Assembly: GCF_001644605.1 (NCBI RefSeq)
Contig: NZ_CP011388.1
Coordinates: forward strand, 2,031,001 to 2,095,000
Length of the DNA: 64,000 nt
Direction: 5' to 3'
Source of the DNA: Paenibacillus swuensis
GTDB lineage: Bacteria > Bacillota > Bacilli > Paenibacillales > DY6
The notes beneath the pieces are model-generated. The model had not been told where the DNA came from. It saw only the letters and a list, made by a program, of their open reading frames with translations, and did not search any database. The first letter of the stretch is position 1; each line of letters begins with the position of its first letter. This document shows, in pieces, positions 1-64,000 of the stretch. A program made the position numbers and the translations under genes.

Positions 1-564
1 GCCCACAATCACGACTCGAATGTCGTGATCCCCTTTCTCGACGTACTCTTGCACGAGAACGGGGAACGATTGATGGCTCGGATCCACCGACTCCCTGGCA
101 GCAATCCAGCCCTCCAGGCATTCCTTCCCCGTCACTCTGGCAATTCCCCGCCCCCATGATGAGGTTGCGGGTTTAATGACGCATAAATCCCCGAACTTCT
201 GAAGAGCATCAAACAGCTTTGCGGGGGTAAAGACTACTTGAAACCGCGGCTGTGGAATCCCGTGTTTGTCGAACACGATGGCCTGATGAATTTTATTAGT
301 GCAAATCGTAATGGCTTTGCCCGAATTTAACGTTTCCAGTCCGGCAAGCTCAAGGAGCTGGGTACGACTTATCGCATTTTTCTGAGAAAGGCATCGGATG
401 AGAGCAACCCCGAAGGAAGGGACATCGGATGCACCGACGGGCAATTCCATGGAGTCCAAGTTCACTTGGACTCGGATGCCGAGACGACTCAGGTAATCCA
501 TGATCCGCCGCTCTTCTTCTCTTAGCTTCGTTACGCACAACAAGACCGTGCTGCTATTCTCCAT
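1..564 (-). CDS. LysX-like ATP-grasp ligase (partial; C-terminal part outside window)
   Basis: The reading frame opens at ATG 564 and stays open to the window edge, giving 188 residues. It resembles LysX/RimK ATP-grasp ligases. LysX joins the alpha-amino group of 2-aminoadipate (or glutamate) to the C-terminal glutamate side chain of the carrier LysW. Visible hallmarks are RCLSQKNA (about residues 57-64, as in LysX), the glycine-rich nucleotide segment KPATSSWGRG (131-140) and QEYVEKGDHDIRV (172-184). The Mg-binding C-terminal half lies outside the window, so catalytic integrity cannot be checked. It starts 8 nt after the lysW stop, so the two are cotranscribed. The substrate amino acid cannot be deduced, and RimK-type glutamate ligase activity is the alternative. 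Confidence 0.82.
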   Translation of the reverse strand, partial: MENSSTVLLCVTKLREEERRIMDYLSRLGIRVQVNLDSMELPVGASDVPSFGVALIRCLSQKNAISRTQLLELAGLETLNSGKAITICTNKIHQAIVFDKHGIPQPRFQVVFTPAKLFDALQKFGDLCVIKPATSSWGRGIARVTGKECLEGWIAARESVDPSHQSFPVLVQEYVEKGDHDIRVVIVG

Positions 565-572
565 GGAAGTAC

Positions 573-746
573 CTACTCTCCCCAAGTTTCTTCAATCTCT
601 GGCGCTAATGCAATCGTGACGTTGCTCGCTTCAACTTGTACCTCATGTTCTTGGCCGCATGAATCACATTCGACGATTTCTCCCGTGGTTACGCGCGCTT
701 CAACCTCAATGTCCGACTTGCATACGAGACAGCTTAATTCTGCCAT
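573..746 (-). CDS. lysW: LysW-type amino-group carrier protein (57 aa)
   Basis: This small acidic protein has two CxxC pairs (Cys6/Cys9 and Cys27/Cys30) forming the LysW zinc ribbon, and it ends in ETWGE. The classical LysW/ArgW tail is EDWGE, whose terminal glutamate carries the substrate, so the attachment site is kept with one substitution (D to T). ATG 746 is preceded by a strong AGGAGG (757-762 on the opposite strand) with good spacing. In known systems LysW holds amino-adipate or glutamate during lysine, ornithine or secondary-metabolite synthesis. The adjacent LysX-like ligase supports a working carrier/ligase pair. None of the dedicated lysine enzymes (LysZ, LysY, LysJ, LysK) is visible here, but the downstream side is cut by the window edge. 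Confidence 0.9.
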   Translation of the reverse strand: MAELSCLVCKSDIEVEARVTTGEIVECDSCGQEHEVQVEASNVTIALAPEIEETWGE

Positions 747-792
747 ACCCCTTGCACCTCCTATTTGTTTTGGAAAAATATTAATCCTTACA

Positions 793-814
793 ATTCCTAT
801 CAGTTTAATAAACT
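793..814 (-). promoter_or_regulatory. Candidate operator upstream of lysW
   Basis: The plus strand reads ATTCCTATCAGTTTAA (793-808) and overlaps the perfect palindrome AGTTTAATAAACT (802-814). A related sequence, ATTCCTACTTGTTAAG, sits before the sulfur importer at 8703-8718. Location 47-68 nt upstream of the lysW start fits promoter control. The regulator is not known from the sequence; a cysteine-responsive repressor of the CymR type is one possibility. Confidence 0.35.
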
Positions 815-866
815 TAAACCTCTTTGAGCATACCTGATTCTAAGAGTTTTGAATAATAGAAGAAAT

Positions 867-880
867 CTATTTGCAAATAG
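867..880. promoter_or_regulatory. Perfect 14-bp palindrome between operon end and lysW
   Basis: CTATTTGCAAATAG is a perfect palindrome 19 nt past the last gene of the sulfur operon and about 120 nt upstream of lysW. It could be an operator for the lysW promoter. The stem is AT-rich with no loop and no T-run, so it is a poor terminator. Confidence 0.25.
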
Positions 881-899
881 AAGAATTCATGCGCTGCTG

Positions 900-2234
900 T
901 TAACTATGCAGTTTCACCGAGGCGGACGTGTTGCGATTCACCGGAATTTGGAGCCCCAAGTGTTCCCTTAGTGTCTCTGCTTCGTACTCTGTCCTGTAAA
1001 GGCCGCGCTCTTGCAAAATCGGCACGACGAGCTCGACAAAATCTCGGAGCGAGCTAGGAAAAGGCGAACTGACAATAAAGCCGTCGGCCGCTTCTTCCTC
1101 ATGCCATTGCTGAATCAAATCGGCTATTGTATCGGGAGTGCCGACGAACTGCCCCTTCGGCGCCGCGGCTTTCAACGCAACTTGACGCAGGGTCAGACTC
1201 TGTTCCCTCGCTGTTCTCTTGATCCGGTCTGTACTGCTGCGGAAGCTGTTGCTCCCGATGTCGCCCAGCTCGGGGAACGGATCGTCCAGCGGATAGCGAG
1301 AGAAATCATGGTGATCGAAAAATCGCCCGAGTACTTGCAAAGCAAGCTCGATGCTTACGAGGCCGGCGAGTTCGTCAAACTTCCGATCCGCTTCTTCTTG
1401 CGTACGTCCGATAATCGGCCCGATGCCGGGAAGAATAACGATATCGTCCTTCGACCTTCCAGCAGCTGCAGCGCGCGTTTTTACTTCCTTATAGAATGAC
1501 TTGGCCTCTTCCATACTCTCATGCCCCGAGAAGACGGCATCGGCGCTTTGTGCCGCAAGATTTATGCCGCTTTCCGAAGATCCTGCCTGAAAGACGACCG
1601 GCTGCCCTTGCCTGGATCTGGCAATATTAAGCGGACCTTCAACCCTGAAATAACGGCCTTGGTGGTTCAGCCGATGCATCTTCTCCGGATCAAAAAATAC
1701 ACCTGTCTCCTTGTCCCGGACAAATGCGTCATCCTCCCATGAATCCCACAATCCGCGGACTACGTCCAGATGCTCCTCCGCTATTTGGTAGCGTTCGCCA
1801 TGAGACGGATGTTCGTCCTTGCCGTAGTTTTTCGCAGAGCCTTCAAGCGGAGAAGTCACAATATTCCACCCTGCCCTCCCCCCGCTAATATGGTCAAGTG
1901 AAGCAAATTGTCTGGCAACCGTGAAGGGTTCGCTGTAAGAGCTGGATAAAGTGCCCACAAGTCCAATCTTGGACGTGGCGGAGGCTAACGCGGATAGAAT
2001 CGTAAGCGGCTCGAACCGGTTCAGAAAGTGCGGAATGGACTTTTCATTAATATACAAACCATCGGCTATGAACACGAGATCGAACTTTCCGGCTTCCGCG
2101 GTCAACGCTTGCTCCTTATAGAATGGAAAGCTCACGCTTGCGTCAGCCGGGACTTCCGGATGCCGCCAAGCCGCCGCGTTTCCTCCCACGCCGTGGATCA
2201 AGGCGCCCAGTTTAATCGATTTACGTTTGCTCAT
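900..2234 (-). CDS. NtaA/SnaA-family flavin monooxygenase (CmoJ/YtnJ-like)
   Basis: A luciferase-like, FMNH2-dependent monooxygenase of the nitrilotriacetate/dibenzothiophene (NtaA/SnaA/DszA) branch; its 444 residues match the family length. Features include the N-terminal strand [12 protein letters not shown], the segment WNIVTSP near residue 138 and QAGSSESG near 245. In B. subtilis the homologue YtnJ (CmoJ) sits in the S-alkylcysteine salvage operon and oxidatively cleaves the C-S bond of N-acetylated substrates; the same role is inferred here from the neighbours. ATG 2234 has AGGAGG upstream and overlaps the stop of the acetyltransferase gene. It is the last gene of the operon. A flavin reductase must be supplied elsewhere. 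Confidence 0.85.
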
Positions 2235-2773
2235 CTCTTGCCTCCTATCGTACGGTCTGCTTCCACCAGAGAGAGCCGGTAGCTCTTCACGACCGAATCT
2301 CCTTTATGGATATCCTTATCGTCAGCGCGCTCGAAGCCAAGCCGTTCGTATAGTTGAACAGCAGATTGCATTACGTCGGACGTGTGAAGATATAAGGTGT
2401 CGGCTCCCCAAGTTCGCGAACGTTCAATCGTTTCAGCAATCAAAGCAGTCGCAATTCCTTGCCCGCGCGCTTGACGCGTAACCGCAAGCAGCCGCATGAT
2501 CGGCGCGTGAATGTTTAGTTCAGGCAAGCCATATGCCGCATCGGACGAATGATACAGAAATACGCTGCCGAGTAGGGTTCCCTCTGCTTCGGCGAGCAAA
2601 TGTGCTTTAACATTGGCGTCAATCAAGGAATTAGCGATATTCTCCTTGTAAGCTTCCCATCGTTCTCTTGATAGCAGCTGCTCATATTCGGCATATGCAT
2701 TCTCAAGCACCTCCCTTACCGCATCGGTATCCGATGGTTGCGCATCGCGTATGACAATCGTTTGATGTGTCAT
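2231..2773 (-). CDS. GNAT N-acetyltransferase (SnaA/YtmI-like role)
   Basis: A GNAT-fold acetyltransferase of about 180 residues, with the acetyl-CoA motif [13 protein letters not shown] and a C-terminal YERLGFE strand. In the B. subtilis cognate operon the GNAT enzyme SnaA N-acetylates S-modified cysteines before oxygenation; that role is inferred here from context, since GNAT substrate cannot be read from sequence. The reading frame extends upstream to GTG 2812, but the first ATG (2773), preceded by GGGTGGG, matches the usual GNAT N-terminus better. The stop overlaps the next start by 4 nt (ATGA), showing translational coupling. Confidence 0.8.
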
Positions 2774-2804
2774 CTCGGCCCACCCGCTTTCCCGAATTCG
2801 TTCG

Positions 2805-3296
2805 TCATACACCTCTCAAACCGCTTGAGGTTGTTTGCTCATTCCTAATTCTGGCGATCTGCTGCAAGTGATACTGCAGATGGGTGATAAACCCGCGCAC
2901 CACCCCCGATAAGGTGACCGTCTCTCCTTTAGCGTTCGTTCCGGTCTTCTCCCAATCCTCCGGTTCAAGACGCAGGAACAGCTGGCTATTGTAAATTAGC
3001 AGTGATCTAAAAGCAGCAAGGATGTCGGCAGCCTCGCCTTTATTGGCTTTCTGTCCTTCCACCCAAGCATCTTGGGTGAAAGCGGGCAACCTCACCTCTG
3101 ATTCGGATAAGATTTCTCTTATTCGGAAGGATACGATCAAGTTGTGGTCGGCCACATGAGCAAGTACTTCTGTTACGCTCCATTGATTCGGCGCGGCTTT
3201 CGCATGCAACCTTTCCTCTGATAAACCTTCAATAGCTTGTTCCAATTGGTCATATGTGCTCAAATACGTTTCAATATCGATCGCCGATTGGCTCAT
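2805..3296 (-). CDS. DinB/YfiT-fold protein, possible thiol S-transferase
   Basis: A four-helix DinB-superfamily protein of about 163 residues. The family's metal-binding histidines are visible: H51 and H55 (counted from the longer GTG start) in LAHVADH, and H143xxxH147 in THLQYHLQQ. The superfamily includes bacillithiol S-transferases (BstA, FosB-unrelated) and glutathione- or mycothiol-dependent enzymes. The location inside an S-modified-cysteine operon makes a thiol-transfer or thiol-hydrolysis role attractive, but this is inference. ATG 3296 (GAGGTG upstream) is chosen over GTG 3308. The 5' end overlaps the M20 gene. A DinB member is not part of the B. subtilis equivalent operon as I know it. 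Confidence 0.8.
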   Translation of the reverse strand: MSQSAIDIETYLSTYDQLEQAIEGLSEERLHAKAAPNQWSVTEVLAHVADHNLIVSFRIREILSESEVRLPAFTQDAWVEGQKANKGEAADILAAFRSLLIYNSQLFLRLEPEDWEKTGTNAKGETVTLSGVVRGFITHLQYHLQQIARIRNEQTTSSGLRGV

Positions 3297-4479
3297 GATC
3301 CCGTCCACCTCTTCCTTCTGTATTAGTCTCTTGCTGGAATTGTTCCAGAGCGTCTAGGGCAAGAGCGGCGAAAAACGCTGCTCCATGCTCCAAAGCACGC
3401 TCATCTACATCGAATGCGGGATGATGCCACTCCTGCGGTCCTTCGGTTCCCAAAAAAACAAACAGTCCCGGCGTTTCTTGCAGATAGTAAGCAAAATCTT
3501 CACCTGCCGGGGAAGGGGCAGGCACGATAACGCGAAGACTGGTTTTCTCAGCCGATCTCACTGCAAGATCGGCCAAGTTAGTGTCATTGCTCACCGCTGG
3601 AGGCCCATCCAACCAGGTTACCTTAGCGCTTGCATCGAATGCGTTCGCCACCCCCGCGACAATATGCTCGAATCTCTCGCGCACGTTCTCCCTTATTCTT
3701 GGTTCGAACGTGCGCACAGTTCCTTCGAGGATCGATTTATCCGATATGACGTTCCAAGCGGTCCCGCTCTGTATACGGGTTACGCTCACAACGGCGCTTT
3801 CCAGCGCTCCCACGTTGCGGCTGACGATCGACTGCAGGGCGGTCACGATATGTGCGGATGCGACAATCGAGTCAACTCCGGCTTCGGGAATGGCCGCATG
3901 GCTTCCTCGGCCAAGCACTTCAATAATAAATCCATCTGCGGCGGCCATGATTGGACCGGCTTTGATACCGATCGTTCCCACAGTCAAATCCGGTTTGTTA
4001 TGCAAGCCGAATATGGCCCTGACATCCTGAAGTGCGCCGCTTGCGATGACTTGTTGCGCTCCTTTCGCCTTCTCCTCCGCTGGTTGGAACAGAAACCGGA
4101 CCGTTCCTTGCAACTCGCTCTCTCTCATCTTAAGCAGCATTGCGGCGCCTACGACGGCTGCCGTATGAAAGTCATGCCCGCATGCGTGCATCTTCCCTTT
4201 GTTCCGGGAGGCATATGGAAGACCCGTCGCTTCTTGAATCGGCAGCGCGTCGATGTCAGCCCGAATGGCAATGACCGGGCCTTCGCGCATTCCGCCGACT
4301 TCCGCGACTGCGCCCGTCTGCAGCGGATAATTCGCTATGCGGATGTTCGCCTCAGACAGCCATCTGAGGATGGTCGCCGTTGTTTCATATTCTTCATGGG
4401 ACAGTTCGGGGTTGGCATGCAAGTGCCTCCTCATAGCGATTAATCTTTCCCCCAACGGCTCCAGCTTCAAGATACTCAT
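3271..4479 (-). CDS. M20 metallopeptidase/amidohydrolase (SndA/YtnL/HipO-like)
   Basis: A zinc-dependent amidohydrolase of 402 residues. Metal-ligand motifs are HACGHDFHT (C100, H102), QPAEEKAKGA (E135/E136), GLHNKPD and the C-terminal EWHHPAFD. Family members remove N-acyl groups from amino acids (hippuricase, N-acetylcysteine or N-acetyl-diaminopimelate deacylases). In this operon it would release free cysteine from N-acetylcysteine after the monooxygenase step, as SndA does in B. subtilis. ATG 4479 follows GGGAGGAG. It lies 28 nt after the CmoO-like gene and overlaps the DinB gene. Confidence 0.87.
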   Translation of the reverse strand: MSILKLEPLGERLIAMRRHLHANPELSHEEYETTATILRWLSEANIRIANYPLQTGAVAEVGGMREGPVIAIRADIDALPIQEATGLPYASRNKGKMHACGHDFHTAAVVGAAMLLKMRESELQGTVRFLFQPAEEKAKGAQQVIASGALQDVRAIFGLHNKPDLTVGTIGIKAGPIMAAADGFIIEVLGRGSHAAIPEAGVDSIVASAHIVTALQSIVSRNVGALESAVVSVTRIQSGTAWNVISDKSILEGTVRTFEPRIRENVRERFEHIVAGVANAFDASAKVTWLDGPPAVSNDTNLADLAVRSAEKTSLRVIVPAPSPAGEDFAYYLQETPGLFVFLGTEGPQEWHHPAFDVDERALEHGAAFFAALALDALEQFQQETNTEGRGGRDHEPIGDRY

Positions 4480-4507
4480 GGCTCTCCTCCCTAGCTTTCA
4501 TCACTCC

Positions 4508-5515
4508 TCACGTAACGGCCAATTCCTCAAAGGCTTCTTTCAGCAAAATAAGTGAACGCGCCCGTTTCTCGTAATCGCCGACCACCGTTGTAAACACGAA
4601 TTCTTCAACGCCATATTGTTCGCTTAATTCCAATATACGGTCACGGGCCGTCTCTTTCGTGCCTTTCGTCACGTCGGCTTCACGCACTTCGGTCGTATAG
4701 GACTCCCCTGCTTGCCTTGCGAACTCTTCCGCCTGTTCAAGTGTGCTTACGTTAACAGTCTTGCCGCCGGCAAGCGTAACACGAACGCTTAAGAGATCGC
4801 TTGCGATGGCAGATGCTTCTTCTTCCGTATCCGCCGCGATGACGGATAACGCAAGAATCGCTTTGGGGAGCGTTCCCGAGCTGCGGTTGAATTTCGTGCG
4901 ATACGTTTCGAAAGCTTGCCGTGCTGCGGCAGGATCGTTGTTAATGAATAGAGCGAACACGTAAGGCAAACCTCTTTCGGCCGCAAGTTCGGCGCTGGCC
5001 ACGCTTGTGCCAAGCAAAAAGATATCCGCAGGATGGCTGGGCAACGGGCTTGCCAGCAGGCCGGCCAGCGAATGATCTTCGCTCAGCGGTCCTCTTAGGA
5101 AGAGTTGTAACGCCGTCAACTTCTGCTCCAGCTTATCGCTATTCGCCGTCTGCAAAGCGCGCGTAGACCGCGGCAACCCTCCCGGCGCGCGTCCAATGCC
5201 AAGCTCGACCCTTCCCGGTGCCAGCGTTGCCAGTACATTGAAATTCTCGGCAACCTTATAGGGCTGGTAATGCTGAAGCATTACGCCGCCCGAACCGATC
5301 CGTATCGATTCCGTCTGGGCAAGCAAATAAGCGATGAGTACCTCGGGGGACGATCCTGCCAGACGTTCCGAATCATGGTGTTCCGACACCCAGAACCGCT
5401 CATAACCAAGCGATTCCGCCAATTTGGCTAACTTGACCGTGTTATGCAGCGCTTCTGCAGCCGTCTGTCCAGGGAATATGATGCTTTGGTCCAATATGCC
5501 AAGCTTCAATGCCAT
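4508..5515 (-). CDS. Luciferase-like FMN-dependent monooxygenase (CmoO/YtmO-like)
   Basis: An LLM-class flavin enzyme of 335 residues, the usual length. It begins KLGILDQS and contains FWVSEHHDSERLAGSSPEV (about 41-60), the RIGSGGVMLQHYQPYKVAENF core and GIGRAPGG. It resembles B. subtilis YtmO (CmoO) in the S-alkylcysteine operon, but this family is large and substrate assignment rests on context. ATG 5515 is preceded by AAGGAG. It lies 19 nt downstream of the ABC ATPase. A paralogue with the same core is encoded at 28239-29261 outside the operon. Confidence 0.85.
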   Translation of the reverse strand: MALKLGILDQSIIFPGQTAAEALHNTVKLAKLAESLGYERFWVSEHHDSERLAGSSPEVLIAYLLAQTESIRIGSGGVMLQHYQPYKVAENFNVLATLAPGRVELGIGRAPGGLPRSTRALQTANSDKLEQKLTALQLFLRGPLSEDHSLAGLLASPLPSHPADIFLLGTSVASAELAAERGLPYVFALFINNDPAAARQAFETYRTKFNRSSGTLPKAILALSVIAADTEEEASAIASDLLSVRVTLAGGKTVNVSTLEQAEEFARQAGESYTTEVREADVTKGTKETARDRILELSEQYGVEEFVFTTVVGDYEKRARSLILLKEAFEELAVT

Positions 5516-5534
5516 TGATATCTACTCCTTGCGT

Positions 5535-6287
5535 TCATATGGAATACGTGCTCTCCGGAGCGAATCTCTTCAGGAATTGCTTCGTTCTCTCCTCCTTCGG
5601 CGATCGGAAGATGTCACCCGGCTTTCCCTGCTCCACAATCGTTCCGTTATCCATAAAGACCACATCATTCGCCACATCTTGAGCAAATCCCATCTCATGA
5701 GTAACGATGATCATTGTAATGCCTTCTTTCGCAATCTTGCGTATGACGGAAAGCACTTCCCCTACAAGCTCTGGATCAAGCGAGGAGGTTGGCTCGTCAA
5801 AGAGAATAACTTTAGGACCCAGCGCCAGCGCCCGAGCGATACCCACTCTCTGCTGTTGCCCACCTGACAACTGGCTCGGATAGGCGTCCAGTTTATCCCC
5901 AAGTCCTACTTTCTTAAGCTGCTCTACACTCCGAACCCTCGCCTGTTCCTTAGGCAGTTTATGTACGACCAGGAGCCCCTCCATGACGTTCTCCAGCGCC
6001 GTTTTGTGCCGGAACAGGTTATATTGTTGAAACACCATGGCTGTTTTTTTGCGCAAGTTATAGATGCCCGCTTTAGTCGGACGATTGCATTGAACTACTA
6101 AACCGTCAATTGAGATTTCCCCGTCGCTTGGCCTCTCCAAATAATTGATGCACCGAAGCAATGTCGTCTTGCCTGAGCCGCTGGGACCCAATATGGCGAC
6201 GACATCTCCTTTCTCGACGGTCAGGTCGATCCCATGCAGCACTTGCTGCCGCCCATATGATTTTTTGATCTTAGAAAGCTTGATCAT
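5535..6287 (-). CDS. tcyN: Polar amino acid ABC transporter ATPase, cystine type
   Basis: A 250-residue ATPase that powers import, with Walker [10 protein letters not shown] (about 33-41), signature LSGGQQQR, Walker [13 protein letters not shown] and the H-loop VTHEMGFA. Closest in type to TcyN/TcyC/GlnQ. With the two permeases and the binding protein upstream it forms a complete cystine or S-substituted-cysteine importer. The start overlaps the permease stop by 4 nt (ATGA). Confidence 0.9.
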
Positions 6288-6994
6288 GTTACGCCTCCCC
6301 GGTTGTAAATCTGGATTCGCTTCTCAGCTATTGCGGTCAAACGCTCAATGAACAACGTCAGCCCCCAATAGATGAGCGCGGCAGCGATGTAGGATTCAAA
6401 AAACTTCCAGTTAGAAGAGGCTATAATCTGCGATTTGGCGTTAATGTCAACGACCGAAACGGTGAATACCAGCGTAGAGCCGTGGAGCATGCTGATCGTG
6501 CTATTGGACAGATTGGGCAGCATAATGGCGAATGCCTGCGGGAATACAATTCTGCGTATCGCTTGGGACGTTGTCATTCCGACCGAATAAGCCGCTTCGA
6601 TCTGACCCTTGTCGACCGCAAGCATACCCGAGCGCACGACTTCGGATAAATAGGCACCCGCTGTGATGGAGAATGCGATCAAGGCAAATCCGATCATCGG
6701 GATCGACACCGAACGGAAAGACCAGTCGAAATGCACGCATACGGCATCAATGACAAGGGGAAGTCCGAAATACACCAGCAGCAGATGGGTTAACATGGGT
6801 GTGCCCCGGATTAGGGTGACATAACCGACAGCGGCAGCATTCAAAAAGGGTACTTTGTTGATTCTTATCAAGGCTACGGCAGAGCCGATGACAAGTCCGC
6901 ATAAGACGGAAACCGCGGTAATGGCAAGCGTGGTCGGAATGGCTGACAGCAATTGAACCAGCGCCGACCCTATGAAGGATAAATCAATCTTCAT
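6284..6994 (-). CDS. tcyM: Amino acid ABC transporter permease (TcyM-like)
   Basis: A His/Glu/Gln/Arg-type inner membrane permease of 236 residues with about five membrane segments. The EAA loop that docks the ATPase is [20 protein letters not shown]. The frame reaches back to 7018, but ATG 6994 has AAGGAGG at ideal spacing and shares one base with the stop of the preceding permease (TAATG), so that start is used. It would dimerise with the TcyL-like permease. Confidence 0.88.
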
Positions 6995-7773
6995 TACTGC
7001 GCCTCCTTGCTTCGCCATTTCAATACGGTCCTTTTACGGAGAAACGATAGGGTTGGCGAAGGGTCTTTCGTTAAACCCGCAGCTAGCGGCTCATGGCGCA
7101 GAAGCCTCATCTCGATCCGGTCGAACAGCTTCTGCAGTGCAAAGCTGATGATGAAATACAGCGCCGCGAGAGAGATATAGATTTCGATAAATCGTTGTGA
7201 AAGTGTCCCCATCGTTTGGGCTTTCCCTGTAATGTCCATAATACCGAGCGTGAAGGCAAGCGACGTGTCCTTCAGATTGCCGATGACGATATTGCCGAAT
7301 ACCGGAACGGAGATCGACATCGCTTGCGGAAGGACGATCCGGCTGAATGCCTGATATCCGTTCATCCCGACAGCGTATGCAGCCTCCACTTGCCCGCGGT
7401 CCACCGCCGCAACCGCTCCGCGGATGAGTTCTGCAATGTACGCGCCGCTATGAAGAGAATAGGTAAGAATAACGAACACCAACGCAGGTGTTCTCGTAAC
7501 GTCGAGTTGAACCAGCTTAAGCACTTCAGGAATACCATAGTAAAATAGGAATAGTTGAATAAGAATTGGTGTGCCTCGAAAAAACGAGACGTACAGTTGT
7601 GAAAGCCTCCTCAGGATCGGAATGCGGTATAACTGGGGTAGCGCAACGAGAAGCCCGACCAGAGTTCCAATACCTATGGAGCTTCCTACGATTAGAAGCG
7701 TAACCTTCAAGGACGGAAGCAATCTGTACAAATATTCGAATACGTAGGCAATCTCAAATTGGTGTTGACCCAT
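6994..7773 (-). CDS. tcyL: Amino acid ABC transporter permease (TcyL-like)
   Basis: The second permease (259 residues), with hydrophobic segments near 20-45, 60-85, 95-115 and 190-220 and the EAA loop GQVEAAYAVGMNGYQAFSRI. The C-terminal extension of about 30 residues is basic and cytoplasmic. It lies between the binding protein and the TcyM-like permease in the same order as B. subtilis tcyJKLMN, except that only one binding-protein gene is present. The Shine-Dalgarno GGAGGAG is rather far (about 13 nt) from ATG 7773. Confidence 0.87.
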   Translation of the reverse strand: MGQHQFEIAYVFEYLYRLLPSLKVTLLIVGSSIGIGTLVGLLVALPQLYRIPILRRLSQLYVSFFRGTPILIQLFLFYYGIPEVLKLVQLDVTRTPALVFVILTYSLHSGAYIAELIRGAVAAVDRGQVEAAYAVGMNGYQAFSRIVLPQAMSISVPVFGNIVIGNLKDTSLAFTLGIMDITGKAQTMGTLSQRFIEIYISLAALYFIISFALQKLFDRIEMRLLRHEPLAAGLTKDPSPTLSFLRKRTVLKWRSKEAQ

Positions 7774-7822
7774 CGGTTTGTTTTCACTCCTCCAGCCGTA
7801 CTCGCATGCTGCTTACGACCTG

Positions 7823-8665
7823 TTATTTCGAGAAATCTTGGCCAAGCCATTCTTCGCTGATTTTTTTCAACGTACCATCCGCTTTTAGCTCTTTAATTGT
7901 AGTATCGATCGCTTCAGCCAGCTTCTTGGATTCCGGATCGTCCTTGCGAAACACGTATTGGATGTTGCCTTCGTTCAGAGGTTCCCCTACCGTCTTGAGT
8001 TTTCCTTGCGGATCTTTGATCGGGAGCAGGAAGTCGGCGCCAAGAGTGGCATACGCCCGCCCAGACGTAATCTGCAGCACTTCGTCGTTAGCGTCGTTCT
8101 GCTGGTAGACGATATCAATATCTTTCTCATTCTCCTTGTTATAGTTTTCCAACAACTGAGCCTGTGCGCTGGTTGGACCTATGAGTACCTTCTTGCCTTG
8201 CAAGTCGTCCAGTGACTTGATCGGATCGGCGTTATCCGATGCTACGATGATTTTGTTCCGCCAATACGCGTACGGCTCTTGATTAAAATCAAATTTTTGT
8301 TCACGCTCCGGGTTTTTCTCGAAAAGGTGAGCGGCGATATCAACTTTCTTGGTCTCAAGACTAAGTAAAATGTTTGAGAACTCTAACGTTTGAAACTCGA
8401 ATTCATATGCTTCCAGCCTTTTGTCGATTTCGCGAATCAGTTCTACATCAAAGCCGGTCAAATTGCCTTTATCATCAAGGAATGCGACTTGTTCAAAGTC
8501 GTTCGCCGTACCTACGATAATTTTCTTGGCGGTTTCACCCTCCGCTTTGCCGTTCGCGGTTAAGCTGTCCGCTTTGACGCTTGCGGATTCATTGGTGTTG
8601 CTGCCGCATGCAGAAGTAAGAAGAGCCAAAGCAAGCGTGAAAATAACTAACGTAAACTTTTTCAT
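7823..8665 (-). CDS. Cystine-type ABC transporter substrate-binding lipoprotein (TcyJ/K-like)
   Basis: A family 3 solute-binding protein of 280 residues. The signal peptide ends in the lipobox LLTSAC, so the mature protein is lipid-anchored outside the membrane. Family features include LTGFDVELIREIDKRL and VLIGPTSAQAQLLENY. The frame extends to 8680, but ATG 8665 has GGAGG 8 nt upstream and starts the typical MKKFTL signal peptide. It is the first gene of the structural operon, directly after the LysR gene, with a candidate operator 38-53 nt upstream. Confidence 0.9.
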   Translation of the reverse strand: MKKFTLVIFTLALALLTSACGSNTNESASVKADSLTANGKAEGETAKKIIVGTANDFEQVAFLDDKGNLTGFDVELIREIDKRLEAYEFEFQTLEFSNILLSLETKKVDIAAHLFEKNPEREQKFDFNQEPYAYWRNKIIVASDNADPIKSLDDLQGKKVLIGPTSAQAQLLENYNKENEKDIDIVYQQNDANDEVLQITSGRAYATLGADFLLPIKDPQGKLKTVGEPLNEGNIQYVFRKDDPESKKLAEAIDTTIKELKADGTLKKISEEWLGQDFSK

Positions 8666-8702
8666 TGTAAAGACCTCCATGTTTTTTTAATTTAATGCCA
8701 TT

Positions 8703-8725
8703 ATTCCTACTTGTTAAGTATGAAT
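8703..8725 (-). promoter_or_regulatory. Candidate operator before the sulfur importer operon
   Basis: The plus strand carries the imperfect inverted repeat TTCCTACTT-GTT-AAGTATGAA (8705-8725), 8 of 9 positions complementary, just before the binding-protein gene. It shares ATTCCTA plus GTT-A with the site before lysW. It probably serves a sulfur-status repressor or the upstream LysR protein; which one cannot be told from sequence. Confidence 0.45.
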
Positions 8726-8783
8726 TATGAGTTGAACTAACTGTAGCATCTTGTTTCGCATATGGATAATAGAGAAATTCAAT

Positions 8784-9692
8784 CTATTTATATAACAATT
8801 CAATATGATTTCTTTTGTCATACAACTCTTTGCCTATACGCATCATCGCTTCGATAAAGGGGGTATGCTTTCCATGACAAGACACGATGTTCGTCTGCAA
8901 GCTTATGATTTCCGATTCTTGCAATCGAACCGGTACAAGCTTCCCGCTTCTTACTTCCTCTTGAGCGCATAGGCTGGGCAGGAAGCTGATGCCCGACTTC
9001 AACATGACCAGTTTCTTGGCTGTCTCTGAATTATCCGTAAGGTACTGGATATTCGGGGGATAATCTAGGTTTCCGAACATCCGGTGTACTCGCAGCCAAT
9101 CTAATGCTCCGCATTCAAAAAATACCAGCGGCTCCGCGGCTATATCCTCAATCGTGACCTTATCCATGGACAGAAACGGATGTTCCTCGTAGACATACAA
9201 TCGAATAGGGTCCTCATAGAACGGGGTAGATTGCAAAATGGGATGGCTTATGTTACGGACAAATCCGATATCGACCTCTTTGTTGACGACCTTGCCTATC
9301 ATATCGTCGGTTGTGCCTGTAACGAGTTTAAAATGGGTGTTTGGAAACATGGGCTTCAGCCTTGAAAGGACACCTGGAATCGTATAGTTGGCCACCGAGA
9401 CCGTACACCCGATTTTAAGTTCTTCCGGCAATGATTTCTTCTGATTGACATGAAGTCTGCCCTTTTGATAAGTCATCAAGATCTGTTGCGCGTAGGGCAA
9501 AAACCTCTTCCCTTCTTCCGTTATCTGAATTTGTTTGCCAATGCGGTCGAATAGCTTACAGTTCAACTCGCGCTCCAAGGACTGAATCCTTGCGCTTACC
9601 GACGGTTGTGATAAGAACAGGATATCGGCTGCTTTGGTATAACTTCCATAATGGATGATGTATACGAAAGCTTCGATATTATCAATATTAAT
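8784..9692 (-). CDS. LysR-type regulator of the sulfur operon (AscR/YtlI-like), probable ATT start
   Basis: A LysR regulator: N-terminal winged helix (AFVYIIHYGSYTKAADILFLSQPSVSAR is split across the HTH, about residues 7-34) followed by a two-lobed effector domain. In B. subtilis the LysR protein AscR (YtlI) activates the homologous operon, so an effector such as an acetylated sulfur compound is inferred. The frame can be extended to ATG 9818, but that adds 42 residues unlike LysR. GGAGG (9701-9705) lies 8 nt before ATT 9692, which gives a protein beginning (M)NIDNIEAF, the standard LysR start and 302 residues. GTG 9701 would overlap the ribosome site itself. Confidence 0.85.
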   Translation of the reverse strand: MNIDNIEAFVYIIHYGSYTKAADILFLSQPSVSARIQSLERELNCKLFDRIGKQIQITEEGKRFLPYAQQILMTYQKGRLHVNQKKSLPEELKIGCTVSVANYTIPGVLSRLKPMFPNTHFKLVTGTTDDMIGKVVNKEVDIGFVRNISHPILQSTPFYEDPIRLYVYEEHPFLSMDKVTIEDIAAEPLVFFECGALDWLRVHRMFGNLDYPPNIQYLTDNSETAKKLVMLKSGISFLPSLCAQEEVRSGKLVPVRLQESEIISLQTNIVSCHGKHTPFIEAMMRIGKELYDKRNHIELLYK

Positions 9693-9730
9693 GGTAGACA
9701 CCTCCGGTTCGTATGATAGATTTGGTCCGA

Positions 9731-9795
9731 ATAAAACAAAAGAGACCTCCGCAATCACGGCCATGAAAGAGGAAGTCTCCGGTGATCCGGTAGAC
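9731..9795 (-). promoter_or_regulatory. Candidate attenuator in the LysR leader (terminator/antiterminator)
   Basis: On the minus strand an arm GGAGACTTCC (9771-9780) pairs with GGAGGTCTC (9742-9750, one mismatch) and is followed by TTTTGTTTT, a factor-independent terminator shape. The same GGAGAC can instead pair with GTCTACCGG (9787-9795), with a 4-nt loop and one bulged A. The two hairpins exclude each other. The element lies about 40-100 nt before the LysR coding start. It might also simply terminate sqhC transcripts. Confidence 0.5.
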
Positions 9796-9878
9796 GCAAT
9801 ATTCGAGTATATTCGCATCCTATTATTCGGTTTCTCTTTATATCATACTTTTCCGATTAAATTACTTGCATTTATATT

Positions 9879-9908
9879 AGGTTACCATATTTATACAAAT
9901 AATGTCAA
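9879..9908 (-). promoter_or_regulatory. Candidate sigma-A promoter for the LysR leader
   Basis: A perfect TTGACA (-35, 9903-9908) is followed after 18 nt by TAACCT (-10, 9879-9884), a weak -10. It begins right after the sqhC stop and points to the LysR gene. Transcription from here would give a leader of about 170-180 nt that contains the predicted attenuator. Confidence 0.45.
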
Positions 9909-9923
9909 TTTATTTTTAAAGCA

Positions 9924-11852
9924 TCAGCCAAACTTATCCCGATACTTCACCAACGTAATCAGCGGCCAAATGTAGTTATAACTCTCATAGCGGATATAAA
10001 AGTTCCCCGGCAATCCCGCGCCGGTCGGGTACGCTGTCGCATCGCCACCTTGGTCCATGAGCGCAAGCAAACACCGCAGTCCAGTCGTTATTTCGAGCGA
10101 TGGGGTGTCGGCATAGGAAATGAGCGCATCCAGAGTCCACGCCGTATGGGAGAGAGTACTGCTGCCCAAAGCCGCGTATTCCCTCTTCACATCACTGCGG
10201 CACGATTCTCCCCATCCGCCATCCTTATTCTGAATATCGCGCAACCATTGAATCGCCTTGCTTACAGGGGCCTGCTCCCGGTCTGCACCAACCGCCGCCA
10301 ATCCTGTCAACGCCGCCCAAGTTCCATATATGTAGCAAATCCCCCATCGGCCGTACCAAGAACCGTCTTCCCGCTGAGCTTGCTTCAGCCAGTGAATCCC
10401 GCGTTTCACGAAGGCATGCCGCAGATCCAAACCGCAGGTCTCCCCGAGAAATTCCAGCGTTCTACCGGTCAGATCCGCGGTGGAAGGATCAATTGCCGCT
10501 GATTTGGCGCCGTCTATAGGAACGTATTCAAGCCATTTATTTGTTCGGTTCCGTTCAAAAGCGGGCCACCCGCCGTCCTTATTTTGCATGGAGAAAATCC
10601 ATTGTAATCCTCTGTTCCAGGCCTCCAACCGCTCTGGAGAATCCGATGTTCCCGACTTCAATGCTCTTAGAGCCGCCGTTGTATCATCGACGTCCGGGTG
10701 TATGGTGTTGGAATCGGAGAATCCCCATCCTCCTGCTACAGGTGTGCTCACCTCCTGGGCCCAATCGCCAAGCTTATGCTGTTGTTTGGACAACAGGTAG
10801 GCGTTCGCGCGAACCAGCGTGTTATCGAAGCGGCTGACTCCGGCTTGTTGCAGTGCATGAGAAAGTAAAGCTGTATCCCACACCGTGGAAGGAGAATTCT
10901 GAAGTATGAGCCCGACCTCTGTGTCATACAACATGCTCTTCAACCCTTCAATCGCTTTGGAGATCCGAGGATCATCTTTCGCATAACCCAGCGACATCAA
11001 GGCGAAGATCATGAGGATGGTCGAAGTTGCGTAACTGTACAAGGTACCGTCCGGCTCGATTCGCTCTAACATATATTGCTCCGCTTTCGTTACGGCCGAT
11101 TGATGAAGCTGTTCCGGGAGACCTTGAAGTTGGTAGATCCCGTATTTTAAGGATGAAAGGAATGGGATTTCTCTGGAATCGGCGTTCTGAAACTTTGAAA
11201 TAGAATTCAGGAATTGCAATGCGTAGTCTTCGTCCAACTCGTCTTCCCTGGGAATGGAACCCGCAGGCTCCCGCAATTGGAGTGGATAAGGGGACTTTAT
11301 GATAAACTTCTTGTTCGACAGCAGCAAAATAGGGGCAAGATGCACTCGAGCGTAGGAAGAAAATTGCCCGAAATGCAGTGGACCCGCCGGGGGTAACAAC
11401 AAGATCTCGAGAGGAATGGAAACCGACAATGGCCAGGCGACTTGACCGGTTACAGCGAGCATCACTTTGGAAAGGACATTGGTTACGTTGCCGAGTCCCC
11501 CTGCCCGCATGATGTACTCTTTGGCCTGAACCAAGGAGGCATCGGTCGGTTTACTGTACCCGGACACGAGCAAAGCGTAATAGGCATCGACGGTAGCGGA
11601 CAAGTTTCCTTTCTCACCCGGATACAACTGCCAATATCCATCCGCATGCTGCAGGTTCAGTATGGTTTGATGCAACTGCCGCAACAGTTTCTCATTGGGA
11701 TAGTCGAGCATTTTCAGTAAAATTAAGAAGTAAGCCGACGTTGATGTGCCGTTGTCGAAACAAAGGCGCCATGTCCCGTCGGCTTGCTGTAAGTGCATGA
11801 TTCGGCTTACGTAGCCTTTTATGGATTGCTCCACTGCTGCCTCAATATTCAC
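9924..11852 (-). CDS. sqhC: Sporulenol synthase-like terpene cyclase (SqhC)
   Basis: A squalene-hopene cyclase family protein of 642 residues, close in size to B. subtilis SqhC (tetraprenyl-beta-curcumene cyclase). The catalytic acid motif DVDDTT is present, and QW repeats (QNKDGGWPAF, QREDGSWYGRW, QNKDGGWGE) stabilise the double alpha/alpha barrel. It would protonate and cyclise a linear or monocyclic C35 polyprene at the membrane, yielding sporulenol-like lipids linked to spores and oxidative resistance. The DVDDTT and QEVSTPVAGGWGF segments fit SqhC rather than bacterial hopene cyclases, where the motif is DVDDTA. Start GTG 11852 follows GAAGGG. No prenyl transferase partner lies nearby. 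Confidence 0.85.
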   Translation of the reverse strand: MNIEAAVEQSIKGYVSRIMHLQQADGTWRLCFDNGTSTSAYFLILLKMLDYPNEKLLRQLHQTILNLQHADGYWQLYPGEKGNLSATVDAYYALLVSGYSKPTDASLVQAKEYIMRAGGLGNVTNVLSKVMLAVTGQVAWPLSVSIPLEILLLPPAGPLHFGQFSSYARVHLAPILLLSNKKFIIKSPYPLQLREPAGSIPREDELDEDYALQFLNSISKFQNADSREIPFLSSLKYGIYQLQGLPEQLHQSAVTKAEQYMLERIEPDGTLYSYATSTILMIFALMSLGYAKDDPRISKAIEGLKSMLYDTEVGLILQNSPSTVWDTALLSHALQQAGVSRFDNTLVRANAYLLSKQQHKLGDWAQEVSTPVAGGWGFSDSNTIHPDVDDTTAALRALKSGTSDSPERLEAWNRGLQWIFSMQNKDGGWPAFERNRTNKWLEYVPIDGAKSAAIDPSTADLTGRTLEFLGETCGLDLRHAFVKRGIHWLKQAQREDGSWYGRWGICYIYGTWAALTGLAAVGADREQAPVSKAIQWLRDIQNKDGGWGESCRSDVKREYAALGSSTLSHTAWTLDALISYADTPSLEITTGLRCLLALMDQGGDATAYPTGAGLPGNFYIRYESYNYIWPLITLVKYRDKFG

Positions 11853-11929
11853 GATGCCCTTCAGCCCTTCCGTCTTTCCGTCTATCTTTTAATTTATGAT
11901 GACGGGCTTGGGCGACATGCGGCGTTTAT

Positions 11930-11960
11930 TTAAAGACAAAAAAGACTGAGCGGGGCTCAG
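11930..11960 (-). terminator. Factor-independent terminator of the 419-residue secreted protein gene
   Basis: The minus strand reads CTGAGCCCCGCTCAG (11946-11960) followed by TCTTTTTTGTCTTT. It lies 20 nt after the stop codon at 11980 and is a classical strong terminator. Confidence 0.88.
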
Positions 11961-11979
11961 CCTTTGGGACAACTTGAAC

Positions 11980-13239
11980 TTAATCTTTTAACTGATCCAA
12001 TAATGCTTGTAATTTAGCATAATAAGCAAGATAGATTTGTACGCGCTCTTCTCTTGTTTTGGCTGCTTTCAGATCTTTGCTGAGCTGTTTGGCCAATTCG
12101 TTGATTTGAGCAAGAATCTCCTCATAAGTAGGCTTCTCTTCGCCTTGTCCCGGTTTCTCATTCGTTAGCGTAACAGCTCTTTCAGCCAGCGTACGGTCAA
12201 GGAGTTTGGCGACAACCGTTACCGTACCGGTTTTGGCCTTCTTATCAATGGTAACAATCCCTTTGTCGCTCAGTTTCGCCGTAGGGGTCGTTCCCGCTTT
12301 CACGGACCATTCAACGAATTGCGACGGGGCTTCTTTATTCGAGACGTTCAAACCCAACTCCACACGGGTTCCGTTGCTGCTGGTTTTCTTCGTGATGATT
12401 TCAGACTCGGTACGGATCACCGCGAACATCATCGCTCTGGATGCTGCGACTCCATTCGGGATTCGTGCTTCAAAATTAGTAAACGTCTGAACAAAGCTAG
12501 GCAACCAGTTGTTGGAATAGCTGTCGTAGAATTTCATTACTTTACCGACAACATTGCTCTCTACATTAGGTTGCTTAAGTACTTGTTTAAAAACACTAAC
12601 AAGAAACTGTTTTTTAGCCGATTCATTAGATAGGAGAGCGTAGATCTCCGGCAAAGATAGTTTTTGGATTTGTTGTCTGATGACCGGCTCGACCCCGGTA
12701 TAAGACTCGTTTCCGAAGATGAACTCGGCGAAGTCGGAGACCTTGATATTCTGATCAACTCCGGCTTTCGCCGCAAATTTACGCGCGGTATCATTGAATT
12801 GATTCGCGGCGGCAATGCTCTCAAGCTCTCTGCCGTCTCCATAATACGTGATGGCAAGCACCTGAATGAAACCTACGATATCTTCCCGAATCGCTTGATA
12901 CTCCTCAGGTTGAAACAGCGGTTTTACAACATTCCATGTCGGATTAATTAAATTCAAGTCGGTTGGTTTGGCAGGATCAATCGTACGAAGTTGATCTCTC
13001 GCCGCTCTGACATTCACTAAATCCTGCGGATAATCCACGGAATTCGCGATCAACGCCGTGCGGATCTCATTCATCTTGGCGGTTATGGCCGGATCAATAA
13101 ATGTTGCCGCTGCGGATACTTCACTAGTCCAGCCTGTCTTTACGGACAAATCTTTCACTCCGAGGGGAGCCACGGTTAAAACACTCGCTGACATACACAC
13201 GGTTAACAAAGACGCTGCTACTTTTTTACTTAGATTCAC
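11980..13239 (-). CDS. Secreted protein of unknown function, Ig-like domain and helical ends
   Basis: A 419-residue precursor with a signal peptide ending near EVSAAA (about residue 46). The next 230 residues are mainly helical with no recognised motif. Residues about 280-360 look like a bacterial Ig-like (Big_2 type) beta-domain: EWSVKAGTTPTAKLSDKG, then VTVVAKLLDRTLAERAVTL. The C-terminal 55 residues are charged and predicted coiled coil (ILAQINELAKQLSKDLKAA). No enzyme signature or sorting motif is seen. Start GTG 13239 follows TTGAGGTGAT. It is likely a paenibacillar envelope or matrix protein. Confidence 0.75.
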   Translation of the reverse strand: MNLSKKVAASLLTVCMSASVLTVAPLGVKDLSVKTGWTSEVSAAATFIDPAITAKMNEIRTALIANSVDYPQDLVNVRAARDQLRTIDPAKPTDLNLINPTWNVVKPLFQPEEYQAIREDIVGFIQVLAITYYGDGRELESIAAANQFNDTARKFAAKAGVDQNIKVSDFAEFIFGNESYTGVEPVIRQQIQKLSLPEIYALLSNESAKKQFLVSVFKQVLKQPNVESNVVGKVMKFYDSYSNNWLPSFVQTFTNFEARIPNGVAASRAMMFAVIRTESEIITKKTSSNGTRVELGLNVSNKEAPSQFVEWSVKAGTTPTAKLSDKGIVTIDKKAKTGTVTVVAKLLDRTLAERAVTLTNEKPGQGEEKPTYEEILAQINELAKQLSKDLKAAKTREERVQIYLAYYAKLQALLDQLKD

Positions 13240-13338
13240 TTACCAATCACCTCAACTTTAATTTAATGGTGTTGCAATGTGAGCTTACCTAGTGTTATAT
13301 AGGCATCATCCCCCTCATTAATGTCCTGCTGGAGGAAC

Positions 13339-14460
13339 CTATTTCATGAGAGAGGATAGTTGTGCTGCTGCGCTTGCTTGCATATTGCTTTTCTCTTCGC
13401 TATACTCTGCGCGCCATCGTCCCATAGAAGATGTGCTCCAGCCATTCGCCTTATATTCTTTGTTCGCCTTGCTCATAATGGACTCGAATCTGCCGTCACA
13501 AGAACCTTCAGCCGCCGCAATCTTAGGCAAATATTCACCTTGGAGTTTCTTCATTGACAGTCCCCCGCCACCGGCTTCGGACTTAATTTGACCAATCAGC
13601 GAGCTGCTCTTGCTGCGGCAACTGGAACGTAATGATGATAACTGAGACTCATATTTACGGTCTGCCGCTTTTTTACCCGCGGTTGTCCCGGTCTTTGAAC
13701 CAGAACCAGACGGCTTGGCAGTCGGCTTGACGGGCTTGGTTGAAGCTTGCACTGTAGAGCCTTCGGGTTTGCCTGACGAAGCCACGTTGTGTTGGTCCTT
13801 CTCTTCGGTTTGTTTCGATGAATCAGCGCCAGACTTATCCGTGGTTATGGAAGTTGCTGCGGTTGTTCCGCCTTCGGGCTTCTTCTTTTCCAGATCCGCC
13901 TTGATCTTAGCGCGTTCCTTCTCGTCATAAACCCCAACCAATTCAATAGGATAATTCGGGTCCAGAATCACCAAACCTTTGCCATACTTGGTAGTTACGG
14001 AACGCAAAGCTGTAATTTCATTGTCATCCAACTTTTCCAGCAACATTTCCCGCATCTCCAACTTCTTGGCATTGGACAGCTTGTCGGTTGCCTTACCTTG
14101 CAAATACATAATTTCTTTCAAGCTTAATCCCGATTTAAGCAAAATCGAAGCGACATCCATCGCATCCTGCGTTTCGATGGGCTTATCCGTTAACTGCCCC
14201 GCCTTATGAACCGCGCCTGTAAGAGGCTTGGGCACCGCGGTTCCGCTGCTATTGCCCGTTGCCCCGCTTGCGGCTGCTTCTTTGTTCCGATTCAGAATGT
14301 CCCCTGCGGATATCGACTGAAGCTGATAGTACACATAGCCGGCTCCGCACAAAACTAATAATGCCATGGTTGAAATTCCGCCGATTACCCAGCGTTTCCA
14401 TACACTTGAACTTTTGCTTGCTTTTGCTCCTGAATTGACGCGTTTACGTTTCTTCATCAT
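13339..14460 (-). CDS. Membrane-anchored protein of unknown function with disordered linker
   Basis: A 373-residue protein: basic N-terminus (KKRKR), one membrane segment (about 25-45), a helical region (about 90-190) with repeated SLKEIMYLQGKAT-type helices, a Ser/Thr/Lys/Gly-rich linker (about 190-265) and a C-terminal domain with two cysteines (about 281 and 321) that could form an extracellular disulfide. The frame extends to 14484, but ATG 14460 has TGGAGG 9 nt upstream. Little space separates it from the EPS terminator (14504-14546), so it may be expressed by read-through. No function is assigned. Confidence 0.75.
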   Translation of the reverse strand: MMKKRKRVNSGAKASKSSSVWKRWVIGGISTMALLVLCGAGYVYYQLQSISAGDILNRNKEAAASGATGNSSGTAVPKPLTGAVHKAGQLTDKPIETQDAMDVASILLKSGLSLKEIMYLQGKATDKLSNAKKLEMREMLLEKLDDNEITALRSVTTKYGKGLVILDPNYPIELVGVYDEKERAKIKADLEKKKPEGGTTAATSITTDKSGADSSKQTEEKDQHNVASSGKPEGSTVQASTKPVKPTAKPSGSGSKTGTTAGKKAADRKYESQLSSLRSSCRSKSSSLIGQIKSEAGGGGLSMKKLQGEYLPKIAAAEGSCDGRFESIMSKANKEYKANGWSTSSMGRWRAEYSEEKSNMQASAAAQLSSLMK

Positions 14461-14495
14461 GTTGTATGCCCTCCAGTATCGCATTTGATAAATCC

Positions 14496-14546
14496 AAAAG
14501 GACGCCCCTTGATCTCAGGTGGCGTATCGCCATCAGACCTTGGGGC
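14496..14546 (-). terminator. Probable terminator at the end of the EPS operon
   Basis: The minus strand forms a two-level stem. Outer arms GCCCC..GGTCT and AGATC..GGGGC (14504-14546) have a small AA/AA internal loop, and the inner hairpin TGGCG-ATA-CGCCA is perfect. CCTTTT follows, a short T-run, so termination may be incomplete. It lies 44 nt beyond the manC stop. Confidence 0.55.
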
Positions 14547-14589
14547 TGTCATCCTTGATTTCGCGAATGCGTCCGAAGCTTCGCTTCCG

Positions 14590-15942
14590 CTAACGCTGAG
14601 CGGCTACCTGCCACTCTTCATGTAGTTCTACCGTCTCATCGCTGTAGTGAGCAATGCCGGTCTGGACAACGATAATTTCCAGATCTTCCAATGCCTTTAC
14701 GCTATGCAGCGTTTTCTTCGGGATATGCACAACATTCCCCGGGGTTAGTTTCATGTAATTGCCGTTATACACGAATTCAGCTTCACCTTTTACGACCGTC
14801 CATACTTCATCCACAACCGTATGCATTCTGTAACCGAGGTGGCATCCGTCTTTAATCCCGATTCTTTTCGTTAATACCCCGTAACCGCCGCTGTATTCCT
14901 TCGTGTCGAGAATGCGGCTCCAGCCCCATTTTTTCTCCTCAAATCGAGGAATTTGTTTCGTCTTCATAATTTCTTTCACTTTATGGCTCTCCGATTTCGC
15001 GGATACCAGAATGCCGTCCGGGCTCGCCGCCACAATGACATCATCCAGTCCGATGACCGTAACCGGAATATCCAGTTCATTCAGTACATGCGTATTGCGG
15101 CATTCGTGAACTTGGACCTCTTCACCGAGCGTGTCCGAGGACATCTCTTCTGTTAATGTGTTCCACGTACCTAAATCTTTCCAATATCCGCTGTAAGGAA
15201 TAACCGTGATGTTGTTGACCTTTTCCACCACTTCATAGTCAAAGCTGATTTTTGGCAACACATCATAATGCTTAAGCAACTCTTCATACTGAATCGGCAC
15301 TTTCTTCTCAATCAAGGTGTCAATCATGAATCCCAGCTTGAAGGCGAACACGCCGCAGTTCCACAGGGCATTCTTATCCATCAGCATCCGGGCTGTACGG
15401 TCATCCGGCTTCTCAGCAAACCGGGCTACTTTGCGATAGGCGGATTCTTCCCCCTCCTCCGGCACAATGTAACCGTATTTCGTGGATGGATATGTAGGGT
15501 ACACACCCATCAACGCAAGGTCTGATTCCGTCTGACGCAGCGCCGGCTCCAGCTCCTTCAATTTGTAGAAAAATTCATCCTCCACATAGGGATCCACCGG
15601 AAGAACTACAACAACTTCATCCAAGGAAACGGATTGTGCCGAATACAGATAAGTAGAAGCTAAGGCAATGGCAGGAAACGTATCTCTGCGATCCGGTTCT
15701 ACAATCAGAGGAACCTCTTCACCCAGTTGACTGCGCAAAATTTCCACTTGAGTGGAGCTGGTGGCGACCACCGCTTCTCCGCCCAAACCGCAGGAGCGGA
15801 TCTGCTCCCATACGCGTTGTACCATGGACACCGAATCCCCTTCCGGGGTTTCCAGTACTCTTAGGAACTGTTTGGAACGCGCATCGTTGGACAAAGGCCA
15901 TAACCGGCTGCCGGATCCGCCTGATAACAGTATGATTTTCAT
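14590..15942 (-). CDS. manC: Mannose-1-phosphate guanylyltransferase, ManC type with cupin domain
   Basis: Makes GDP-mannose from mannose-1-phosphate and GTP. The N-terminal nucleotidyltransferase has the signature LSGGSGSRLWPLSNDARSKQ (about 5-24), with FAEKPDD near 175. The C-terminal cupin (about 340-450) has the type II mannose-6-phosphate isomerase region GYRMHTVVDEVWTVVKGEAE. The length of 450 suits a bifunctional ManC/PMI, though isomerase activity is not proven. It is the last gene of the EPS cluster, 2 nt after the flippase, with AAGGAG before ATG 15942. No phosphomannomutase gene is visible. Confidence 0.87.
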   Translation of the reverse strand: MKIILLSGGSGSRLWPLSNDARSKQFLRVLETPEGDSVSMVQRVWEQIRSCGLGGEAVVATSSTQVEILRSQLGEEVPLIVEPDRRDTFPAIALASTYLYSAQSVSLDEVVVVLPVDPYVEDEFFYKLKELEPALRQTESDLALMGVYPTYPSTKYGYIVPEEGEESAYRKVARFAEKPDDRTARMLMDKNALWNCGVFAFKLGFMIDTLIEKKVPIQYEELLKHYDVLPKISFDYEVVEKVNNITVIPYSGYWKDLGTWNTLTEEMSSDTLGEEVQVHECRNTHVLNELDIPVTVIGLDDVIVAASPDGILVSAKSESHKVKEIMKTKQIPRFEEKKWGWSRILDTKEYSGGYGVLTKRIGIKDGCHLGYRMHTVVDEVWTVVKGEAEFVYNGNYMKLTPGNVVHIPKKTLHSVKALEDLEIIVVQTGIAHYSDETVELHEEWQVAAQR

Positions 15943-15944
15943 CT

Positions 15945-17471
15945 CTATCCACTCCTTGACGGTTTCATAGTTTTGCGTTTCAATTTCGTGTACACGTTGG
16001 CTTTCTCCTCAGCCGACAGCCCATACCGCCAAAAGGCGGGAACAAATGTGATGGCCGAGGTAACTGATAATGCAACAAGCGACAACAGGAATTCTTCTGA
16101 ACCCACAACCTGATATACCCCGTAAGTAGCTGCGAAGGATACCGCAATGGCACCCAATGTGCCCCAGTAAGTTCGGGAGAACGGCGTAAATCCTAACTTC
16201 TTATACACAATGGCAATCAAGGTTACCTTGAAGAAAATGATGCCGAGAGCTACAGCAAGCACGGCGCCCAGCAATCCCCACAGAGGAATGAGCGTCAGGC
16301 TTAGTGCCGTGACTAAAGCAACCTGGCCAATCGTTGTGTAGACTACGATTTTCTGACTGCCTGTCATCATCAGCAAGTACTCGCAAGAGCCTGAAGCGGC
16401 GTTGATCAACTGAGCTACCGCCAGCAATTGCAGCGCGTAGGCCGCTGTGGCGAATTGCTCGCCGAACGCGCTCATGATCAGTTCCGCACCGATAATGGCT
16501 ACAATGGAAATCCAGCCGCCTGTCGCGAAAATCCACTTTGTGATGCTCTTATACAACCGGCTGATCGCATCCATGTCCTTCGTCAGATACATCGTTGCGA
16601 TCATTGGCGCGAACACCATCTCCAGCGAGCGAAGCGTAAAGGCGATTAGGGCCGCCGTTTGTTGCGATGCCCTGAAGTAACCGAGAAATTCGGCCGCCAG
16701 GTAAAGTCCCATGATCAAGGTGACGACAAACGGCGCAATCTGGTTCAGCATCTGGATGGACATGAACTGCGGCGCCAGCTTGATCACTTCGACATCATGC
16801 CGTACATCCTTCCGGCGAAACGACAGCTTCGTTGAGGACATCACCCAAGCTCCGGCAAACAGACATGCGAGCACGAAACTGGCCAGATAGCCCCACAGGA
16901 CGAGTTCGCCGGAATCCCTGAACCAGAGAAGGAACGCGCACAGCATCAGGAAGAAACTGACCGGGCGAATGACATTCTCCGGGAACGTCGAGCGAAGGAA
17001 TTGGAAATTCGCCTGATTCACAACCCTGGAGTAGACCACCACCGCCTGAAACGGGATGGACGCCAGCATGATGTAGAAGAACATCCGGATGGAACTGGAA
17101 CTTTCGAACATGCCGCCAAGATAAGGCGATGCGAGCCACAACCCCGCGAGGATCAATAACGATGCGCCGAACGTGTAAGCCAGAGCTGTAACGAGTGTGC
17201 CGTTGCTGTCCCGGAACACGCCGCCTTCTCTTCGCTTGGGCAGCAGTACCAGCAGCGTGTTCTCCATGCCCACATTGGCAAAAATGTAAGCGATGGCTAG
17301 CAAATTGATGATAAAGCTGTAAATCCCGAAATCATTAATATCGAGAATGCGGGCCACCAACACCAGGTTGACGTATCCGAAAAAAGCACTGACTACGCGG
17401 GTTATCGTATTATAAGACGCGCTGCGTACGACCGAGCCTGATCCCGGTACTTTTCGCCCTTCCTGTTCCAT
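15945..17471 (-). CDS. Polysaccharide flippase (Wzx/MATE-like)
   Basis: A 508-residue integral membrane protein with about 14 hydrophobic segments and the polysaccharide-biosynthesis flippase N-terminus (SYNTITRVVSAFFGYVNLVLVARILD). It would move undecaprenyl-linked repeat units across the membrane for polymerisation. Its position between glycosyltransferases and ManC, with a separate polymerase upstream, makes the cluster Wzx/Wzy-dependent. ATG 17471 follows AGGAGTG. Confidence 0.88.
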   Translation of the reverse strand: MEQEGRKVPGSGSVVRSASYNTITRVVSAFFGYVNLVLVARILDINDFGIYSFIINLLAIAYIFANVGMENTLLVLLPKRREGGVFRDSNGTLVTALAYTFGASLLILAGLWLASPYLGGMFESSSSIRMFFYIMLASIPFQAVVVYSRVVNQANFQFLRSTFPENVIRPVSFFLMLCAFLLWFRDSGELVLWGYLASFVLACLFAGAWVMSSTKLSFRRKDVRHDVEVIKLAPQFMSIQMLNQIAPFVVTLIMGLYLAAEFLGYFRASQQTAALIAFTLRSLEMVFAPMIATMYLTKDMDAISRLYKSITKWIFATGGWISIVAIIGAELIMSAFGEQFATAAYALQLLAVAQLINAASGSCEYLLMMTGSQKIVVYTTIGQVALVTALSLTLIPLWGLLGAVLAVALGIIFFKVTLIAIVYKKLGFTPFSRTYWGTLGAIAVSFAATYGVYQVVGSEEFLLSLVALSVTSAITFVPAFWRYGLSAEEKANVYTKLKRKTMKPSRSG

Positions 17472-17492
17472 GATGACGCACTCCTAAAGGTT

Positions 17493-18665
17493 TTATTGTC
17501 GGGCGGCGCTTGGTTCTAAAGCAAGCTTGCCGCGGTCCGTCTGACGCAGATCGTCCGCGTACATTCGCAGCATACCGCGCGTATTGTTCTTAATGTTGAA
17601 GTGCTCTTCGATGAAGCGCTTCGCTTCCGCCTTGATGGCAGCTTTCCGTTCCGGTTGGCTGAGCATCTCCCCGATGACATCCGCAAACCCGGAGGTGCTG
17701 TCCACAATAAATCCGTTCAACCCTTGGCGAATCGGATCAATATTGCCCGGCGCCCGGTTCACGATTACGCAGGTCTGCAAGTACATGGCCTCCAATACCG
17801 TAATCGGCAACCCTTCCCAGAGGGAAGTTTGCAGATAGATATCGGTATTGTTATCCATCTCGCGGATCGCCTCTTCGTGGCGAACCCAGCCTGTAATGCG
17901 AATGCGGTCTTCCAGACCGTATTCTGCAATGCGGGCACGTACGTCGCCTTCCAGCTCGCCGCCGCCAATCCAGAGGAAATCTGCATCAATACCCCGGTCT
18001 TGGCAGGCTTTGGCGACTTCAACGAACAAGAGCGGATTCTTCTGCTGGGACAATCGACCGCAAGATACGATCTGCTTCCTGGTTTCAGGACTTGCCCCGC
18101 CAGGTTGGCGCTTGCTCTCCAGCATTTCAATATCAATACCGGTATCGATCTTCACGATCGGCGCCCGTAAGGAAACCTCTTCCGCGGCGGATGTTTCCGA
18201 ATCGGAGATGGGTACTACGGTAGTGCTGCGATTAAAGAGCACCGCCATCCGCTCAAGCATGAAATATACTTTGCGGGCGGCCGGACTCTTCACAATCTGC
18301 AGAAACGCATACCCATGGGGGGTATAGTAGGTTGGCGTTTCGCTTCCGCGAACGGCCAACCTGCCGATGAGACCCGCAAAGCTGGAATGATAATGAACGA
18401 TATGCGGCTTCTCCTGCGCCAACACCCGTTTCACATCCGCACCGTATTTCCAATAGGCGAGCGGGCTGCTTCGCTTGAACTGAAGCTCCGTTAGTTTTAC
18501 CTTCGGCACGAACATGTTCCGCAAAGCCTCAGGAGGTGGTGTCTGCTCTCTGCGGCAATACACAAGCACAATTTCATGACCCTCTTGGGCCATAAAATTA
18601 GCTTGTGTCTGCAGGTAAGTCAGCACACCGCCGCCCAGACATTCCGATAACATAACAATCTTCAT
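17493..18665 (-). CDS. GT4 family glycosyltransferase
   Basis: A GT-B fold, retaining glycosyltransferase of 390 residues. The N-terminus is glycine-rich (SECLGGGVLTYLQTQ) and the C-terminal nucleotide-sugar region has the EX7E motif within LWEGLPITVLEAM. It adds a sugar to the EPS repeat unit; donor and linkage are not deducible. ATG 18665 follows GAGGAGATAA. This gene opens the second part of the EPS cluster, behind a 100-bp gap holding a GATACATTTTGTATC palindrome, so it may have its own promoter. Confidence 0.87.
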   Translation of the reverse strand: MKIVMLSECLGGGVLTYLQTQANFMAQEGHEIVLVYCRREQTPPPEALRNMFVPKVKLTELQFKRSSPLAYWKYGADVKRVLAQEKPHIVHYHSSFAGLIGRLAVRGSETPTYYTPHGYAFLQIVKSPAARKVYFMLERMAVLFNRSTTVVPISDSETSAAEEVSLRAPIVKIDTGIDIEMLESKRQPGGASPETRKQIVSCGRLSQQKNPLLFVEVAKACQDRGIDADFLWIGGGELEGDVRARIAEYGLEDRIRITGWVRHEEAIREMDNNTDIYLQTSLWEGLPITVLEAMYLQTCVIVNRAPGNIDPIRQGLNGFIVDSTSGFADVIGEMLSQPERKAAIKAEAKRFIEEHFNIKNNTRGMLRMYADDLRQTDRGKLALEPSAARQ

Positions 18666-18726
18666 AACGTTATCTCCTCTCTGACCGCTAAAATCGGTCG
18701 GTGCTCAGAAGTTTCAGTTGCCTCTG

Positions 18727-18741
18727 GATACAAAATGTATC
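18727..18741. promoter_or_regulatory. EPS palindrome copy 1 (before GT4 at 17493)
   Basis: GATACAAAATGTATC (perfect arms GATACA/TGTATC around AAA) lies 62-76 nt upstream of ATG 18665. It overlaps TATGAT on the minus strand, a possible -10. The same sequence recurs before galU and twice before cpsC, which makes it a probable operator. Confidence 0.65.
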
Positions 18742-18765
18742 ATATAAGTCATTGATGATTTCGAA

Positions 18766-19887
18766 TTAACTTTGTGTTCCGGGAACGGGCAATTTCCGCC
18801 GACGGTCTGATAACACGAGCTCAAGTCCTTTACGGGAAGATACTTCCCAGGAAAATCTCGCCGCACTGGTGATCGCCGCCTTTTCCATGCGGGTTCGCAG
18901 CGCTTCGTCTACGTAGATGATCTCGATCGCTTTCTTCAGCGCGTTCACATCCCCTTGGGTGACGAAGATCCCTGCATCTTCCGCGACGGTTTCCAGACCT
19001 TCGATCTTGTAACCGACAACAGGCGTTCCGCAGGCATTCGCCTCCACGTAGGTAATGCCGAATCCTTCACGCATGCTCGGACTGGCAAACACCATGCACC
19101 GCCGGTAATAGTCCCGTTTCTCTTCTTCGCTGAGAAAACCGGCAAATTCTACCGGCGCATCACCGGCTAATGCCTTTAGCTCCTCCGTGTCGCCCGGCCC
19201 GGCTACGACTAAGCGCAGCTCGGGGTAAGTCTTGGACAGCTCCTTGAACGCGGTAATCAGATGATCCACTTTCTTTACGCCGCCCATGCGGCCGATGTAG
19301 AAGATCAGCGGTTCTTTCTTCACGCCGGCGTCCGGAGCGAAGTAAGCATTGTTCACGCCCGGCTCAATAATGCTGATGCGGTCCTCAGGAATGCCGTTTC
19401 CGGCAAGCTCATGACGGGTCAGTTCACTGACACCCACCATCTTCGTTCTGCGATAAACGACCGGGAGGACAACTTTCTCCATGAACACGCCGATGATCGC
19501 TTTCGGCAGGCTCTGGGTAGTCCAGTAATCCTTCCCTGTCAGGTGATGAACAATCGTTGTATTGTTCTTTCCCGGGCTGAGCAAAGGGGATAACATCGGA
19601 AAGGACACCATGTTCTCGATCAACCTGTCCGTGGACGACTCCAGATGCTTCTTGTAGTAAGACCAGATCGCCGCAATCGGCGTTCCGGACTTTCCTACAC
19701 GAATGACTTCAATGCCATCCACATTCTCACGCGGCGGCAATCCGTATTTGTTCTCCACACCACACACGAGCGTGATGTCATGACCCTCTTTCAACCACGG
19801 AGCGGCCAAGTACTTAATGTACTCGCGCGCGCCTCCTTTATGTGGATAATTGGTTGGCCCTCTGAGCGACAAAATGGTGATCTTCAT
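18766..19887 (-). CDS. GT4 family glycosyltransferase
   Basis: A 373-residue GT-B enzyme: N-terminal ILSLRGPTNYPHKGGAREY acceptor-side loop, GRMGGVKKVDHLITAF donor-domain start (about 216-231) and the EX7E motif in MREGFGITYVEANACGTPVV. Its 5' end overlaps the pyruvyltransferase gene by 50 nt. It acts in assembly of the EPS repeat unit on the inner membrane face; the sugar is unknown. It ends just before the internal palindrome, so it closes the first transcriptional block of the cluster. Confidence 0.86.
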   Translation of the reverse strand: MKITILSLRGPTNYPHKGGAREYIKYLAAPWLKEGHDITLVCGVENKYGLPPRENVDGIEVIRVGKSGTPIAAIWSYYKKHLESSTDRLIENMVSFPMLSPLLSPGKNNTTIVHHLTGKDYWTTQSLPKAIIGVFMEKVVLPVVYRRTKMVGVSELTRHELAGNGIPEDRISIIEPGVNNAYFAPDAGVKKEPLIFYIGRMGGVKKVDHLITAFKELSKTYPELRLVVAGPGDTEELKALAGDAPVEFAGFLSEEEKRDYYRRCMVFASPSMREGFGITYVEANACGTPVVGYKIEGLETVAEDAGIFVTQGDVNALKKAIEIIYVDEALRTRMEKAAITSAARFSWEVSSRKGLELVLSDRRRKLPVPGTQS

Positions 19888-21136
19888 TCGTGATTTCCCC
19901 CAAGAAAGCAGATTTGTTACGAATCAGGGATTGGATCTGAGGAATCTTGCGACCCAAGTGCTCGTGCAGACGTTCGCGGGAACGCAGGCAATGATGCACC
20001 ATTTCCACAATATTCGTAGGTGTGATATCTTCGATGTTCACTACATAAGGGTTCAGGTCCAGCATCTGCATGATCCCGTTTGTTTTCTTCTCGTACGCAA
20101 TCGCAACCGTAGGGATTTCAGCGCCTGTGGCAAAAATGTTGGAGTGCATCCGCGTACCCACGAAAATGTAGAAACGGGAGATCAGCTCTTTAATTTCGCT
20201 TGGCGACAAATCTTCAGTCAGAATAATGAAGCTTTCTTTGACCTTATCCGGCAGCATCGCTTTAATTTCGTTCGCGATAATACGATCGTCGTCCCCGTCA
20301 AAAATAACCTGCGGGATAAACACGAAGCTTGCGTTCTTTTCCTGGGAAATACGGCGAATCAGGGTAACAACGGACTCCTTGTACTTGGCCGCTGCCGCTT
20401 CTTTATCGGCGCTTTTCGGGAAATGCCATTTCCGAACAGTCAGACCGATCAGCGTCTTGTCTTGCGGCAGACGGCTGAAGATCTCATCCACCAACGGGCT
20501 GCTTTGTTTCGGTACCATAAAGGCCAGATCCGGCGTAAATGCGAATTTATCTTTGTTCAAAAAAGTCTGGAAGTATTTCACCGTTACATCTTCGCGAGGA
20601 TAAACATAATCCAGACGCTTCAACACGGTTTCGGTAATTTTCTTAATGATTTTGTTCGTCGGGGGCTCAACGGAGGTTCCCCATAACACGACTTTGCGTT
20701 TGAGGAAGGTGGCCAGGAAAATCTGGTGCAAATGAATCAAGCTGTTAAACTTGTTACCGCCCAGGAAGCCGCCGCCGCATACGATGATGAGGTCGCTGTC
20801 CTTCAACGTCTTCAACGAAGCATGATTGTTAATGAAGAGTCCGCGGAACAGGAAGAACATAATCATCTGGTAGACCGAAATGAATGCCAGTTTGCTGATC
20901 GCGATGAGCTTTCCGATCTTGGTTTTTTTGAACGGATAAGGATTCAGCAGGTTGGTCTTTACCGATTTCACATTGGGCAGCTTGCTGTAACGGGAATAAT
21001 CCACTTCCGGTGTGAAGGATAGAATATGGATTTCCGGTTTATCCACCACGGCGTTGATCTCGTTCAAATGCCCCATCAGAATGCCGGCATCACCTTTGTT
21101 GTACCATGTGTAGGCGTTCATGATTGTAATTTTCAT
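19838..21136 (-). CDS. Polysaccharide pyruvyl transferase
   Basis: A CsaB/WcaK-family enzyme of 432 residues: N-terminal NKGDAGILMG, the CGGGFLGGN loop near 115, and C-terminal GTRMHSNIFATGAEIPTVAIAY. The family moves the enolpyruvyl group of phosphoenolpyruvate to a sugar, forming an acidic ketal. Its presence predicts a pyruvylated, negatively charged EPS. ATG 21136 follows GGGGAG. The 5' end overlaps the polymerase gene. Confidence 0.87.
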   Translation of the reverse strand: MKITIMNAYTWYNKGDAGILMGHLNEINAVVDKPEIHILSFTPEVDYSRYSKLPNVKSVKTNLLNPYPFKKTKIGKLIAISKLAFISVYQMIMFFLFRGLFINNHASLKTLKDSDLIIVCGGGFLGGNKFNSLIHLHQIFLATFLKRKVVLWGTSVEPPTNKIIKKITETVLKRLDYVYPREDVTVKYFQTFLNKDKFAFTPDLAFMVPKQSSPLVDEIFSRLPQDKTLIGLTVRKWHFPKSADKEAAAAKYKESVVTLIRRISQEKNASFVFIPQVIFDGDDDRIIANEIKAMLPDKVKESFIILTEDLSPSEIKELISRFYIFVGTRMHSNIFATGAEIPTVAIAYEKKTNGIMQMLDLNPYVVNIEDITPTNIVEMVHHCLRSRERLHEHLGRKIPQIQSLIRNKSAFLGEITNEDHHFVAQRANQLST

Positions 21137-22463
21137 AATTTGGTTTCTCCCCGTTCCTTGGCAATAGTTGTTTATTTGGGTTCATGCTAAGTCTTATTCG
21201 AATAGCGACCATCACGAGGATGGCGAAGAAGGAAAGCCATGCCGGAAAAAATCTTCCGGAGGTAAAATAAATGTATCTCGGAAGCTCCGTAAGTCCCAGA
21301 AACCAGATCGGATACAGGAACGCGCCGAACATATACCCTTTTTGAAACAACGTATAGATCGAACCTGTAATGATGCCCAGCAGCAGGAAGAACGTTCCCG
21401 TGCCGATGATGCCGTAGTCCTGGTAGGGTAACATCATGCCTGACGGATTGTTATACTCAGGATTGCCCATCGTGTACAGCACATTCTTGACCGTATCTTC
21501 CGGATTGACATACCATGTGCCCGTGTACACCGAATCCATTAACGGGAATTTCCAAAGCCATTCCAGTGTGAAGAAAGGAAAGGGATTCGACCCCGCACCC
21601 AGCTCCTGCAGATACAGCATGCCGGTGTTGAGCGCGTTCACGTAGTAACCCATGAACCGGGTAGTGATAAAATCGAAGTACGACGGATACACGTTTACGT
21701 AGTAGTTGATCCATGACCGGAAATACTCCCCGATGCCAAACAGGGTAATGACGAAGAGAAAACCGATCAACGGAAAGGTGGAGATGAACCGAATCTTCTT
21801 TCCTTCGCGCAGGCGCATCACTACGTAAATGACCATACCCGGCACCAGCAGCTCCAGAATCGCTAACCGTTCCGAGAAGAAGATGGCCCGAAACACCGCC
21901 AGCAAGAAAATGACGACAATCATCTTCTTAATTGTTTTATCCTTGTACAAATAGGTGTAGTACACCGCAAGCACCATGAAGGGTACGCAGAAATTCGTAA
22001 GCGACGTAACCCCCGATACCTTCGTCATGAACTTATGCTTAATGTCGAAGATGGCGCCTTGCTCCCCGGTAAGTACAGCAATGAATGTTGCGGGTGTCGC
22101 GCCGTTCTGAACCAGCATCAGTCCCCAGAGCATATAGCCGAGCAGCGTTATGCCGAACAAGGCGAATATGACCTTGCGGTAAAAGCCTGCTTGCCGGTCG
22201 AAGTTGCTGTAGAAGGCTGTGTTTTTTCTTAGCGACTTCCACAGCATCATGGCCAGCAGGCAGCCGAGAATGAACGACAACAGCGGCATTAAGGCATAGA
22301 CCACGTTGTTTAACTGTATATACTTTGTAACTCTATAGTAGATATGGTAATTCTCCGCAGGAATCGCCATCGCGCCAGAGATGATCAAGGTGCCGAACAT
22401 ACCGAGCAGGACGGCCGGGTTCAACCACCATACGTTGGTGCTGTGCATTGGACGATCGTTCAC
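21090..22463 (-). CDS. Wzy-like O-antigen/EPS repeat-unit polymerase
   Basis: A hydrophobic protein of about 457 residues with 10-12 predicted membrane segments and a large loop around residues 255-340, typical of Wzy polymerases that join repeat units outside the membrane. Sequence motifs in this family are weak, so the call rests on topology and position between priming transferase and flippase genes. GTG 22463 has AAGGAG at 8 nt; GTG 22472 would overlap it. Confidence 0.75.
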   Translation of the reverse strand: MNDRPMHSTNVWWLNPAVLLGMFGTLIISGAMAIPAENYHIYYRVTKYIQLNNVVYALMPLLSFILGCLLAMMLWKSLRKNTAFYSNFDRQAGFYRKVIFALFGITLLGYMLWGLMLVQNGATPATFIAVLTGEQGAIFDIKHKFMTKVSGVTSLTNFCVPFMVLAVYYTYLYKDKTIKKMIVVIFLLAVFRAIFFSERLAILELLVPGMVIYVVMRLREGKKIRFISTFPLIGFLFVITLFGIGEYFRSWINYYVNVYPSYFDFITTRFMGYYVNALNTGMLYLQELGAGSNPFPFFTLEWLWKFPLMDSVYTGTWYVNPEDTVKNVLYTMGNPEYNNPSGMMLPYQDYGIIGTGTFFLLLGIITGSIYTLFQKGYMFGAFLYPIWFLGLTELPRYIYFTSGRFFPAWLSFFAILVMVAIRIRLSMNPNKQLLPRNGEKPNYENYNHERLHMVQQR

Positions 22464-22478
22464 GGAATCCACTCCTTC

Positions 22479-23141
22479 TTAGAACGCGTTCTTTGAACCG
22501 GTAAGCGCCTTAATTGTTTTTAGAATAATCATAATGTCGTTCTTGATACTCTTCGTGCGGATATACTGCAGATCCAGCTCCACCATTTCTTCAAAGCCTA
22601 CGGAGTTTCTCGCGCCGCACTGCCATAATCCCGTGCAACCCGGGGTAACCGTCAGGCGTTGTTTCTGATAAGCCGTATATTCATCTACTTCACGCTGTAA
22701 GGGCGGACGCGGTCCGACAAGGCTCATCTCGCCTTTCAACACATTCCACAACTGCGGAAGCTCGTCGATGCTGGTCTTGCGGATGAAAGCGCCGATCCGG
22801 GTTACCCTCGGGTCGTTCTTCATCTTGAACATGGCGCCGCTGACTTCGTTCTGTTCCAGCAATTTATCAAGTAACTTCTCCGCATCTGTAACCATGGAAC
22901 GGAATTTAAACATCATGAACGGGTTCTCGTTCTTGCCGATCCTCTTCTGTTTGAAGAATACCGGTCCCTTCGGATCCTCCCACTTGATGAGGATCGCTAC
23001 TAATGCGAACAATGGCAGTGCCAGCAGCAATCCGATGGAAGCTCCGCAGATATCCATGATCCGTTTCATCATGAGATAGCCTGCGCTCTCCGTCTTGCGG
23101 GTTAGCCTAATCGCCTCATTGTTTGGATTGACCATATTCAT
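22479..23141 (-). CDS. Priming sugar-phosphate transferase (WbaP/EpsL type)
   Basis: A small monotopic phosphoglycosyl transferase of 220 residues that links the first sugar phosphate to undecaprenyl phosphate. It has one N-terminal re-entrant hydrophobic helix (IMDICGASIGLLLALPLF), then GPVFFKQKRIGKN, KFRSM, SIDELPQLWNV and LVGPRPP, the full catalytic set. It shares TAATG with the galU stop. The sugar donor (glucose, galactose or GlcNAc type) is undetermined. Confidence 0.9.
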   Translation of the reverse strand: MNMVNPNNEAIRLTRKTESAGYLMMKRIMDICGASIGLLLALPLFALVAILIKWEDPKGPVFFKQKRIGKNENPFMMFKFRSMVTDAEKLLDKLLEQNEVSGAMFKMKNDPRVTRIGAFIRKTSIDELPQLWNVLKGEMSLVGPRPPLQREVDEYTAYQKQRLTVTPGCTGLWQCGARNSVGFEEMVELDLQYIRTKSIKNDIMIILKTIKALTGSKNAF

Positions 23142-24046
23142 TACTCTTCACCCCGTGTCGTTAATATAGAGTTCATGTGAACCCGTTCCAGAATTTCCTC
23201 CATGGCGGTAATCAGCGGAAAGCGAATTTCTTTATTTAGCAGCGCGAACTCGAGTGTCGTTGTGATGAAACCCAGCTTCTCACCGACATCGTATCTTGCG
23301 CCTTCAAAGTCGTATGCGTACACGCCTTCTTCTTCATTCAACCGTTGGATCGCATCGGTCAGCTGAATTTCGCCGCCTGCTCCTGTTTCTTGCAAAGCCA
23401 GATACTTGAAGATGCCCGGAGTCAGTACGTAACGTCCCATGATAGCCAGGTTGGAAGGCGCTTTGCCGATCGGCGGCTTCTCCACGAAATTGCGCACCGT
23501 GCTGAGCCTTCCTTGTGAATCAATCGGATCCACGATGCCGTAACGGTTCGTTTCTTCAAAGGAAACCGGTTGAACGCCGATTACGGAATGCTGCGTCTGT
23601 TCATACTGCTGAATCAGTTGCCGGATGCATGGCGTTTCCGCTCTTACGATATCATCACCGAGCAATACGGCGAACGGCTCATCGCCGATGAAGTTACGGG
23701 CGCACCATACGGCGTGTCCCAATCCTTTAGGTTCTTTTTGACGAATATAATGAATCTCTACTTTGGAGGAACGGCGCACTTCGTCCAGTAACGCTAACTT
23801 TCCTTTTTCCATCAGATTCTGTTCCAATTCGAATGCGTTGTCGAAGTGATCTTCGATGGCGCGCTTGCCTTTACCGGTGACGATAATAATGTCTTCAATT
23901 CCTGACGCTACACATTCCTCCACAATGTACTGAATGGTAGGCTTGTCTACAATCGGGAGCATTTCCTTGGGCATGGCTTTCGTGGCCGGCAGAAACCTTG
24001 TACCTAAACCAGCAGCAGGGATAATTGCTTTTTTAACTTTTCTCAT
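23141..24046 (-). CDS. galU: UTP-glucose-1-phosphate uridylyltransferase
   Basis: Makes UDP-glucose. Signatures: [23 protein letters not shown] split over the nucleotide loop (from residue 5), VGEKLGF near the C-terminus, and EEC near 53. About 301 residues from ATG 24046, chosen for GGGTG six bases upstream; ATG 24052 is also possible. The frame continues to 24142, but that extension has no GalU homology and covers the palindrome at 24113-24127, better read as promoter DNA. Confidence 0.9.
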
Positions 24047-24112
24047 CCTCATCACCCATCCGTTTCTATATATATATAGTTGTGGTTTGGAACCACTTGA
24101 AACCTGCTTGAT

Positions 24113-24127
24113 GATACATTTTGTATC
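24113..24127. promoter_or_regulatory. EPS palindrome copy 2 (before galU)
   Basis: GATACATTTTGTATC, a perfect palindrome, 67-81 nt upstream of ATG 24046 and within the 136-bp gap after cpsD. It is identical to copy 1 read on the other strand. Confidence 0.65.
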
Positions 24128-24181
24128 TAACAAGACGTGCAATTACCTTTTTGTTCAAGATAATTACATTAAGCAGTGATC

Positions 24182-24874
24182 CTACTTCGCATCGGCTCCG
24201 TAATAATAGTAGTACTCCGTGTCCGCATCCGCGCGCTTCTTGTTGTTGAGTACCACTCCAAGCATATTCGCGTGAACATGGTCAAGACTTGACTTCGCTT
24301 TCTGAACCAGCGACCTCTTCGTTGTCGTCGAGTTGATCACCAGCAGTACACCGTCGCTGAAGGAAGAAACGATTAACGCGTCTGTCACGGCTAGGATCGG
24401 AGGCGTATCCAGGACGATCATATCAAATTCTTCTCGAAATTGTTCCATCAGGGATGTCATCTTCTTAGATGCCAGCATTTCTGACGGGTTTGGCGGTATA
24501 GGACCTGAAGTAATGACTGTGAGGTTCTCCACGCCTGTGTCCCGATATATATCTTTCGCGGTGAAATTCCCGGATAGTACATTGGTTAAGCCGTTGCGGT
24601 TATGAACGGCAAACCGGGCATGCACCGTTGGTTTGCGCAAATCACAATCCATCAGGAGTACTTTCTTCCCCTCCTGAGCGTAGACAATGGCCAGATTTGC
24701 AGCTGTAGTACTCTTGCCTTCTCCCGGAACAGCAGATCCCACCATAACCACCTGCACCGAAGTATCAATGGCTGAAAACTGAATGTTTGTACGCAGGCTG
24801 CGGTAGGCTTCCGATATAGGAGAATGAGGATTGCTTTCAGTAATTAAAATCTGGTTACTGGTTGATTGTCGCAT
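24182..24874 (-). CDS. CpsD/CapB-type bacterial tyrosine kinase
   Basis: A BY-kinase of about 230 residues with Walker A SAVPGEGKSTTAA, Walker A' VLLMDCDLRKPT and Walker B MIVLDTPPI. The C-terminal tyrosine cluster EYYYYYGADAK is the autophosphorylation tail. It is paired with the separate activator CpsC, the Bacillota arrangement that controls EPS chain length and export. The frame reaches GTG 24886; ATG 24874 is preferred but the choice is weak. It overlaps the cpsC end. Confidence 0.87.
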   Translation of the reverse strand: MRQSTSNQILITESNPHSPISEAYRSLRTNIQFSAIDTSVQVVMVGSAVPGEGKSTTAANLAIVYAQEGKKVLLMDCDLRKPTVHARFAVHNRNGLTNVLSGNFTAKDIYRDTGVENLTVITSGPIPPNPSEMLASKKMTSLMEQFREEFDMIVLDTPPILAVTDALIVSSFSDGVLLVINSTTTKRSLVQKAKSSLDHVHANMLGVVLNNKKRADADTEYYYYYGADAK

Positions 24875-25613
24875 ATCCCGCTTCACCTACTCTCTTGTAG
24901 TGTTTCGTCGATTTAGGAGCCATGTCGCTTTTCGTCATCGTATGAACGACAGCCAAGGTATTGAGTCCCAAGAACCTTTCCACATCTCTTTCCGTCTTAA
25001 AGGTGTCATCCAGCAGTTCGAGAGCGAATGCCAGACCAACGGACAGAATCAGTGATAATACAAACGCTACAATGATATTGAGAATCTTGTTCGGAGCTAC
25101 GGGAACCGGTACACCCTCGGTCGTGGCGTAATTCAGAATCATGACGTTGTCAATCTTCATAATGGAAGGAATTTGTTCTTTAAACACAACGGAAATCGCG
25201 TTCGCCGTGTCCGCCGCCTTCTCATAGGAGGTATCCCGAACCTTCACGGTCATGATTTGTGTGGCATTTACCGAACTTACGGATATTTTCTTGTTAAGCT
25301 GTGCAACGCTTGTCTCCAGTTGAGGATATTTAGCCGTTACCTTATCCAGGATCGCTGGTGTTTTAATAATCTCCTTATATGTGTCCACCAGCTTCATATT
25401 GGAGTTGATGCGCTCTTCCAGTTTGGTTTGTCCGAGCATTGAAGAATCTTCCCTGAGATTAACGATTAGCTTTGTTGATGCCTCATAGGTCGGCTTGATC
25501 ATCATGTAGCTGTACAACCCAGCTGCGATTGTTGTGATTAACACAATCGCTACAATCAGCCACAATCTGCGTTTTAATGTGTTCACGTAATCCTTCAACT
25601 CACTCGTCTCCAT
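24855..25613 (-). CDS. CpsC/YveK-type kinase activator and chain-length determinant
   Basis: A 252-residue membrane protein with two membrane helices (about 19-40 and 175-197), an extracellular Wzz domain between them and a cytoplasmic tail that binds CpsD. The proline segment PVPVAPNK precedes the second helix, as in Wzz/CpsC. It is the first gene of the EPS operon; ATG 25613 follows GGAGGACG. Its promoter region carries two palindrome copies shared with the divergent XRE gene. Confidence 0.87.
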   Translation of the reverse strand: METSELKDYVNTLKRRLWLIVAIVLITTIAAGLYSYMMIKPTYEASTKLIVNLREDSSMLGQTKLEERINSNMKLVDTYKEIIKTPAILDKVTAKYPQLETSVAQLNKKISVSSVNATQIMTVKVRDTSYEKAADTANAISVVFKEQIPSIMKIDNVMILNYATTEGVPVPVAPNKILNIIVAFVLSLILSVGLAFALELLDDTFKTERDVERFLGLNTLAVVHTMTKSDMAPKSTKHYKRVGEAGYATINQ

Positions 25614-25688
25614 TGTCGTCCTCCAAATGTTAATATTTAGTTAAAATGGATTTGTAAGTAAATCATATTTCGATAAGATGTACTATAT

Positions 25689-25754
25689 GTTACATTTCGT
25701 ATCATGTCAAACAAAAATATATTAAGAATTCGATAATTAGATACATTTTGTATT
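25689..25754. promoter_or_regulatory. EPS palindrome copies 3 and 4 between cpsC and xre
   Basis: GTTACATTTCGTATC (25689-25703, 13/15 to consensus) and GATACATTTTGTATT (25740-25754, 14/15) lie 51 bp apart centre to centre, close to five helical turns. The pair sits 76-141 nt before cpsC and 95-160 nt before xre, so it could control both genes. Confidence 0.6.
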
Positions 25755-25848
25755 ATAATATGCATTTTTTTGACCATGATATAGTCAAGTACGAACAAAT
25801 AATGGATAATGAATATAGATTATAAACACTTAAAGGGGGGCATTCCAC

Positions 25849-26217
25849 ATGCCTTATGGGACGATCATTCACAACCTTCGGGAACGAAGAGGACTTACTC
25901 AGGAGGAACTATCCAACCGCCTGGGAATTTCTAGAGCTGCTTTATCCCATTACGAAACTAACCGCAGAGAGCCCGATTATGAAACGTTAACTAAAATTGC
26001 CGATCTATTCGACGTAAGCATTGACTATTTAATTGGCCGTACACATAATCCCAACAATACACTTGAGCCGGAAGTCAGGGAATTTGTTGATGAACTTGAA
26101 CTTTCCGATGAGGAATTGCTGAAGAAGTATTCCCTCACGATTGATGGCATGAAGTTAACTAAGGATGAGGCCAAACGATTTATTGCTTTCATCCGAGCGG
26201 ATAGGTCCATCCGTTAG
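25849..26217 (+). CDS. XRE-family HTH regulator, probable EPS repressor
   Basis: A 122-residue protein: Cro/CI helix-turn-helix at residues 8-62 (LTQEELSNRLGISRAALSHYE) with YLIGRTHNP after it, then an acidic hinge and a short C-terminal helical region (LTKDEAKRFIAFIRADR). The family binds palindromic DNA as dimers. It is divergent from cpsC and separated from it by two palindrome copies, so it is the obvious candidate to bind them and to regulate itself. It is not SinR, whose length and target site (GTTCTYT) differ. ATG 25849 follows AAAGGGGGG. Confidence 0.87.
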   Translation: MPYGTIIHNLRERRGLTQEELSNRLGISRAALSHYETNRREPDYETLTKIADLFDVSIDYLIGRTHNPNNTLEPEVREFVDELELSDEELLKKYSLTIDGMKLTKDEAKRFIAFIRADRSIR

Positions 26218-26356
26218 GGTGGCTATTCTTCCTTTCCGGCATGTTCTTGCTTAATACGGCTTTAGACTGTTCCGCTGAGATTGTAATCCCTAATTGTTCC
26301 ATAATCTTACGAATGTCTAAATGAATTTTGTTTTCCTGCGTTTTATTCTCTTCCAT
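26189..26356 (-). CDS. Small conserved-looking ORF, 55 aa, antisense to the xre 3' end
   Basis: The frame ATG 26356 to TGA 26189 encodes a charged 55-residue peptide beginning MEENKTQENKIHLDIRK and ending in a Pro/Gly-rich tail. ATAGGAGAG lies 6 nt before the ATG, a strong ribosome site. The 3' 29 bp overlap the end of xre on the other strand. An N-terminal amphipathic helix (HLDIRKIMEQLGI) is likely. Function is unknown. A role as partner or antagonist of the XRE protein is only suggested by position. Confidence 0.5.
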   Translation of the reverse strand: MEENKTQENKIHLDIRKIMEQLGITISAEQSKAVLSKNMPERKNSHPNGWTYPLG

Positions 26357-26458
26357 CCTATTCTCTCCTATCCCCGTATATTCAGGGCTTCGTATGGATC
26401 TCTCTACATCTGGGCTGTCGCGTCTGTGGAAACTAATGTAAGGTTATCTTACTTGCAG

Positions 26459-26716
26459 TTAACTTCTGCTGACCGCGCGGTGTGGATCATGCCTGTCGAA
26501 TAAGAAAATATGATAGTTTTCTTTACAAACCAACTCTCCTATAAGCATATCTTGACCTGATACCGTAAATCTACGTCCTTTTATCCCTAATTGTTCGGAA
26601 TTTATTAGGTCCCGCCTACTGTATCTATTTTGATAAAGCGTTTACTTGTCCGGACTGTGCTAAACGTCATGCTCCCTAAGACATGTTTGACAAGATTCAG
26701 CACCATCTTCTGCCAT
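26459..26716 (-). pseudogene. Possible remnant gene interrupted by two stops
   Basis: Reading ATG 26716 to TAA 26459 in one frame gives 86 codons with TAG at codon 19 and TAA at codon 25. The first part holds a CxxC (ESCQTC) and the part after the stops reads like a folded small domain (ELGIKGRRF-like start, then GQDMLIGELVCKENYHIFLF). No ribosome site precedes the ATG. It may be a decayed small zinc protein or chance. Confidence 0.25.
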
Positions 26717-26850
26717 TAACTGACACGTCTAGTCCGGAACTCCTTAAAACGCCTTCTACCCCCTCAAATTACCGGTATTGTACGAACTTGCTTTACCAGA
26801 GTCTTTACATAATATTCACATGATTCTTTGTCTTTCTGTTTACATTTTAA

Positions 26851-26863
26851 CGAACATATGTTC
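26851..26863. promoter_or_regulatory. LexA (SOS box)-like palindrome
   Basis: CGAACATATGTTC matches 13 of 14 positions of the Gram-positive LexA consensus CGAAC-N4-GTTCG. No intact gene starts close to it. The nearest downstream minus-strand frame is the broken ORF at 26459-26716. Confidence 0.4.
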
Positions 26864-26895
26864 TTATATCAAGGGTAAAATGGTCTATTTTGGAA

Positions 26896-26930
26896 CTAAA
26901 AAACCTCCATGCTTTAGCGCACAGAGGTTC
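26896..26930 (-). terminator. Terminator of the metallophosphoesterase gene
   Basis: The minus strand forms AACCTC(TGTGC...GCATG)GAGGTT, where the bracketed part adds more pairs, followed by TTTTAG. It lies 7 nt after the stop at 26937. Confidence 0.88.
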
Positions 26931-26936
26931 TTTGAA

Positions 26937-28067
26937 TTACCTTTTTTCGAGATGAATGACGATCTCCAGAATCTCAGCGCGGCTCGCCAGACGGATCGGC
27001 GGTCCCCATGTGCCAAACCCGGAAGAAACGAAGGCATGCATGGAACCTTTCAGCTTATAGCCCCAATCCAGTTCGAACAGCCGTCGGGTCACCCAATGAT
27101 TTGGCGCGAATTGTCCACGGTGGGTGTGCCCCGAGAGCATAACATCCGCACCGGCCGCCGCCGCTTTATCCAAGTGATACGGCTGGTGATCGAGCAGAAT
27201 GATGGGCAGTTCCGGGTTCGTCTGGGCTAGCAGTACATCCACCGGTAATCGTCCGTTGGGATCCGCAGCTTCGGCTGTTTTGTCCTTACGACCGGCGATT
27301 TGAAACAGACCTTCCACTTCCACAACCTCATCCCGCAGCACCGGAATTCCCGTTTGCCTCATGACTTCGATATATCGATCCATACTGCCGCCGTAATATT
27401 CATGATTGCCCAGAATAGCATATGTTCCGTACGTCGTCTGAATTCGCTTAAGCGCCTCGGGCATGTTCAACCGAATAAAAGGCTCCACTACATCATCAAT
27501 GATATCTCCGGGTAATAATAAAAGATCCGGCTTCATCAAGTTCACGGCGCGGACGAGCTTCTCCATATGCTTATTGCTTACGATATCCCCCAAATGCAAA
27601 TCGGACGCCACAGCTATTCTCAACTGTTTCAGGTCACCGGCGCGCTTACTAATCGTAATGTGATGTGTTCGTACAATGGGCGTACGCGCATTCCAGGAAC
27701 CTCTCAGCATCAGCAACGTGAGAATACCCACAACGGACCATCCAATCACGGGTATATATATAGAAGCATTGGCATGTTGACTGTGCAAGATCCAGACAGT
27801 GAAGTCCGCAAGGGGCAACAACAGAATGGCGAATTCCATCACGGCAAAATAATATGACCCCACCCGCTTCAGCCCGCGCCCCAACCCTCCGCCTGGGATT
27901 CGGGTGCGACCCAGAATATAAGCAAACACGATGAGAGTAAAGATCATCCAATACAGAACTGGTGGGATGGGGTTATTATAATAGTCAAGCAGCAGATATC
28001 CGTTCCAGCCGATATAGAAATTCAGGGCGAGATATGCAAAGAAAAACAGGATAATCGGAAACAGCAT
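26937..28067 (-). CDS. Membrane metallophosphoesterase (YkuE/YaeI-like)
   Basis: 376 residues: four N-terminal membrane helices (about 2-20, 37-55, 75-92, 100-118) and a calcineurin-like phosphoesterase domain from about 148. Metal-binding motifs in order are ASDLHLGD, LLPGDIIDD, LGNHEYYGG, LLDHQPYH and LSGHTHRGQ, all intact. The active site faces the cytosol or outside depending on topology; family members hydrolyse phosphodiesters such as lipid A precursors or act in lipid or peptidoglycan metabolism. The actual substrate is unknown. Confidence 0.87.
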   Translation of the reverse strand: MLFPIILFFFAYLALNFYIGWNGYLLLDYYNNPIPPVLYWMIFTLIVFAYILGRTRIPGGGLGRGLKRVGSYYFAVMEFAILLLPLADFTVWILHSQHANASIYIPVIGWSVVGILTLLMLRGSWNARTPIVRTHHITISKRAGDLKQLRIAVASDLHLGDIVSNKHMEKLVRAVNLMKPDLLLLPGDIIDDVVEPFIRLNMPEALKRIQTTYGTYAILGNHEYYGGSMDRYIEVMRQTGIPVLRDEVVEVEGLFQIAGRKDKTAEAADPNGRLPVDVLLAQTNPELPIILLDHQPYHLDKAAAAGADVMLSGHTHRGQFAPNHWVTRRLFELDWGYKLKGSMHAFVSSGFGTWGPPIRLASRAEILEIVIHLEKR

Positions 28068-28104
28068 GATTTTCTCCTTCTATATATATAGTTGATATAG
28101 ATTA

Positions 28105-28187
28105 GTACATCATGATTTTATCATAGCTGAACCGCCCATGATAGCTAGGTTGCAATCGCATTTGCTCGGTGTGCTGAAATGATGTAC
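28105..28187. promoter_or_regulatory. Inverted repeat in a divergent promoter region
   Basis: GTACATCAT (28105-28113) and ATGATGTAC (28179-28187) are exact inverted copies 65 bp apart, between the metallophosphoesterase (minus) and the LLM monooxygenase (plus). They could be two half-sites of a regulator acting on both promoters. Confidence 0.3.
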
Positions 28188-28238
28188 ATTTAATAAGTAA
28201 CTTTCCATAAATAAGTCTTAAACTTGAGGTGAATAGAT

Positions 28239-29261
28239 ATGACTGCGAACAAAATAAAGCTCAGTGTACTGGATCAGTCCCAGATTAATGAAGGAAGCAC
28301 CGCGCGCGATACCCTGCTGGAAACCACCCGGCTGGCTCAGGAAGCGGATCAGCTAGGCTATACCCGCTTCTGGGTGTCGGAGCATCATGCCTCCAAAGCG
28401 CTTGCGCATTCCAGCCCCGAAGTGCTCATAGCGCATATGGCCGCCATGACCCGGCGCATCCGTCTCGGCTCCGGCGGGATTATGCTTACGCATTACAGCG
28501 CCTATAAAGTCGCTGAGAATTTCCGACTGCTGGAAGCCTTGCATCCCGGCCGTATTGATCTGGGCACAGGCCGCGCTCCAGGAGGCATGCCCTTGTCCAC
28601 AAGGGCGTTGCAGGAAGGAAAGCGCAACGAAGTCGATTTATATCCGCGTCAAATCAAGGATTTGCACGGATATCTGAATGACGCGCTGCCACCGGAGCAT
28701 CGCTTTGCGGGGTTGGAAGCTTCGCCTTCCATCCCCACTTCGCCGGATATCTGGCTCTTGGGTTCGAGCATGGGCACGGCCCGGATCGCCGCTGAACTCG
28801 GCGCGTCTTACGCCTATGCCCAATTCTTCGGTGTTCCCGGCAGCGATCAGGCCATCCAGGATTACCTGACGCATTTCAAGCCGTCCGCGATGAATGCGAA
28901 ACCCCATACGCTCGCAGCCATTATGGTGATTTGCGCGGATACGGAAGAAGAAGCGAACCGGCTGGCACTCAGCTCCGATTTATTCTTCCTCAGCCTGGAG
29001 AAAGGCCGGTTGCTCGATACCTTCCCTTCGGTGCAGACGGCCGCGGATTATCCTTATACGCCTTATGATCTGGAGCACTTAAACGCCCGCAGGCACCGCC
29101 GTGTCATCGGAACACCGGAGCAAGTGAAAGCCCGCCTTACAGAAATGAGCGAGCTATACGGGACGGATGAGTTTATGATTGTCACCCCCGTGCATAACTT
29201 CGCGGCTCGGGTGAAGTCCTATCGGTTAGTTGCTGAAGTGATGGGTCTGCCATCGGAATAA
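28239..29261 (+). CDS. Luciferase-like FMN-dependent monooxygenase
   Basis: An LLM-class flavin enzyme of 340 residues that begins IKLSVLDQSQIN and has FWVSEHHASKALAHSSPEV, RLGSGGIMLTHYSAYKVAENF and GTGRAPGGMP. It is a clear paralogue of the enzyme at 4508-5515, sharing nearly every core motif, but stands alone between a metallophosphoesterase and the mannan locus. The substrate is unknown. ATG 28239 follows TTGAGGTGAA. It has its own terminator. Confidence 0.87.
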   Translation: MTANKIKLSVLDQSQINEGSTARDTLLETTRLAQEADQLGYTRFWVSEHHASKALAHSSPEVLIAHMAAMTRRIRLGSGGIMLTHYSAYKVAENFRLLEALHPGRIDLGTGRAPGGMPLSTRALQEGKRNEVDLYPRQIKDLHGYLNDALPPEHRFAGLEASPSIPTSPDIWLLGSSMGTARIAAELGASYAYAQFFGVPGSDQAIQDYLTHFKPSAMNAKPHTLAAIMVICADTEEEANRLALSSDLFFLSLEKGRLLDTFPSVQTAADYPYTPYDLEHLNARRHRRVIGTPEQVKARLTEMSELYGTDEFMIVTPVHNFAARVKSYRLVAEVMGLPSE

Positions 29262-29264
29262 AAG

Positions 29265-29313
29265 TACGCAAAAAAGGAAAGCAGCGACTTGGCTACTTTC
29301 CCTTTTTTGCGTA
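29265..29313. terminator. Bidirectional terminator
   Basis: A long, nearly perfect inverted repeat: TACGCAAAAAAGG-AAAG at the left and CTTTCC-CTTTTTTGCGTA at the right around a 14-nt loop. A- and T-runs on both sides serve the LLM gene (plus) and the SBP gene (minus). Confidence 0.92.
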
Positions 29314-29319
29314 TTTAAC

Positions 29320-30921
29320 CTATTTCCCGTTCGCCGCGCGCCATGCATCCAGCTGCTTCTGCGCTTCAGCCACAACTTTGTCAATTCCCGCTGCTTTCAG
29401 CTTATCTTGCAGCTTCGGCAACTGCGTTTCCGGCTCCAACTGGCCGGACAACAAGCCGGGATCGAACGTCTTACGAACATTCGCAATGGCGACAAGCTCA
29501 TTCTTCACCGGCTCGGAATCGAATACGAAGCCGAGCATCGCAGACGGCTTCTGAGCCGTCAATTCATTGAACTTCTCATAGTTCTCATATTTCTTAATAT
29601 CCTCGCCAACCCTAGTGTAGTTCAGCATCTGGTTCCCAATCTGCCACATGTTATCGTGGTAGAAGCCGACCGTGTCCGCCTTCTGGCCTTCCGGCAATGC
29701 GACTTGACCGTCTTTCAACACATAGTGCTTTCCTTCCACGCCGTAGTTGAACAGCGTCAACAGCTCTTTATCCTTAAAGAACAGATTCAGGAACATCATG
29801 GCGCGATCAGGATCCTCCGATGTCTTGGAGATCGCCTGCATGGTAGCCGCCATCTTCCCTGTACGCAAGCCGTCAATGTTAAGAGGCACTTGAATCAGTT
29901 CCACGCCGATGGCAGCGGAGCGTCCTGGCATGGGCGCAACCGATCCGACGTTGGCATCCGCTACGATCTCGACATCCGTACCCACCGCGGAGAACGCTTT
30001 ACCTGACTTGATCTTCGTCCAGTAGTCCAAACCCGGTGTCGTCGCATCCTGATTCAGATATCCCGCCTTGAACCACTTGCGGTTCAGCTTCGCCAGCTCC
30101 AGATAACGCGGTGTATCATACATGCTTACAACCTTGAATTGATCTTCCGAATTATCGCTCTTTAAATACAGACCGACAGGATCAATGATCATATCCATAT
30201 CCCCTGTTCCAAAATAAGCGCTTAGCGCGAAGCTCACGCCAACCGTTGGTGTAACGCCGGGCTCGTTCTTCTTGATCGTTTCCAGCATCGGTTCCACCTT
30301 GGAAATATCCCCGTCCTTGAATACACTCAAGTCAAACTTATATTTCTCCACGAGATCTTTACGAAACGCAATGCCTTGCAACCCGCCCAGCTCCTGATGC
30401 GTATGGATGCCGTAAAGCTTGCCTCCCCGCATTGCTGCTCCGTGATAATCCTTCTCCACGGCTTCAATATCCGGACCGTGCTTCGCCAGTAATTCATCAA
30501 GCGGAAGCAGTGCGCCCTTGTTCACTTGTTGATCGAAGCCCATCCAGTTGGCTGTAAAGAGCAGATCGAATTTCTCCCCGGACGCCATCATCAGATTGGT
30601 CTTATCCGCCCAGGCGCCCCAATCCACCGGGTTCAGTTTAACCGTCACATTCATTTCCGGGTACGTTTCTTTCATATAATCATTCATCGCTTCTTGTACA
30701 GTGGACAGATCATTCTGTGTATTATCGGGGTAGACCATCACAATCTCGTAAGGCTTTAACTTGCCTTCCGCTTCGCCTTGCGCGCCTTCCTTGGTACCGT
30801 TAGTGCCTTTCTCCGCCGGAGTATTGCCAGCTCCATTGTTATTGGAACAACCGGACAAGACAAGAACGAAAGCCAACAGCAATGCAAGTGTAATGCCTGT
30901 AACCTTCTTGAACTCCTTCAT
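29320..30921 (-). CDS. Family 1 extracellular solute-binding lipoprotein (LipO/YtcQ-like)
   Basis: A 533-residue sugar-binding protein with a signal peptide and lipobox LVLSGC (Cys about 26), the large-size class typical of Paenibacillus complex-carbohydrate importers. It sits last in the three-gene transporter (permease, permease, SBP) and is transcribed with it. No MsmX-type ATPase gene is nearby, as usual for this class, which uses a shared ATPase. The ligand is probably a mannan-derived oligosaccharide, judged from the GH76 gene of the same locus. Confidence 0.88.
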   Translation of the reverse strand: MKEFKKVTGITLALLLAFVLVLSGCSNNNGAGNTPAEKGTNGTKEGAQGEAEGKLKPYEIVMVYPDNTQNDLSTVQEAMNDYMKETYPEMNVTVKLNPVDWGAWADKTNLMMASGEKFDLLFTANWMGFDQQVNKGALLPLDELLAKHGPDIEAVEKDYHGAAMRGGKLYGIHTHQELGGLQGIAFRKDLVEKYKFDLSVFKDGDISKVEPMLETIKKNEPGVTPTVGVSFALSAYFGTGDMDMIIDPVGLYLKSDNSEDQFKVVSMYDTPRYLELAKLNRKWFKAGYLNQDATTPGLDYWTKIKSGKAFSAVGTDVEIVADANVGSVAPMPGRSAAIGVELIQVPLNIDGLRTGKMAATMQAISKTSEDPDRAMMFLNLFFKDKELLTLFNYGVEGKHYVLKDGQVALPEGQKADTVGFYHDNMWQIGNQMLNYTRVGEDIKKYENYEKFNELTAQKPSAMLGFVFDSEPVKNELVAIANVRKTFDPGLLSGQLEPETQLPKLQDKLKAAGIDKVVAEAQKQLDAWRAANGK

Positions 30922-30977
30922 GTTAAGACCCTCCCATATATGTTATAGCATCTATACTAAATCGGCGAAAGCCGCAT

Positions 30978-31871
30978 CTAGCCTTTGACCGCGCCAACCG
31001 TTAAGCCTTTGACAAAATATTTCTGAATAAAAGGAAACACGAGCGCAATCGGTCCGATGGCAAGGATCGCCATGGCCATTCGAATCGATTCCAGCGGAGG
31101 CTGCGTCTTGATGGTGGAGTTTGCCATGCTAGAGGTGCTCGCCAGGTTTGCCAGGAATGAGTCGTTCATTAACGTTTTTTGCAAGAAATATTGCAGGCTG
31201 TACAGGTTCTGGTTGTTTATAAACACGAGCGAAGTGAACCAGTCGTTCCAGTACGCCACCGTTGTGAATAATCCGATGGTCGCCATTACGGGAAGAGACA
31301 AAGGAAGAATGATGCTGTAATACGTTCGATATTCGCTGGCCCCGTCCATCTGTGCGGAATCAATCAGGGAGGGCGGTATGCTGTTGGTAAAGAAAGTACG
31401 CATAATAAGCACGTTAAAACCGCTTAGCAACCCCGGAATAATGAGCGCCAGCAACGTATCCTGCAGATTCAGCATTCGGGTGTACACGAGGTACCACGGA
31501 AGCAATCCGCCGTTGAACAGCATGGTGAAGAAGACGAAGAAGCTTAGAAATCCCTGCAGAGGGAAATCCTTGCGAGACAAGGTGTACGCCATGGCGGACG
31601 TGATGATGAGACTCAAGACTACACCGGTCAGCGTGACGAAGATGGATACGCCGTAAGCCCGAACAATTGGCTCCGCATCATTCGCCAGATATTGGTACGC
31701 AGTCAGGTCCCACTGCGCCGGCCAGAAACGATATCCGTCCCGGTCCAGAACGTCCTGGTTCGTCAAGGAAACCACAAGCACCAACCAGAACGGAATGATG
31801 CAGGCTACGGAACTTATTAAGAAAAATACGGTAATAGCCGGATGTGTCGATGCTCGGTTACGGTTCTTCAT
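30978..31871 (-). CDS. Carbohydrate ABC transporter permease (YtcP/LplC-like)
   Basis: A 297-residue inner membrane permease with six hydrophobic segments and the EAA loop DSAQMDGASEYRTYYSIILPLS (about 195-216, split over the loop). It ends in KGLTVGAVKG, the C-terminal tail typical of the YtcP/LplC branch. It forms a heterodimer with the permease encoded just upstream. The start is 10 nt from the upstream stop. Confidence 0.9.
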   Translation of the reverse strand: MKNRNRASTHPAITVFFLISSVACIIPFWLVLVVSLTNQDVLDRDGYRFWPAQWDLTAYQYLANDAEPIVRAYGVSIFVTLTGVVLSLIITSAMAYTLSRKDFPLQGFLSFFVFFTMLFNGGLLPWYLVYTRMLNLQDTLLALIIPGLLSGFNVLIMRTFFTNSIPPSLIDSAQMDGASEYRTYYSIILPLSLPVMATIGLFTTVAYWNDWFTSLVFINNQNLYSLQYFLQKTLMNDSFLANLASTSSMANSTIKTQPPLESIRMAMAILAIGPIALVFPFIQKYFVKGLTVGAVKG

Positions 31872-31880
31872 AACTTCCTC

Positions 31881-32807
31881 CTAGAACAAGGCATTTTCTT
31901 TATTGATTCGGCGCACAACCAGGTTAACGGAGATGACGAGGATGAACCCCACAATGGATTGAATGAGACCCGCCGACGATGCCAGTCCCGTGTCGCCGGT
32001 AACCAGCAACGCGTTGTACACATAAGTATCAATGACATCCGTCGTAGGCTTGAGCATGCCATTCGCCATCGTAGCCTGATAGAACAAGCCGAAATCCGCA
32101 TTGAAGATTCTGCCGATTGAAAGTAAAGTCAGAATGATGATGACCGGGGTAATAAGCGGTAACGTAATGTGAAGCACCTGCTTCCACTTTCCCGCACCGT
32201 CAATGGTAGCGGCTTCATAGTACTCCTGATCAATTCCGACGATAGCCGCCAAATACACTACCGCTAAATATCCTACGGACTTCCAGGTATTGACCAACGT
32301 AAGGATGTATGGCCAATGCTCCGGCGAAGCGTACCAAGGAACAGGCTCTTTCCCTACACGTTCGAGTATCGCGTTGTTGACATAACCGAACTCATGATTC
32401 AAGAAAGCGTAGACGAGGTAGCCTACGATGACCATAGAGATGAAATAAGGCAGCAACATCGTACTCTGATACAATTTGGCCATGAACTTGTGCTTTACTT
32501 CATTCAGCAGTACCGCAATGAGCACAGCCAATGCGGTGTTAATCACCAGGAAAGCCAAATTGTACAGAAGTGTGTGCTTAATAATGATCCAGACATCGTT
32601 GGATGCGAACAAAAACTTGAAATTATCGAAACCGACCCAGTCGCTTCCGAAAATACCGTCGGTATAATTCAGATCGACGAATGCCAACAACACACCGGCC
32701 ATAGGCAGATAGTTATTGATCAACAACAGCAAAATGCCCGGCAGAGCCAGTACCATCAGAGACCGCAGCTTCCATATTTTTCGCAGATTATACGGGGTAC
32801 CACCCAT
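31881..32807 (-). CDS. Carbohydrate ABC transporter permease (YteP/LplB-like)
   Basis: A permease of about 308 residues with six membrane segments and the EAA loop EAATIDGAGKWKQVLHITLP. The reading frame opens at 32930, but ATG 32807 has AAGGTGA five bases upstream and gives the normal N-terminus, while the extension overlaps the regulatory repeats at 32874-32905. First gene of the transporter operon. Confidence 0.88.
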   Translation of the reverse strand: MGGTPYNLRKIWKLRSLMVLALPGILLLLINNYLPMAGVLLAFVDLNYTDGIFGSDWVGFDNFKFLFASNDVWIIIKHTLLYNLAFLVINTALAVLIAVLLNEVKHKFMAKLYQSTMLLPYFISMVIVGYLVYAFLNHEFGYVNNAILERVGKEPVPWYASPEHWPYILTLVNTWKSVGYLAVVYLAAIVGIDQEYYEAATIDGAGKWKQVLHITLPLITPVIIILTLLSIGRIFNADFGLFYQATMANGMLKPTTDVIDTYVYNALLVTGDTGLASSAGLIQSIVGFILVISVNLVVRRINKENALF

Positions 32808-32873
32808 GTGACTCACCTTTTTCTCCATTGAATTGATTTTATAATACGAAATTAAACCGTTTTCACCCACCAC

Positions 32874-32905
32874 TTTTGTGTCTAGGCTCTGCCTCTTTTG
32901 TGACA
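32874..32905 (-). promoter_or_regulatory. Paired TGTCACAAAA repeats before the transporter operon
   Basis: The minus strand has TGTCACAAAA (32896-32905) and AGACACAAAA (32874-32883, two changes), 22 bp start to start. The same pair, same spacing, lies at 36341-36372. Likely operator of the adjacent AraC-type response regulator. Confidence 0.6.
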
Positions 32906-32913
32906 TAACCACA

Positions 32914-32938
32914 TAAAAAAAACCGCACAATTGTGCGG
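32914..32938 (-). terminator. Terminator of the YesN-type regulator gene
   Basis: The perfect palindrome CCGCACAATTGTGCGG (32923-32938) is followed on the minus strand by eight T's. It lies 13 nt after the stop at 32952 and separates the regulator from the transporter operon. Confidence 0.9.
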
Positions 32939-32951
32939 CTACATCGCAGAA

Positions 32952-34562
32952 TTAACTGCTTCGGTTCCGGTAATCGTGCGGATTAACACCGAACTGCTTC
33001 TTGAACATTTTGGCGAAATGCGAGAAGTTGGAATACCCCAGTTGAAGGGCGATCGTGCTTACGGTCTGCTCTGTGCTGTTCAATAACTCCTTGGCGCGAT
33101 TCATTCGGGTTTCGATCATGAAATCAATCAGACTTTGCTCCGTCTCCCGTTTGAACAACCTCGACAGGTAAGCCGGGTTTAGCCTGACGCTCGCGGCGAC
33201 GTCTTCTCTGGAAATATCCTCTTCAATGTGATCCTGAATATATTGGACCGCCTTATGGATAATCCCGTCCGATTCCGCCCGGGCGAAGGCGGCATCATAT
33301 GCGGCTGCCGTCAGGTTGAAAGCCCAGGTGCGAAGTTGGGCTAAACTCCTTATCTGTACTGTGGTCCACAAGGAGAAATTCGGAATCTGATTAACACGGA
33401 TCCCTTTCATATGCAGGAAATGACAGGTGACTTGGGTGATGTCGTACACGACATTCTCCATCTGCTTTCTCTGAATATCCCCCCTGCGCTCCAATTCCGC
33501 CACCAAGCCGTCCACCATGCTCAACATCTTGACGCGATTTCCCGACATCAATGTATGCGTCCATTCCTGCACGTCAATGACCGTAAGCGGTGAAACAACC
33601 ACCGGCGCAGCGAACACGGCTTCATCATATTGCAGTACGGCATTCGGATGGGCGAGATTCGTCCGCTCCATTCCCTTCAAATGATCGCACATGCCGGCAA
33701 GCTCCTGAAGCGGAGTGAAGGTTCCGATGTAACAAGACACTTTGCAATAAAAGTATGATCTGTACGCTTCCAAGAGGCTGCCGCACTTCACGGACCATTC
33801 CGCTATGGAAGCCGGGGAGCGCCTAGGCTCCGGGGCATAGATCAGGGCGATGAGAACGCCCGTATAATCATAGAGAACATGTCCTGCGTGATTCTCCAGA
33901 AAAGTTTCTTCCGCCGCCTTCTTCAGCGCGTATTCCATGATGCGGACATGGTTATCATCAAGCGGCTTCTCCCATTCTTCCACAGAAATCAAGATGGGAA
34001 GGACGGCATGTTCCGGCGATAGCGGCAACTCGGCATCTTGCAACGACCGCTCCAGGAAGTCGCCGAAAGACAAGATGCGGCGCGATAGGAAATCCTGCCA
34101 GAACCGCTCGGCCAGCACGGGCTGCTGCTTCGTCCAGAGCGAGTGGTACTTCTGATACATGGCGTTATATTGTTGAACCCTTCGTTTCTCGTCGATGTGT
34201 TCCATCATTCTTTCGATAACTTTAAACAATTCCTCGCGCTCCACCGGCTTTAACAGATAATCGAAACTACCCAGCGACACGGCTTGCTTGGCGTAAGCGA
34301 ATTCGGAATGGCATGTGAGAAATAACGTTTCCGTATGTGAAGAGTGTTCGTTAACCCAGTGTACCAGGCTAAGACCGTTTTCATCAGGCATCTCAATGTC
34401 ACAGATCAACATATCTATGGTGTTCTCTGTGATCACCCTTCGCGCTTCTTTCGTATGAAGGGCCACGTGAACTTCTTGCACGCCCAACGAATCCCAATCC
34501 AGAGCATTGCGAATCCCTTCTGCCGCAAATTTCTCATCATCTACAATCAGCACTTTATACAT
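32952..34562 (-). CDS. YesN-type response regulator (REC + AraC HTH)
   Basis: 536 residues: N-terminal receiver with phospho-acceptor Asp in MLICDIEMPDENG (about 54), a helical middle and C-terminal double HTH of the AraC class (SREDVAASVRLNPAYLSRLFKRE, then TVSTIALQLGYSNFSHFAKMFKKQFG). The frame reaches 34595, but ATG 34562 begins the standard MYKVLIVDDE and overlaps the kinase stop. It is cotranscribed with the kinase upstream and likely activates the transporter and GH76 through the 22-bp spaced repeats. Confidence 0.9.
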   Translation of the reverse strand: MYKVLIVDDEKFAAEGIRNALDWDSLGVQEVHVALHTKEARRVITENTIDMLICDIEMPDENGLSLVHWVNEHSSHTETLFLTCHSEFAYAKQAVSLGSFDYLLKPVEREELFKVIERMMEHIDEKRRVQQYNAMYQKYHSLWTKQQPVLAERFWQDFLSRRILSFGDFLERSLQDAELPLSPEHAVLPILISVEEWEKPLDDNHVRIMEYALKKAAEETFLENHAGHVLYDYTGVLIALIYAPEPRRSPASIAEWSVKCGSLLEAYRSYFYCKVSCYIGTFTPLQELAGMCDHLKGMERTNLAHPNAVLQYDEAVFAAPVVVSPLTVIDVQEWTHTLMSGNRVKMLSMVDGLVAELERRGDIQRKQMENVVYDITQVTCHFLHMKGIRVNQIPNFSLWTTVQIRSLAQLRTWAFNLTAAAYDAAFARAESDGIIHKAVQYIQDHIEEDISREDVAASVRLNPAYLSRLFKRETEQSLIDFMIETRMNRAKELLNSTEQTVSTIALQLGYSNFSHFAKMFKKQFGVNPHDYRNRSS

Positions 34563-36309
34563 TTTCACCCATCCCATCCTTTCGGGGGAGCACAAGCTGA
34601 ACCACGGCCCCGCCCAGCTCTGCGTTCCTAAACGACAACTCCGTTTCGCATTTCCCGTAACGCAGCTGCAATCGTTTCCTCACATTCCAGATGCCTATAC
34701 TGGATTCGGCGGTCGAAGGCTGATAACCTTCGTCATTCAAGGCGGTCACTTGCTCGTCCGTAAACCCGTGACCGTTATCTTCAATGATCACGCGAAACCG
34801 ACGATCGTCACCCTCGATCATTCCAACAGCAATAGAGAGCCGGAAAACCTGATCCCGCACACTCATCCCGTGAATCATGCCATTTTCCACAAACGGCTGA
34901 ACGATTAACGAAGGAATAAGAACCGAACCCAACTCTTGCTCAACCCTGATTTCAAAATCAAACATATCCTGAAAGCGCATCTTCTGAATCTCAAGATAGT
35001 TCGTAATGTGCGCAATCTCTTGTTGAATTGTAATCGAATCGCGTCCCGATGTCATAAGAAACCGGAAATAGTTTACAAGAAGGCTCACCGTCTTCTTAAT
35101 AAGATCCTTGCGCTCCGTATCGGCCAGATGAAAGATGATATTCAGCGTATTCAGGAAAAAGTGCGGGTTAATCTGTGTTTGCAGGTGTTTAAATTCCGCC
35201 TTCTGGGCGCGTATACGCTCTTCATATACCCCGATCTTCAGATTCGTAATTTCGTCCATCATACTGTTAAACCCCTGATTAATAATGGAGAAATCAAGCA
35301 CCTTCGTATCGGCCAACCTGGCGTCAATATCCCCTGTCTTCACTCTGCGAATGACATTAAGCAACTGACGGATCGGCTTCAGTATCAGTTTACGAAGCAT
35401 CACCAAATAAAGAAGCAACAGTACAAGCACCACCATCGGTAGCATTGTGAAGGCGGCCTGGAAGTAATCCAGCCCCCGAAGCAAGTCTGTGCGCGGCAGA
35501 ACGACAGCCAGCTGCAGCGGCGTTCGGTCCGAGTGATTATGGACGACGAACAGCTCCTTTCCTCCCGATTCCACTTCGAAATAGTCGGGCTTGTCCAACT
35601 GATCCTTCGGGAGAATCAGTTCATCCAGATTCTCCTTCTTATTGGCGGACAGAATCGTACCGTCGTCATGCACGAACATCAGCCTTCCTTCCGTCCCCAG
35701 ATCCAGACCGGAGAGCGGCTTGGTTAAACTGTTTAAGTTAATCAACGCGCCGATAAACGCGCCGTTATCAAGTTCATCGCTACCGAGACGGAATAAGAAG
35801 TGATCTCCGCCCAAGCGGATAATGTTCCACTTGTACAGATATGGTTTCATATCCTGCTCGCGAAACATGGTTCCTACCTCTTCCCGAATGCTTTCGGAAT
35901 AATCCGCCGACACGCCCGGCATGGACGTTGTAAACAGACTTTGGTTAGGCGCCGAATAGACAAAGTACATATCGACAATGTGATAGTAGGATTGATGTGC
36001 CGCGTTACGTTGCATCAACCCAATCTGGGCATAGAAATGGTCCGCGTCCGTTAAACCGGGCTGACCAAACTTCAGGAAATTCTCGTCCTGATTAACAATA
36101 ATATAAATGTTGCTGGAGATGTCGTCTAAACTTTTGTCAATCATACGAATGTTGGAATCTACTAAATTCTGATAGGAATGTGCGACTTGCGTCAACACGA
36201 TGTCTTTCGCATAATGACCGACGGCAAACAGAATGATTAGCAATGGCAACAATACCGCGACAAAAATCAACGTTAATCGAGAGCTTAAGGAGATGAACTT
36301 GCCGTTCAA
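34555..36309 (-). CDS. YesM-type sensor histidine kinase
   Basis: 584 residues: two membrane helices (about 10-32 and 288-306) around an extracellular Cache-type sensor, a HAMP (about 307-360), and a LytS/YesM kinase core with QINPHFFLNTLN (His383) and ATP-binding box PFVENGMIHG. It phosphorylates the receiver of the overlapping regulator gene. TTG 36309 is the start, with GGAGGAG at proper spacing. It is divergent from GH76, so an extracellular sugar signal for mannan breakdown is the natural reading. Confidence 0.9.
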   Translation of the reverse strand: MNGKFISLSSRLTLIFVAVLLPLLIILFAVGHYAKDIVLTQVAHSYQNLVDSNIRMIDKSLDDISSNIYIIVNQDENFLKFGQPGLTDADHFYAQIGLMQRNAAHQSYYHIVDMYFVYSAPNQSLFTTSMPGVSADYSESIREEVGTMFREQDMKPYLYKWNIIRLGGDHFLFRLGSDELDNGAFIGALINLNSLTKPLSGLDLGTEGRLMFVHDDGTILSANKKENLDELILPKDQLDKPDYFEVESGGKELFVVHNHSDRTPLQLAVVLPRTDLLRGLDYFQAAFTMLPMVVLVLLLLYLVMLRKLILKPIRQLLNVIRRVKTGDIDARLADTKVLDFSIINQGFNSMMDEITNLKIGVYEERIRAQKAEFKHLQTQINPHFFLNTLNIIFHLADTERKDLIKKTVSLLVNYFRFLMTSGRDSITIQQEIAHITNYLEIQKMRFQDMFDFEIRVEQELGSVLIPSLIVQPFVENGMIHGMSVRDQVFRLSIAVGMIEGDDRRFRVIIEDNGHGFTDEQVTALNDEGYQPSTAESSIGIWNVRKRLQLRYGKCETELSFRNAELGGAVVQLVLPRKDGMGENV

Positions 36310-36340
36310 CGTGTCTCCTCCAATCTGTTAAGGGAATGAA

Positions 36341-36372
36341 TGTCACAAAATAACCTCGATGATGTCACAAAA
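36341..36372. promoter_or_regulatory. Paired TGTCACAAAA repeats between kinase and GH76
   Basis: Two exact copies of TGTCACAAAA at 36341-36350 and 36363-36372 (22-bp period), oriented toward GH76. They lie 32-63 nt before the kinase start and 82-113 nt before GH76. Confidence 0.65.
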
Positions 36373-36453
36373 CGCATAGCCGTTCACCTTCAAATCATTT
36401 ACATTGGAACTGGCGACAAGCCTAATCCCCAAACTTGAGGAGGTAATCATGTT

Positions 36454-37992
36454 ATGGTAAGAAGTTGGAATCTGCGAAAGTGCGTTACAGGCATCGTCAT
36501 GACCGCTGTGGTTATGACATCAGTATGGTTTGTGAATCCGCAAAAGGCAAGCGCTTTCAGTTCAGCGGACGCGGATGCAGCGATGACGGCGTTCAACAGT
36601 AAATTCTACAACAGCCAGACGAAGTGGTTTTATGCCAACACGAACCGCAACAGCGATCAGAGTTTCTGGGTGGAAGCGCATATGTGGAATTTGGTCATGG
36701 ATGCTTACGAGCGCACCAATAATCCCGCCTACTTGACCCAGATCAACGACATGTACAGCACCTTGGTTGCGCGCCATGGACATGACTGGACATGGAACAC
36801 GTGGAACGATGACATTATGTGGTGGGCCTTGGCCGCGACAAGAGCTTATGAACTGACAGGCAACGAGATGTATAAGAATGATGCGAAGTCCAACCTGGAT
36901 TGGGTACTGGACACACAGACGGACCAAGAATTGGGCGGAGGCGTATGGGAGCATAACGATTCTCATTATGACAAAAATTCCTGTATCAACTTTCCCACAG
37001 TCATTACGGCTGTAAAAATGTCCAACCTTCTGAACGACAACAGCTATCTTACGGAAGCTCAAAACATTTATAGCTGGGCGAAGTCCGCACTGACGGACGG
37101 AAACGGCAAAGTGTACGATGCCATCCGCACGGACGGCACAACCGATATGGGATCTTCCCATTACAACCAGGGCACTTTCATTGGCGCGGCTGTTGCATTG
37201 TATGAAGAGACGGGCATAATCGGGTATTTAAATGATGCCGTTGCCGCCGCGAATTGGACAATCAACAATTTGACAACGAACAACATCCTGAATTTCGAGT
37301 CCCATGTGGACCTGCAAGGCGGGAAGCTCATCTTTCTTGAGTATTTGAATAAGCTCATAATCGACGGGGGACGTACGGAATTCCGACAATGGTTTGTCGA
37401 TAACGCGCAAACAGCTTGGGATCACAGGAACAGCGAGAATCTGGTGTGGGGCGACTGGAATCAACCGACTTCGGGAACGTTCAGTTCCTGGGCCGCCGCA
37501 CCCGCTGTAGCCGCGCTCAACTTGCTCGGCTCGGGAACGCCTTCGACGGGAAGCCCGATTAGCATTGCCAATCCCGGATTCGAGAGCGGCAATCTGTCCG
37601 GCTGGTCGGAATGGCATCCCGCCGGACAGTCCGCCAAATATGGGATAGACTCGAATGATGCGCATAGCGGGAATTACAAATTATATTTCTATGATTCTGC
37701 CGCGTATCAACAAAGCATACATCAGGTCAAGACGGGATTAGCGAACGGTTCATACACGCTCAAAGCATGGGTGAAAGCTACCGCTTACGGTGCGGCCCCA
37801 TACACGGTCCGTATGGAAGGACGTTATTACGGCGGCGCCGATGTGTACGCGAACATGACGGTAGACGGCGTCTGGCGGCAGTACACCATGAACGTATCCG
37901 TCAGCAACGGACAACTGGATATCGGCTTCTATGTGAATTCTCCGGGTATGACTTCCATGCAGATTGATGATGTTACATTAACGAAGAACTAA
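36454..37992 (+). CDS. Secreted GH76 endo-alpha-1,6-mannanase with C-terminal carbohydrate-binding module
   Basis: 512 residues: signal peptide (about 1-33, cleavage near KASAF), GH76 catalytic domain (about 35-360) with the catalytic Asp pair in WNDDIMWW, then a jelly-roll carbohydrate-binding module (about 370-512, beginning ISIANPGFESGNLSGWSEW). GH76 enzymes cut alpha-1,6-mannan backbones of fungal and yeast walls. Start: GGAGG upstream serves ATG 36454; a tiny ATG TTA TGG TAA frame overlaps it. It has its own terminator and the likely operator in front. Confidence 0.92.
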   Translation: MVRSWNLRKCVTGIVMTAVVMTSVWFVNPQKASAFSSADADAAMTAFNSKFYNSQTKWFYANTNRNSDQSFWVEAHMWNLVMDAYERTNNPAYLTQINDMYSTLVARHGHDWTWNTWNDDIMWWALAATRAYELTGNEMYKNDAKSNLDWVLDTQTDQELGGGVWEHNDSHYDKNSCINFPTVITAVKMSNLLNDNSYLTEAQNIYSWAKSALTDGNGKVYDAIRTDGTTDMGSSHYNQGTFIGAAVALYEETGIIGYLNDAVAAANWTINNLTTNNILNFESHVDLQGGKLIFLEYLNKLIIDGGRTEFRQWFVDNAQTAWDHRNSENLVWGDWNQPTSGTFSSWAAAPAVAALNLLGSGTPSTGSPISIANPGFESGNLSGWSEWHPAGQSAKYGIDSNDAHSGNYKLYFYDSAAYQQSIHQVKTGLANGSYTLKAWVKATAYGAAPYTVRMEGRYYGGADVYANMTVDGVWRQYTMNVSVSNGQLDIGFYVNSPGMTSMQIDDVTLTKN

Positions 37993-38017
37993 CTAATTAT
38001 CCGATTCGCAAGAGAGG

Positions 38018-38060
38018 GCCGATCCTGATCAGGGATCGGTCTTCTTGGGTTATTTTGACC
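38018..38060 (+). terminator. Terminator of the GH76 gene
   Basis: CCGATCC-TGATCAG-GGATCGG hairpin (38019-38039) followed by the T-rich TCTTCTTGGGTTATTTT, 27 nt after the stop. Confidence 0.85.
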
Positions 38061-38122
38061 TATGCATATGATATAATGAGGCTTAAATATCCGGTTATTC
38101 TTACACGAAGGCGGTTGTTTCT

Positions 38123-38983
38123 GTGGATACCAATTACGATTTGTCAGCCATGCAACCTTCCGAAACGCTTGAGATCATGAAAGATTACTACTTTCCGCCC
38201 TATATCACGCTTGCTCATATGTTCAACGCCCCCAAAGGATGGGCCGTTCACAACAGGGAGATGACCCAATTCGTGCTGCAATATGTGGTGGACGGGTATG
38301 CGCAATATCCTGTGGGTGAACATATGTATGAAACCAGACGCGGCGACCTGTTGTTCCACCGTCCGCATGAACTCCACTCTATCCTGACGGTTGATGATCA
38401 GCCCTATGTGTGTATTTCGGTCGTGTTTCATTTTGGACATGCTGCATTTCCTTACGATGAATTGTTCAAGGGGCAACATGTGTTGGGCAACTTTGCGGAT
38501 CGTCCGATCGAACACTTACTGTCTCAATTAGTAGAGCATTATCGTCAACCGGAGTTCCATCATATGGTGCGTTGTCAGGGTCTGCTCATGCATATTCTGG
38601 CCGAAGCGGCGGACCGGATGAACTCGAATCATCCTCTTTCGGGAACACAGGCTGTCCAAATGCCAAAATTAGTTCTCATCAAAAACTTCCTAACCGAACA
38701 TTACCATAGGGATATTCAAATTAAAGAGCTGGAGCAGGTCAGCGGGCTCAGTAAAAACTATATTTTGAGTTTATTTCGCAAGTATGTGGGGATGTCGCCG
38801 ATTCAATATTTGACGTGGATTCGTATTAATAAAGCCAAGGAACTGGCGCTGCAAAGCAACCTTTCCATCAGCGAAATCGCGCAGGCAGTGGGATACTCGG
38901 ATGTGCATACGTTCGGACGAATGTACAAGAAAAAAACCGGGCAGAGTTTAACCCAGTTTTGTGCGAATTTGATTTATTCCTGA
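38123..38983 (+). CDS. AraC-family regulator with cupin sensor domain
   Basis: 286 residues: an N-terminal cupin-like ligand-binding domain (about 30-110, with RRGDLLFHRPHELHSI) and two C-terminal HTHs (IQIKELEQVSGLSKNYILSLFRK; SISEIAQAVGYSDVHTFGRMYKKKTG). No receiver domain, so it responds directly to a sugar or other ligand. GTG 38123 has GAAGG upstream. It faces the dioxygenase gene (18-bp gap). Candidate targets include the repeats before the GHL10 gene. Confidence 0.87.
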   Translation: MDTNYDLSAMQPSETLEIMKDYYFPPYITLAHMFNAPKGWAVHNREMTQFVLQYVVDGYAQYPVGEHMYETRRGDLLFHRPHELHSILTVDDQPYVCISVVFHFGHAAFPYDELFKGQHVLGNFADRPIEHLLSQLVEHYRQPEFHHMVRCQGLLMHILAEAADRMNSNHPLSGTQAVQMPKLVLIKNFLTEHYHRDIQIKELEQVSGLSKNYILSLFRKYVGMSPIQYLTWIRINKAKELALQSNLSISEIAQAVGYSDVHTFGRMYKKKTGQSLTQFCANLIYS

Positions 38984-39001
38984 GGGAATCGGATTGGATT
39001 T

Positions 39002-39913
39002 CTATGCTCTCCAATATTTATCGTGCGCATACCGGTGTGTTGCCGGCTTCACCGGTTCCGCTACGGCAAAAGCGCCTGTAGGACGGTACTCAAACGGAGT
39101 TTCGTCTTTCACATAGTCGGCTTGCTTACGACGCTCGATACAATCGTAGAGCACATGCTGCTTCAACGTCAGGTATTCGAGTGTATGCGGACCGAACTCC
39201 ATCTCGATTTCACCTGGGCGGAACTCGTAATACACCGTTCTGCGCAGCGCGTTGCCGTCTCCTTCAGGCGATCCGTGCAGAAGCTGGATGTTGTGGAGAA
39301 TCACATCCCCAGGCTGCATCGGAACCGGCACCGCATCATCGAAGCTGAAATCAGGGCTGGCGCAACGCGCGTCCGCAGATTCGGCGCTCCAGTGGTTACT
39401 TCCCGGAATAACCCACAGGCAGGACTTCAGATCCGCTTCGTCCAGATAGAAATCCACGTTGAAGATCGGACGGGGATCGGTGCATCCCTCCGGTACGGCA
39501 GAATCCCGATGCCAAGGCACGCTTGCCGCATTCCCCGGGCTTTTCACCACAAGGGAGTCCCAAGTCGGAATCAGGTTACTGCCCTGCAGCTTCTCCACGG
39601 TACGAAGGATGAACGGATGTCCCAACAACGCCTTGTTCGCATCCTTCTTCTCAATAATGAACTCCGTGCGCCAGTAGACGCGCTCGCCGTTCTTGCGTTC
39701 ACGATACCAGTAATCTTCCGCCGTATTCCCTTCGCTCAGCCCCTGGTTCACGACTTCCAGCGTTTGCTCCTGCAGCAGCGCCAATTCTTCTCCTTGAACT
39801 ACATTGCGAATGACCAAGAAACCGTTATCAAGAAAGAATTGAGCTTGCTCATCTGTAATGACCTCTTGCGTCAACGCGTTCGCTTCCGGAAATTTCATTT
39901 GTGTTTCACTCAT
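39002..39913 (-). CDS. Phytanoyl-CoA dioxygenase (PhyH) family protein
   Basis: An Fe(II)/2-oxoglutarate-dependent oxygenase of 303 residues with ligand motif HxD in PWHRDSAVP (about His141/Asp143, long form) and distal His in LLHGSPEG. 2-oxoglutarate is bound by an Arg after it (RRTVYYEFRPG). Related bacterial proteins hydroxylate natural products, sugars or amino acid derivatives; the substrate here is not known. ATG 39913 (GGGAGG 9 nt upstream) is preferred over TTG 39922. It is divergent from the GHL10 gene. Confidence 0.85.
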   Translation of the reverse strand: MSETQMKFPEANALTQEVITDEQAQFFLDNGFLVIRNVVQGEELALLQEQTLEVVNQGLSEGNTAEDYWYRERKNGERVYWRTEFIIEKKDANKALLGHPFILRTVEKLQGSNLIPTWDSLVVKSPGNAASVPWHRDSAVPEGCTDPRPIFNVDFYLDEADLKSCLWVIPGSNHWSAESADARCASPDFSFDDAVPVPMQPGDVILHNIQLLHGSPEGDGNALRRTVYYEFRPGEIEMEFGPHTLEYLTLKQHVLYDCIERRKQADYVKDETPFEYRPTGAFAVAEPVKPATHRYAHDKYWRA

Positions 39914-40020
39914 CTTCATCAACCTCCCGTGGTATGAACTACATTTCTAATATACCGAACAAGAAGTGAAATTGATTTAGTTAAAATGAATTGTTTGGTT
40001 GCCAAAAGCACTCTCGTTTA

Positions 40021-40074
40021 GGTGATAAATTCCGTTTATTTTAAATTAGTGGTGGAAAATTCCTTTTGTTTAAG
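40021..40074. promoter_or_regulatory. Direct repeat, 30-bp period, before the GHL10 gene
   Basis: GGTGATAAATTCCGTTTATTT (40021-40041) recurs as GGTGGAAAATTCCTTTTGTTT (40051-40071); 17 of 21 positions agree and the period is 30 bp, close to three helical turns. It lies between divergent PhyH and GHL10 genes and could be a regulator site. Confidence 0.4.
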
Positions 40075-40136
40075 GTATGATAACCGTGAATTTATTAAAC
40101 GCTTACATTACTTTATTTATCTTGAGGAGGTATCAC

Positions 40137-42545
40137 ATGAGTACATGGAACAAGAAAACAGGTCCTTTGCGTAAAGCCGCTTTAGCGGGTACCACAGCTA
40201 TAATGTTATTATCCGCTTCCCCTCTGCCCATTTCCCCCCCTCTTACAGCATATGCCCAGGATGAAGGTGCCGGTTATTATGTCACAGCGGCTGACGGCCA
40301 TCGGGTGACGATTTCCGGGGTCAATATGACTAGAGGACCGGGCATGTTAGTTGCCTATAACCCGATCTGGGGTTACAGTTCATCCACCAATGCATTTGGG
40401 GCAGAGGTCGTTCTTGATTCTACCGGAGTTCCGGGCGAATATATGGTCAAGGAAGTCAATTCGGCCTTTGGGGATCTATCCAAAAGCGGTAACAGCACCA
40501 TCCCACTCCAAGGTTTAGTTTTGTCCGCCGGACCCGGTGGTACACCCGATGTGCGGAAAGACTTGATCTCCCATTTTAAAGCGGGGGATTTAGTTAAAGT
40601 CAATGAACCCATCGCTCAGACCTCTGAAGCTCAGGTTCATGCGGTTGATCCTTCACCGTCAAACAATCCCGATGGAGCATTGTTTGACGGTTACCGTGGT
40701 CCCAATCAATTGTTGGTTTACACACCGGCTTTCGGCGCAACGACCCGCACCAACCAGTACGGATTTGAAATTACCGTGGTTGACGGTATTGTACAAACAG
40801 CAGGCGGAGCCAACTCCGCGATCCCGGATAACGGATTTGTTGTCAGCGCTCACGGAACGCAGGCCGCTTGGTTAAGCTCCATCGCGGAGACGGGCGCCAA
40901 AGTACAATTAAACGGCAATCGGCTAACCGTAACTAAAGACGCATCTTCCTATGTATATCAAGCCGAACAAGCGATTAAAGATGCGGAAGCCAGTATCCTG
41001 CGCGCCACAGATCACTATTTGAATGTTCCGTTCGACAAAGCCAACCAAAGTATAGCCGAAGCTAAGGCATTAACCGAGAAGGCCGCGGGAACTCTGGAAT
41101 CAGACCCTGTGAAAAGTGTTTATGTTTCTAAACAAGCCATCTCTGTTGCCCGTGATGCCTTCTACTATTCTCTGCCCAGCAGAGCGGCTGAATCCCGCGG
41201 CGTCTGGTACAGGCCGCAAGAGAAGACTCCGGAGCAAATTGCGCAAACGCTCGACCGCATGAAAGCAGCGGGATTTAACGAGCTTTATTTAGAGACCTTG
41301 TTTCAGGGATACACGATATTTCCAAGCCAAGTCGCGAAGGACAACGGAATCGTTAATCAGAATCCTATCTTTAAAGGTTGGGATCCACTTCAGGTATTTA
41401 TGGAAGAAGCCAAGAAACGCGGCATAGCCGTACACGCATGGTTGGACGGATTTATGGTAGGGATCAGCCCAGGCGGAGGACCGATACTGAGCGCCCATCC
41501 CGAGTGGTCGGCTGTTGCCCGCAATCAGACCGATGCGGGGAAGCCGATGCCGCAGAAGAGCAACGGTTATTACTGGATGGACATTACGAATCCGGAAGCA
41601 CAGAATTATCTCTTAAATTTGACTAAAGAAATGGTTACCCGCTATGGTATGGCCGGTGTAAATCTGGATTATATGCGATTCCCGCATGCGTCCGACTGGA
41701 AAGAAAGCTATAATTTCAGCGCTTATTCCCGTTCCTCTTTCCAACAAGCCCACGGTGTTGATCCTTACACGATTCAACCTGAGTCGCAACCGGAAATGTG
41801 GAAAACTTGGACCGATTGGATTGTTCAAGCCGAAGACAAGTTTGTCCAGAAGGTCTATAATGACATGAAAGCAATCAACAGCCAAATCGTCATCTCCGCA
41901 ACACCTGAGCCTGGTGCGGAAGCGGAGAAGATCGGGAATTGGTCGCAGTATGTGGACGTGGTCATCCCTCAAGCTTACTCCTATAGTGTAGACAGTGTAC
42001 GCACTTCCGTAGAGCAACATATGGCTGAGCTAAAGCCCGGCAACTTGACGTACAGCGGCATTTTCCCGATGTATGTCCATATGGGCCCTTATGAGACTGT
42101 AGCCCAAGTCCTTGCCGCACGGGACATAGACCATGGCACGACCATCTTTGCTTTCGGTCAGGCCAGTCCTCTGAGTGTGGAAGCTCTTAAGAAAGGACCT
42201 TGGCGCGAGGACGCCGTATCCACGGGAATGCATCCTTTTCTTGCGATTACCGCATTAATGGATTCAATCCGGAAGGATATTAAGGAAGTGTATATACCGC
42301 GTAAAGCGATCAATGAGAAAACCGCTCAAGAACTAAATCAGAGAATGGATCAGATTACTCATCAACTGGATAAGGATTTACCTTGGGCGGCTTATCAGAG
42401 CACGGCTAACCAGATCAGGGCGCTTGAATCTTACCTCCTTGCCGGGAAGCAAGATATGCCTGCCAAGATAGCCGAGAGACTATCGGAACAAACCTCTTAT
42501 GCGGGAACACTGCTGTCCTATGCGATAACAAAACGAATTCGATAA
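40137..42545 (+). CDS. Secreted GHL10-type (DUF187) glycosidase with duplicated N-terminal domain
   Basis: 802 residues from ATG 40137, with GAGGAGG just upstream; the frame extends to 40077 without support. The signal peptide ends near residue 40. Two related beta-rich repeats occupy about 68-135 and 190-245 (LVAYNPIWG... and LLVYTPAFG...). A helical linker follows (about 275-345), then a TIM-barrel GHL10 domain (about 352-650) beginning ESRGVWYRP and containing YLETLFQGYTIF, VHAWLDGFM, MDITNPEAQNYLLN and VNLDYMRFPH. The family is found in bacterial extracellular proteins; substrate unresolved. Confidence 0.85.
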   Translation: MSTWNKKTGPLRKAALAGTTAIMLLSASPLPISPPLTAYAQDEGAGYYVTAADGHRVTISGVNMTRGPGMLVAYNPIWGYSSSTNAFGAEVVLDSTGVPGEYMVKEVNSAFGDLSKSGNSTIPLQGLVLSAGPGGTPDVRKDLISHFKAGDLVKVNEPIAQTSEAQVHAVDPSPSNNPDGALFDGYRGPNQLLVYTPAFGATTRTNQYGFEITVVDGIVQTAGGANSAIPDNGFVVSAHGTQAAWLSSIAETGAKVQLNGNRLTVTKDASSYVYQAEQAIKDAEASILRATDHYLNVPFDKANQSIAEAKALTEKAAGTLESDPVKSVYVSKQAISVARDAFYYSLPSRAAESRGVWYRPQEKTPEQIAQTLDRMKAAGFNELYLETLFQGYTIFPSQVAKDNGIVNQNPIFKGWDPLQVFMEEAKKRGIAVHAWLDGFMVGISPGGGPILSAHPEWSAVARNQTDAGKPMPQKSNGYYWMDITNPEAQNYLLNLTKEMVTRYGMAGVNLDYMRFPHASDWKESYNFSAYSRSSFQQAHGVDPYTIQPESQPEMWKTWTDWIVQAEDKFVQKVYNDMKAINSQIVISATPEPGAEAEKIGNWSQYVDVVIPQAYSYSVDSVRTSVEQHMAELKPGNLTYSGIFPMYVHMGPYETVAQVLAARDIDHGTTIFAFGQASPLSVEALKKGPWREDAVSTGMHPFLAITALMDSIRKDIKEVYIPRKAINEKTAQELNQRMDQITHQLDKDLPWAAYQSTANQIRALESYLLAGKQDMPAKIAERLSEQTSYAGTLLSYAITKRIR

Positions 42546-42565
42546 TAGATGAAGTCATAATGAAA

Positions 42566-42602
42566 AGAGCAACCCAAGCTGGTTCAACAGCAGGGTTGCT
42601 CT
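42566..42602. terminator. Bidirectional terminator
   Basis: AGAGCAACCC and GGGTTGCTCT form a perfect 10-bp stem around a 17-nt loop, with A's before and TCTTATTTT after. It serves GHL10 (plus) and RpiR (minus). Confidence 0.9.
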
Positions 42603-42623
42603 TCTTATTTTGCTCAGCTTGCA

Positions 42624-43484
42624 CTAGTAGAATTTATCCACAACAGCCTGCGCTGTCTTCTTCTGATATTCCAACGCCGTTTCTTGAGTTACAATCATAA
42701 GACCCGTGCACAGCATGTCCACTACGTTCAGTTGAGCAATCTTCGCAGCCAACGAACCGCCCTCCAGTGGTGTTTCCTTGCCAGCCGTTAATAATACGAC
42801 ATCCGACAACTTGGTGATCGGAGAACGCATATAATGGGTGATGGAGATGATATTGGCCCCGTTTTCTTTGGCGATTCTAAGCGCGTCCACGGTATCCCGG
42901 GTACTCCCGGAAACCGAAATGCCAATGACTATATCTCCGCGTTTCATGGTAGAGGCGGACATGGATTGGAAGTGAGGATCCGTAATGGCGTCAACCGATA
43001 TCCCGAAACGCAGAAACTTGCTCTTCGCGTCAAGCGCCGTAATCCCTGAGGTTCCGACTCCATAGATATGGATTCTCCTCGCTGCTACCAGGAAGTGAAT
43101 CGCCTTGTCTAATGTCGAGGCGTCTATCAGGCTGACACATTCCTGCAAAGCCTTGATGTTGGCTTCGGTAATCTTATGAATTAATGCCAGCGAACCTTCC
43201 CTCTGCTCCATATCCATGGATGCGGCTCTGCCAGGCAGAGCGACATCCTGCGCGATCGCAAGCTTAAATTCCTGGTAACCGCGAAAACCTATTTTCCGGC
43301 AGAATCGGAGTACTGTAGTCTCTCCAACTTCCGCTTGCTCGGCAAGATCTGTTACTGACATATAGATAACCTGTTCCATATGGCTTAGAACAAAAACAGC
43401 TACTTTGCTTTCGGAATTCGTATACGTATTTAATAAACTGTTGAGCTTCGCTTGTAAGGCGCTTGTTCCGCCATTCATGTTCAT
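42624..43484 (-). CDS. MurR/RpiR-family transcriptional regulator
   Basis: 286 residues: N-terminal HTH (VTDLAEQAEVGETTVLRFCRK, about 41-61) and a C-terminal SIS sugar-phosphate-binding domain (about 120-260, with YGVGTSGITALDAKSKFLRFG and IGISVSGSTRDTVDAL). The family senses phosphorylated sugars such as N-acetylmuramate-6P or phosphosugars. It is downstream of the second sugar transporter and separated from it by a terminator. Effector unknown. Confidence 0.88.
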   Translation of the reverse strand: MNMNGGTSALQAKLNSLLNTYTNSESKVAVFVLSHMEQVIYMSVTDLAEQAEVGETTVLRFCRKIGFRGYQEFKLAIAQDVALPGRAASMDMEQREGSLALIHKITEANIKALQECVSLIDASTLDKAIHFLVAARRIHIYGVGTSGITALDAKSKFLRFGISVDAITDPHFQSMSASTMKRGDIVIGISVSGSTRDTVDALRIAKENGANIISITHYMRSPITKLSDVVLLTAGKETPLEGGSLAAKIAQLNVVDMLCTGLMIVTQETALEYQKKTAQAVVDKFY

Positions 43485-43580
43485 GAACTAATTCACACCC
43501 CGTGTGTAGGAAATTAAGATTATGATGTTAGTATACATGAATAGACGGAAATTGCATCTCATGTTAATGAAAGCTAAATA

Positions 43581-43602
43581 GCCGAGGGCATACGCCCCCG
43601 GC
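43581..43602 (-). terminator. Probable terminator of the second sugar transporter operon
   Basis: The minus strand forms GCCGGGGGC-GTAT-GCCCTCGGC, one wobble, followed by TATTTAGCTTT. It lies 14 nt after the permease stop at 43617. Confidence 0.65.
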
Positions 43603-43616
43603 TTTAGTTAATTATA

Positions 43617-44459
43617 TTAACCTTTAACTGCGGATCCTACAGTCAATGCATTCTCCACTTGCTCACTGAACAACACATACAACAATACGGTAGGCAAGGA
43701 GGCGATCGTCATCGCCGCACCCATCGCGCCCCAATTCGTTGTGAATTCGCCCTGGAAGAACATAAGACCCAACGGCAGCGTCTTGAGCGACTCTTTGGAG
43801 ATGAGCACAAGCGCCATCGGAAACTCGTTCCAGGCGGACAAGAAGACGAAGATGACCATCGTCGCAAGCGCCGGTTTCACGATCGGCAGCATAATGGAGA
43901 AGAACGTGCGGTAAATGCTCGCCCCGTCCATGCATGCCGATTCTTCCAGCTCAATCGGAATGGTGCGGAAGAAACCGTAGAATACCATGGTCGAAAAAGA
44001 TAAATTGAACGCGATATACGGTACGATCAGCGCCATATACGTATCGGCAATATTGAGATCGCGCACCAGAATCGCAAGCGGAATCATGATGACCTGAATC
44101 GGAATAAACATGCCGAGAATAATATAGGTTCTGGCGACATTGCTCAGCTTCCACTGCATCCGCGCTACAGCGTAGGCGAACAGGACCGACAGGGCAATGG
44201 ACCCCACAACGGTAACCGCTGAAATAAACACACTGTTCATGAAATACACCGGCACGTTGAAACTGGTTAAGGCCGTGGTATAGTTCTCGATTCGAAAGTT
44301 CGTCGGAATGCCAAACGGATTCGTTACGAAGATTTCATTGTTATTCTTAAGGGAGTAGGACACCATCCAGAACAACGGGTAAATCGACAGAATCGCGTAG
44401 GCGTATGCAAATACATATAATAATGGCTGATTACGCCTTATTTTCGATATAAAGCCCAT
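43617..44459 (-). CDS. Sugar ABC transporter permease (MalG-like)
   Basis: 280 residues, six membrane segments, EAA loop EESACMDGASIYRTFFSIMLPIV and the C-terminal ENALTVGSAVKG. It forms the permease pair with the MalF-like protein at 44481. ATG 44459 follows AAGGTGA. The locus context with GH42 and GH32 suggests galactose- or fructose-containing oligosaccharides as cargo. Confidence 0.9.
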   Translation of the reverse strand: MGFISKIRRNQPLLYVFAYAYAILSIYPLFWMVSYSLKNNNEIFVTNPFGIPTNFRIENYTTALTSFNVPVYFMNSVFISAVTVVGSIALSVLFAYAVARMQWKLSNVARTYIILGMFIPIQVIMIPLAILVRDLNIADTYMALIVPYIAFNLSFSTMVFYGFFRTIPIELEESACMDGASIYRTFFSIMLPIVKPALATMVIFVFLSAWNEFPMALVLISKESLKTLPLGLMFFQGEFTTNWGAMGAAMTIASLPTVLLYVLFSEQVENALTVGSAVKG

Positions 44460-44480
44460 CTCGTTTCACCTTCTTATCTG

Positions 44481-45362
44481 TTAGTAGGTTAACTTCTCTC
44501 TTGCAACGAAGCGGTTAATGATCAAGGTAGCCAATAAACACTCGAGAACAAGAATCGCTGCCGATGCGGTACCGTAACCGAATTCGTTGATCCGGAACGC
44601 GGAACGGAACATCATGAAGGTAAGGGTGTACGTACTGTTACCCGGACCGCCGTTGGTCATAATAAACATGTTGGCGAATGCGTTCAAGCCGCCGGTGACC
44701 GCGAAAACCAGACAGAAGCGGTAAGTCTCGCCTAACAGAGGAATGGTAATTTTACGATGCGCTTGCATCTTGGTGGCACCGTCGATGCGGGCCGCTTCCA
44801 GATATTGTTCGGGGATGGATTTCACACCCGCCAAGATTAAAGCGAAGTGGTACCCCATGTACTGCCAAGCATTAACAAAGGCGATTGCGACAATCGCGGT
44901 TTTGCCGTTGGACAACCAGTCCTGCTGATATTCCATGCCTACCAAACTGAACAATTTGTTAATTAATCCGTATTCTCCATTGTACATCGCCAGCCATAAC
45001 TGACACACAACCGTGATGGAAAGGACTACAGGAATAAAGTAGCTGATGCGCAGAAACCGGCGCCCTTTAATTTTCGCATCGGCGATAATGAATGCCAGGA
45101 TCGTCGCCATTCCGATTTGAAACACCGTGATAATGGCCGCAAAAATTAAACCGTTATATAGAGCTTTAAAAAACAGTCGGTCATGAAACAGCCGGATATA
45201 GTTGTCCAGTCCGATGAATGTAGCTGTGCTCAGTCCGTCCCACTCATAGAAACTGCGAAACAGGGTCTGACTCATCGGGTAGAAAACCACCACGGTAAAC
45301 AGGATCAATGCGGGCAGTGTGAAAAGCGCGATTGCCAGCTTGTTACCTAGAAAGTTCTTCAT
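44481..45362 (-). CDS. Sugar ABC transporter permease (MalF-like)
   Basis: A 293-residue permease with six membrane segments and EAA loop EAARIDGATKMQAHRKITIPLL. ATG 45362 has GGAGG nine bases upstream, whereas ATG 45371 directly abuts GGAGG, so the shorter start is used. It follows the SBP gene after a stable hairpin. Confidence 0.9.
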   Translation of the reverse strand: MKNFLGNKLAIALFTLPALILFTVVVFYPMSQTLFRSFYEWDGLSTATFIGLDNYIRLFHDRLFFKALYNGLIFAAIITVFQIGMATILAFIIADAKIKGRRFLRISYFIPVVLSITVVCQLWLAMYNGEYGLINKLFSLVGMEYQQDWLSNGKTAIVAIAFVNAWQYMGYHFALILAGVKSIPEQYLEAARIDGATKMQAHRKITIPLLGETYRFCLVFAVTGGLNAFANMFIMTNGGPGNSTYTLTFMMFRSAFRINEFGYGTASAAILVLECLLATLIINRFVAREKLTY

Positions 45363-45406
45363 GCTCACCATCCTCCGTTGATTCGGAATACTCCGTCTTT
45401 AGTTTA

Positions 45407-45451
45407 AAAATCCCACATCAGCCCGGAACAACCCGACGGATGTGAGATTTT
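45407..45451 (-). ncRNA. Intercistronic hairpin between SBP and permease genes
   Basis: AAAATC-CACATC pairs with GATGTG-GATTTT (13 bp, one mismatch) around a 19-nt loop, followed on the minus strand by TTTTTAAA. It could be a leaky terminator or a 3' RNA-stabilising stem for the more abundant binding-protein mRNA. Confidence 0.45.
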
Positions 45452-45483
45452 CAATTTTCTTTATATTGGATTAGAGTTTATGC

Positions 45484-46824
45484 TTACTTCGCGCCAACAA
45501 CCGCATCCACATCGGCAACGAAATCATCAGCCGTGTAAGAGCCTGTCATCAAGTTCTGGGAGCTGTCTTCAATCGCCGCTTTTACTTTAGCGTCAGCCAG
45601 TCCCCACGCGAACGCGGAAGTACTTGTAATGTTCGGGATATCTTTGGCCAATTGCTCCATCATCGGAGGGAACTTCTTCACAACCGGCAGATCCACCTTC
45701 GTTGCTACCATCGGATTACCGCGTTGCGTGTATTTGAACTCCGCGTATTTAAGGGACATGAACGCCGCTACTTTAGCCGCAAGCTCCTTGTCCTTTGTGG
45801 AAGGAGATACCGCGTATCCGCCCGGACCACCGCCGCCGCTGAATGCCAATTTCGTCGCATCCACATCAGCCGCAGAGTTTGCAGGGTAGTACATGTAGCC
45901 TACTTTATCGCCAAGCGCTTTCGTAGCCGCTTCAATTTCCCATTGACCGTTCAGGAACATAGCCGCTTTTCCTTCGTGGAACAGAGCCGCCGCTTGGTCA
46001 TAGTTCATGTTCGTCGCGCCTTTCGAAAGCAGACCCGCTTTCACAAGTTCTTCCACTTTCATCGCGGCGGATTTGAACGCTTCATCAGAAGCTTTCGCTT
46101 TACCTTGATCCAGCGCTGTAATACCTGCCGGATTCGAACGTGTCGCGAACATGTCGAACAGAGCTACCGTAGGCCATTTCTCCTTGGCGAACATGGACAT
46201 TGGCGTTACGTCAGCCGCTTTGAACTTCTTCACGGCATCCAGGAACTCTTCATATGTTGTGGGTACTTTAACGCCGTTCTTCTCGAACAACTCTTTGTTG
46301 TAGTAGAGAAGAATAAGCTCGTTACCCGCGTAAGGGAACGCGTACGAGTGGCCGTCTTCGTGTGTCAGCGTATTCATTGCGCTCGGAAGCATCTTGTCTT
46401 TGAAGCCTGTGGACGTTACATAATCATCAAGAACCAGAATGTTCTCGGATTTCTTGAACGTGTTGATAATGTCCAGACCCGCTTGGAAGATGTCCGGAAG
46501 GTTGCCAGTAGCCGCGTAAGTTTTCAGCTTCTGACCGTCATCTTGTGCCTGAATATCAAGCTCAAGCTCCACATTCGGCATTTCTTTCGCCAGTTCCGCT
46601 TTCGCGTAATCAAACGGCGTCTTGGTATCTTCATCTGAATATTGAGCATAGATGCGAAGTTTTGTTTTTCCCTCAGCAGCAGGCTCGGTATTCTTATTGC
46701 CTTCATTCGTGGCGGTATTGTTTTCTTTCGTGCTGTTTCCGTTGCCGGCTCCGCACGCTGTAACGGTGAAAGCCATGATCAACGTTAACAGAAGAAGCAT
46801 GCTTTTCTTTACGTTCCCTTTCAT
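45484..46824 (-). CDS. Family 1 extracellular sugar-binding lipoprotein (MalE-like)
   Basis: 446 residues with a signal peptide and lipobox VTACG (Cys about 24), then an acidic Asn/Glu-rich linker and a binding domain with typical features (GNLPDIFQAG, YYNKELFEKNGVKVPTTYEEFLDAV split over the hinge). ATG 46824 follows GGAGGGG. The first transporter gene after the response regulator; cargo unknown but likely a GH42/GH32 substrate. Confidence 0.9.
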   Translation of the reverse strand: MKGNVKKSMLLLLTLIMAFTVTACGAGNGNSTKENNTATNEGNKNTEPAAEGKTKLRIYAQYSDEDTKTPFDYAKAELAKEMPNVELELDIQAQDDGQKLKTYAATGNLPDIFQAGLDIINTFKKSENILVLDDYVTSTGFKDKMLPSAMNTLTHEDGHSYAFPYAGNELILLYYNKELFEKNGVKVPTTYEEFLDAVKKFKAADVTPMSMFAKEKWPTVALFDMFATRSNPAGITALDQGKAKASDEAFKSAAMKVEELVKAGLLSKGATNMNYDQAAALFHEGKAAMFLNGQWEIEAATKALGDKVGYMYYPANSAADVDATKLAFSGGGGPGGYAVSPSTKDKELAAKVAAFMSLKYAEFKYTQRGNPMVATKVDLPVVKKFPPMMEQLAKDIPNITSTSAFAWGLADAKVKAAIEDSSQNLMTGSYTADDFVADVDAVVGAK

Positions 46825-46936
46825 CTGAACCCCTCCAGAACCTCATTAGTTATTAAGTACTACTTCAGTATAGAAGGACTCCCGCCATTATTTAATGGAA
46901 TAACCGATGCAAACTTGTAAAATCCGTAGATTTATC

Positions 46937-48523
46937 TTATCTGGAATTTTCGTACTCGCTCGGTGTGATCCCGAAGTGCTTCTTGAACGTCTTACTGAAG
47001 TAGCCCGCATCCTTATATCCGACCTGTTCGGAGATATCCGACAGTTTGCTTCGCCCGGTCGCGATGAGCTCCTTGGCTTTCTGCAACCGGACATGCGTAA
47101 TGTAGTCCGAGACGGTTGTGCCCCATTCTTTTTTGAAGATGGACCGCAAATAACTCGAGTTAATGTAAATATGTCCCGCAATGCGTTCTACACCAAGCTC
47201 GGGATCCGAATAATGACCGTCGATGTATTCCTTCGCCGCCATCGCGTTCTTACGCGCCTTGGTCATCTTATGACTTCCCGCGTAGTCCAACGCCAGCCCG
47301 TATAGACGCTTCATCCAGGCTTCCGTTTCAACCATTGATTCATGGCGCTTCAATTCGTTAAACGGGGAGAACGAGGTGCCATAAATATCTTCCACGTCAT
47401 ACCCCGCTTCGGTGACAAAAGACAGGCACAATGAAATTACATTCATACAGATCATATAAATGTGATCCACCGACATCCGCTGGTCGCGCAGATAACGGAA
47501 TATTTCCCGAATCTGCGCTTCAACTTTCACGCTTTCGCCCGAACGCATAAAGGAAAGCAGCCGCTCGTTCATTTCGGCCGGATAGAATCCTTGACCGGAG
47601 AAGGCCTCGCGATATTTAGCGTATTCAATGGAACGATCGTTTCCCATGTTGAACTTATTCTGGAGGGAGACTAATGCCTCCATATAAGAGGAATAAATCC
47701 CCTTGTAGCCGCGTTGAACCGAACCCACGCCGATGGTAATCGTGAATTTGAGGTGTTTTTTTATGAGTTGGCACAGTTTACCGTAATCATCCAAATCGAA
47801 TTCACGAATCGCCTCTTCATCTTCGAATTCGAGCAAGGACACAATGCGTCCGTCCGGGTCGGTAAACATGAGATGCTGTCCCCGAATCCCGATAATCTCG
47901 CCCAACACATTCGTAACGGCAAACTTCCACAGCAGCTTCTCGCTGATTTCATTCCACTTTTGGTCCAGATGGTCGATTTCGATGCAAGCTGCCTGAAACA
48001 GTCCCGTATATGTCGGTAGGTTCAATTCGTTAAACTGGCGCACCGTTTCTTCCCTTGAGGTGCTGTAATCCTTGCTGATCAATTGATGCAACAGACGCTC
48101 TTTCAGAATGACCTGCTGTGAGATGGCTGTCGTTTTCTCTTGTTGCTCCACCTCGATTTGTTGGCGCAGCTTTAGCATGGTAAGAAGAAGTTCCTCTTTC
48201 GTGAACGGCTTGAGAATGTAGTCTTCCACACCGAGCCGAATCGCCTTGCGCGCATATTCGAATTCGCTGTGGCCTGTAATGAGCACAATCCGTATATTGG
48301 GGTAGCGCTCAAACAGCTTTTCCGAAAGCTCAATACCGTCCATGAACGGCATGTTGATGTCCACAAGAGCGATATCCGGCGGATGAAGCGCAGCTTGTTC
48401 CAGCGCGTCTACCCCGTTCCTGCCTTCCGATGTAATTTGGAAACCATAGCCGGCCCAGTCAATTGTCGTCTTTAAATATTCCCGAAAAATGGATTCATCA
48501 TCCACAATCATAATATTAATCAT
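46937..48523 (-). CDS. YesN-type response regulator (REC + AraC HTH)
   Basis: 528 residues: receiver with Asp55 in ALVDINMPFMDG and Lys in DYILKPFTKEEL, a middle ligand-like region, and two C-terminal AraC HTHs (GVERIAGHIYINSSYLRSIFKKEWG; KLSDISEQVGYKDAGYFSKTFKKHFG). No kinase is adjacent in the operon; the nearest orphan-like partner is the YesM-type kinase at 52408-54198, beyond GH42 and GH32. It probably activates the transporter just downstream. ATG 48523 follows AGGAG. Confidence 0.88.
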   Translation of the reverse strand: MINIMIVDDESIFREYLKTTIDWAGYGFQITSEGRNGVDALEQAALHPPDIALVDINMPFMDGIELSEKLFERYPNIRIVLITGHSEFEYARKAIRLGVEDYILKPFTKEELLLTMLKLRQQIEVEQQEKTTAISQQVILKERLLHQLISKDYSTSREETVRQFNELNLPTYTGLFQAACIEIDHLDQKWNEISEKLLWKFAVTNVLGEIIGIRGQHLMFTDPDGRIVSLLEFEDEEAIREFDLDDYGKLCQLIKKHLKFTITIGVGSVQRGYKGIYSSYMEALVSLQNKFNMGNDRSIEYAKYREAFSGQGFYPAEMNERLLSFMRSGESVKVEAQIREIFRYLRDQRMSVDHIYMICMNVISLCLSFVTEAGYDVEDIYGTSFSPFNELKRHESMVETEAWMKRLYGLALDYAGSHKMTKARKNAMAAKEYIDGHYSDPELGVERIAGHIYINSSYLRSIFKKEWGTTVSDYITHVRLQKAKELIATGRSKLSDISEQVGYKDAGYFSKTFKKHFGITPSEYENSR

Positions 48524-48592
48524 GTGTTAACTCCTCTTCCTGTAACAGCAGAACGCTTGAGCGCATTCCTTCCCATTCTAGCAGAAGAGCCA

Positions 48593-50629
48593 TTAGTATT
48601 GAAGAATGGCCACACCATGAGCGGACAATTCAATATCCCCTGAGATTACTTCTTTGCTTATCAGCTCAAAAGCTGAGGAGAGTCCCGTATTTACAATCGT
48701 TGACGTATTATTATGATTTAGGATGAAGAGAAAGCTTAAGCCGTCCTTTACCCTTCGAACAGCTTCGATCCCGTGATGATGTTGAGGAAGGAGAGACTCA
48801 ATGCCCTTTTCCCTGCAAATATGCTGCAGCAGCTTTCTTAATAATTTCTTCTCCGGTCTCGTAGCTACGTAATAAGCCAGACCCTGTCCATAACGATTCA
48901 TCGTCAACGCGGGCATCCCTGCGTAAAATTCGAAACCATAGGTCCCCAGCACCTCCGCACTCTCGGCATGAATCAAGTCACATAGAAATGAGCAGGAATA
49001 GGAACCTTCAAGTTCTTGGAATGAGCTGCTTATTATGATTTCATTCGTTTCCTCGGGATAGAGCGCATCCATTTCTTCTGACCATAGGCCAAGGACGGAA
49101 CGGAGTCCGCCGGAATACCCGCCTGTAAAGGCAATATCCGTTTCGCCGACAATCCCGCTAAAATAAGTCGTAAGGAAGGTTCCGCCGGCTTGAACGAACT
49201 GTTCAACCTTCGTGGCGAATCCTGGTTTGATCATATACATCAACGGAGCAATAATTACATTATACCGCTTGAAATCCGCTTCCAATCCCACCATGTCTGT
49301 CGGGATATGCAATTCATACAAGGCATCATAGTATTTGTGAACTTCTTTGACATAATCAAGATCATTGCTCGGACCGCTGGACAACTCCACCGCCCAACGA
49401 TTCTCCCAATCATAAAGTATGCCTACTTTCGCATCGGAACGCGCGTCAATGAGCCTATCTCCTAGTCTGCCCAGCTCGTCTCCGAGCTCGGCGCATTCCC
49501 GGAACACACGAGTATGCTCATGTCCGACATGTTCGATTAACGCTCCATGCATCTTCTCACAAGAACCCAGCGACTTACGCAGTTGAAAGAACATGACCGT
49601 ATCGGCGCCGTGAGCCACGGCCTGATAGCTCCACTTCTTCATTTCACCCGGCCGCTTTAGTTTGCAATAGGGCTGCCAATTCGCGACACTTGGCGTCTGC
49701 TCCATCAACATGAATGGCTGGCCGTCTTTCAGACTGCGCATAAGGGCATGCGTCATGGCATTCATGCTCGGAAGGTGATCGGGGGCCGGATAACTGTCCC
49801 AGGATATGACATCCACATAAGGCGCCCAGTCATAGTAGTTCATTTCCTTATAAGTGCCCATAAAGTTTGTCGTTATCGGAATATCTTTGGAATGCTTGCG
49901 GATCGCTTCCACTTCAAGCTTGTAACAAGCAAGTAAACTGTCGGATCCGAAACGAAAATAATCCAGTGAAATGCTGTTCTGATTACTTCGCTGCCAGTTC
50001 CAGTGCACACCTTCACTAAGTAAATTGGGCGGGACAATTTCGTTCCAATCGTAAAAGGTATGTCCCCAGAATGCGGTATACCAAGCTTTATTCAGCTTTT
50101 CGATTGTGCCGTAACGTTGTTTGAGCCATACACGAAACGCCTTGGCGCAATGATCGCAATAACAATATCCGCCGAGCTCATTATTAACATGCCATATAAG
50201 CAGTCCAGGGTAATCATGGTAGCGCTCCGCTAATTTATCAACCAGCGCATATGCATATTTACGATAGGTGGGGCTGTTTGGGCACGAGTTATGTCTGCCG
50301 CCAAATTTCCGCTTGCGCCCCTCCCAATCCACCCGGAGAATATCTGGATAGCGGTTTGCCATCCACGCGGGGTGTGCGGCCGTGCTCGTTCCGAGACAGA
50401 CACTAACGTTGCCTTCTTGCATTTTCTTCAAAATATCATCCAGCATAGTGAAATCGTATTCATCTTCTGAAGGCTGCAAGCTCGCCCATGAAAACACATT
50501 GACAGTGACTACATCAATCCCGGCTAGTTTAAACAATCGAACATCCTCATCCCAATACGTCTGATCCCACTGTTCTGGGTTGTAGTCTCCTCCATACCAT
50601 ATTTTGTTAAGTTTATCGTTAATGGGCAT
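48593..50629 (-). CDS. GH42 beta-galactosidase
   Basis: 678 residues, the usual GH42 length. The acid/base Glu is in HVNNELGG (about 152) and the nucleophile Glu in FMLMEQTPS (about 312). A Cys cluster (HNSCPNS, YCYCDHCAKAF) forms the structural zinc site. No signal peptide, so it is cytoplasmic and acts on imported beta-galactosides (or arabinogalactan/galactan fragments). ATG 50629 follows AAGGAGG. First gene of the regulator/transporter operon. Confidence 0.92.
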   Translation of the reverse strand: MPINDKLNKIWYGGDYNPEQWDQTYWDEDVRLFKLAGIDVVTVNVFSWASLQPSEDEYDFTMLDDILKKMQEGNVSVCLGTSTAAHPAWMANRYPDILRVDWEGRKRKFGGRHNSCPNSPTYRKYAYALVDKLAERYHDYPGLLIWHVNNELGGYCYCDHCAKAFRVWLKQRYGTIEKLNKAWYTAFWGHTFYDWNEIVPPNLLSEGVHWNWQRSNQNSISLDYFRFGSDSLLACYKLEVEAIRKHSKDIPITTNFMGTYKEMNYYDWAPYVDVISWDSYPAPDHLPSMNAMTHALMRSLKDGQPFMLMEQTPSVANWQPYCKLKRPGEMKKWSYQAVAHGADTVMFFQLRKSLGSCEKMHGALIEHVGHEHTRVFRECAELGDELGRLGDRLIDARSDAKVGILYDWENRWAVELSSGPSNDLDYVKEVHKYYDALYELHIPTDMVGLEADFKRYNVIIAPLMYMIKPGFATKVEQFVQAGGTFLTTYFSGIVGETDIAFTGGYSGGLRSVLGLWSEEMDALYPEETNEIIISSSFQELEGSYSCSFLCDLIHAESAEVLGTYGFEFYAGMPALTMNRYGQGLAYYVATRPEKKLLRKLLQHICREKGIESLLPQHHHGIEAVRRVKDGLSFLFILNHNNTSTIVNTGLSSAFELISKEVISGDIELSAHGVAILQY

Positions 50630-50762
50630 TGCTTTTCCCTCCTTAATGTATTGAACAAACCTATTTGATCCCGACGGTCTCCATCATCATTAGCTTATCT
50701 TCTAACCCCAAGCCATTCTATTAACGAAATGAACAATATCTAATACATAATCAACGAAGGAC

Positions 50763-50791
50763 TGTCATTCCTTCATGACCATCACTATAAT
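50763..50791 (+). promoter_or_regulatory. Candidate promoter of the GH32 gene
   Basis: TATAAT (50786-50791) is preceded after 17 nt by TGTCAT (50763-50768). The -10 is perfect, the -35 weak, consistent with activator dependence. A transcript would start about 30 nt before the TTG start. Confidence 0.45.
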
Positions 50792-50826
50792 GGAGTTGCA
50801 ATACCGAATTGAGGGGAGGATTGACC

Positions 50827-52311
50827 TTGTCGACAGGTGCACCATTACACGAACTAGCCTTGCTTAAAGCTCAACAACATGTGGCAACAACCATGCCGTC
50901 CATGGAGGAAACTCGCTATCGGCTTCATTATCATGCCATGCCCCCTGTAAATTGGATGAATGATCCGAACGGCTTTATTTATTTTGCTGGCCAATATCAT
51001 CTGTTCTTCCAGTTTCACCCTTATAGCCCTGAATGGGGGCCAATGCACTGGGGTCATCTGGTCAGCAATGATCTAATGAAATGGGAGTTCCTTTCGATTG
51101 CTCTGGCTCCAAGCGAGGACTACGATATCGGGGGTGTGTATTCCGGAACAGCTGTTGAATTTAATGGCACATTGTATCTTTTCTATACAGGCATTACGGG
51201 TGACGGGAGACAAGTACAATGCATAGCGAGTAGTACCGACGGCATCCGTTTCGAGAAACATTCCGGAAACCCGGTCATCGGGACCTACCCTCCGGAAGGT
51301 TCGCCTGATTTTAGGGATCCGAAGGTTTGGGGGAAGCAAGGCGCATGGAATATGCTGATCGGATCCAGCTGTAATCAAGAAGGTAACGTATTGCTGTATC
51401 AATCAAGTAACCTTTTTGACTGGACATATGAGGGGGTTTTTGCCCAAAGTGACGGTAGCTTGGGTACCATGTGGGAGTGTCCCGATTTCTTTATGTTAGA
51501 GAATGAAGAGGTGTTGATGCTCTCCCCTATGGGCATGCATAATCGGGCTAATCGCAACATCTTCCTATACGGCAATCTTAATGAATCACATCGACAATTC
51601 GAATATTACGGCTGGCGGGACGTGGACGGCGGCCATGATTTCTACGCCGCACAAACGGCTACCGATTCCACCGGAAGACGAATTTTCATCGCCTGGATGG
51701 ACATGTGGGGCGCGCCTATGCCAAGTAAACAAGAAGGTTGGGCCGGGGCAATGACGCTTCCTAGAATGATTGTTAAGGGAGATGAAGGCCGATTGCTGAC
51801 ACCGCCGGTTCCCGAGGTCGAGTTGCTGCGCCGGGCCATATTGACGGCTGATCCGACAAGGTTGCCCATGGTCATTAGCGGGACAACGTTATTATCCGAG
51901 GTAGCCGGCAATACCCTTGAGATCATCGTTGAATTCAACCTCTCCCAATGTGATGCCGAAGAAATCGGAGTTATTGTGCGGCGTTCCGCAGATGGTTCCG
52001 AACAAACGCTCATCCTATACCATGTGGCATCTAGTCGAATTCGTGTTGATCGTTCTTGTTCAGGGGAACCACTCGGGGTTGATTATGAAGTTGATTACCA
52101 CGCCGCAGACGGGAAATTAAAACTCCGAATTTTCGTTGATGTCTCCTCGCTTGAAGTATTCCTGGGAGATGCCGAGACGGTATTGACGAATCGGATCTTT
52201 CCCTCTCCGGATAGTGTGGGAACGGCTTTGTTTGCAACTGGCGGATCGGTCGAAGTGACGAGTTTGGAAGCTTGGGCACTCCGTAATCATGAACCGGATG
52301 GCGAAGAATAG
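50827..52311 (+). CDS. GH32 fructosidase (intracellular invertase/levanase type)
   Basis: 494 residues from TTG 50827, with AGGGGAGG seven bases upstream; the longer frame starts at the ribosome site itself. Catalytic motifs of GH32 are WMNDPNGF (nucleophile Asp), FRDPKVWG and WECPDFF (acid/base Glu). A C-terminal beta-sandwich follows. There is no signal peptide, so the substrate (sucrose, fructo-oligosaccharide or levan fragment) is used inside the cell. It is divergent from GH42. Confidence 0.9.
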   Translation: MSTGAPLHELALLKAQQHVATTMPSMEETRYRLHYHAMPPVNWMNDPNGFIYFAGQYHLFFQFHPYSPEWGPMHWGHLVSNDLMKWEFLSIALAPSEDYDIGGVYSGTAVEFNGTLYLFYTGITGDGRQVQCIASSTDGIRFEKHSGNPVIGTYPPEGSPDFRDPKVWGKQGAWNMLIGSSCNQEGNVLLYQSSNLFDWTYEGVFAQSDGSLGTMWECPDFFMLENEEVLMLSPMGMHNRANRNIFLYGNLNESHRQFEYYGWRDVDGGHDFYAAQTATDSTGRRIFIAWMDMWGAPMPSKQEGWAGAMTLPRMIVKGDEGRLLTPPVPEVELLRRAILTADPTRLPMVISGTTLLSEVAGNTLEIIVEFNLSQCDAEEIGVIVRRSADGSEQTLILYHVASSRIRVDRSCSGEPLGVDYEVDYHAADGKLKLRIFVDVSSLEVFLGDAETVLTNRIFPSPDSVGTALFATGGSVEVTSLEAWALRNHEPDGEE

Positions 52312-52331
52312 GCAGCCAGGAATAAATAAAA

Positions 52332-52371
52332 GACGACTTCTTTTCCAGAAAAAAACGGAATGAGAGTCGTC
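52332..52371 (-). terminator. Terminator of the YesM-type kinase gene
   Basis: GACGACT and AGTCGTC close a stem with an inner TTCC/GGAA pairing. On the minus strand it is followed by TTTTATTTATT. It lies 37 nt after the kinase stop. Confidence 0.7.
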
Positions 52372-52407
52372 GCAAACAAATGCTTGTCCTGTCGTAAACC
52401 CTAGTTA

Positions 52408-54198
52408 TCAATCATCCTTTAACTCCTCTTCCTGTAATGGCAACACGACACAGACTTCTGTTCCTTGACCAAGCTTACTGTGAATCTGCAATCCGAATTC
52501 TTCGCCGAAATACAATTTGATTCGGTGATTCACGTTATACAGACCGAAGGATACCTGAGAACCTTCCCTGTTCTCTGACAGGATCGCCTGGACAAGCTCT
52601 TCCGTCATGCCGACTCCGTTGTCCGTAACCTTCAAATAGATGCGATTGTTATCTGTATACCCTTGCACGCTGATATGACCGAAGCTGCCCTTGGCTTTTA
52701 AACCGTGATAGATAGCGTTCTCCACCAAGGGTTGTATCGTTAACTTCAGTATCGGATGAGGCAGTACGTCCGGGTGAACTTGAATCTCATAGTCAAACAC
52801 ATCCGAATAACGAATCCGCTGAATCGCAAAATAATCACGGATATTGTCCAATTCTTCCCGAATGGCGATCATCTCCCGGCCTTGGCTTAAAGCTACACGA
52901 TAGAAGTCAGCCAGTGCCTTCGTTGTCTTCTGCACATCCTTCACTCTGCCCATTTCGGACAAAGTATAGATAACATCGAGCGTGTTATACAGAAAGTGCG
53001 GCTTCATCTGCGATTGAATGAGAGCCAGCTCATATTCCCGCTTCTTCCGCTGCTCGACGTTCACCTTATCCAACAGTTCCCGGATTCGGAAGAGCATCGT
53101 ATTAAAGCCTGAAGCCAAATATCCGATTTCATCGCTGGAGTGGACTTCAATGGAACCGTTAAGATTCCCTTCACGAACCTTGAGCATTTCCTTGGCCAGC
53201 CGTTTAACCGGATGCACCACAACATTCGACAAGATCCTGGCGCCGATTAAGGCAATCACCAGACAAGCCGCACCCATGGCGGCGATCAGCCACGTAATCT
53301 TGGCATAGTCCTGGGTCAGGAGCTTTAAGGGGGTTACCGTAATCAGTTTCCAGTCCAAAAGAGGGAAAGGATTCGAAATCAGCAGCTCCTTTCCTTCACC
53401 GTTGTCAGCGATGATGTTCGCGCTGTTGCGCTTGCGGATCCATTCCCTTGTGCGAAGGTCCGCCACCGGCTTTAACAACGCGGCCGGATCCCCGCCGGAT
53501 ACGACGATGCCGTCGGAATCCGCAATATAGTAAGTACCGTTCGGATTGCTGTTCACAGTGCTATATATCGAAGAGAGCCTGTGCTCATGAATGTTCAGAA
53601 TTAACCAACCCAGTGTCTGTCCGGTATTGATATCGAATACTTTCTTTCCCATCGTCATAACAGGCATCTCTGAATCCATCGTCAAAAACGTGCGCCGTTG
53701 CATAGGAAACCAGATGTTCGTACCGTTTGACCGGTTAATTTCCTTCAGGAGTTCGCTTGATCCCGCTGCTTCCGCTCCTTGCTCCATGTTCGGATGGGAT
53801 CCGTAAATATGTCCGTCCCGGTCTATAAACGCCGCCGAGGTCACGTCGGGAAAGATCAGCTGCGAGAAGCTGATTTGATTGGTAATCTGGGTATATCGTT
53901 GAAGTTCCGACAAGTTCGGACGCTGGGCGAGCAACTTATTCAAGTTGATCGTGAGCATATTCCCGTTACTCTCCACATTGGTGAAGATGCCTTCCATGCG
54001 GGTGATGATGAGATTGGAATTATCCGATACATTATTTATCGTTTGGTTTACAATCACGTTCGTATAAATCCGGTTTGAAGCATATCCCAAGATCAGTAAC
54101 GGGATGACAATCAGCGGAATATAAATGATGACGATTTTATTGCCGATCATCTGGTTGCGGAACCAGGCCGACAATCTGGAATATAAGGACATGGGCAT
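52408..54198 (-). CDS. YesM-type sensor histidine kinase
   Basis: 596 residues: membrane helices at about 22-40 and 302-322, extracellular Cache domain between, HAMP (about 323-375), kinase core with SQMKPHFLYNTLD (His401) and PLVENAIYHG, then the G-box DNGVGM. No response regulator is adjacent. The GH32, GH42 and AraC-type regulator (46937) next door suggest it is that regulator's partner, sensing a sugar or sugar-bound SBP. Confidence 0.87.
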   Translation of the reverse strand: MPMSLYSRLSAWFRNQMIGNKIVIIYIPLIVIPLLILGYASNRIYTNVIVNQTINNVSDNSNLIITRMEGIFTNVESNGNMLTINLNKLLAQRPNLSELQRYTQITNQISFSQLIFPDVTSAAFIDRDGHIYGSHPNMEQGAEAAGSSELLKEINRSNGTNIWFPMQRRTFLTMDSEMPVMTMGKKVFDINTGQTLGWLILNIHEHRLSSIYSTVNSNPNGTYYIADSDGIVVSGGDPAALLKPVADLRTREWIRKRNSANIIADNGEGKELLISNPFPLLDWKLITVTPLKLLTQDYAKITWLIAAMGAACLVIALIGARILSNVVVHPVKRLAKEMLKVREGNLNGSIEVHSSDEIGYLASGFNTMLFRIRELLDKVNVEQRKKREYELALIQSQMKPHFLYNTLDVIYTLSEMGRVKDVQKTTKALADFYRVALSQGREMIAIREELDNIRDYFAIQRIRYSDVFDYEIQVHPDVLPHPILKLTIQPLVENAIYHGLKAKGSFGHISVQGYTDNNRIYLKVTDNGVGMTEELVQAILSENREGSQVSFGLYNVNHRIKLYFGEEFGLQIHSKLGQGTEVCVVLPLQEEELKDD

Positions 54199-54261
54199 CT
54201 ACCTTTATAAGTGGACTGTATTGTCAAACCCATTGTATCAAATGGTACCGGCAAAAGAAAA

Positions 54262-54291
54262 ACTAAAACAAAAAGAGGCGCTTCGCGCGCC
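54262..54291 (-). terminator. Terminator of the chemoreceptor gene
   Basis: GGCGC-GCGAA-GCGCC hairpin (54277-54291) followed on the minus strand by TCTTTTTGTTTTAGTTT. It starts 10 nt after the stop. Confidence 0.9.
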
Positions 54292-54300
54292 CCGTTACAT

Positions 54301-56304
54301 CTATACCTTAAAGCGTTCAACCAGCTCTTGCAACTCCAGCGCCATATTGGACAATGCGGCGGAGCTCGCTGCAATTTCCTCCATGGAGGCCAACTGTTGC
54401 TGAGCCGCCGCCGACACATTCTGTGTGGCTGATGCATTGCCGGCTACAATAACAGAGATGGACTCTATGGAGCGAACGGTGACTTGTCCTCCCTCGGAAA
54501 TGTGTTGCGCCGTATTCGACATGTCCTGAATCTGGGCTTCCACCTCCGTTACGGAAGCTTGAATGTTTCTGAAGAGGGTATCGGCATGGTCCATGACCCG
54601 AATGCCCGATGAAACTTCATCCGTCGTTTGTTGCATGGACACGACTGCGCGCTCCGCACCCAGTTGCACTTGCCGGATCAACTCCGCAATCTTACGGGAA
54701 GATACACCGGTCTCTTCCGAAAGCTTCTTCACTTCCTGGGCCACCACAGCAAATCCCCGACCATGCTCGCCCGCGCGCGCTGCTTCTATTGAAGCGTTGA
54801 GGGATAACAGATTGGTCTGGCTGGAAATCTCCCCGATCAGAGTGACGATGCCTCCGATTTCTTCGGAATAGTTCTGCAGGTCCCGAATCACATTCCCTAG
54901 ATCACCCACCGTGTGATGGATGGATTGCATCTGGTTAATCGCATCTCGGATGACCGAACCGCCTTCCTGGGATTTGCCGGAGGCTTGCACCGCGGACGCC
55001 GCGATCAAATGAGCGCTATGGGCAATGTTCTCGACCCCTTGCGACATGGAATGTACGGAAGCGGAGCCCGCTTCAATACTCTCCACCTGACGATCGGCGC
55101 CTTCCGCAACTTCCTGAATATTCTCGGCTATGTATTGTGTCGCTTGGGATGTCTGCTCTGAGCTTGCCGTTAATTGCTCTGAAGAAGCGGCCAGCATGCC
55201 CGAGGTTTGGTTTACTTCAATCAGTACAGCTTTCAAAGATCCGACCATCCGGTTGAAACTGTCGCTTAGACGGCTGATTTCGTCCTTGCGTCCGCCGTTG
55301 TCCACGGTAACGGTCAAGTCGCCGTTGCTGATCTGATCGGCAGCGTCCATTAATTTGCGGATCGGATTCATCACGGAACGGATAATGAGATATACGATAC
55401 CCGCTCCGGCAACGATGGCGATAATAATGACGATCATCGTGTTCAGGAAAATTGGAAACGTATCCTGCTCCACTTCAGCGAACGGCACAATGCCGAAGAG
55501 CCTCCAGCCCGTCTTCCCGTTTGTCGTATATACCCATTTCTCCGTGCCGCCGTTAGCCGCATCCTTGTAATTAAACACGCCCTCAATTGAGCCTGCCACA
55601 TTCTTGACCACCGATGCGGGAATATCCGAACCCACCTTGCGCTTCGGATCGGCCAACACCTTATCCTGAACATCGGACACCGACACATAGCCCGTCCGCC
55701 CGATGGAGGCAGCCGACATTTGTTTAGCGAGCATGTTCAGGTTCAGATCGACAGCTATGACTCTGGAGCCATCGCGTGTCGTGCTCGCGATCGTTACGGT
55801 AATCGTGCCGCTGCCGGCATCCACATAAGGCGCTGTTATAATCGACAAACCCGCGTGCGCCATCGCTTCCTTATACCACGGCCGAGTGCGCGGATCATAT
55901 CCGTCAGGCAGCTTTTGATCCGGAACAAGCATAATCTTTCCTGTCGCTTCGCCTATGTAGGTGTTGCTAATTTCATTGTGCAGTCGCGCGAATTCGCTTA
56001 AATATTCACGTACCGCATTGCCGCTCTGATCGGATGGAGGCATCGTCCTCGCCAGAAATTCCACTTCCTTTTGAATTGGATCCAGATAGTTCGTAATCAG
56101 TTGGTCCAGAATGCTGACGCTGCCTTGCGCGCTTTCCGTCATCTTCTCTTCCACTTTGGAATGAGCGGATTTGTAAGCTACGGTTCCAATCGTTATTGCG
56201 GGTATGAGCAAAATTAAGCTAAATGACAACAACAATCTCATGCGCAACGTCATTCCGGCTTTTCTGGACATTCTAAGCTTGTCCTGCAGCGATTTCTTCA
56301 ACAT
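54301..56304 (-). CDS. Methyl-accepting chemotaxis protein (dCache)
   Basis: 667 residues: membrane helices about 22-42 and 285-307, extracellular dCache_1 ligand domain (about 45-280), HAMP (about 308-362) and the signalling domain whose tip is NLLSLNASIEAARAG with GRGFAVVAQEV. It feeds the CheA/CheW array; ligands are probably amino acids, sugars or carboxylates. It overlaps the 3' end of the GGDEF/EAL gene by 32 nt, so the two are transcribed together. Confidence 0.9.
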   Translation of the reverse strand: MLKKSLQDKLRMSRKAGMTLRMRLLLSFSLILLIPAITIGTVAYKSAHSKVEEKMTESAQGSVSILDQLITNYLDPIQKEVEFLARTMPPSDQSGNAVREYLSEFARLHNEISNTYIGEATGKIMLVPDQKLPDGYDPRTRPWYKEAMAHAGLSIITAPYVDAGSGTITVTIASTTRDGSRVIAVDLNLNMLAKQMSAASIGRTGYVSVSDVQDKVLADPKRKVGSDIPASVVKNVAGSIEGVFNYKDAANGGTEKWVYTTNGKTGWRLFGIVPFAEVEQDTFPIFLNTMIVIIIAIVAGAGIVYLIIRSVMNPIRKLMDAADQISNGDLTVTVDNGGRKDEISRLSDSFNRMVGSLKAVLIEVNQTSGMLAASSEQLTASSEQTSQATQYIAENIQEVAEGADRQVESIEAGSASVHSMSQGVENIAHSAHLIAASAVQASGKSQEGGSVIRDAINQMQSIHHTVGDLGNVIRDLQNYSEEIGGIVTLIGEISSQTNLLSLNASIEAARAGEHGRGFAVVAQEVKKLSEETGVSSRKIAELIRQVQLGAERAVVSMQQTTDEVSSGIRVMDHADTLFRNIQASVTEVEAQIQDMSNTAQHISEGGQVTVRSIESISVIVAGNASATQNVSAAAQQQLASMEEIAASSAALSNMALELQELVERFKV

Positions 56305-58603
56305 GATTCATATTCCTCTCTAATACATCGTTTATAAACTCAGGCAATACCTGACTCGCGATCGGTCTGCTCAGGAAATATCCTTGCACATAATCGCATC
56401 CCCACCGTTCCAGAATACGAAGCTGTTCCCCCGTCTCAATGCCCTCCGCCACCACACCAAGCCCTAATTTATGCACCAGCTCGATAATCGATTCGGTAAT
56501 ATCCTGCTCCGCCGTCTCCGAGGTAATATCCCAGATAAAGGACTTGTCTATTTTCAAATAATCAATGGGCAGCCGTTTCAAATAATGCAGGGACGAATAT
56601 CCGGTACCGAAATCATCAAGAGATATTTTCACCCCCAGCCCGCGAAGTTGCTCCAACACCTCAATACAGCGGTCAAAAGAAGACATCAGGAGGCTTTCGG
56701 TAATTTCCAGATCGAGACAGGATGCGGCCATTCCGGTATCTTGCAGGATCGCGATCATTCGCTCAGGGAAGTCATATTCCCTTAGTTGAACAGCTGATAC
56801 ATTTACAGACATCGTCATGTGCATTTGCGAAGATTGCAGCAGCTTGCTATGCATCAGACAGGCTTCCCGAAGCACCCACTCGCCAATGGGAACAATCAAT
56901 CCTGTTTCTTCCGCAATGGGAATAAAATCGGATGGGGGAATCGGCCCCAATTCGGGATGATGCCATCGAAGCAGCGCCTCGAATCCGCGAATGACTCCTG
57001 TGCCCGTACCGTATTGAGGCTGGTAATGCAGAGAGAATTCATTATTCTTCAAGGCTGTCCGCATGGCTTCTTCCAGCCTGGAACGCTTCATGACATGATC
57101 TTTCATCGTCGGGGTAAAGAATGCGAAGCGATTAACGCCCAGTTCCTTGGCATAGTAGGATGCGATGTTGGCGTTCTTGATTAATTCCTCCGGCGAAGAG
57201 CCGTCCCAAGGGTACTGGGCAATACCGATACAAGTATTCATGTGAATCAATGCTCCGTTTACAAGAAAGGGCTGTTCAAAACTGCTGTTAATTAAGCCTA
57301 CGGTTCTCATTAACTCATCTTTATCATGGTATTGATCGCTGACAACAATAAATTCATCCGAACCAAACCGTATGGCCGTCTCTCTTGCTCCGCAGCAGCG
57401 AAGCAACCGTTGGCTGATTTCCTTCAACAGCTGCTCACCGATGATATGCCCTTTCGTTTCATTCACCCATTTAAAATTCTGAACACCCATGAACAAGACC
57501 GCGAAGCTTTCGGATGACTTATACTGATCCATAGAAGCTTGCAATTGCTCCCGCAGCAGCTTTACATTCCCTAATCCTGTCAATGCATCATAGTAAGCGA
57601 GCCGCTCAATGTATTTCTCTTTTCTGCGAAGGCCTGTAATGTCATGCACACTTCCCGTTACGGAATGAAGCGATTTCTGTGGACCGAATACCGGCGTTAG
57701 CGTAATGATATAGGTATGTCCCCGCCCGTCAGGCATTACGACTTCCCGTTCGAATGAAACGGACGACCCTATGGAAATCATTTCTTGAAGCAGCCCCTCC
57801 CAACTTTTCCCTGCATTGGTATATGCGATCATATCCGTAAACTTACTGCCCACGATACTTTCCCTGGTTCGTCCGATTGTTAAACAAAATTTCGTGTTGA
57901 CGGAAGTAATGACACCATCCGGGTTGCAGCTGAATATAAAGTCTTGCGAGCTCTCTACCAGCGTCCTGTATGTCTCTTCGCTCTCCTCAAGCCTCTGCTT
58001 GGTGTTCATCCCCTTTAATTCATAGTTCAGCAGATATCCGAAAGCTAACGTGGCTAACGGGTAGAATACGAGAATCGGAACGATATGCTGCACCAATGCC
58101 GACCAAGCGACACCTTGGGGGAGCCCCAGAAACCACAGGAGCGAAGATGCCGCAAGCGTAAGGCCCATGTTCCAATGTAAGGCGTAGGAAAACTCCTGTC
58201 TTAGCAAGGGCTTCCTCCCTCTCCTCCATTCGGAGAATACAATACCGATGAGGGTAGCTGTCATGATGGCACCGATCCCCGGAAACCATCCGATCCCGCC
58301 CAGATTGAAGCGATACACGCCAGCGGCGGCGGCCGCAAGAAGCCCAGCCAACGGACCGCCGTACAGAGCAGCCACCGCAATAACGACGCCTCGAATATCG
58401 ACAATAATTCCCTCTGCCAAGGGAATCGGAACCATCATGCCCAGAACGCTCAGAGCACCGAAGAGAACTCCCATAATGATTCCTTTATTGGTTGGATGCA
58501 GTCTAACAATGAAGGGATAAGCCTTCGTTAATAATGTTATAAAAAAGAAAATGATCGCTATATTCTCACCCAATCCGATGAAGATCGGAAACCATTCCGT
58601 CAT
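56273..58603 (-). CDS. Membrane GGDEF/EAL c-di-GMP phosphodiesterase with 5TM-LYT sensor
   Basis: 776 residues: five N-terminal membrane helices of the LytS-like 5TMR_LYT type (about 10-190, with VVIAVAALYGGPLAGLLAA), a PAS domain (about 205-320), a GGDEF domain with GSDEF in place of GGDEF (about 425), and an EAL domain (about 510-760). EALLR, DDFGTGYSS, ITESLLM and AEGIET are intact, so phosphodiesterase activity is likely; cyclase activity is doubtful. ATG 58603 follows GGGAGG. Confidence 0.9.
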   Translation of the reverse strand: MTEWFPIFIGLGENIAIIFFFITLLTKAYPFIVRLHPTNKGIIMGVLFGALSVLGMMVPIPLAEGIIVDIRGVVIAVAALYGGPLAGLLAAAAAGVYRFNLGGIGWFPGIGAIMTATLIGIVFSEWRRGRKPLLRQEFSYALHWNMGLTLAASSLLWFLGLPQGVAWSALVQHIVPILVFYPLATLAFGYLLNYELKGMNTKQRLEESEETYRTLVESSQDFIFSCNPDGVITSVNTKFCLTIGRTRESIVGSKFTDMIAYTNAGKSWEGLLQEMISIGSSVSFEREVVMPDGRGHTYIITLTPVFGPQKSLHSVTGSVHDITGLRRKEKYIERLAYYDALTGLGNVKLLREQLQASMDQYKSSESFAVLFMGVQNFKWVNETKGHIIGEQLLKEISQRLLRCCGARETAIRFGSDEFIVVSDQYHDKDELMRTVGLINSSFEQPFLVNGALIHMNTCIGIAQYPWDGSSPEELIKNANIASYYAKELGVNRFAFFTPTMKDHVMKRSRLEEAMRTALKNNEFSLHYQPQYGTGTGVIRGFEALLRWHHPELGPIPPSDFIPIAEETGLIVPIGEWVLREACLMHSKLLQSSQMHMTMSVNVSAVQLREYDFPERMIAILQDTGMAASCLDLEITESLLMSSFDRCIEVLEQLRGLGVKISLDDFGTGYSSLHYLKRLPIDYLKIDKSFIWDITSETAEQDITESIIELVHKLGLGVVAEGIETGEQLRILERWGCDYVQGYFLSRPIASQVLPEFINDVLERNMNHVEEIAAGQA

Positions 58604-58688
58604 TTCATTTCATCCTCCCGCCGCTTATGTAATCAGTATGAAGGAGAGGTGTTCAGAAAGTTAACGGACAACCTTTAGATATTTGTTA

Positions 58689-58722
58689 AAATAAAAAAAC
58701 CTTCCTCGTATAAAGGAAGGTT
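58689..58722 (-). terminator. Terminator of the OmpR-type regulator gene
   Basis: AACCTTCC/GGAAGGTT (58698-58722) is followed on the minus strand by seven T's. It lies 15 nt after the regulator stop at 58738. Confidence 0.9.
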
Positions 58723-58737
58723 AAGATGCTTATGCGG

Positions 58738-59454
58738 CTAACTGTGATTGAACATGAATTTGTACCCTACACCCCATACGGTGCGTATGTATTTCGGTTC
58801 TTTAGGATCCTCTTCAATCTTCTTGCGAAGATTGGTGATATGGACATCAATGGAGCGGTTTGTAACGAACGAATCAATCCCGCGCAGGGTATTAATTAAT
58901 TCCTCTCGGCTGTAAACCCGTTCAGGGTTCGCATGAAACAGTCGCATGAGCTCAAACTCCGAGAACGTAGTCTCAATGAATTCGCCCTTCACATAGACAG
59001 CCCTTCGGGAAGGATCAAGTTCAATCTTTCGTGAAACTCTGGATTGAATGTCCTCGTGGGAGAAGTGCAATGGGGTTTCTGTCAGAGGACGGATTTGTGA
59101 TCTGCGGAGCAATGCGCCTACCCGGGCAGTCAGTTCTCTCATGCTGAACGGTTTGCAGAGATAGTCATCCGCCCCGGCAACCAGCGCATTGACACGGTCC
59201 ACCACGTCCGTCCTCATGGAAACCATGAGAATAGGCACTGACGTGAACTGTCTGATTTTCTCGCATAAGGTGATGCCGCTCATGTCGGGCAGCATTAAAT
59301 CCAGCAACAAAATATCCGGTTTCCATTCCCTAAGAACTTCAATGCCCTCCGTGCCGGTTGCGGCTTTGCGCACCTCGTAGCCTTCCTCGGCCAAGTACAT
59401 GGAGAGCATGTCTCCGATCATTGTATCGTCCTCGATAATGAATAGTTTGTGCAC
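58738..59454 (-). CDS. OmpR/PhoB-family response regulator
   Basis: 238 residues: receiver with Asp52 in LLLDLMLPDMSG, Lys in YLCKPFSMREL, and C-terminal winged helix (ETTFSEFELMRLFHANPERVYSREELI, ending TVWGVGYKF). GTG 59454 follows TGAGGATC. It lies downstream of the large hybrid kinase with a 137-nt gap that contains two TGTTAG sites 11 bp apart, a typical OmpR half-site pattern. The partner could be the hybrid kinase or the truncated kinase farther upstream. Confidence 0.9.
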   Translation of the reverse strand: MHKLFIIEDDTMIGDMLSMYLAEEGYEVRKAATGTEGIEVLREWKPDILLLDLMLPDMSGITLCEKIRQFTSVPILMVSMRTDVVDRVNALVAGADDYLCKPFSMRELTARVGALLRRSQIRPLTETPLHFSHEDIQSRVSRKIELDPSRRAVYVKGEFIETTFSEFELMRLFHANPERVYSREELINTLRGIDSFVTNRSIDVHITNLRKKIEEDPKEPKYIRTVWGVGYKFMFNHS

Positions 59455-59495
59455 GATCCTCAGTCCATTCCTATATATCTAATAAACTATGAATA

Positions 59496-59512
59496 TGTTA
59501 GAAAAGTGTTAG
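59496..59512. promoter_or_regulatory. Candidate OmpR-family binding site
   Basis: TGTTAG-N5-TGTTAG (59496-59501 and 59507-59512) has the 11-bp period of PhoB/OmpR direct repeats. It lies 42-58 nt before the regulator start. A longer copy, AAAGTGTTAGGA, occurs here (59503-59514) and at 59575-59586. Confidence 0.45.
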
Positions 59513-59591
59513 GATACACGGTTTACATTTTCTATATTTAATATACTACAGACGCCCTGACACGTCTATGCGGTAAAGTGTTAGGAAACCG

Positions 59592-62500
59592 TTAGCCCGC
59601 TTCCATCGTATCCATCGTTCCTATGGCCCTGATTAAACGCTCCAGCTCCGTTCTTAGAGCTTCACGTTCCGGCGCCAATGCCGACCATTCATTGTCGGTA
59701 TAGCCTTCTTCCAACCGACTTACAGCGGCGAACAACCGTTCCGCGGACAAGTTACCCGAAGCCCCCTTGAGCGTATGAAGCAGTCTCAGCACGGTGTTAT
59801 CGTTGCCGGCTTCCGCTTCGTTGGATAGCCTGCTGTGGAATCCCTCATAGTCCATTGCGAACGTTCGTAACATATGCATGAGAATATTCTTCTTCCCGTT
59901 CAACCGGTGTAATACCCTTTGTGTGTGGATCCCATCAATCCGCATCCCATCTGTTTCTTCCCACAACAGGTCCATAGGTTGATATCGTGTAGTCGCTTGT
60001 TGCGAAGTACGATGCTCCTTAGGAATCAACCATTTCTGCACGGTGTGCAGCAGGGTTTCTTCATCAACCGGCTTCGTGACAATATCATTCATACCGCTGC
60101 GATAACATTCGATATGTTCATTTTTTTGAGTGCTGGCTGTTATGGCGATAATCGGTATGGATTCGTAACCGGGTTGACGGCGAATCGCTCTGGCAGTACT
60201 TAACCCGTCCATCTCCGGCATATGTAGATCCATTAATATGAGATCCCACGCGGATTTGGGCAACCACTCCATGACTTCCATCCCGTTCGCCGCCACCTGT
60301 ACTGTATATCCTCTTGCTGAAAGCAGCTCCACTGCAACCTGTTGATTAATAGGATGGTCCTCGGCGAGCAATATCCTTCCTTCCGAGGGAAATGCCGTCC
60401 TCAGCAAATCGGGATCCGCCGTGTTTCTTGATCGTCGTTCTACTGTCGAGAGCAGCGCCTGAAACAGATTGGAGCGATCCACAGGCTTGACGATTACCGC
60501 ACCCGGGCGTTCAACCCGGGTCATCTCCAACATGGCGTCCCGTCCAAACACCGTGGTCAACGCAATGGTTAACGTTCGCTTGCCGGCGATGGCTTGCTGC
60601 AGTCGGGACCAGGTTTGTTGCCCGTACATATCCTCGCATTCCATGTCCATGATCAGGTAATCCCATTCTCTATGATCGAATGCTTTCCCCGAGTCCAAGT
60701 GATAGAAGGCCTGGTTCCAGCTGCCGGCAACCGTGACCTCAAGGCCCAAGTCTAACAGAACAGATTGCATGTTCCGCAGCAGAACGGGATGATCCTCTAC
60801 CAACAACACCTTGGCATGATGCATAAAGTCCGGGAGTTGATAGGTTTTGGAACCTGTCTCATGCAACCTGTCAAACTCGAGGCAAAAGGAGAACGAGGTC
60901 CCTGAACCGGGAGTGCTCTTTACCTGCAATGTGCCTCCCAACATTTCGATTAAACTCTTGGAAATGACAAGCCCCAAACCTGTTCCCCCGTATTCGCGGC
61001 TGGTGGATTCGTCGGCTTGTGTAAACGGGGTAAAGAGACGGGAAAGTTGTTCCTCGGACATGCCGATGCCCGTGTCCTCAACTTGAAACTGGAGCCTTGT
61101 CCGCCCTTCACTTCTGTAGATCTCCTGGATTCTCAGCGCAATATGTCCGTGATTCGTAAATTTAATGGCATTCCCGCAAAGATTCAACAGAACTTGTTCA
61201 AGGCGCAGTGAATCTCCGATTAAATACCTGGGCAAAGTCAGGTCCACATCAATGATAAACTCCAACGGTTTCTTACCATGAAAGACACTTAACGTATCGG
61301 CAACTTTTCGTACCAGTGCCTCAGGCTTAAACCTTACCTTCTCTAACTCGATCTTCCCTGCTTCCGCTTTGGAATAATCAAGGATGTCATTAATAATGTG
61401 TAACAGACTCTGGGATGAGGCCTGTATATTATTCAGATAATCTTGCTGGGTATAGGTTAATGTCGTCTTATGCATCAATTGAGAGAGACCGATCATTCCG
61501 TTAAGCGGCGTTCTAAGCTCATGGCTCATCCTGGCCAGGAACATACTCTTCTCTCCGCTGGCTTCCACCGCTTCCTCCTTGGCTTTAACCAGTTCGCGGC
61601 GAATTTGTTTCTCCTCCGTAATATCCCGCAGTGTAAACACATAACCGCGCTCCTGATCGTTCCCCTGATGAATAACGCCGATATTCAAACTGACAGGGAA
61701 GGCGTGCCCGGAGGCATGCACAAGCGTCCACTCTTCCTCCATCTTCATGCCTCTGAGTTTCTTACACACTAAGACTGAGGTGTCCGGCTGTACCAAAGTA
61801 TCGAGCTCACGGCTGTAAAGCTCGGCTCGTACTGTCACCTCGCGTTCATCCAGCCACAGCATCGGGGTGGCCGTATGTATGACATCCGCGGCGGTATAAC
61901 CCAACATGTGTTCCGCGGCCCGGTTGAAGTACGTTACCTTAAAGTCCGTATTGACGACAATCATCCCGTAGCCGTTCTGGTTAATAATCGCTTCCAGATG
62001 ATCAAACATGATCTTCAACTGCCCCACCATCCCGTTGACGGAAGAGGCGAGGGAGTCAATCTCATCATTCTTGGTTAGAGGGATAGGCTGAACCGTAAAG
62101 TGACCGGCGGCAACCTTCTTCGTTACCTTGACAATGCCGCTGATTCGTTTAGTAAACCGTTGAATCATGAAGTAAATAACAGCGCAGAGCAGCAATTCGG
62201 CGAACAGCACAGTCAACACCGTATTTTGCTGAAGTTTCCGCAAGGGGCTCATATACTGCTCCAAGGGAATGTTAGAAACCAATACCCAGTCCGTATCTTT
62301 AATACGGGCAAAAAAAGCAATATCATCATGATGACGGGCTGACCCGGATAACTGGCTGGACATGACCGGCACTATGGCTTCGAATTTCTTCTTGACGGCC
62401 GCGGAATCATCAGAACCGCGTGAAGAATACGTTTGCCGTTGATAAATTAATGTGCCGTCTTTCTTCATGATGTAGTGAGTACCCACACTTCCGCTCCGAA

Positions 62501-63059
62501 AGCCGGTATACTTTCGAAACAGCTCGTCCACATATATAAAGGCGGCTATTACTCCCTTATACTCCTTATGCTCATCATAGACGGGGCCTTCGATCATAAA
62601 TACTTTGTTGACCGCGCCTTGGAAAATGAAGAAAGGGTCGGAGAGTACATATTTCCCTTGGTGAACCTTAAGGAGTAAATCCGGATTCTGCTGTTCCAGC
62701 GATACCATGTAACCGTTGGTGGTGGACATCATGGAGTCGTCTCGCGCGTACCCGAAGTTGCGAATTATATCCGGATCGGAAAAGATACGCTCATTGCGTA
62801 AATAGTCCATGATCTCTGTCGCCGTTCCCGTTTGTAGGATGCCGGTATGACTAACCACCCGCAGTTCCGCTTGACGGGTATGCAGCCAGGATGCCAGATC
62901 CCCGGCGGAGGACTGAACCTGAGCCCCGGCCTTCGTTTCCAGAGATTCCAGCATATGGCGCTTGGCTTCCTTGTAATTCACTGCGCCTACAAAGGACAGG
63001 GCCAGTGTCGTAATGACCAACATCCATATCAGAATCTGGTAACGAAGCGAGTCACGCAT
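59592..63059 (-). CDS. Hybrid sensor kinase: dCache-HAMP-PAS-HisKA-REC-REC-HPt
   Basis: 1155 residues: membrane helix about 8-26, extracellular dCache (about 30-275), helix 278-299, HAMP (300-355), PAS (360-490), HisKA with MSHELRTPLNG (His513), ATPase with NAIKFT and GGTGLGL, first receiver (about 750-875; Asp805 in IMDMECED, Lys858), second receiver (about 895-1010; Asp944 in LMDLHMPEMDG) and HPt with LHTLKGASG (His1095). A full phosphorelay on one chain, so output to a separate regulator such as the OmpR-type one downstream is likely. ATG 63059 follows GGAGGATACG. Confidence 0.92.
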   Translation of the reverse strand: MRDSLRYQILIWMLVITTLALSFVGAVNYKEAKRHMLESLETKAGAQVQSSAGDLASWLHTRQAELRVVSHTGILQTGTATEIMDYLRNERIFSDPDIIRNFGYARDDSMMSTTNGYMVSLEQQNPDLLLKVHQGKYVLSDPFFIFQGAVNKVFMIEGPVYDEHKEYKGVIAAFIYVDELFRKYTGFRSGSVGTHYIMKKDGTLIYQRQTYSSRGSDDSAAVKKKFEAIVPVMSSQLSGSARHHDDIAFFARIKDTDWVLVSNIPLEQYMSPLRKLQQNTVLTVLFAELLLCAVIYFMIQRFTKRISGIVKVTKKVAAGHFTVQPIPLTKNDEIDSLASSVNGMVGQLKIMFDHLEAIINQNGYGMIVVNTDFKVTYFNRAAEHMLGYTAADVIHTATPMLWLDEREVTVRAELYSRELDTLVQPDTSVLVCKKLRGMKMEEEWTLVHASGHAFPVSLNIGVIHQGNDQERGYVFTLRDITEEKQIRRELVKAKEEAVEASGEKSMFLARMSHELRTPLNGMIGLSQLMHKTTLTYTQQDYLNNIQASSQSLLHIINDILDYSKAEAGKIELEKVRFKPEALVRKVADTLSVFHGKKPLEFIIDVDLTLPRYLIGDSLRLEQVLLNLCGNAIKFTNHGHIALRIQEIYRSEGRTRLQFQVEDTGIGMSEEQLSRLFTPFTQADESTSREYGGTGLGLVISKSLIEMLGGTLQVKSTPGSGTSFSFCLEFDRLHETGSKTYQLPDFMHHAKVLLVEDHPVLLRNMQSVLLDLGLEVTVAGSWNQAFYHLDSGKAFDHREWDYLIMDMECEDMYGQQTWSRLQQAIAGKRTLTIALTTVFGRDAMLEMTRVERPGAVIVKPVDRSNLFQALLSTVERRSRNTADPDLLRTAFPSEGRILLAEDHPINQQVAVELLSARGYTVQVAANGMEVMEWLPKSAWDLILMDLHMPEMDGLSTARAIRRQPGYESIPIIAITASTQKNEHIECYRSGMNDIVTKPVDEETLLHTVQKWLIPKEHRTSQQATTRYQPMDLLWEETDGMRIDGIHTQRVLHRLNGKKNILMHMLRTFAMDYEGFHSRLSNEAEAGNDNTVLRLLHTLKGASGNLSAERLFAAVSRLEEGYTDNEWSALAPEREALRTELERLIRAIGTMDTMEAG

Positions 63060-63120
63060 AACCGTATCCTCCGAATGAACTAGTTTATAATAACTATATC
63101 GGACGCAGAGGATGTAGAAT

Positions 63121-64000
63121 TCACTGTTTTTTATGGGGTAAAGTCAGCTTTACCGTCGTTCCGATCCCTGGCCGGCTGTACATATGCACACCGTAGTCGG
63201 GTCCGTATTGGAGCTGAATTCGTTCTTCCACGTTTCGGATGCCGTACCCCGAAGGAATGCCTTGCGGCGTTAATCCCGCATGAAACCTAGCCGTATTCAT
63301 TCCGATTCCGTTATCGATAACTTTAATGATTACTTTTCCATCTTCCTGAGCGATGACGATGCGAATATGAATTCGTTCTTCAAACCAAGCATGCTTCAAT
63401 ACATTCTCCACGAAAGGCTGCAGAATAAGTTTAATGGTTTCACAACATAACAATTGTTCATCGATATCATATGAGGCTTCAAAGCGGTCTCCGTATTTAA
63501 TAGTTTGTATATCAATATAAGCCTTAACCTGCTGCAACTCTTTATCGAGCGAGATCAACATATTCCCGTCATTCAGGGTCAGTCTGTAGAACTTGGCCAA
63601 TCCGGAAACCATACGGCTTAAATTCTCGACCTCACCGAGATTTGCCAGGCTGTTTATGGAAGAAAGGGTGTTGTAGAGGAAATGAGGATTGATCTGAGCT
63701 TGCAGTGATTCCAATTCCGCTTCTTTCTTCTGAATGTTCTTCACGTAAACTTCCTGAATCAGTTCTTCTATATTTTGCGCCATCCCGTTAAAGGCTCCCG
63801 CAATGCTTGCGAATTCATCGTTACTGGTAAAGCGGACCCGCTTTCCGAATTCCCCGCCCTGAAACGACGTAATCAGAGAGACAAGCTTCCCCACCTTTCT
63901 TGCAAAATATCGCGCCACCAACAACCCCAGTCCCGCCATAACGATAAAGCTGACCGTACAGACAAGGATTGTGAAGTTGCGGATGGCCTGTACATCTTTC
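63121..64000 (-). CDS. YesM/LytS-type sensor histidine kinase, partial (N-terminus outside window)
   Basis: The frame is open to the right window edge, so at least 292 residues are encoded. It starts in a membrane helix (VQAIRNFTILVC onward), then HAMP, a coiled linker, QINPHFLYNTLS (phospho-acceptor His) and PFVENVLKHA, with DNGIGM as G-box. The apparent ATG at 63939 lies inside the membrane helix and is not the real start. The stop is 61 nt before the hybrid kinase start. Confidence 0.88.
   Translation of the reverse strand, partial: KDVQAIRNFTILVCTVSFIVMAGLGLLVARYFARKVGKLVSLITSFQGGEFGKRVRFTSNDEFASIAGAFNGMAQNIEELIQEVYVKNIQKKEAELESLQAQINPHFLYNTLSSINSLANLGEVENLSRMVSGLAKFYRLTLNDGNMLISLDKELQQVKAYIDIQTIKYGDRFEASYDIDEQLLCCETIKLILQPFVENVLKHAWFEERIHIRIVIAQEDGKVIIKVIDNGIGMNTARFHAGLTPQGIPSGYGIRNVEERIQLQYGPDYGVHMYSRPGIGTTVKLTLPHKKQ

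Follow-up and report, generated by a model that had tools for sequence, protein, structure and literature searches.

LysW-type amino-group carrier proteins (AmCPs) take part in the lysine pathway of Thermus and, as ArgW, in archaeal arginine biosynthesis, and they also serve natural-product pathways. DADH has been described as being assembled on the AmCP Vzb22 (PMC9303977), and in azinomycin biosynthesis a kinase, a reductase, the transketolase AziC5/C6 and an aminotransferase lead to DADH by an AmCP route that starts from glutamate (PMC9570651), while iso-maleimycin is another LysW-dependent product (PMC12022981). The operon from Paenibacillus swuensis studied here shares a carrier, a ligase, a kinase, a reductase and a hydrolase with the Thermus and archaeal systems, but it lacks a LysJ-type aminotransferase and includes a transketolase and an amino-acid ligase. 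Going by their description, vazabitide A and s56-p1 of Streptomyces are comparable in having a carrier protein on which DADH is built stepwise (PMC9303977); these are, however, described as feeding nonribosomal peptides, whereas the P. swuensis operon ends in a free-standing amino-acid ligase. Likewise by description, the azinomycin enzymes AziC1-C7 make the DADH unit with a kinase, a reductase, a two-part transketolase and an aminotransferase (PMC9570651), but there sulfation and aziridine closure follow, and no such enzymes were recognised in the P. swuensis operon. A vazabitide-like locus of S. tagetis encodes LysW, LysX, LysY, LysZ, LysK, transketolase and DegT homologues; its aminotransferase, however, is 37% identical to that of P. 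swuensis, and the gene for the partner subunit discussed below occurs nowhere in its genome, so that regio- or stereochemistry may differ.

The P. swuensis operon is close in type to a cluster of Serratia sp. ATCC 39006, with which it has in common an eight-gene core, including a degenerate DegT partner, a fused LysZ-LysK and a split transketolase, as well as an MFS protein, an amino-acid ligase and an FMN reductase, and the Serratia aminotransferase is that of PDB entries 8Y96, 8Y97 and 8Y98. The Serratia cluster differs in that its proteins are 42-61% identical, the FMN reductase gene stands before that for LysW, the LysW tail is EDWGE and no sulfur operon occurs in the 8 kb seen upstream. 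In P. swuensis such a sulfur operon adjoins LysW. By composition only, it recalls the CmoO/CmoJ salvage of B. subtilis (two flavin monooxygenases, an acetyltransferase, a deacetylase candidate and a cystine-type transporter), in which S-alkylcysteine is acetylated, sulfoxidised by CmoO, cleaved by CmoJ and deacetylated, and cysteine is recovered (PMC10863075), but in P. swuensis the sulfur operon is physically co-inherited with the AmCP operon. The core of the AmCP operon is probably a new member of the DADH-type AmCP pathways and closely resembles that of Serratia sp. ATCC 39006, and its ending in a free-standing amino-acid ligase together with a co-inherited sulfur-salvage operon is a variant not found in the literature searched.

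Gene content of the two operons

The window, that is, the whole stretch of 64,000 nucleotides analysed, comprises contig positions 2031001-2095000 of the 5.0 Mb single-contig genome, and a second stretch, L002 (contig 2012501-2032400; 19.9 kb), covers 18.5 kb to its left. Across L002 and the window edge run eleven minus-strand genes, several overlapping and the others no more than about 30 bases apart. Gene 1 (window 573-746), preceded by the Shine-Dalgarno-like AGGAGGTG, encodes a LysW-type AmCP of 57 aa with two CxxC pairs and the tail EETWGE. It passes the Pfam LysW cut-off (PF21344; 46.0 vs 27 bits) and approaches without reaching the two NCBIfam LysW cut-offs (54.2 vs 75 and 30.4 vs 53.2 bits), and no second LysW is found elsewhere in the genome. 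The adjoining LysX-type ATP-grasp ligase (window 1-564, truncated at position 1; L002 18177-19064) starts at ATG 564, with TTG 585 as an alternative, and has a full length of 295-302 aa in the host genome. Among the NCBIfam models, LysX ranks first for this ligase by E-value (201.5 bits vs a cut-off of 275.6); the ligase passes the RimK-family cut-off and aligns over its length with the solved LysX/ArgX structures 3vpd, 1uc8, 3vpb and 5k2m.

The remaining nine genes, all on the minus strand of L002, encode a 220-aa degenerate DegT partner with a weak DegT match (17487-18149) and, by domain assignment, a 440-aa DegT aminotransferase (16168-17490), a LysY/ArgC-type reductase (LysY; 15122-16171), a 618-aa fusion of a LysZ-type kinase with a LysK-type M20 hydrolase (13275-15131), the N half (12465-13274) and C half (11524-12486) of a transketolase, an MFS exporter (10320-11534), an L-amino-acid ligase and an FMN reductase (8459-9031). 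The L-amino-acid ligase (9051-10316) combines an ATP-grasp with an L-amino-acid-ligase C-terminal domain, and its closest solved relative is BL00235. The operon therefore holds the features of an AmCP pathway, namely a LysW with C-terminal Glu, a LysX with SWGR, LysY, LysZ and LysK (the latter two fused), together with a two-subunit transketolase and a DegT aminotransferase. Over 26 clusters the following active-site motifs are invariant or nearly so: SWGR and TNTHLGA in LysX, MADKNF in the aminotransferase, GCMAV in LysY, EEE, GEPSG and DHT in LysK, and GDG and GIAE in the transketolase. No Rfam element was found at the operon; further left, a cobalamin riboswitch (L002 4554-4755) precedes a vitamin B12/iron-type ABC transporter and cobalamin genes.

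On the other side of LysW, and likewise on the minus strand, the sulfur operon (window 900-9818) encodes an NtaA/DmoA-family flavin monooxygenase, a CmoJ-like candidate (900-2234), a GNAT acetyltransferase (2231-2812), a DinB-superfamily protein scoring above the Pfam mycothiol-S-transferase cut-off (2805-3308; 30.2 vs 27 bits), an M20 amidohydrolase as deacetylase candidate (3271-4479), a second luciferase-like flavin monooxygenase of the MsnO8 family, a CmoO-like candidate (4508-5515), a cystine-type ABC transporter (5535-8680; ATPase 5535-6287, permeases 6284-7018 and 6994-7773, binding protein 7823-8680) and a LysR-family regulator (8784-9818). At the level of protein families this composition fits salvage of the S-alkylcysteine type, with two flavin monooxygenases, an N-acetyltransferase, a deacetylase candidate and cystine-type uptake as its putative parts. 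Between the two operons no consensus promoter or terminator was found, a weak result given a chance expectation of 0.6-0.9, and a perfect 14-base palindrome, CTATTTGCAAATAG (window 866-879), is possibly an operator. Next to the LysR gene lies a 642-aa ORF (window 9924-11852) with repeated QxxDGGW-like motifs that is squalene-hopene-type cyclase-like.

The preliminary description, which was made from the window, had recognised the LysW carrier with its LysX-like ligase and an adjoining operon for S-modified cysteine, and both identifications are borne out by the profile matches, the structural alignment and the gene composition given above. Its remark that no other LysW-pathway enzymes were visible is accurate for the window, which ends at position 1, but homologues of LysY, LysZ and LysK lie directly to the left. 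It had also proposed that the ETWGE tail may reflect a different ligase partner. Within the order the tail is ETWGE in 17 of the 19 operons and EDWGE in the remaining two, clusters of the same operon in Serratia, Kosakonia and the actinomycetes also carry EDWGE, and the SWGR motif of LysX, reported in ArgX as recognising the EDWGE tail (PMC10433800), does not vary over the 26 clusters. The tail change is a lineage difference and nothing special, and that proposal is abandoned.

The 220-aa partner has no NCBIfam match and falls just below the Pfam DegT cut-off. A profile built from 18 homologues hit a single solved structure, chain C of 8Y96 (E 9.7e-80), and the DegT aminotransferase matches chain A of that structure (E 2.5e-182). 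Both 8Y96 and 8Y98, the latter PPE-bound, are titled as a heterooligomeric aminotransferase from Serratia sp. ATCC 39006 and were released on 2024-12-18; no publication on 8Y96 or on the Serratia cluster was found in the literature searched. The fold predicted for the partner, at middling confidence (mean pLDDT 65), gives Z 18.1 against chain C of 8Y96 and about 12 against other PLP enzymes. An hhalign comparison of the partner and aminotransferase profiles was not significant, which probably reflects the small depth of the two alignments, but the relation between the two is settled by the solved Serratia pair, which matches both. Since homologues of both 8Y96-type subunits are encoded together in the operon, we infer from the sequences and the predicted fold that they would form a complex of the 8Y96 type.

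Occurrence and shared history of the operons

LysW scores above the Pfam cut-off in 19 of 395 genomes of the order, and the operon is present in all 19, P. swuensis included. Gene order is the same throughout except at two loci (L048 and L049), where the FMN reductase gene precedes that for LysW. At two other loci the last gene encodes a diverged flavodoxin-fold protein (L032, 16811-17362; L033, 2519-3070), the L032 copy having KefF as its best NCBIfam match, and at L035 (genome G061; 3018-3556) the FMN reductase reads as two overlapping frames and may carry a frameshift. Outside the order, named genomes were scanned with an alignment of the aminotransferase, and the eight-gene core was also found in Prodigiosinella confusarubida, which we take to be the current name of Serratia sp. 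ATCC 39006, in Kosakonia oryzendophytica, two Saccharothrix, two Nocardiopsis, Actinoallomurus spadix, Streptomyces gossypii and Streptomyces sp. RKAG290. In the last of these (L072, 16082-19949) the ending differs: after the core come an ATP-grasp ligase, a 436-aa protein that matches no NCBIfam model and an MFS protein. The core clusters of L048 and L049 (genomes G080 and G022) group with those of Serratia and Kosakonia and not with the remaining Bacillota clusters, suggesting a further inter-phylum transfer. In random draws the partner gene occurred in one of 296 genomes from the order of Serratia and one of 396 from the phylum of Saccharothrix, each being the seed itself, and in two of 398 from the home phylum, both members of the home order. 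The operon core is conserved over three phyla, sporadic outside the order and rare elsewhere as judged by these draws.

Upstream of LysW the sulfur operon, whole or partial, is present in nine of the 19 genomes. A five-gene peptide ABC operon (Dpp) stands between the two in seven of these nine loci, P. swuensis has no Dpp there, and one locus has remnants of both. In a further three of the 19 (L035, L042 and L037) the same Dpp flanks LysW, once in opposite orientation, but the sulfur operon is missing there, and the same holds for L052 as far as seen. At L046 (genome G156; 3130-6130) remnants of the sulfur and Dpp operons, namely a binding protein and two permeases followed by a DppD fragment, directly precede LysW, which is consistent with an internal deletion. 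The P. swuensis genome holds no close DppA, the best match being 31%, and in none of ten genomes that have the sulfur operon without LysW does that Dpp adjoin the sulfur operon. Outside the block, P. swuensis shares no flanking gene of at least 50% identity with the eight other linked loci.

In the GyrB tree P. swuensis stands with three genomes of another family (f5), whereas in the tree of the core operon its cluster falls within the f11 group. The sulfur-operon monooxygenase tells the same story as the core: in a tree of 30 sequences, the six LysW-linked copies form one clade (100/98), in which the P. swuensis copy is placed next to those of G376, G344 and G303 (100/99). In tests whose p-values are indicative, because the groups were picked after the trees had been seen and the 30 sequences were those of highest similarity, a GyrB clade of P. 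swuensis with the genomes that have the most similar clusters was rejected (p-AU 2.8e-31), as was a clade with the f5 genomes in the core-operon tree (p-AU 4.1e-11) and with the f5 copies in the monooxygenase tree (p-AU 1.9e-9). The conflict between the GyrB and core-operon trees indicates that the LysW operon was horizontally transferred into P. swuensis, and the sulfur operon shares its gene history and moved into P. swuensis with it. Their adjacency is not due to chance, as it recurs in nine of the 19 genomes with a common gene history and differing outer flanks, so that the link to sulfur-compound handling to which the preliminary description had drawn attention is real.

What this link means is a separate question. 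We lean towards the view that the sulfur operon is a neutral passenger that lay next to the LysW operon in a single ancestor and has remained linked to it without a shared function; this concerns the link only and is compatible with the AmCP pathway proposed below. On the core tree the linkage requires a minimum of two changes and fits one origin and one loss, it is missing in ten of the 19 genomes and did not show up next to the clusters of Serratia, Kosakonia and the actinomycetes, and the sulfur-operon monooxygenase is widespread in the order (275 of 395 genomes). On the other hand, the operons stayed paired over several genera with differing outer flanks and moved jointly to another family. 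Another possibility, again for the link alone and one to which we give a minor share of the probability, is that the sulfur operon protects the producer by recovering the cysteine of adducts that an electrophilic product forms with thiols. Salvage of the CmoO/CmoJ type processes S-alkylcysteine from electrophile detoxification (PMC10863075), the sulfur operon has the two flavin monooxygenases, the GNAT protein, the deacetylase candidate and a DinB protein resembling thiol S-transferases, the aziridine of azinomycin derives from DADH (PMC9570651), and the two operons are co-inherited. However, no aziridine-forming enzyme was recognised among the eleven operon genes, and the sulfur operon is absent next to half of the clusters, and neutral linkage is given the larger share. 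More doubtful still is the fuller picture of a mobile supercluster in which a DADH-derived electrophilic peptide would be made beside its own self-protection, with thiol conjugation and S-alkylcysteine salvage recycling the cysteine of the adduct; if true, this would be a mode of self-resistance without precedent found in the literature searched.

Proposed pathway and product

We consider it probable that the operon encodes an AmCP route to a DADH-type amino acid, which is then coupled by the amino-acid ligase into a small peptide. LysX would charge LysW, at its C-terminal Glu, with an acidic amino acid (probably glutamate); the kinase half of the fusion (LysZ) would phosphorylate the side-chain carboxylate, and LysY would reduce it to the semialdehyde. 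The two-part transketolase would then extend this by a two-carbon ketol unit, and amination of the resulting ketone would fall to the DegT aminotransferase and its degenerate partner, after which the LysK half would release a diamino-dihydroxy acid, presumably DADH. Since the operon ends in an amino-acid ligase, the released acid is predicted to be joined to another amino acid, giving a small peptide with an unusual diamino acid, which the FMN reductase may tailor and the MFS protein would export. The core is of a known kind because its pair of DegT aminotransferase and degenerate DegT protein is homologous to the solved Serratia enzyme. The preliminary description had raised the possibility of a new kind of LysW chemistry, and on this point the match to the DADH-type AmCP pathways speaks against it.

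The LysX residues after PEF are AKSWK, which fit neither the AAA-type (Asn-Thr) nor the Glu-type (Gly-Phe) motif (PMC10433800), so that an attempt to assign the substrate from this signature failed and glutamate is assumed by analogy. It could also be that LysX loads alpha-aminoadipate, which would lead to the one-carbon-longer homologue, a C8 diamino-dihydroxy acid. The atypical motif and the rank of LysX as top NCBIfam model by E-value would allow for this, but the 19.9 kb left stretch and the annotated right neighbours showed no genes for making alpha-aminoadipate, and the known transketolase-containing AmCP natural-product pathway begins with glutamate (PMC9570651), which makes this variant of the route unlikely. 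That the operon is an unusual form of ordinary lysine or arginine/ornithine biosynthesis is very improbable indeed: homologues of LysW, LysX, LysY, LysZ and LysK are all present, but a DegT enzyme with its partner, a split transketolase, a ligase and an exporter stand in place of a LysJ/ArgD-type aminotransferase, a separate argB scores above its family cut-off at 2.53 Mb, 0.5 Mb away, and the operon occurs in just 19 of 395 genomes of the order and has moved horizontally. The lysine (AAA) pathway was rejected on the ground that the sole aminotransferase genes of the operon are of the DegT and not the LysJ type, and an ArgW route replacing the acetylated one on the ground of the separate argB. 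The preliminary description had placed the LysW pair outside lysine and arginine biosynthesis, a view it left to depend on whether a complete pathway of either kind lay left of position 1; neither does, and the placement holds, with the split transketolase and the replacement of LysJ by a DegT aminotransferase in its favour.

AmCP natural-product biosynthesis, which in the literature read was described from Streptomyces, extends to a mobile family whose hosts are Paenibacillus-like Bacillota, enterobacteria and several actinomycete genera. As the gene set is minimal and complete in culturable bacteria, the pathway should be easy to reconstitute, and the co-inherited operon of the S-alkylcysteine-salvage type is a concrete hint that the product is possibly thiol-reactive.
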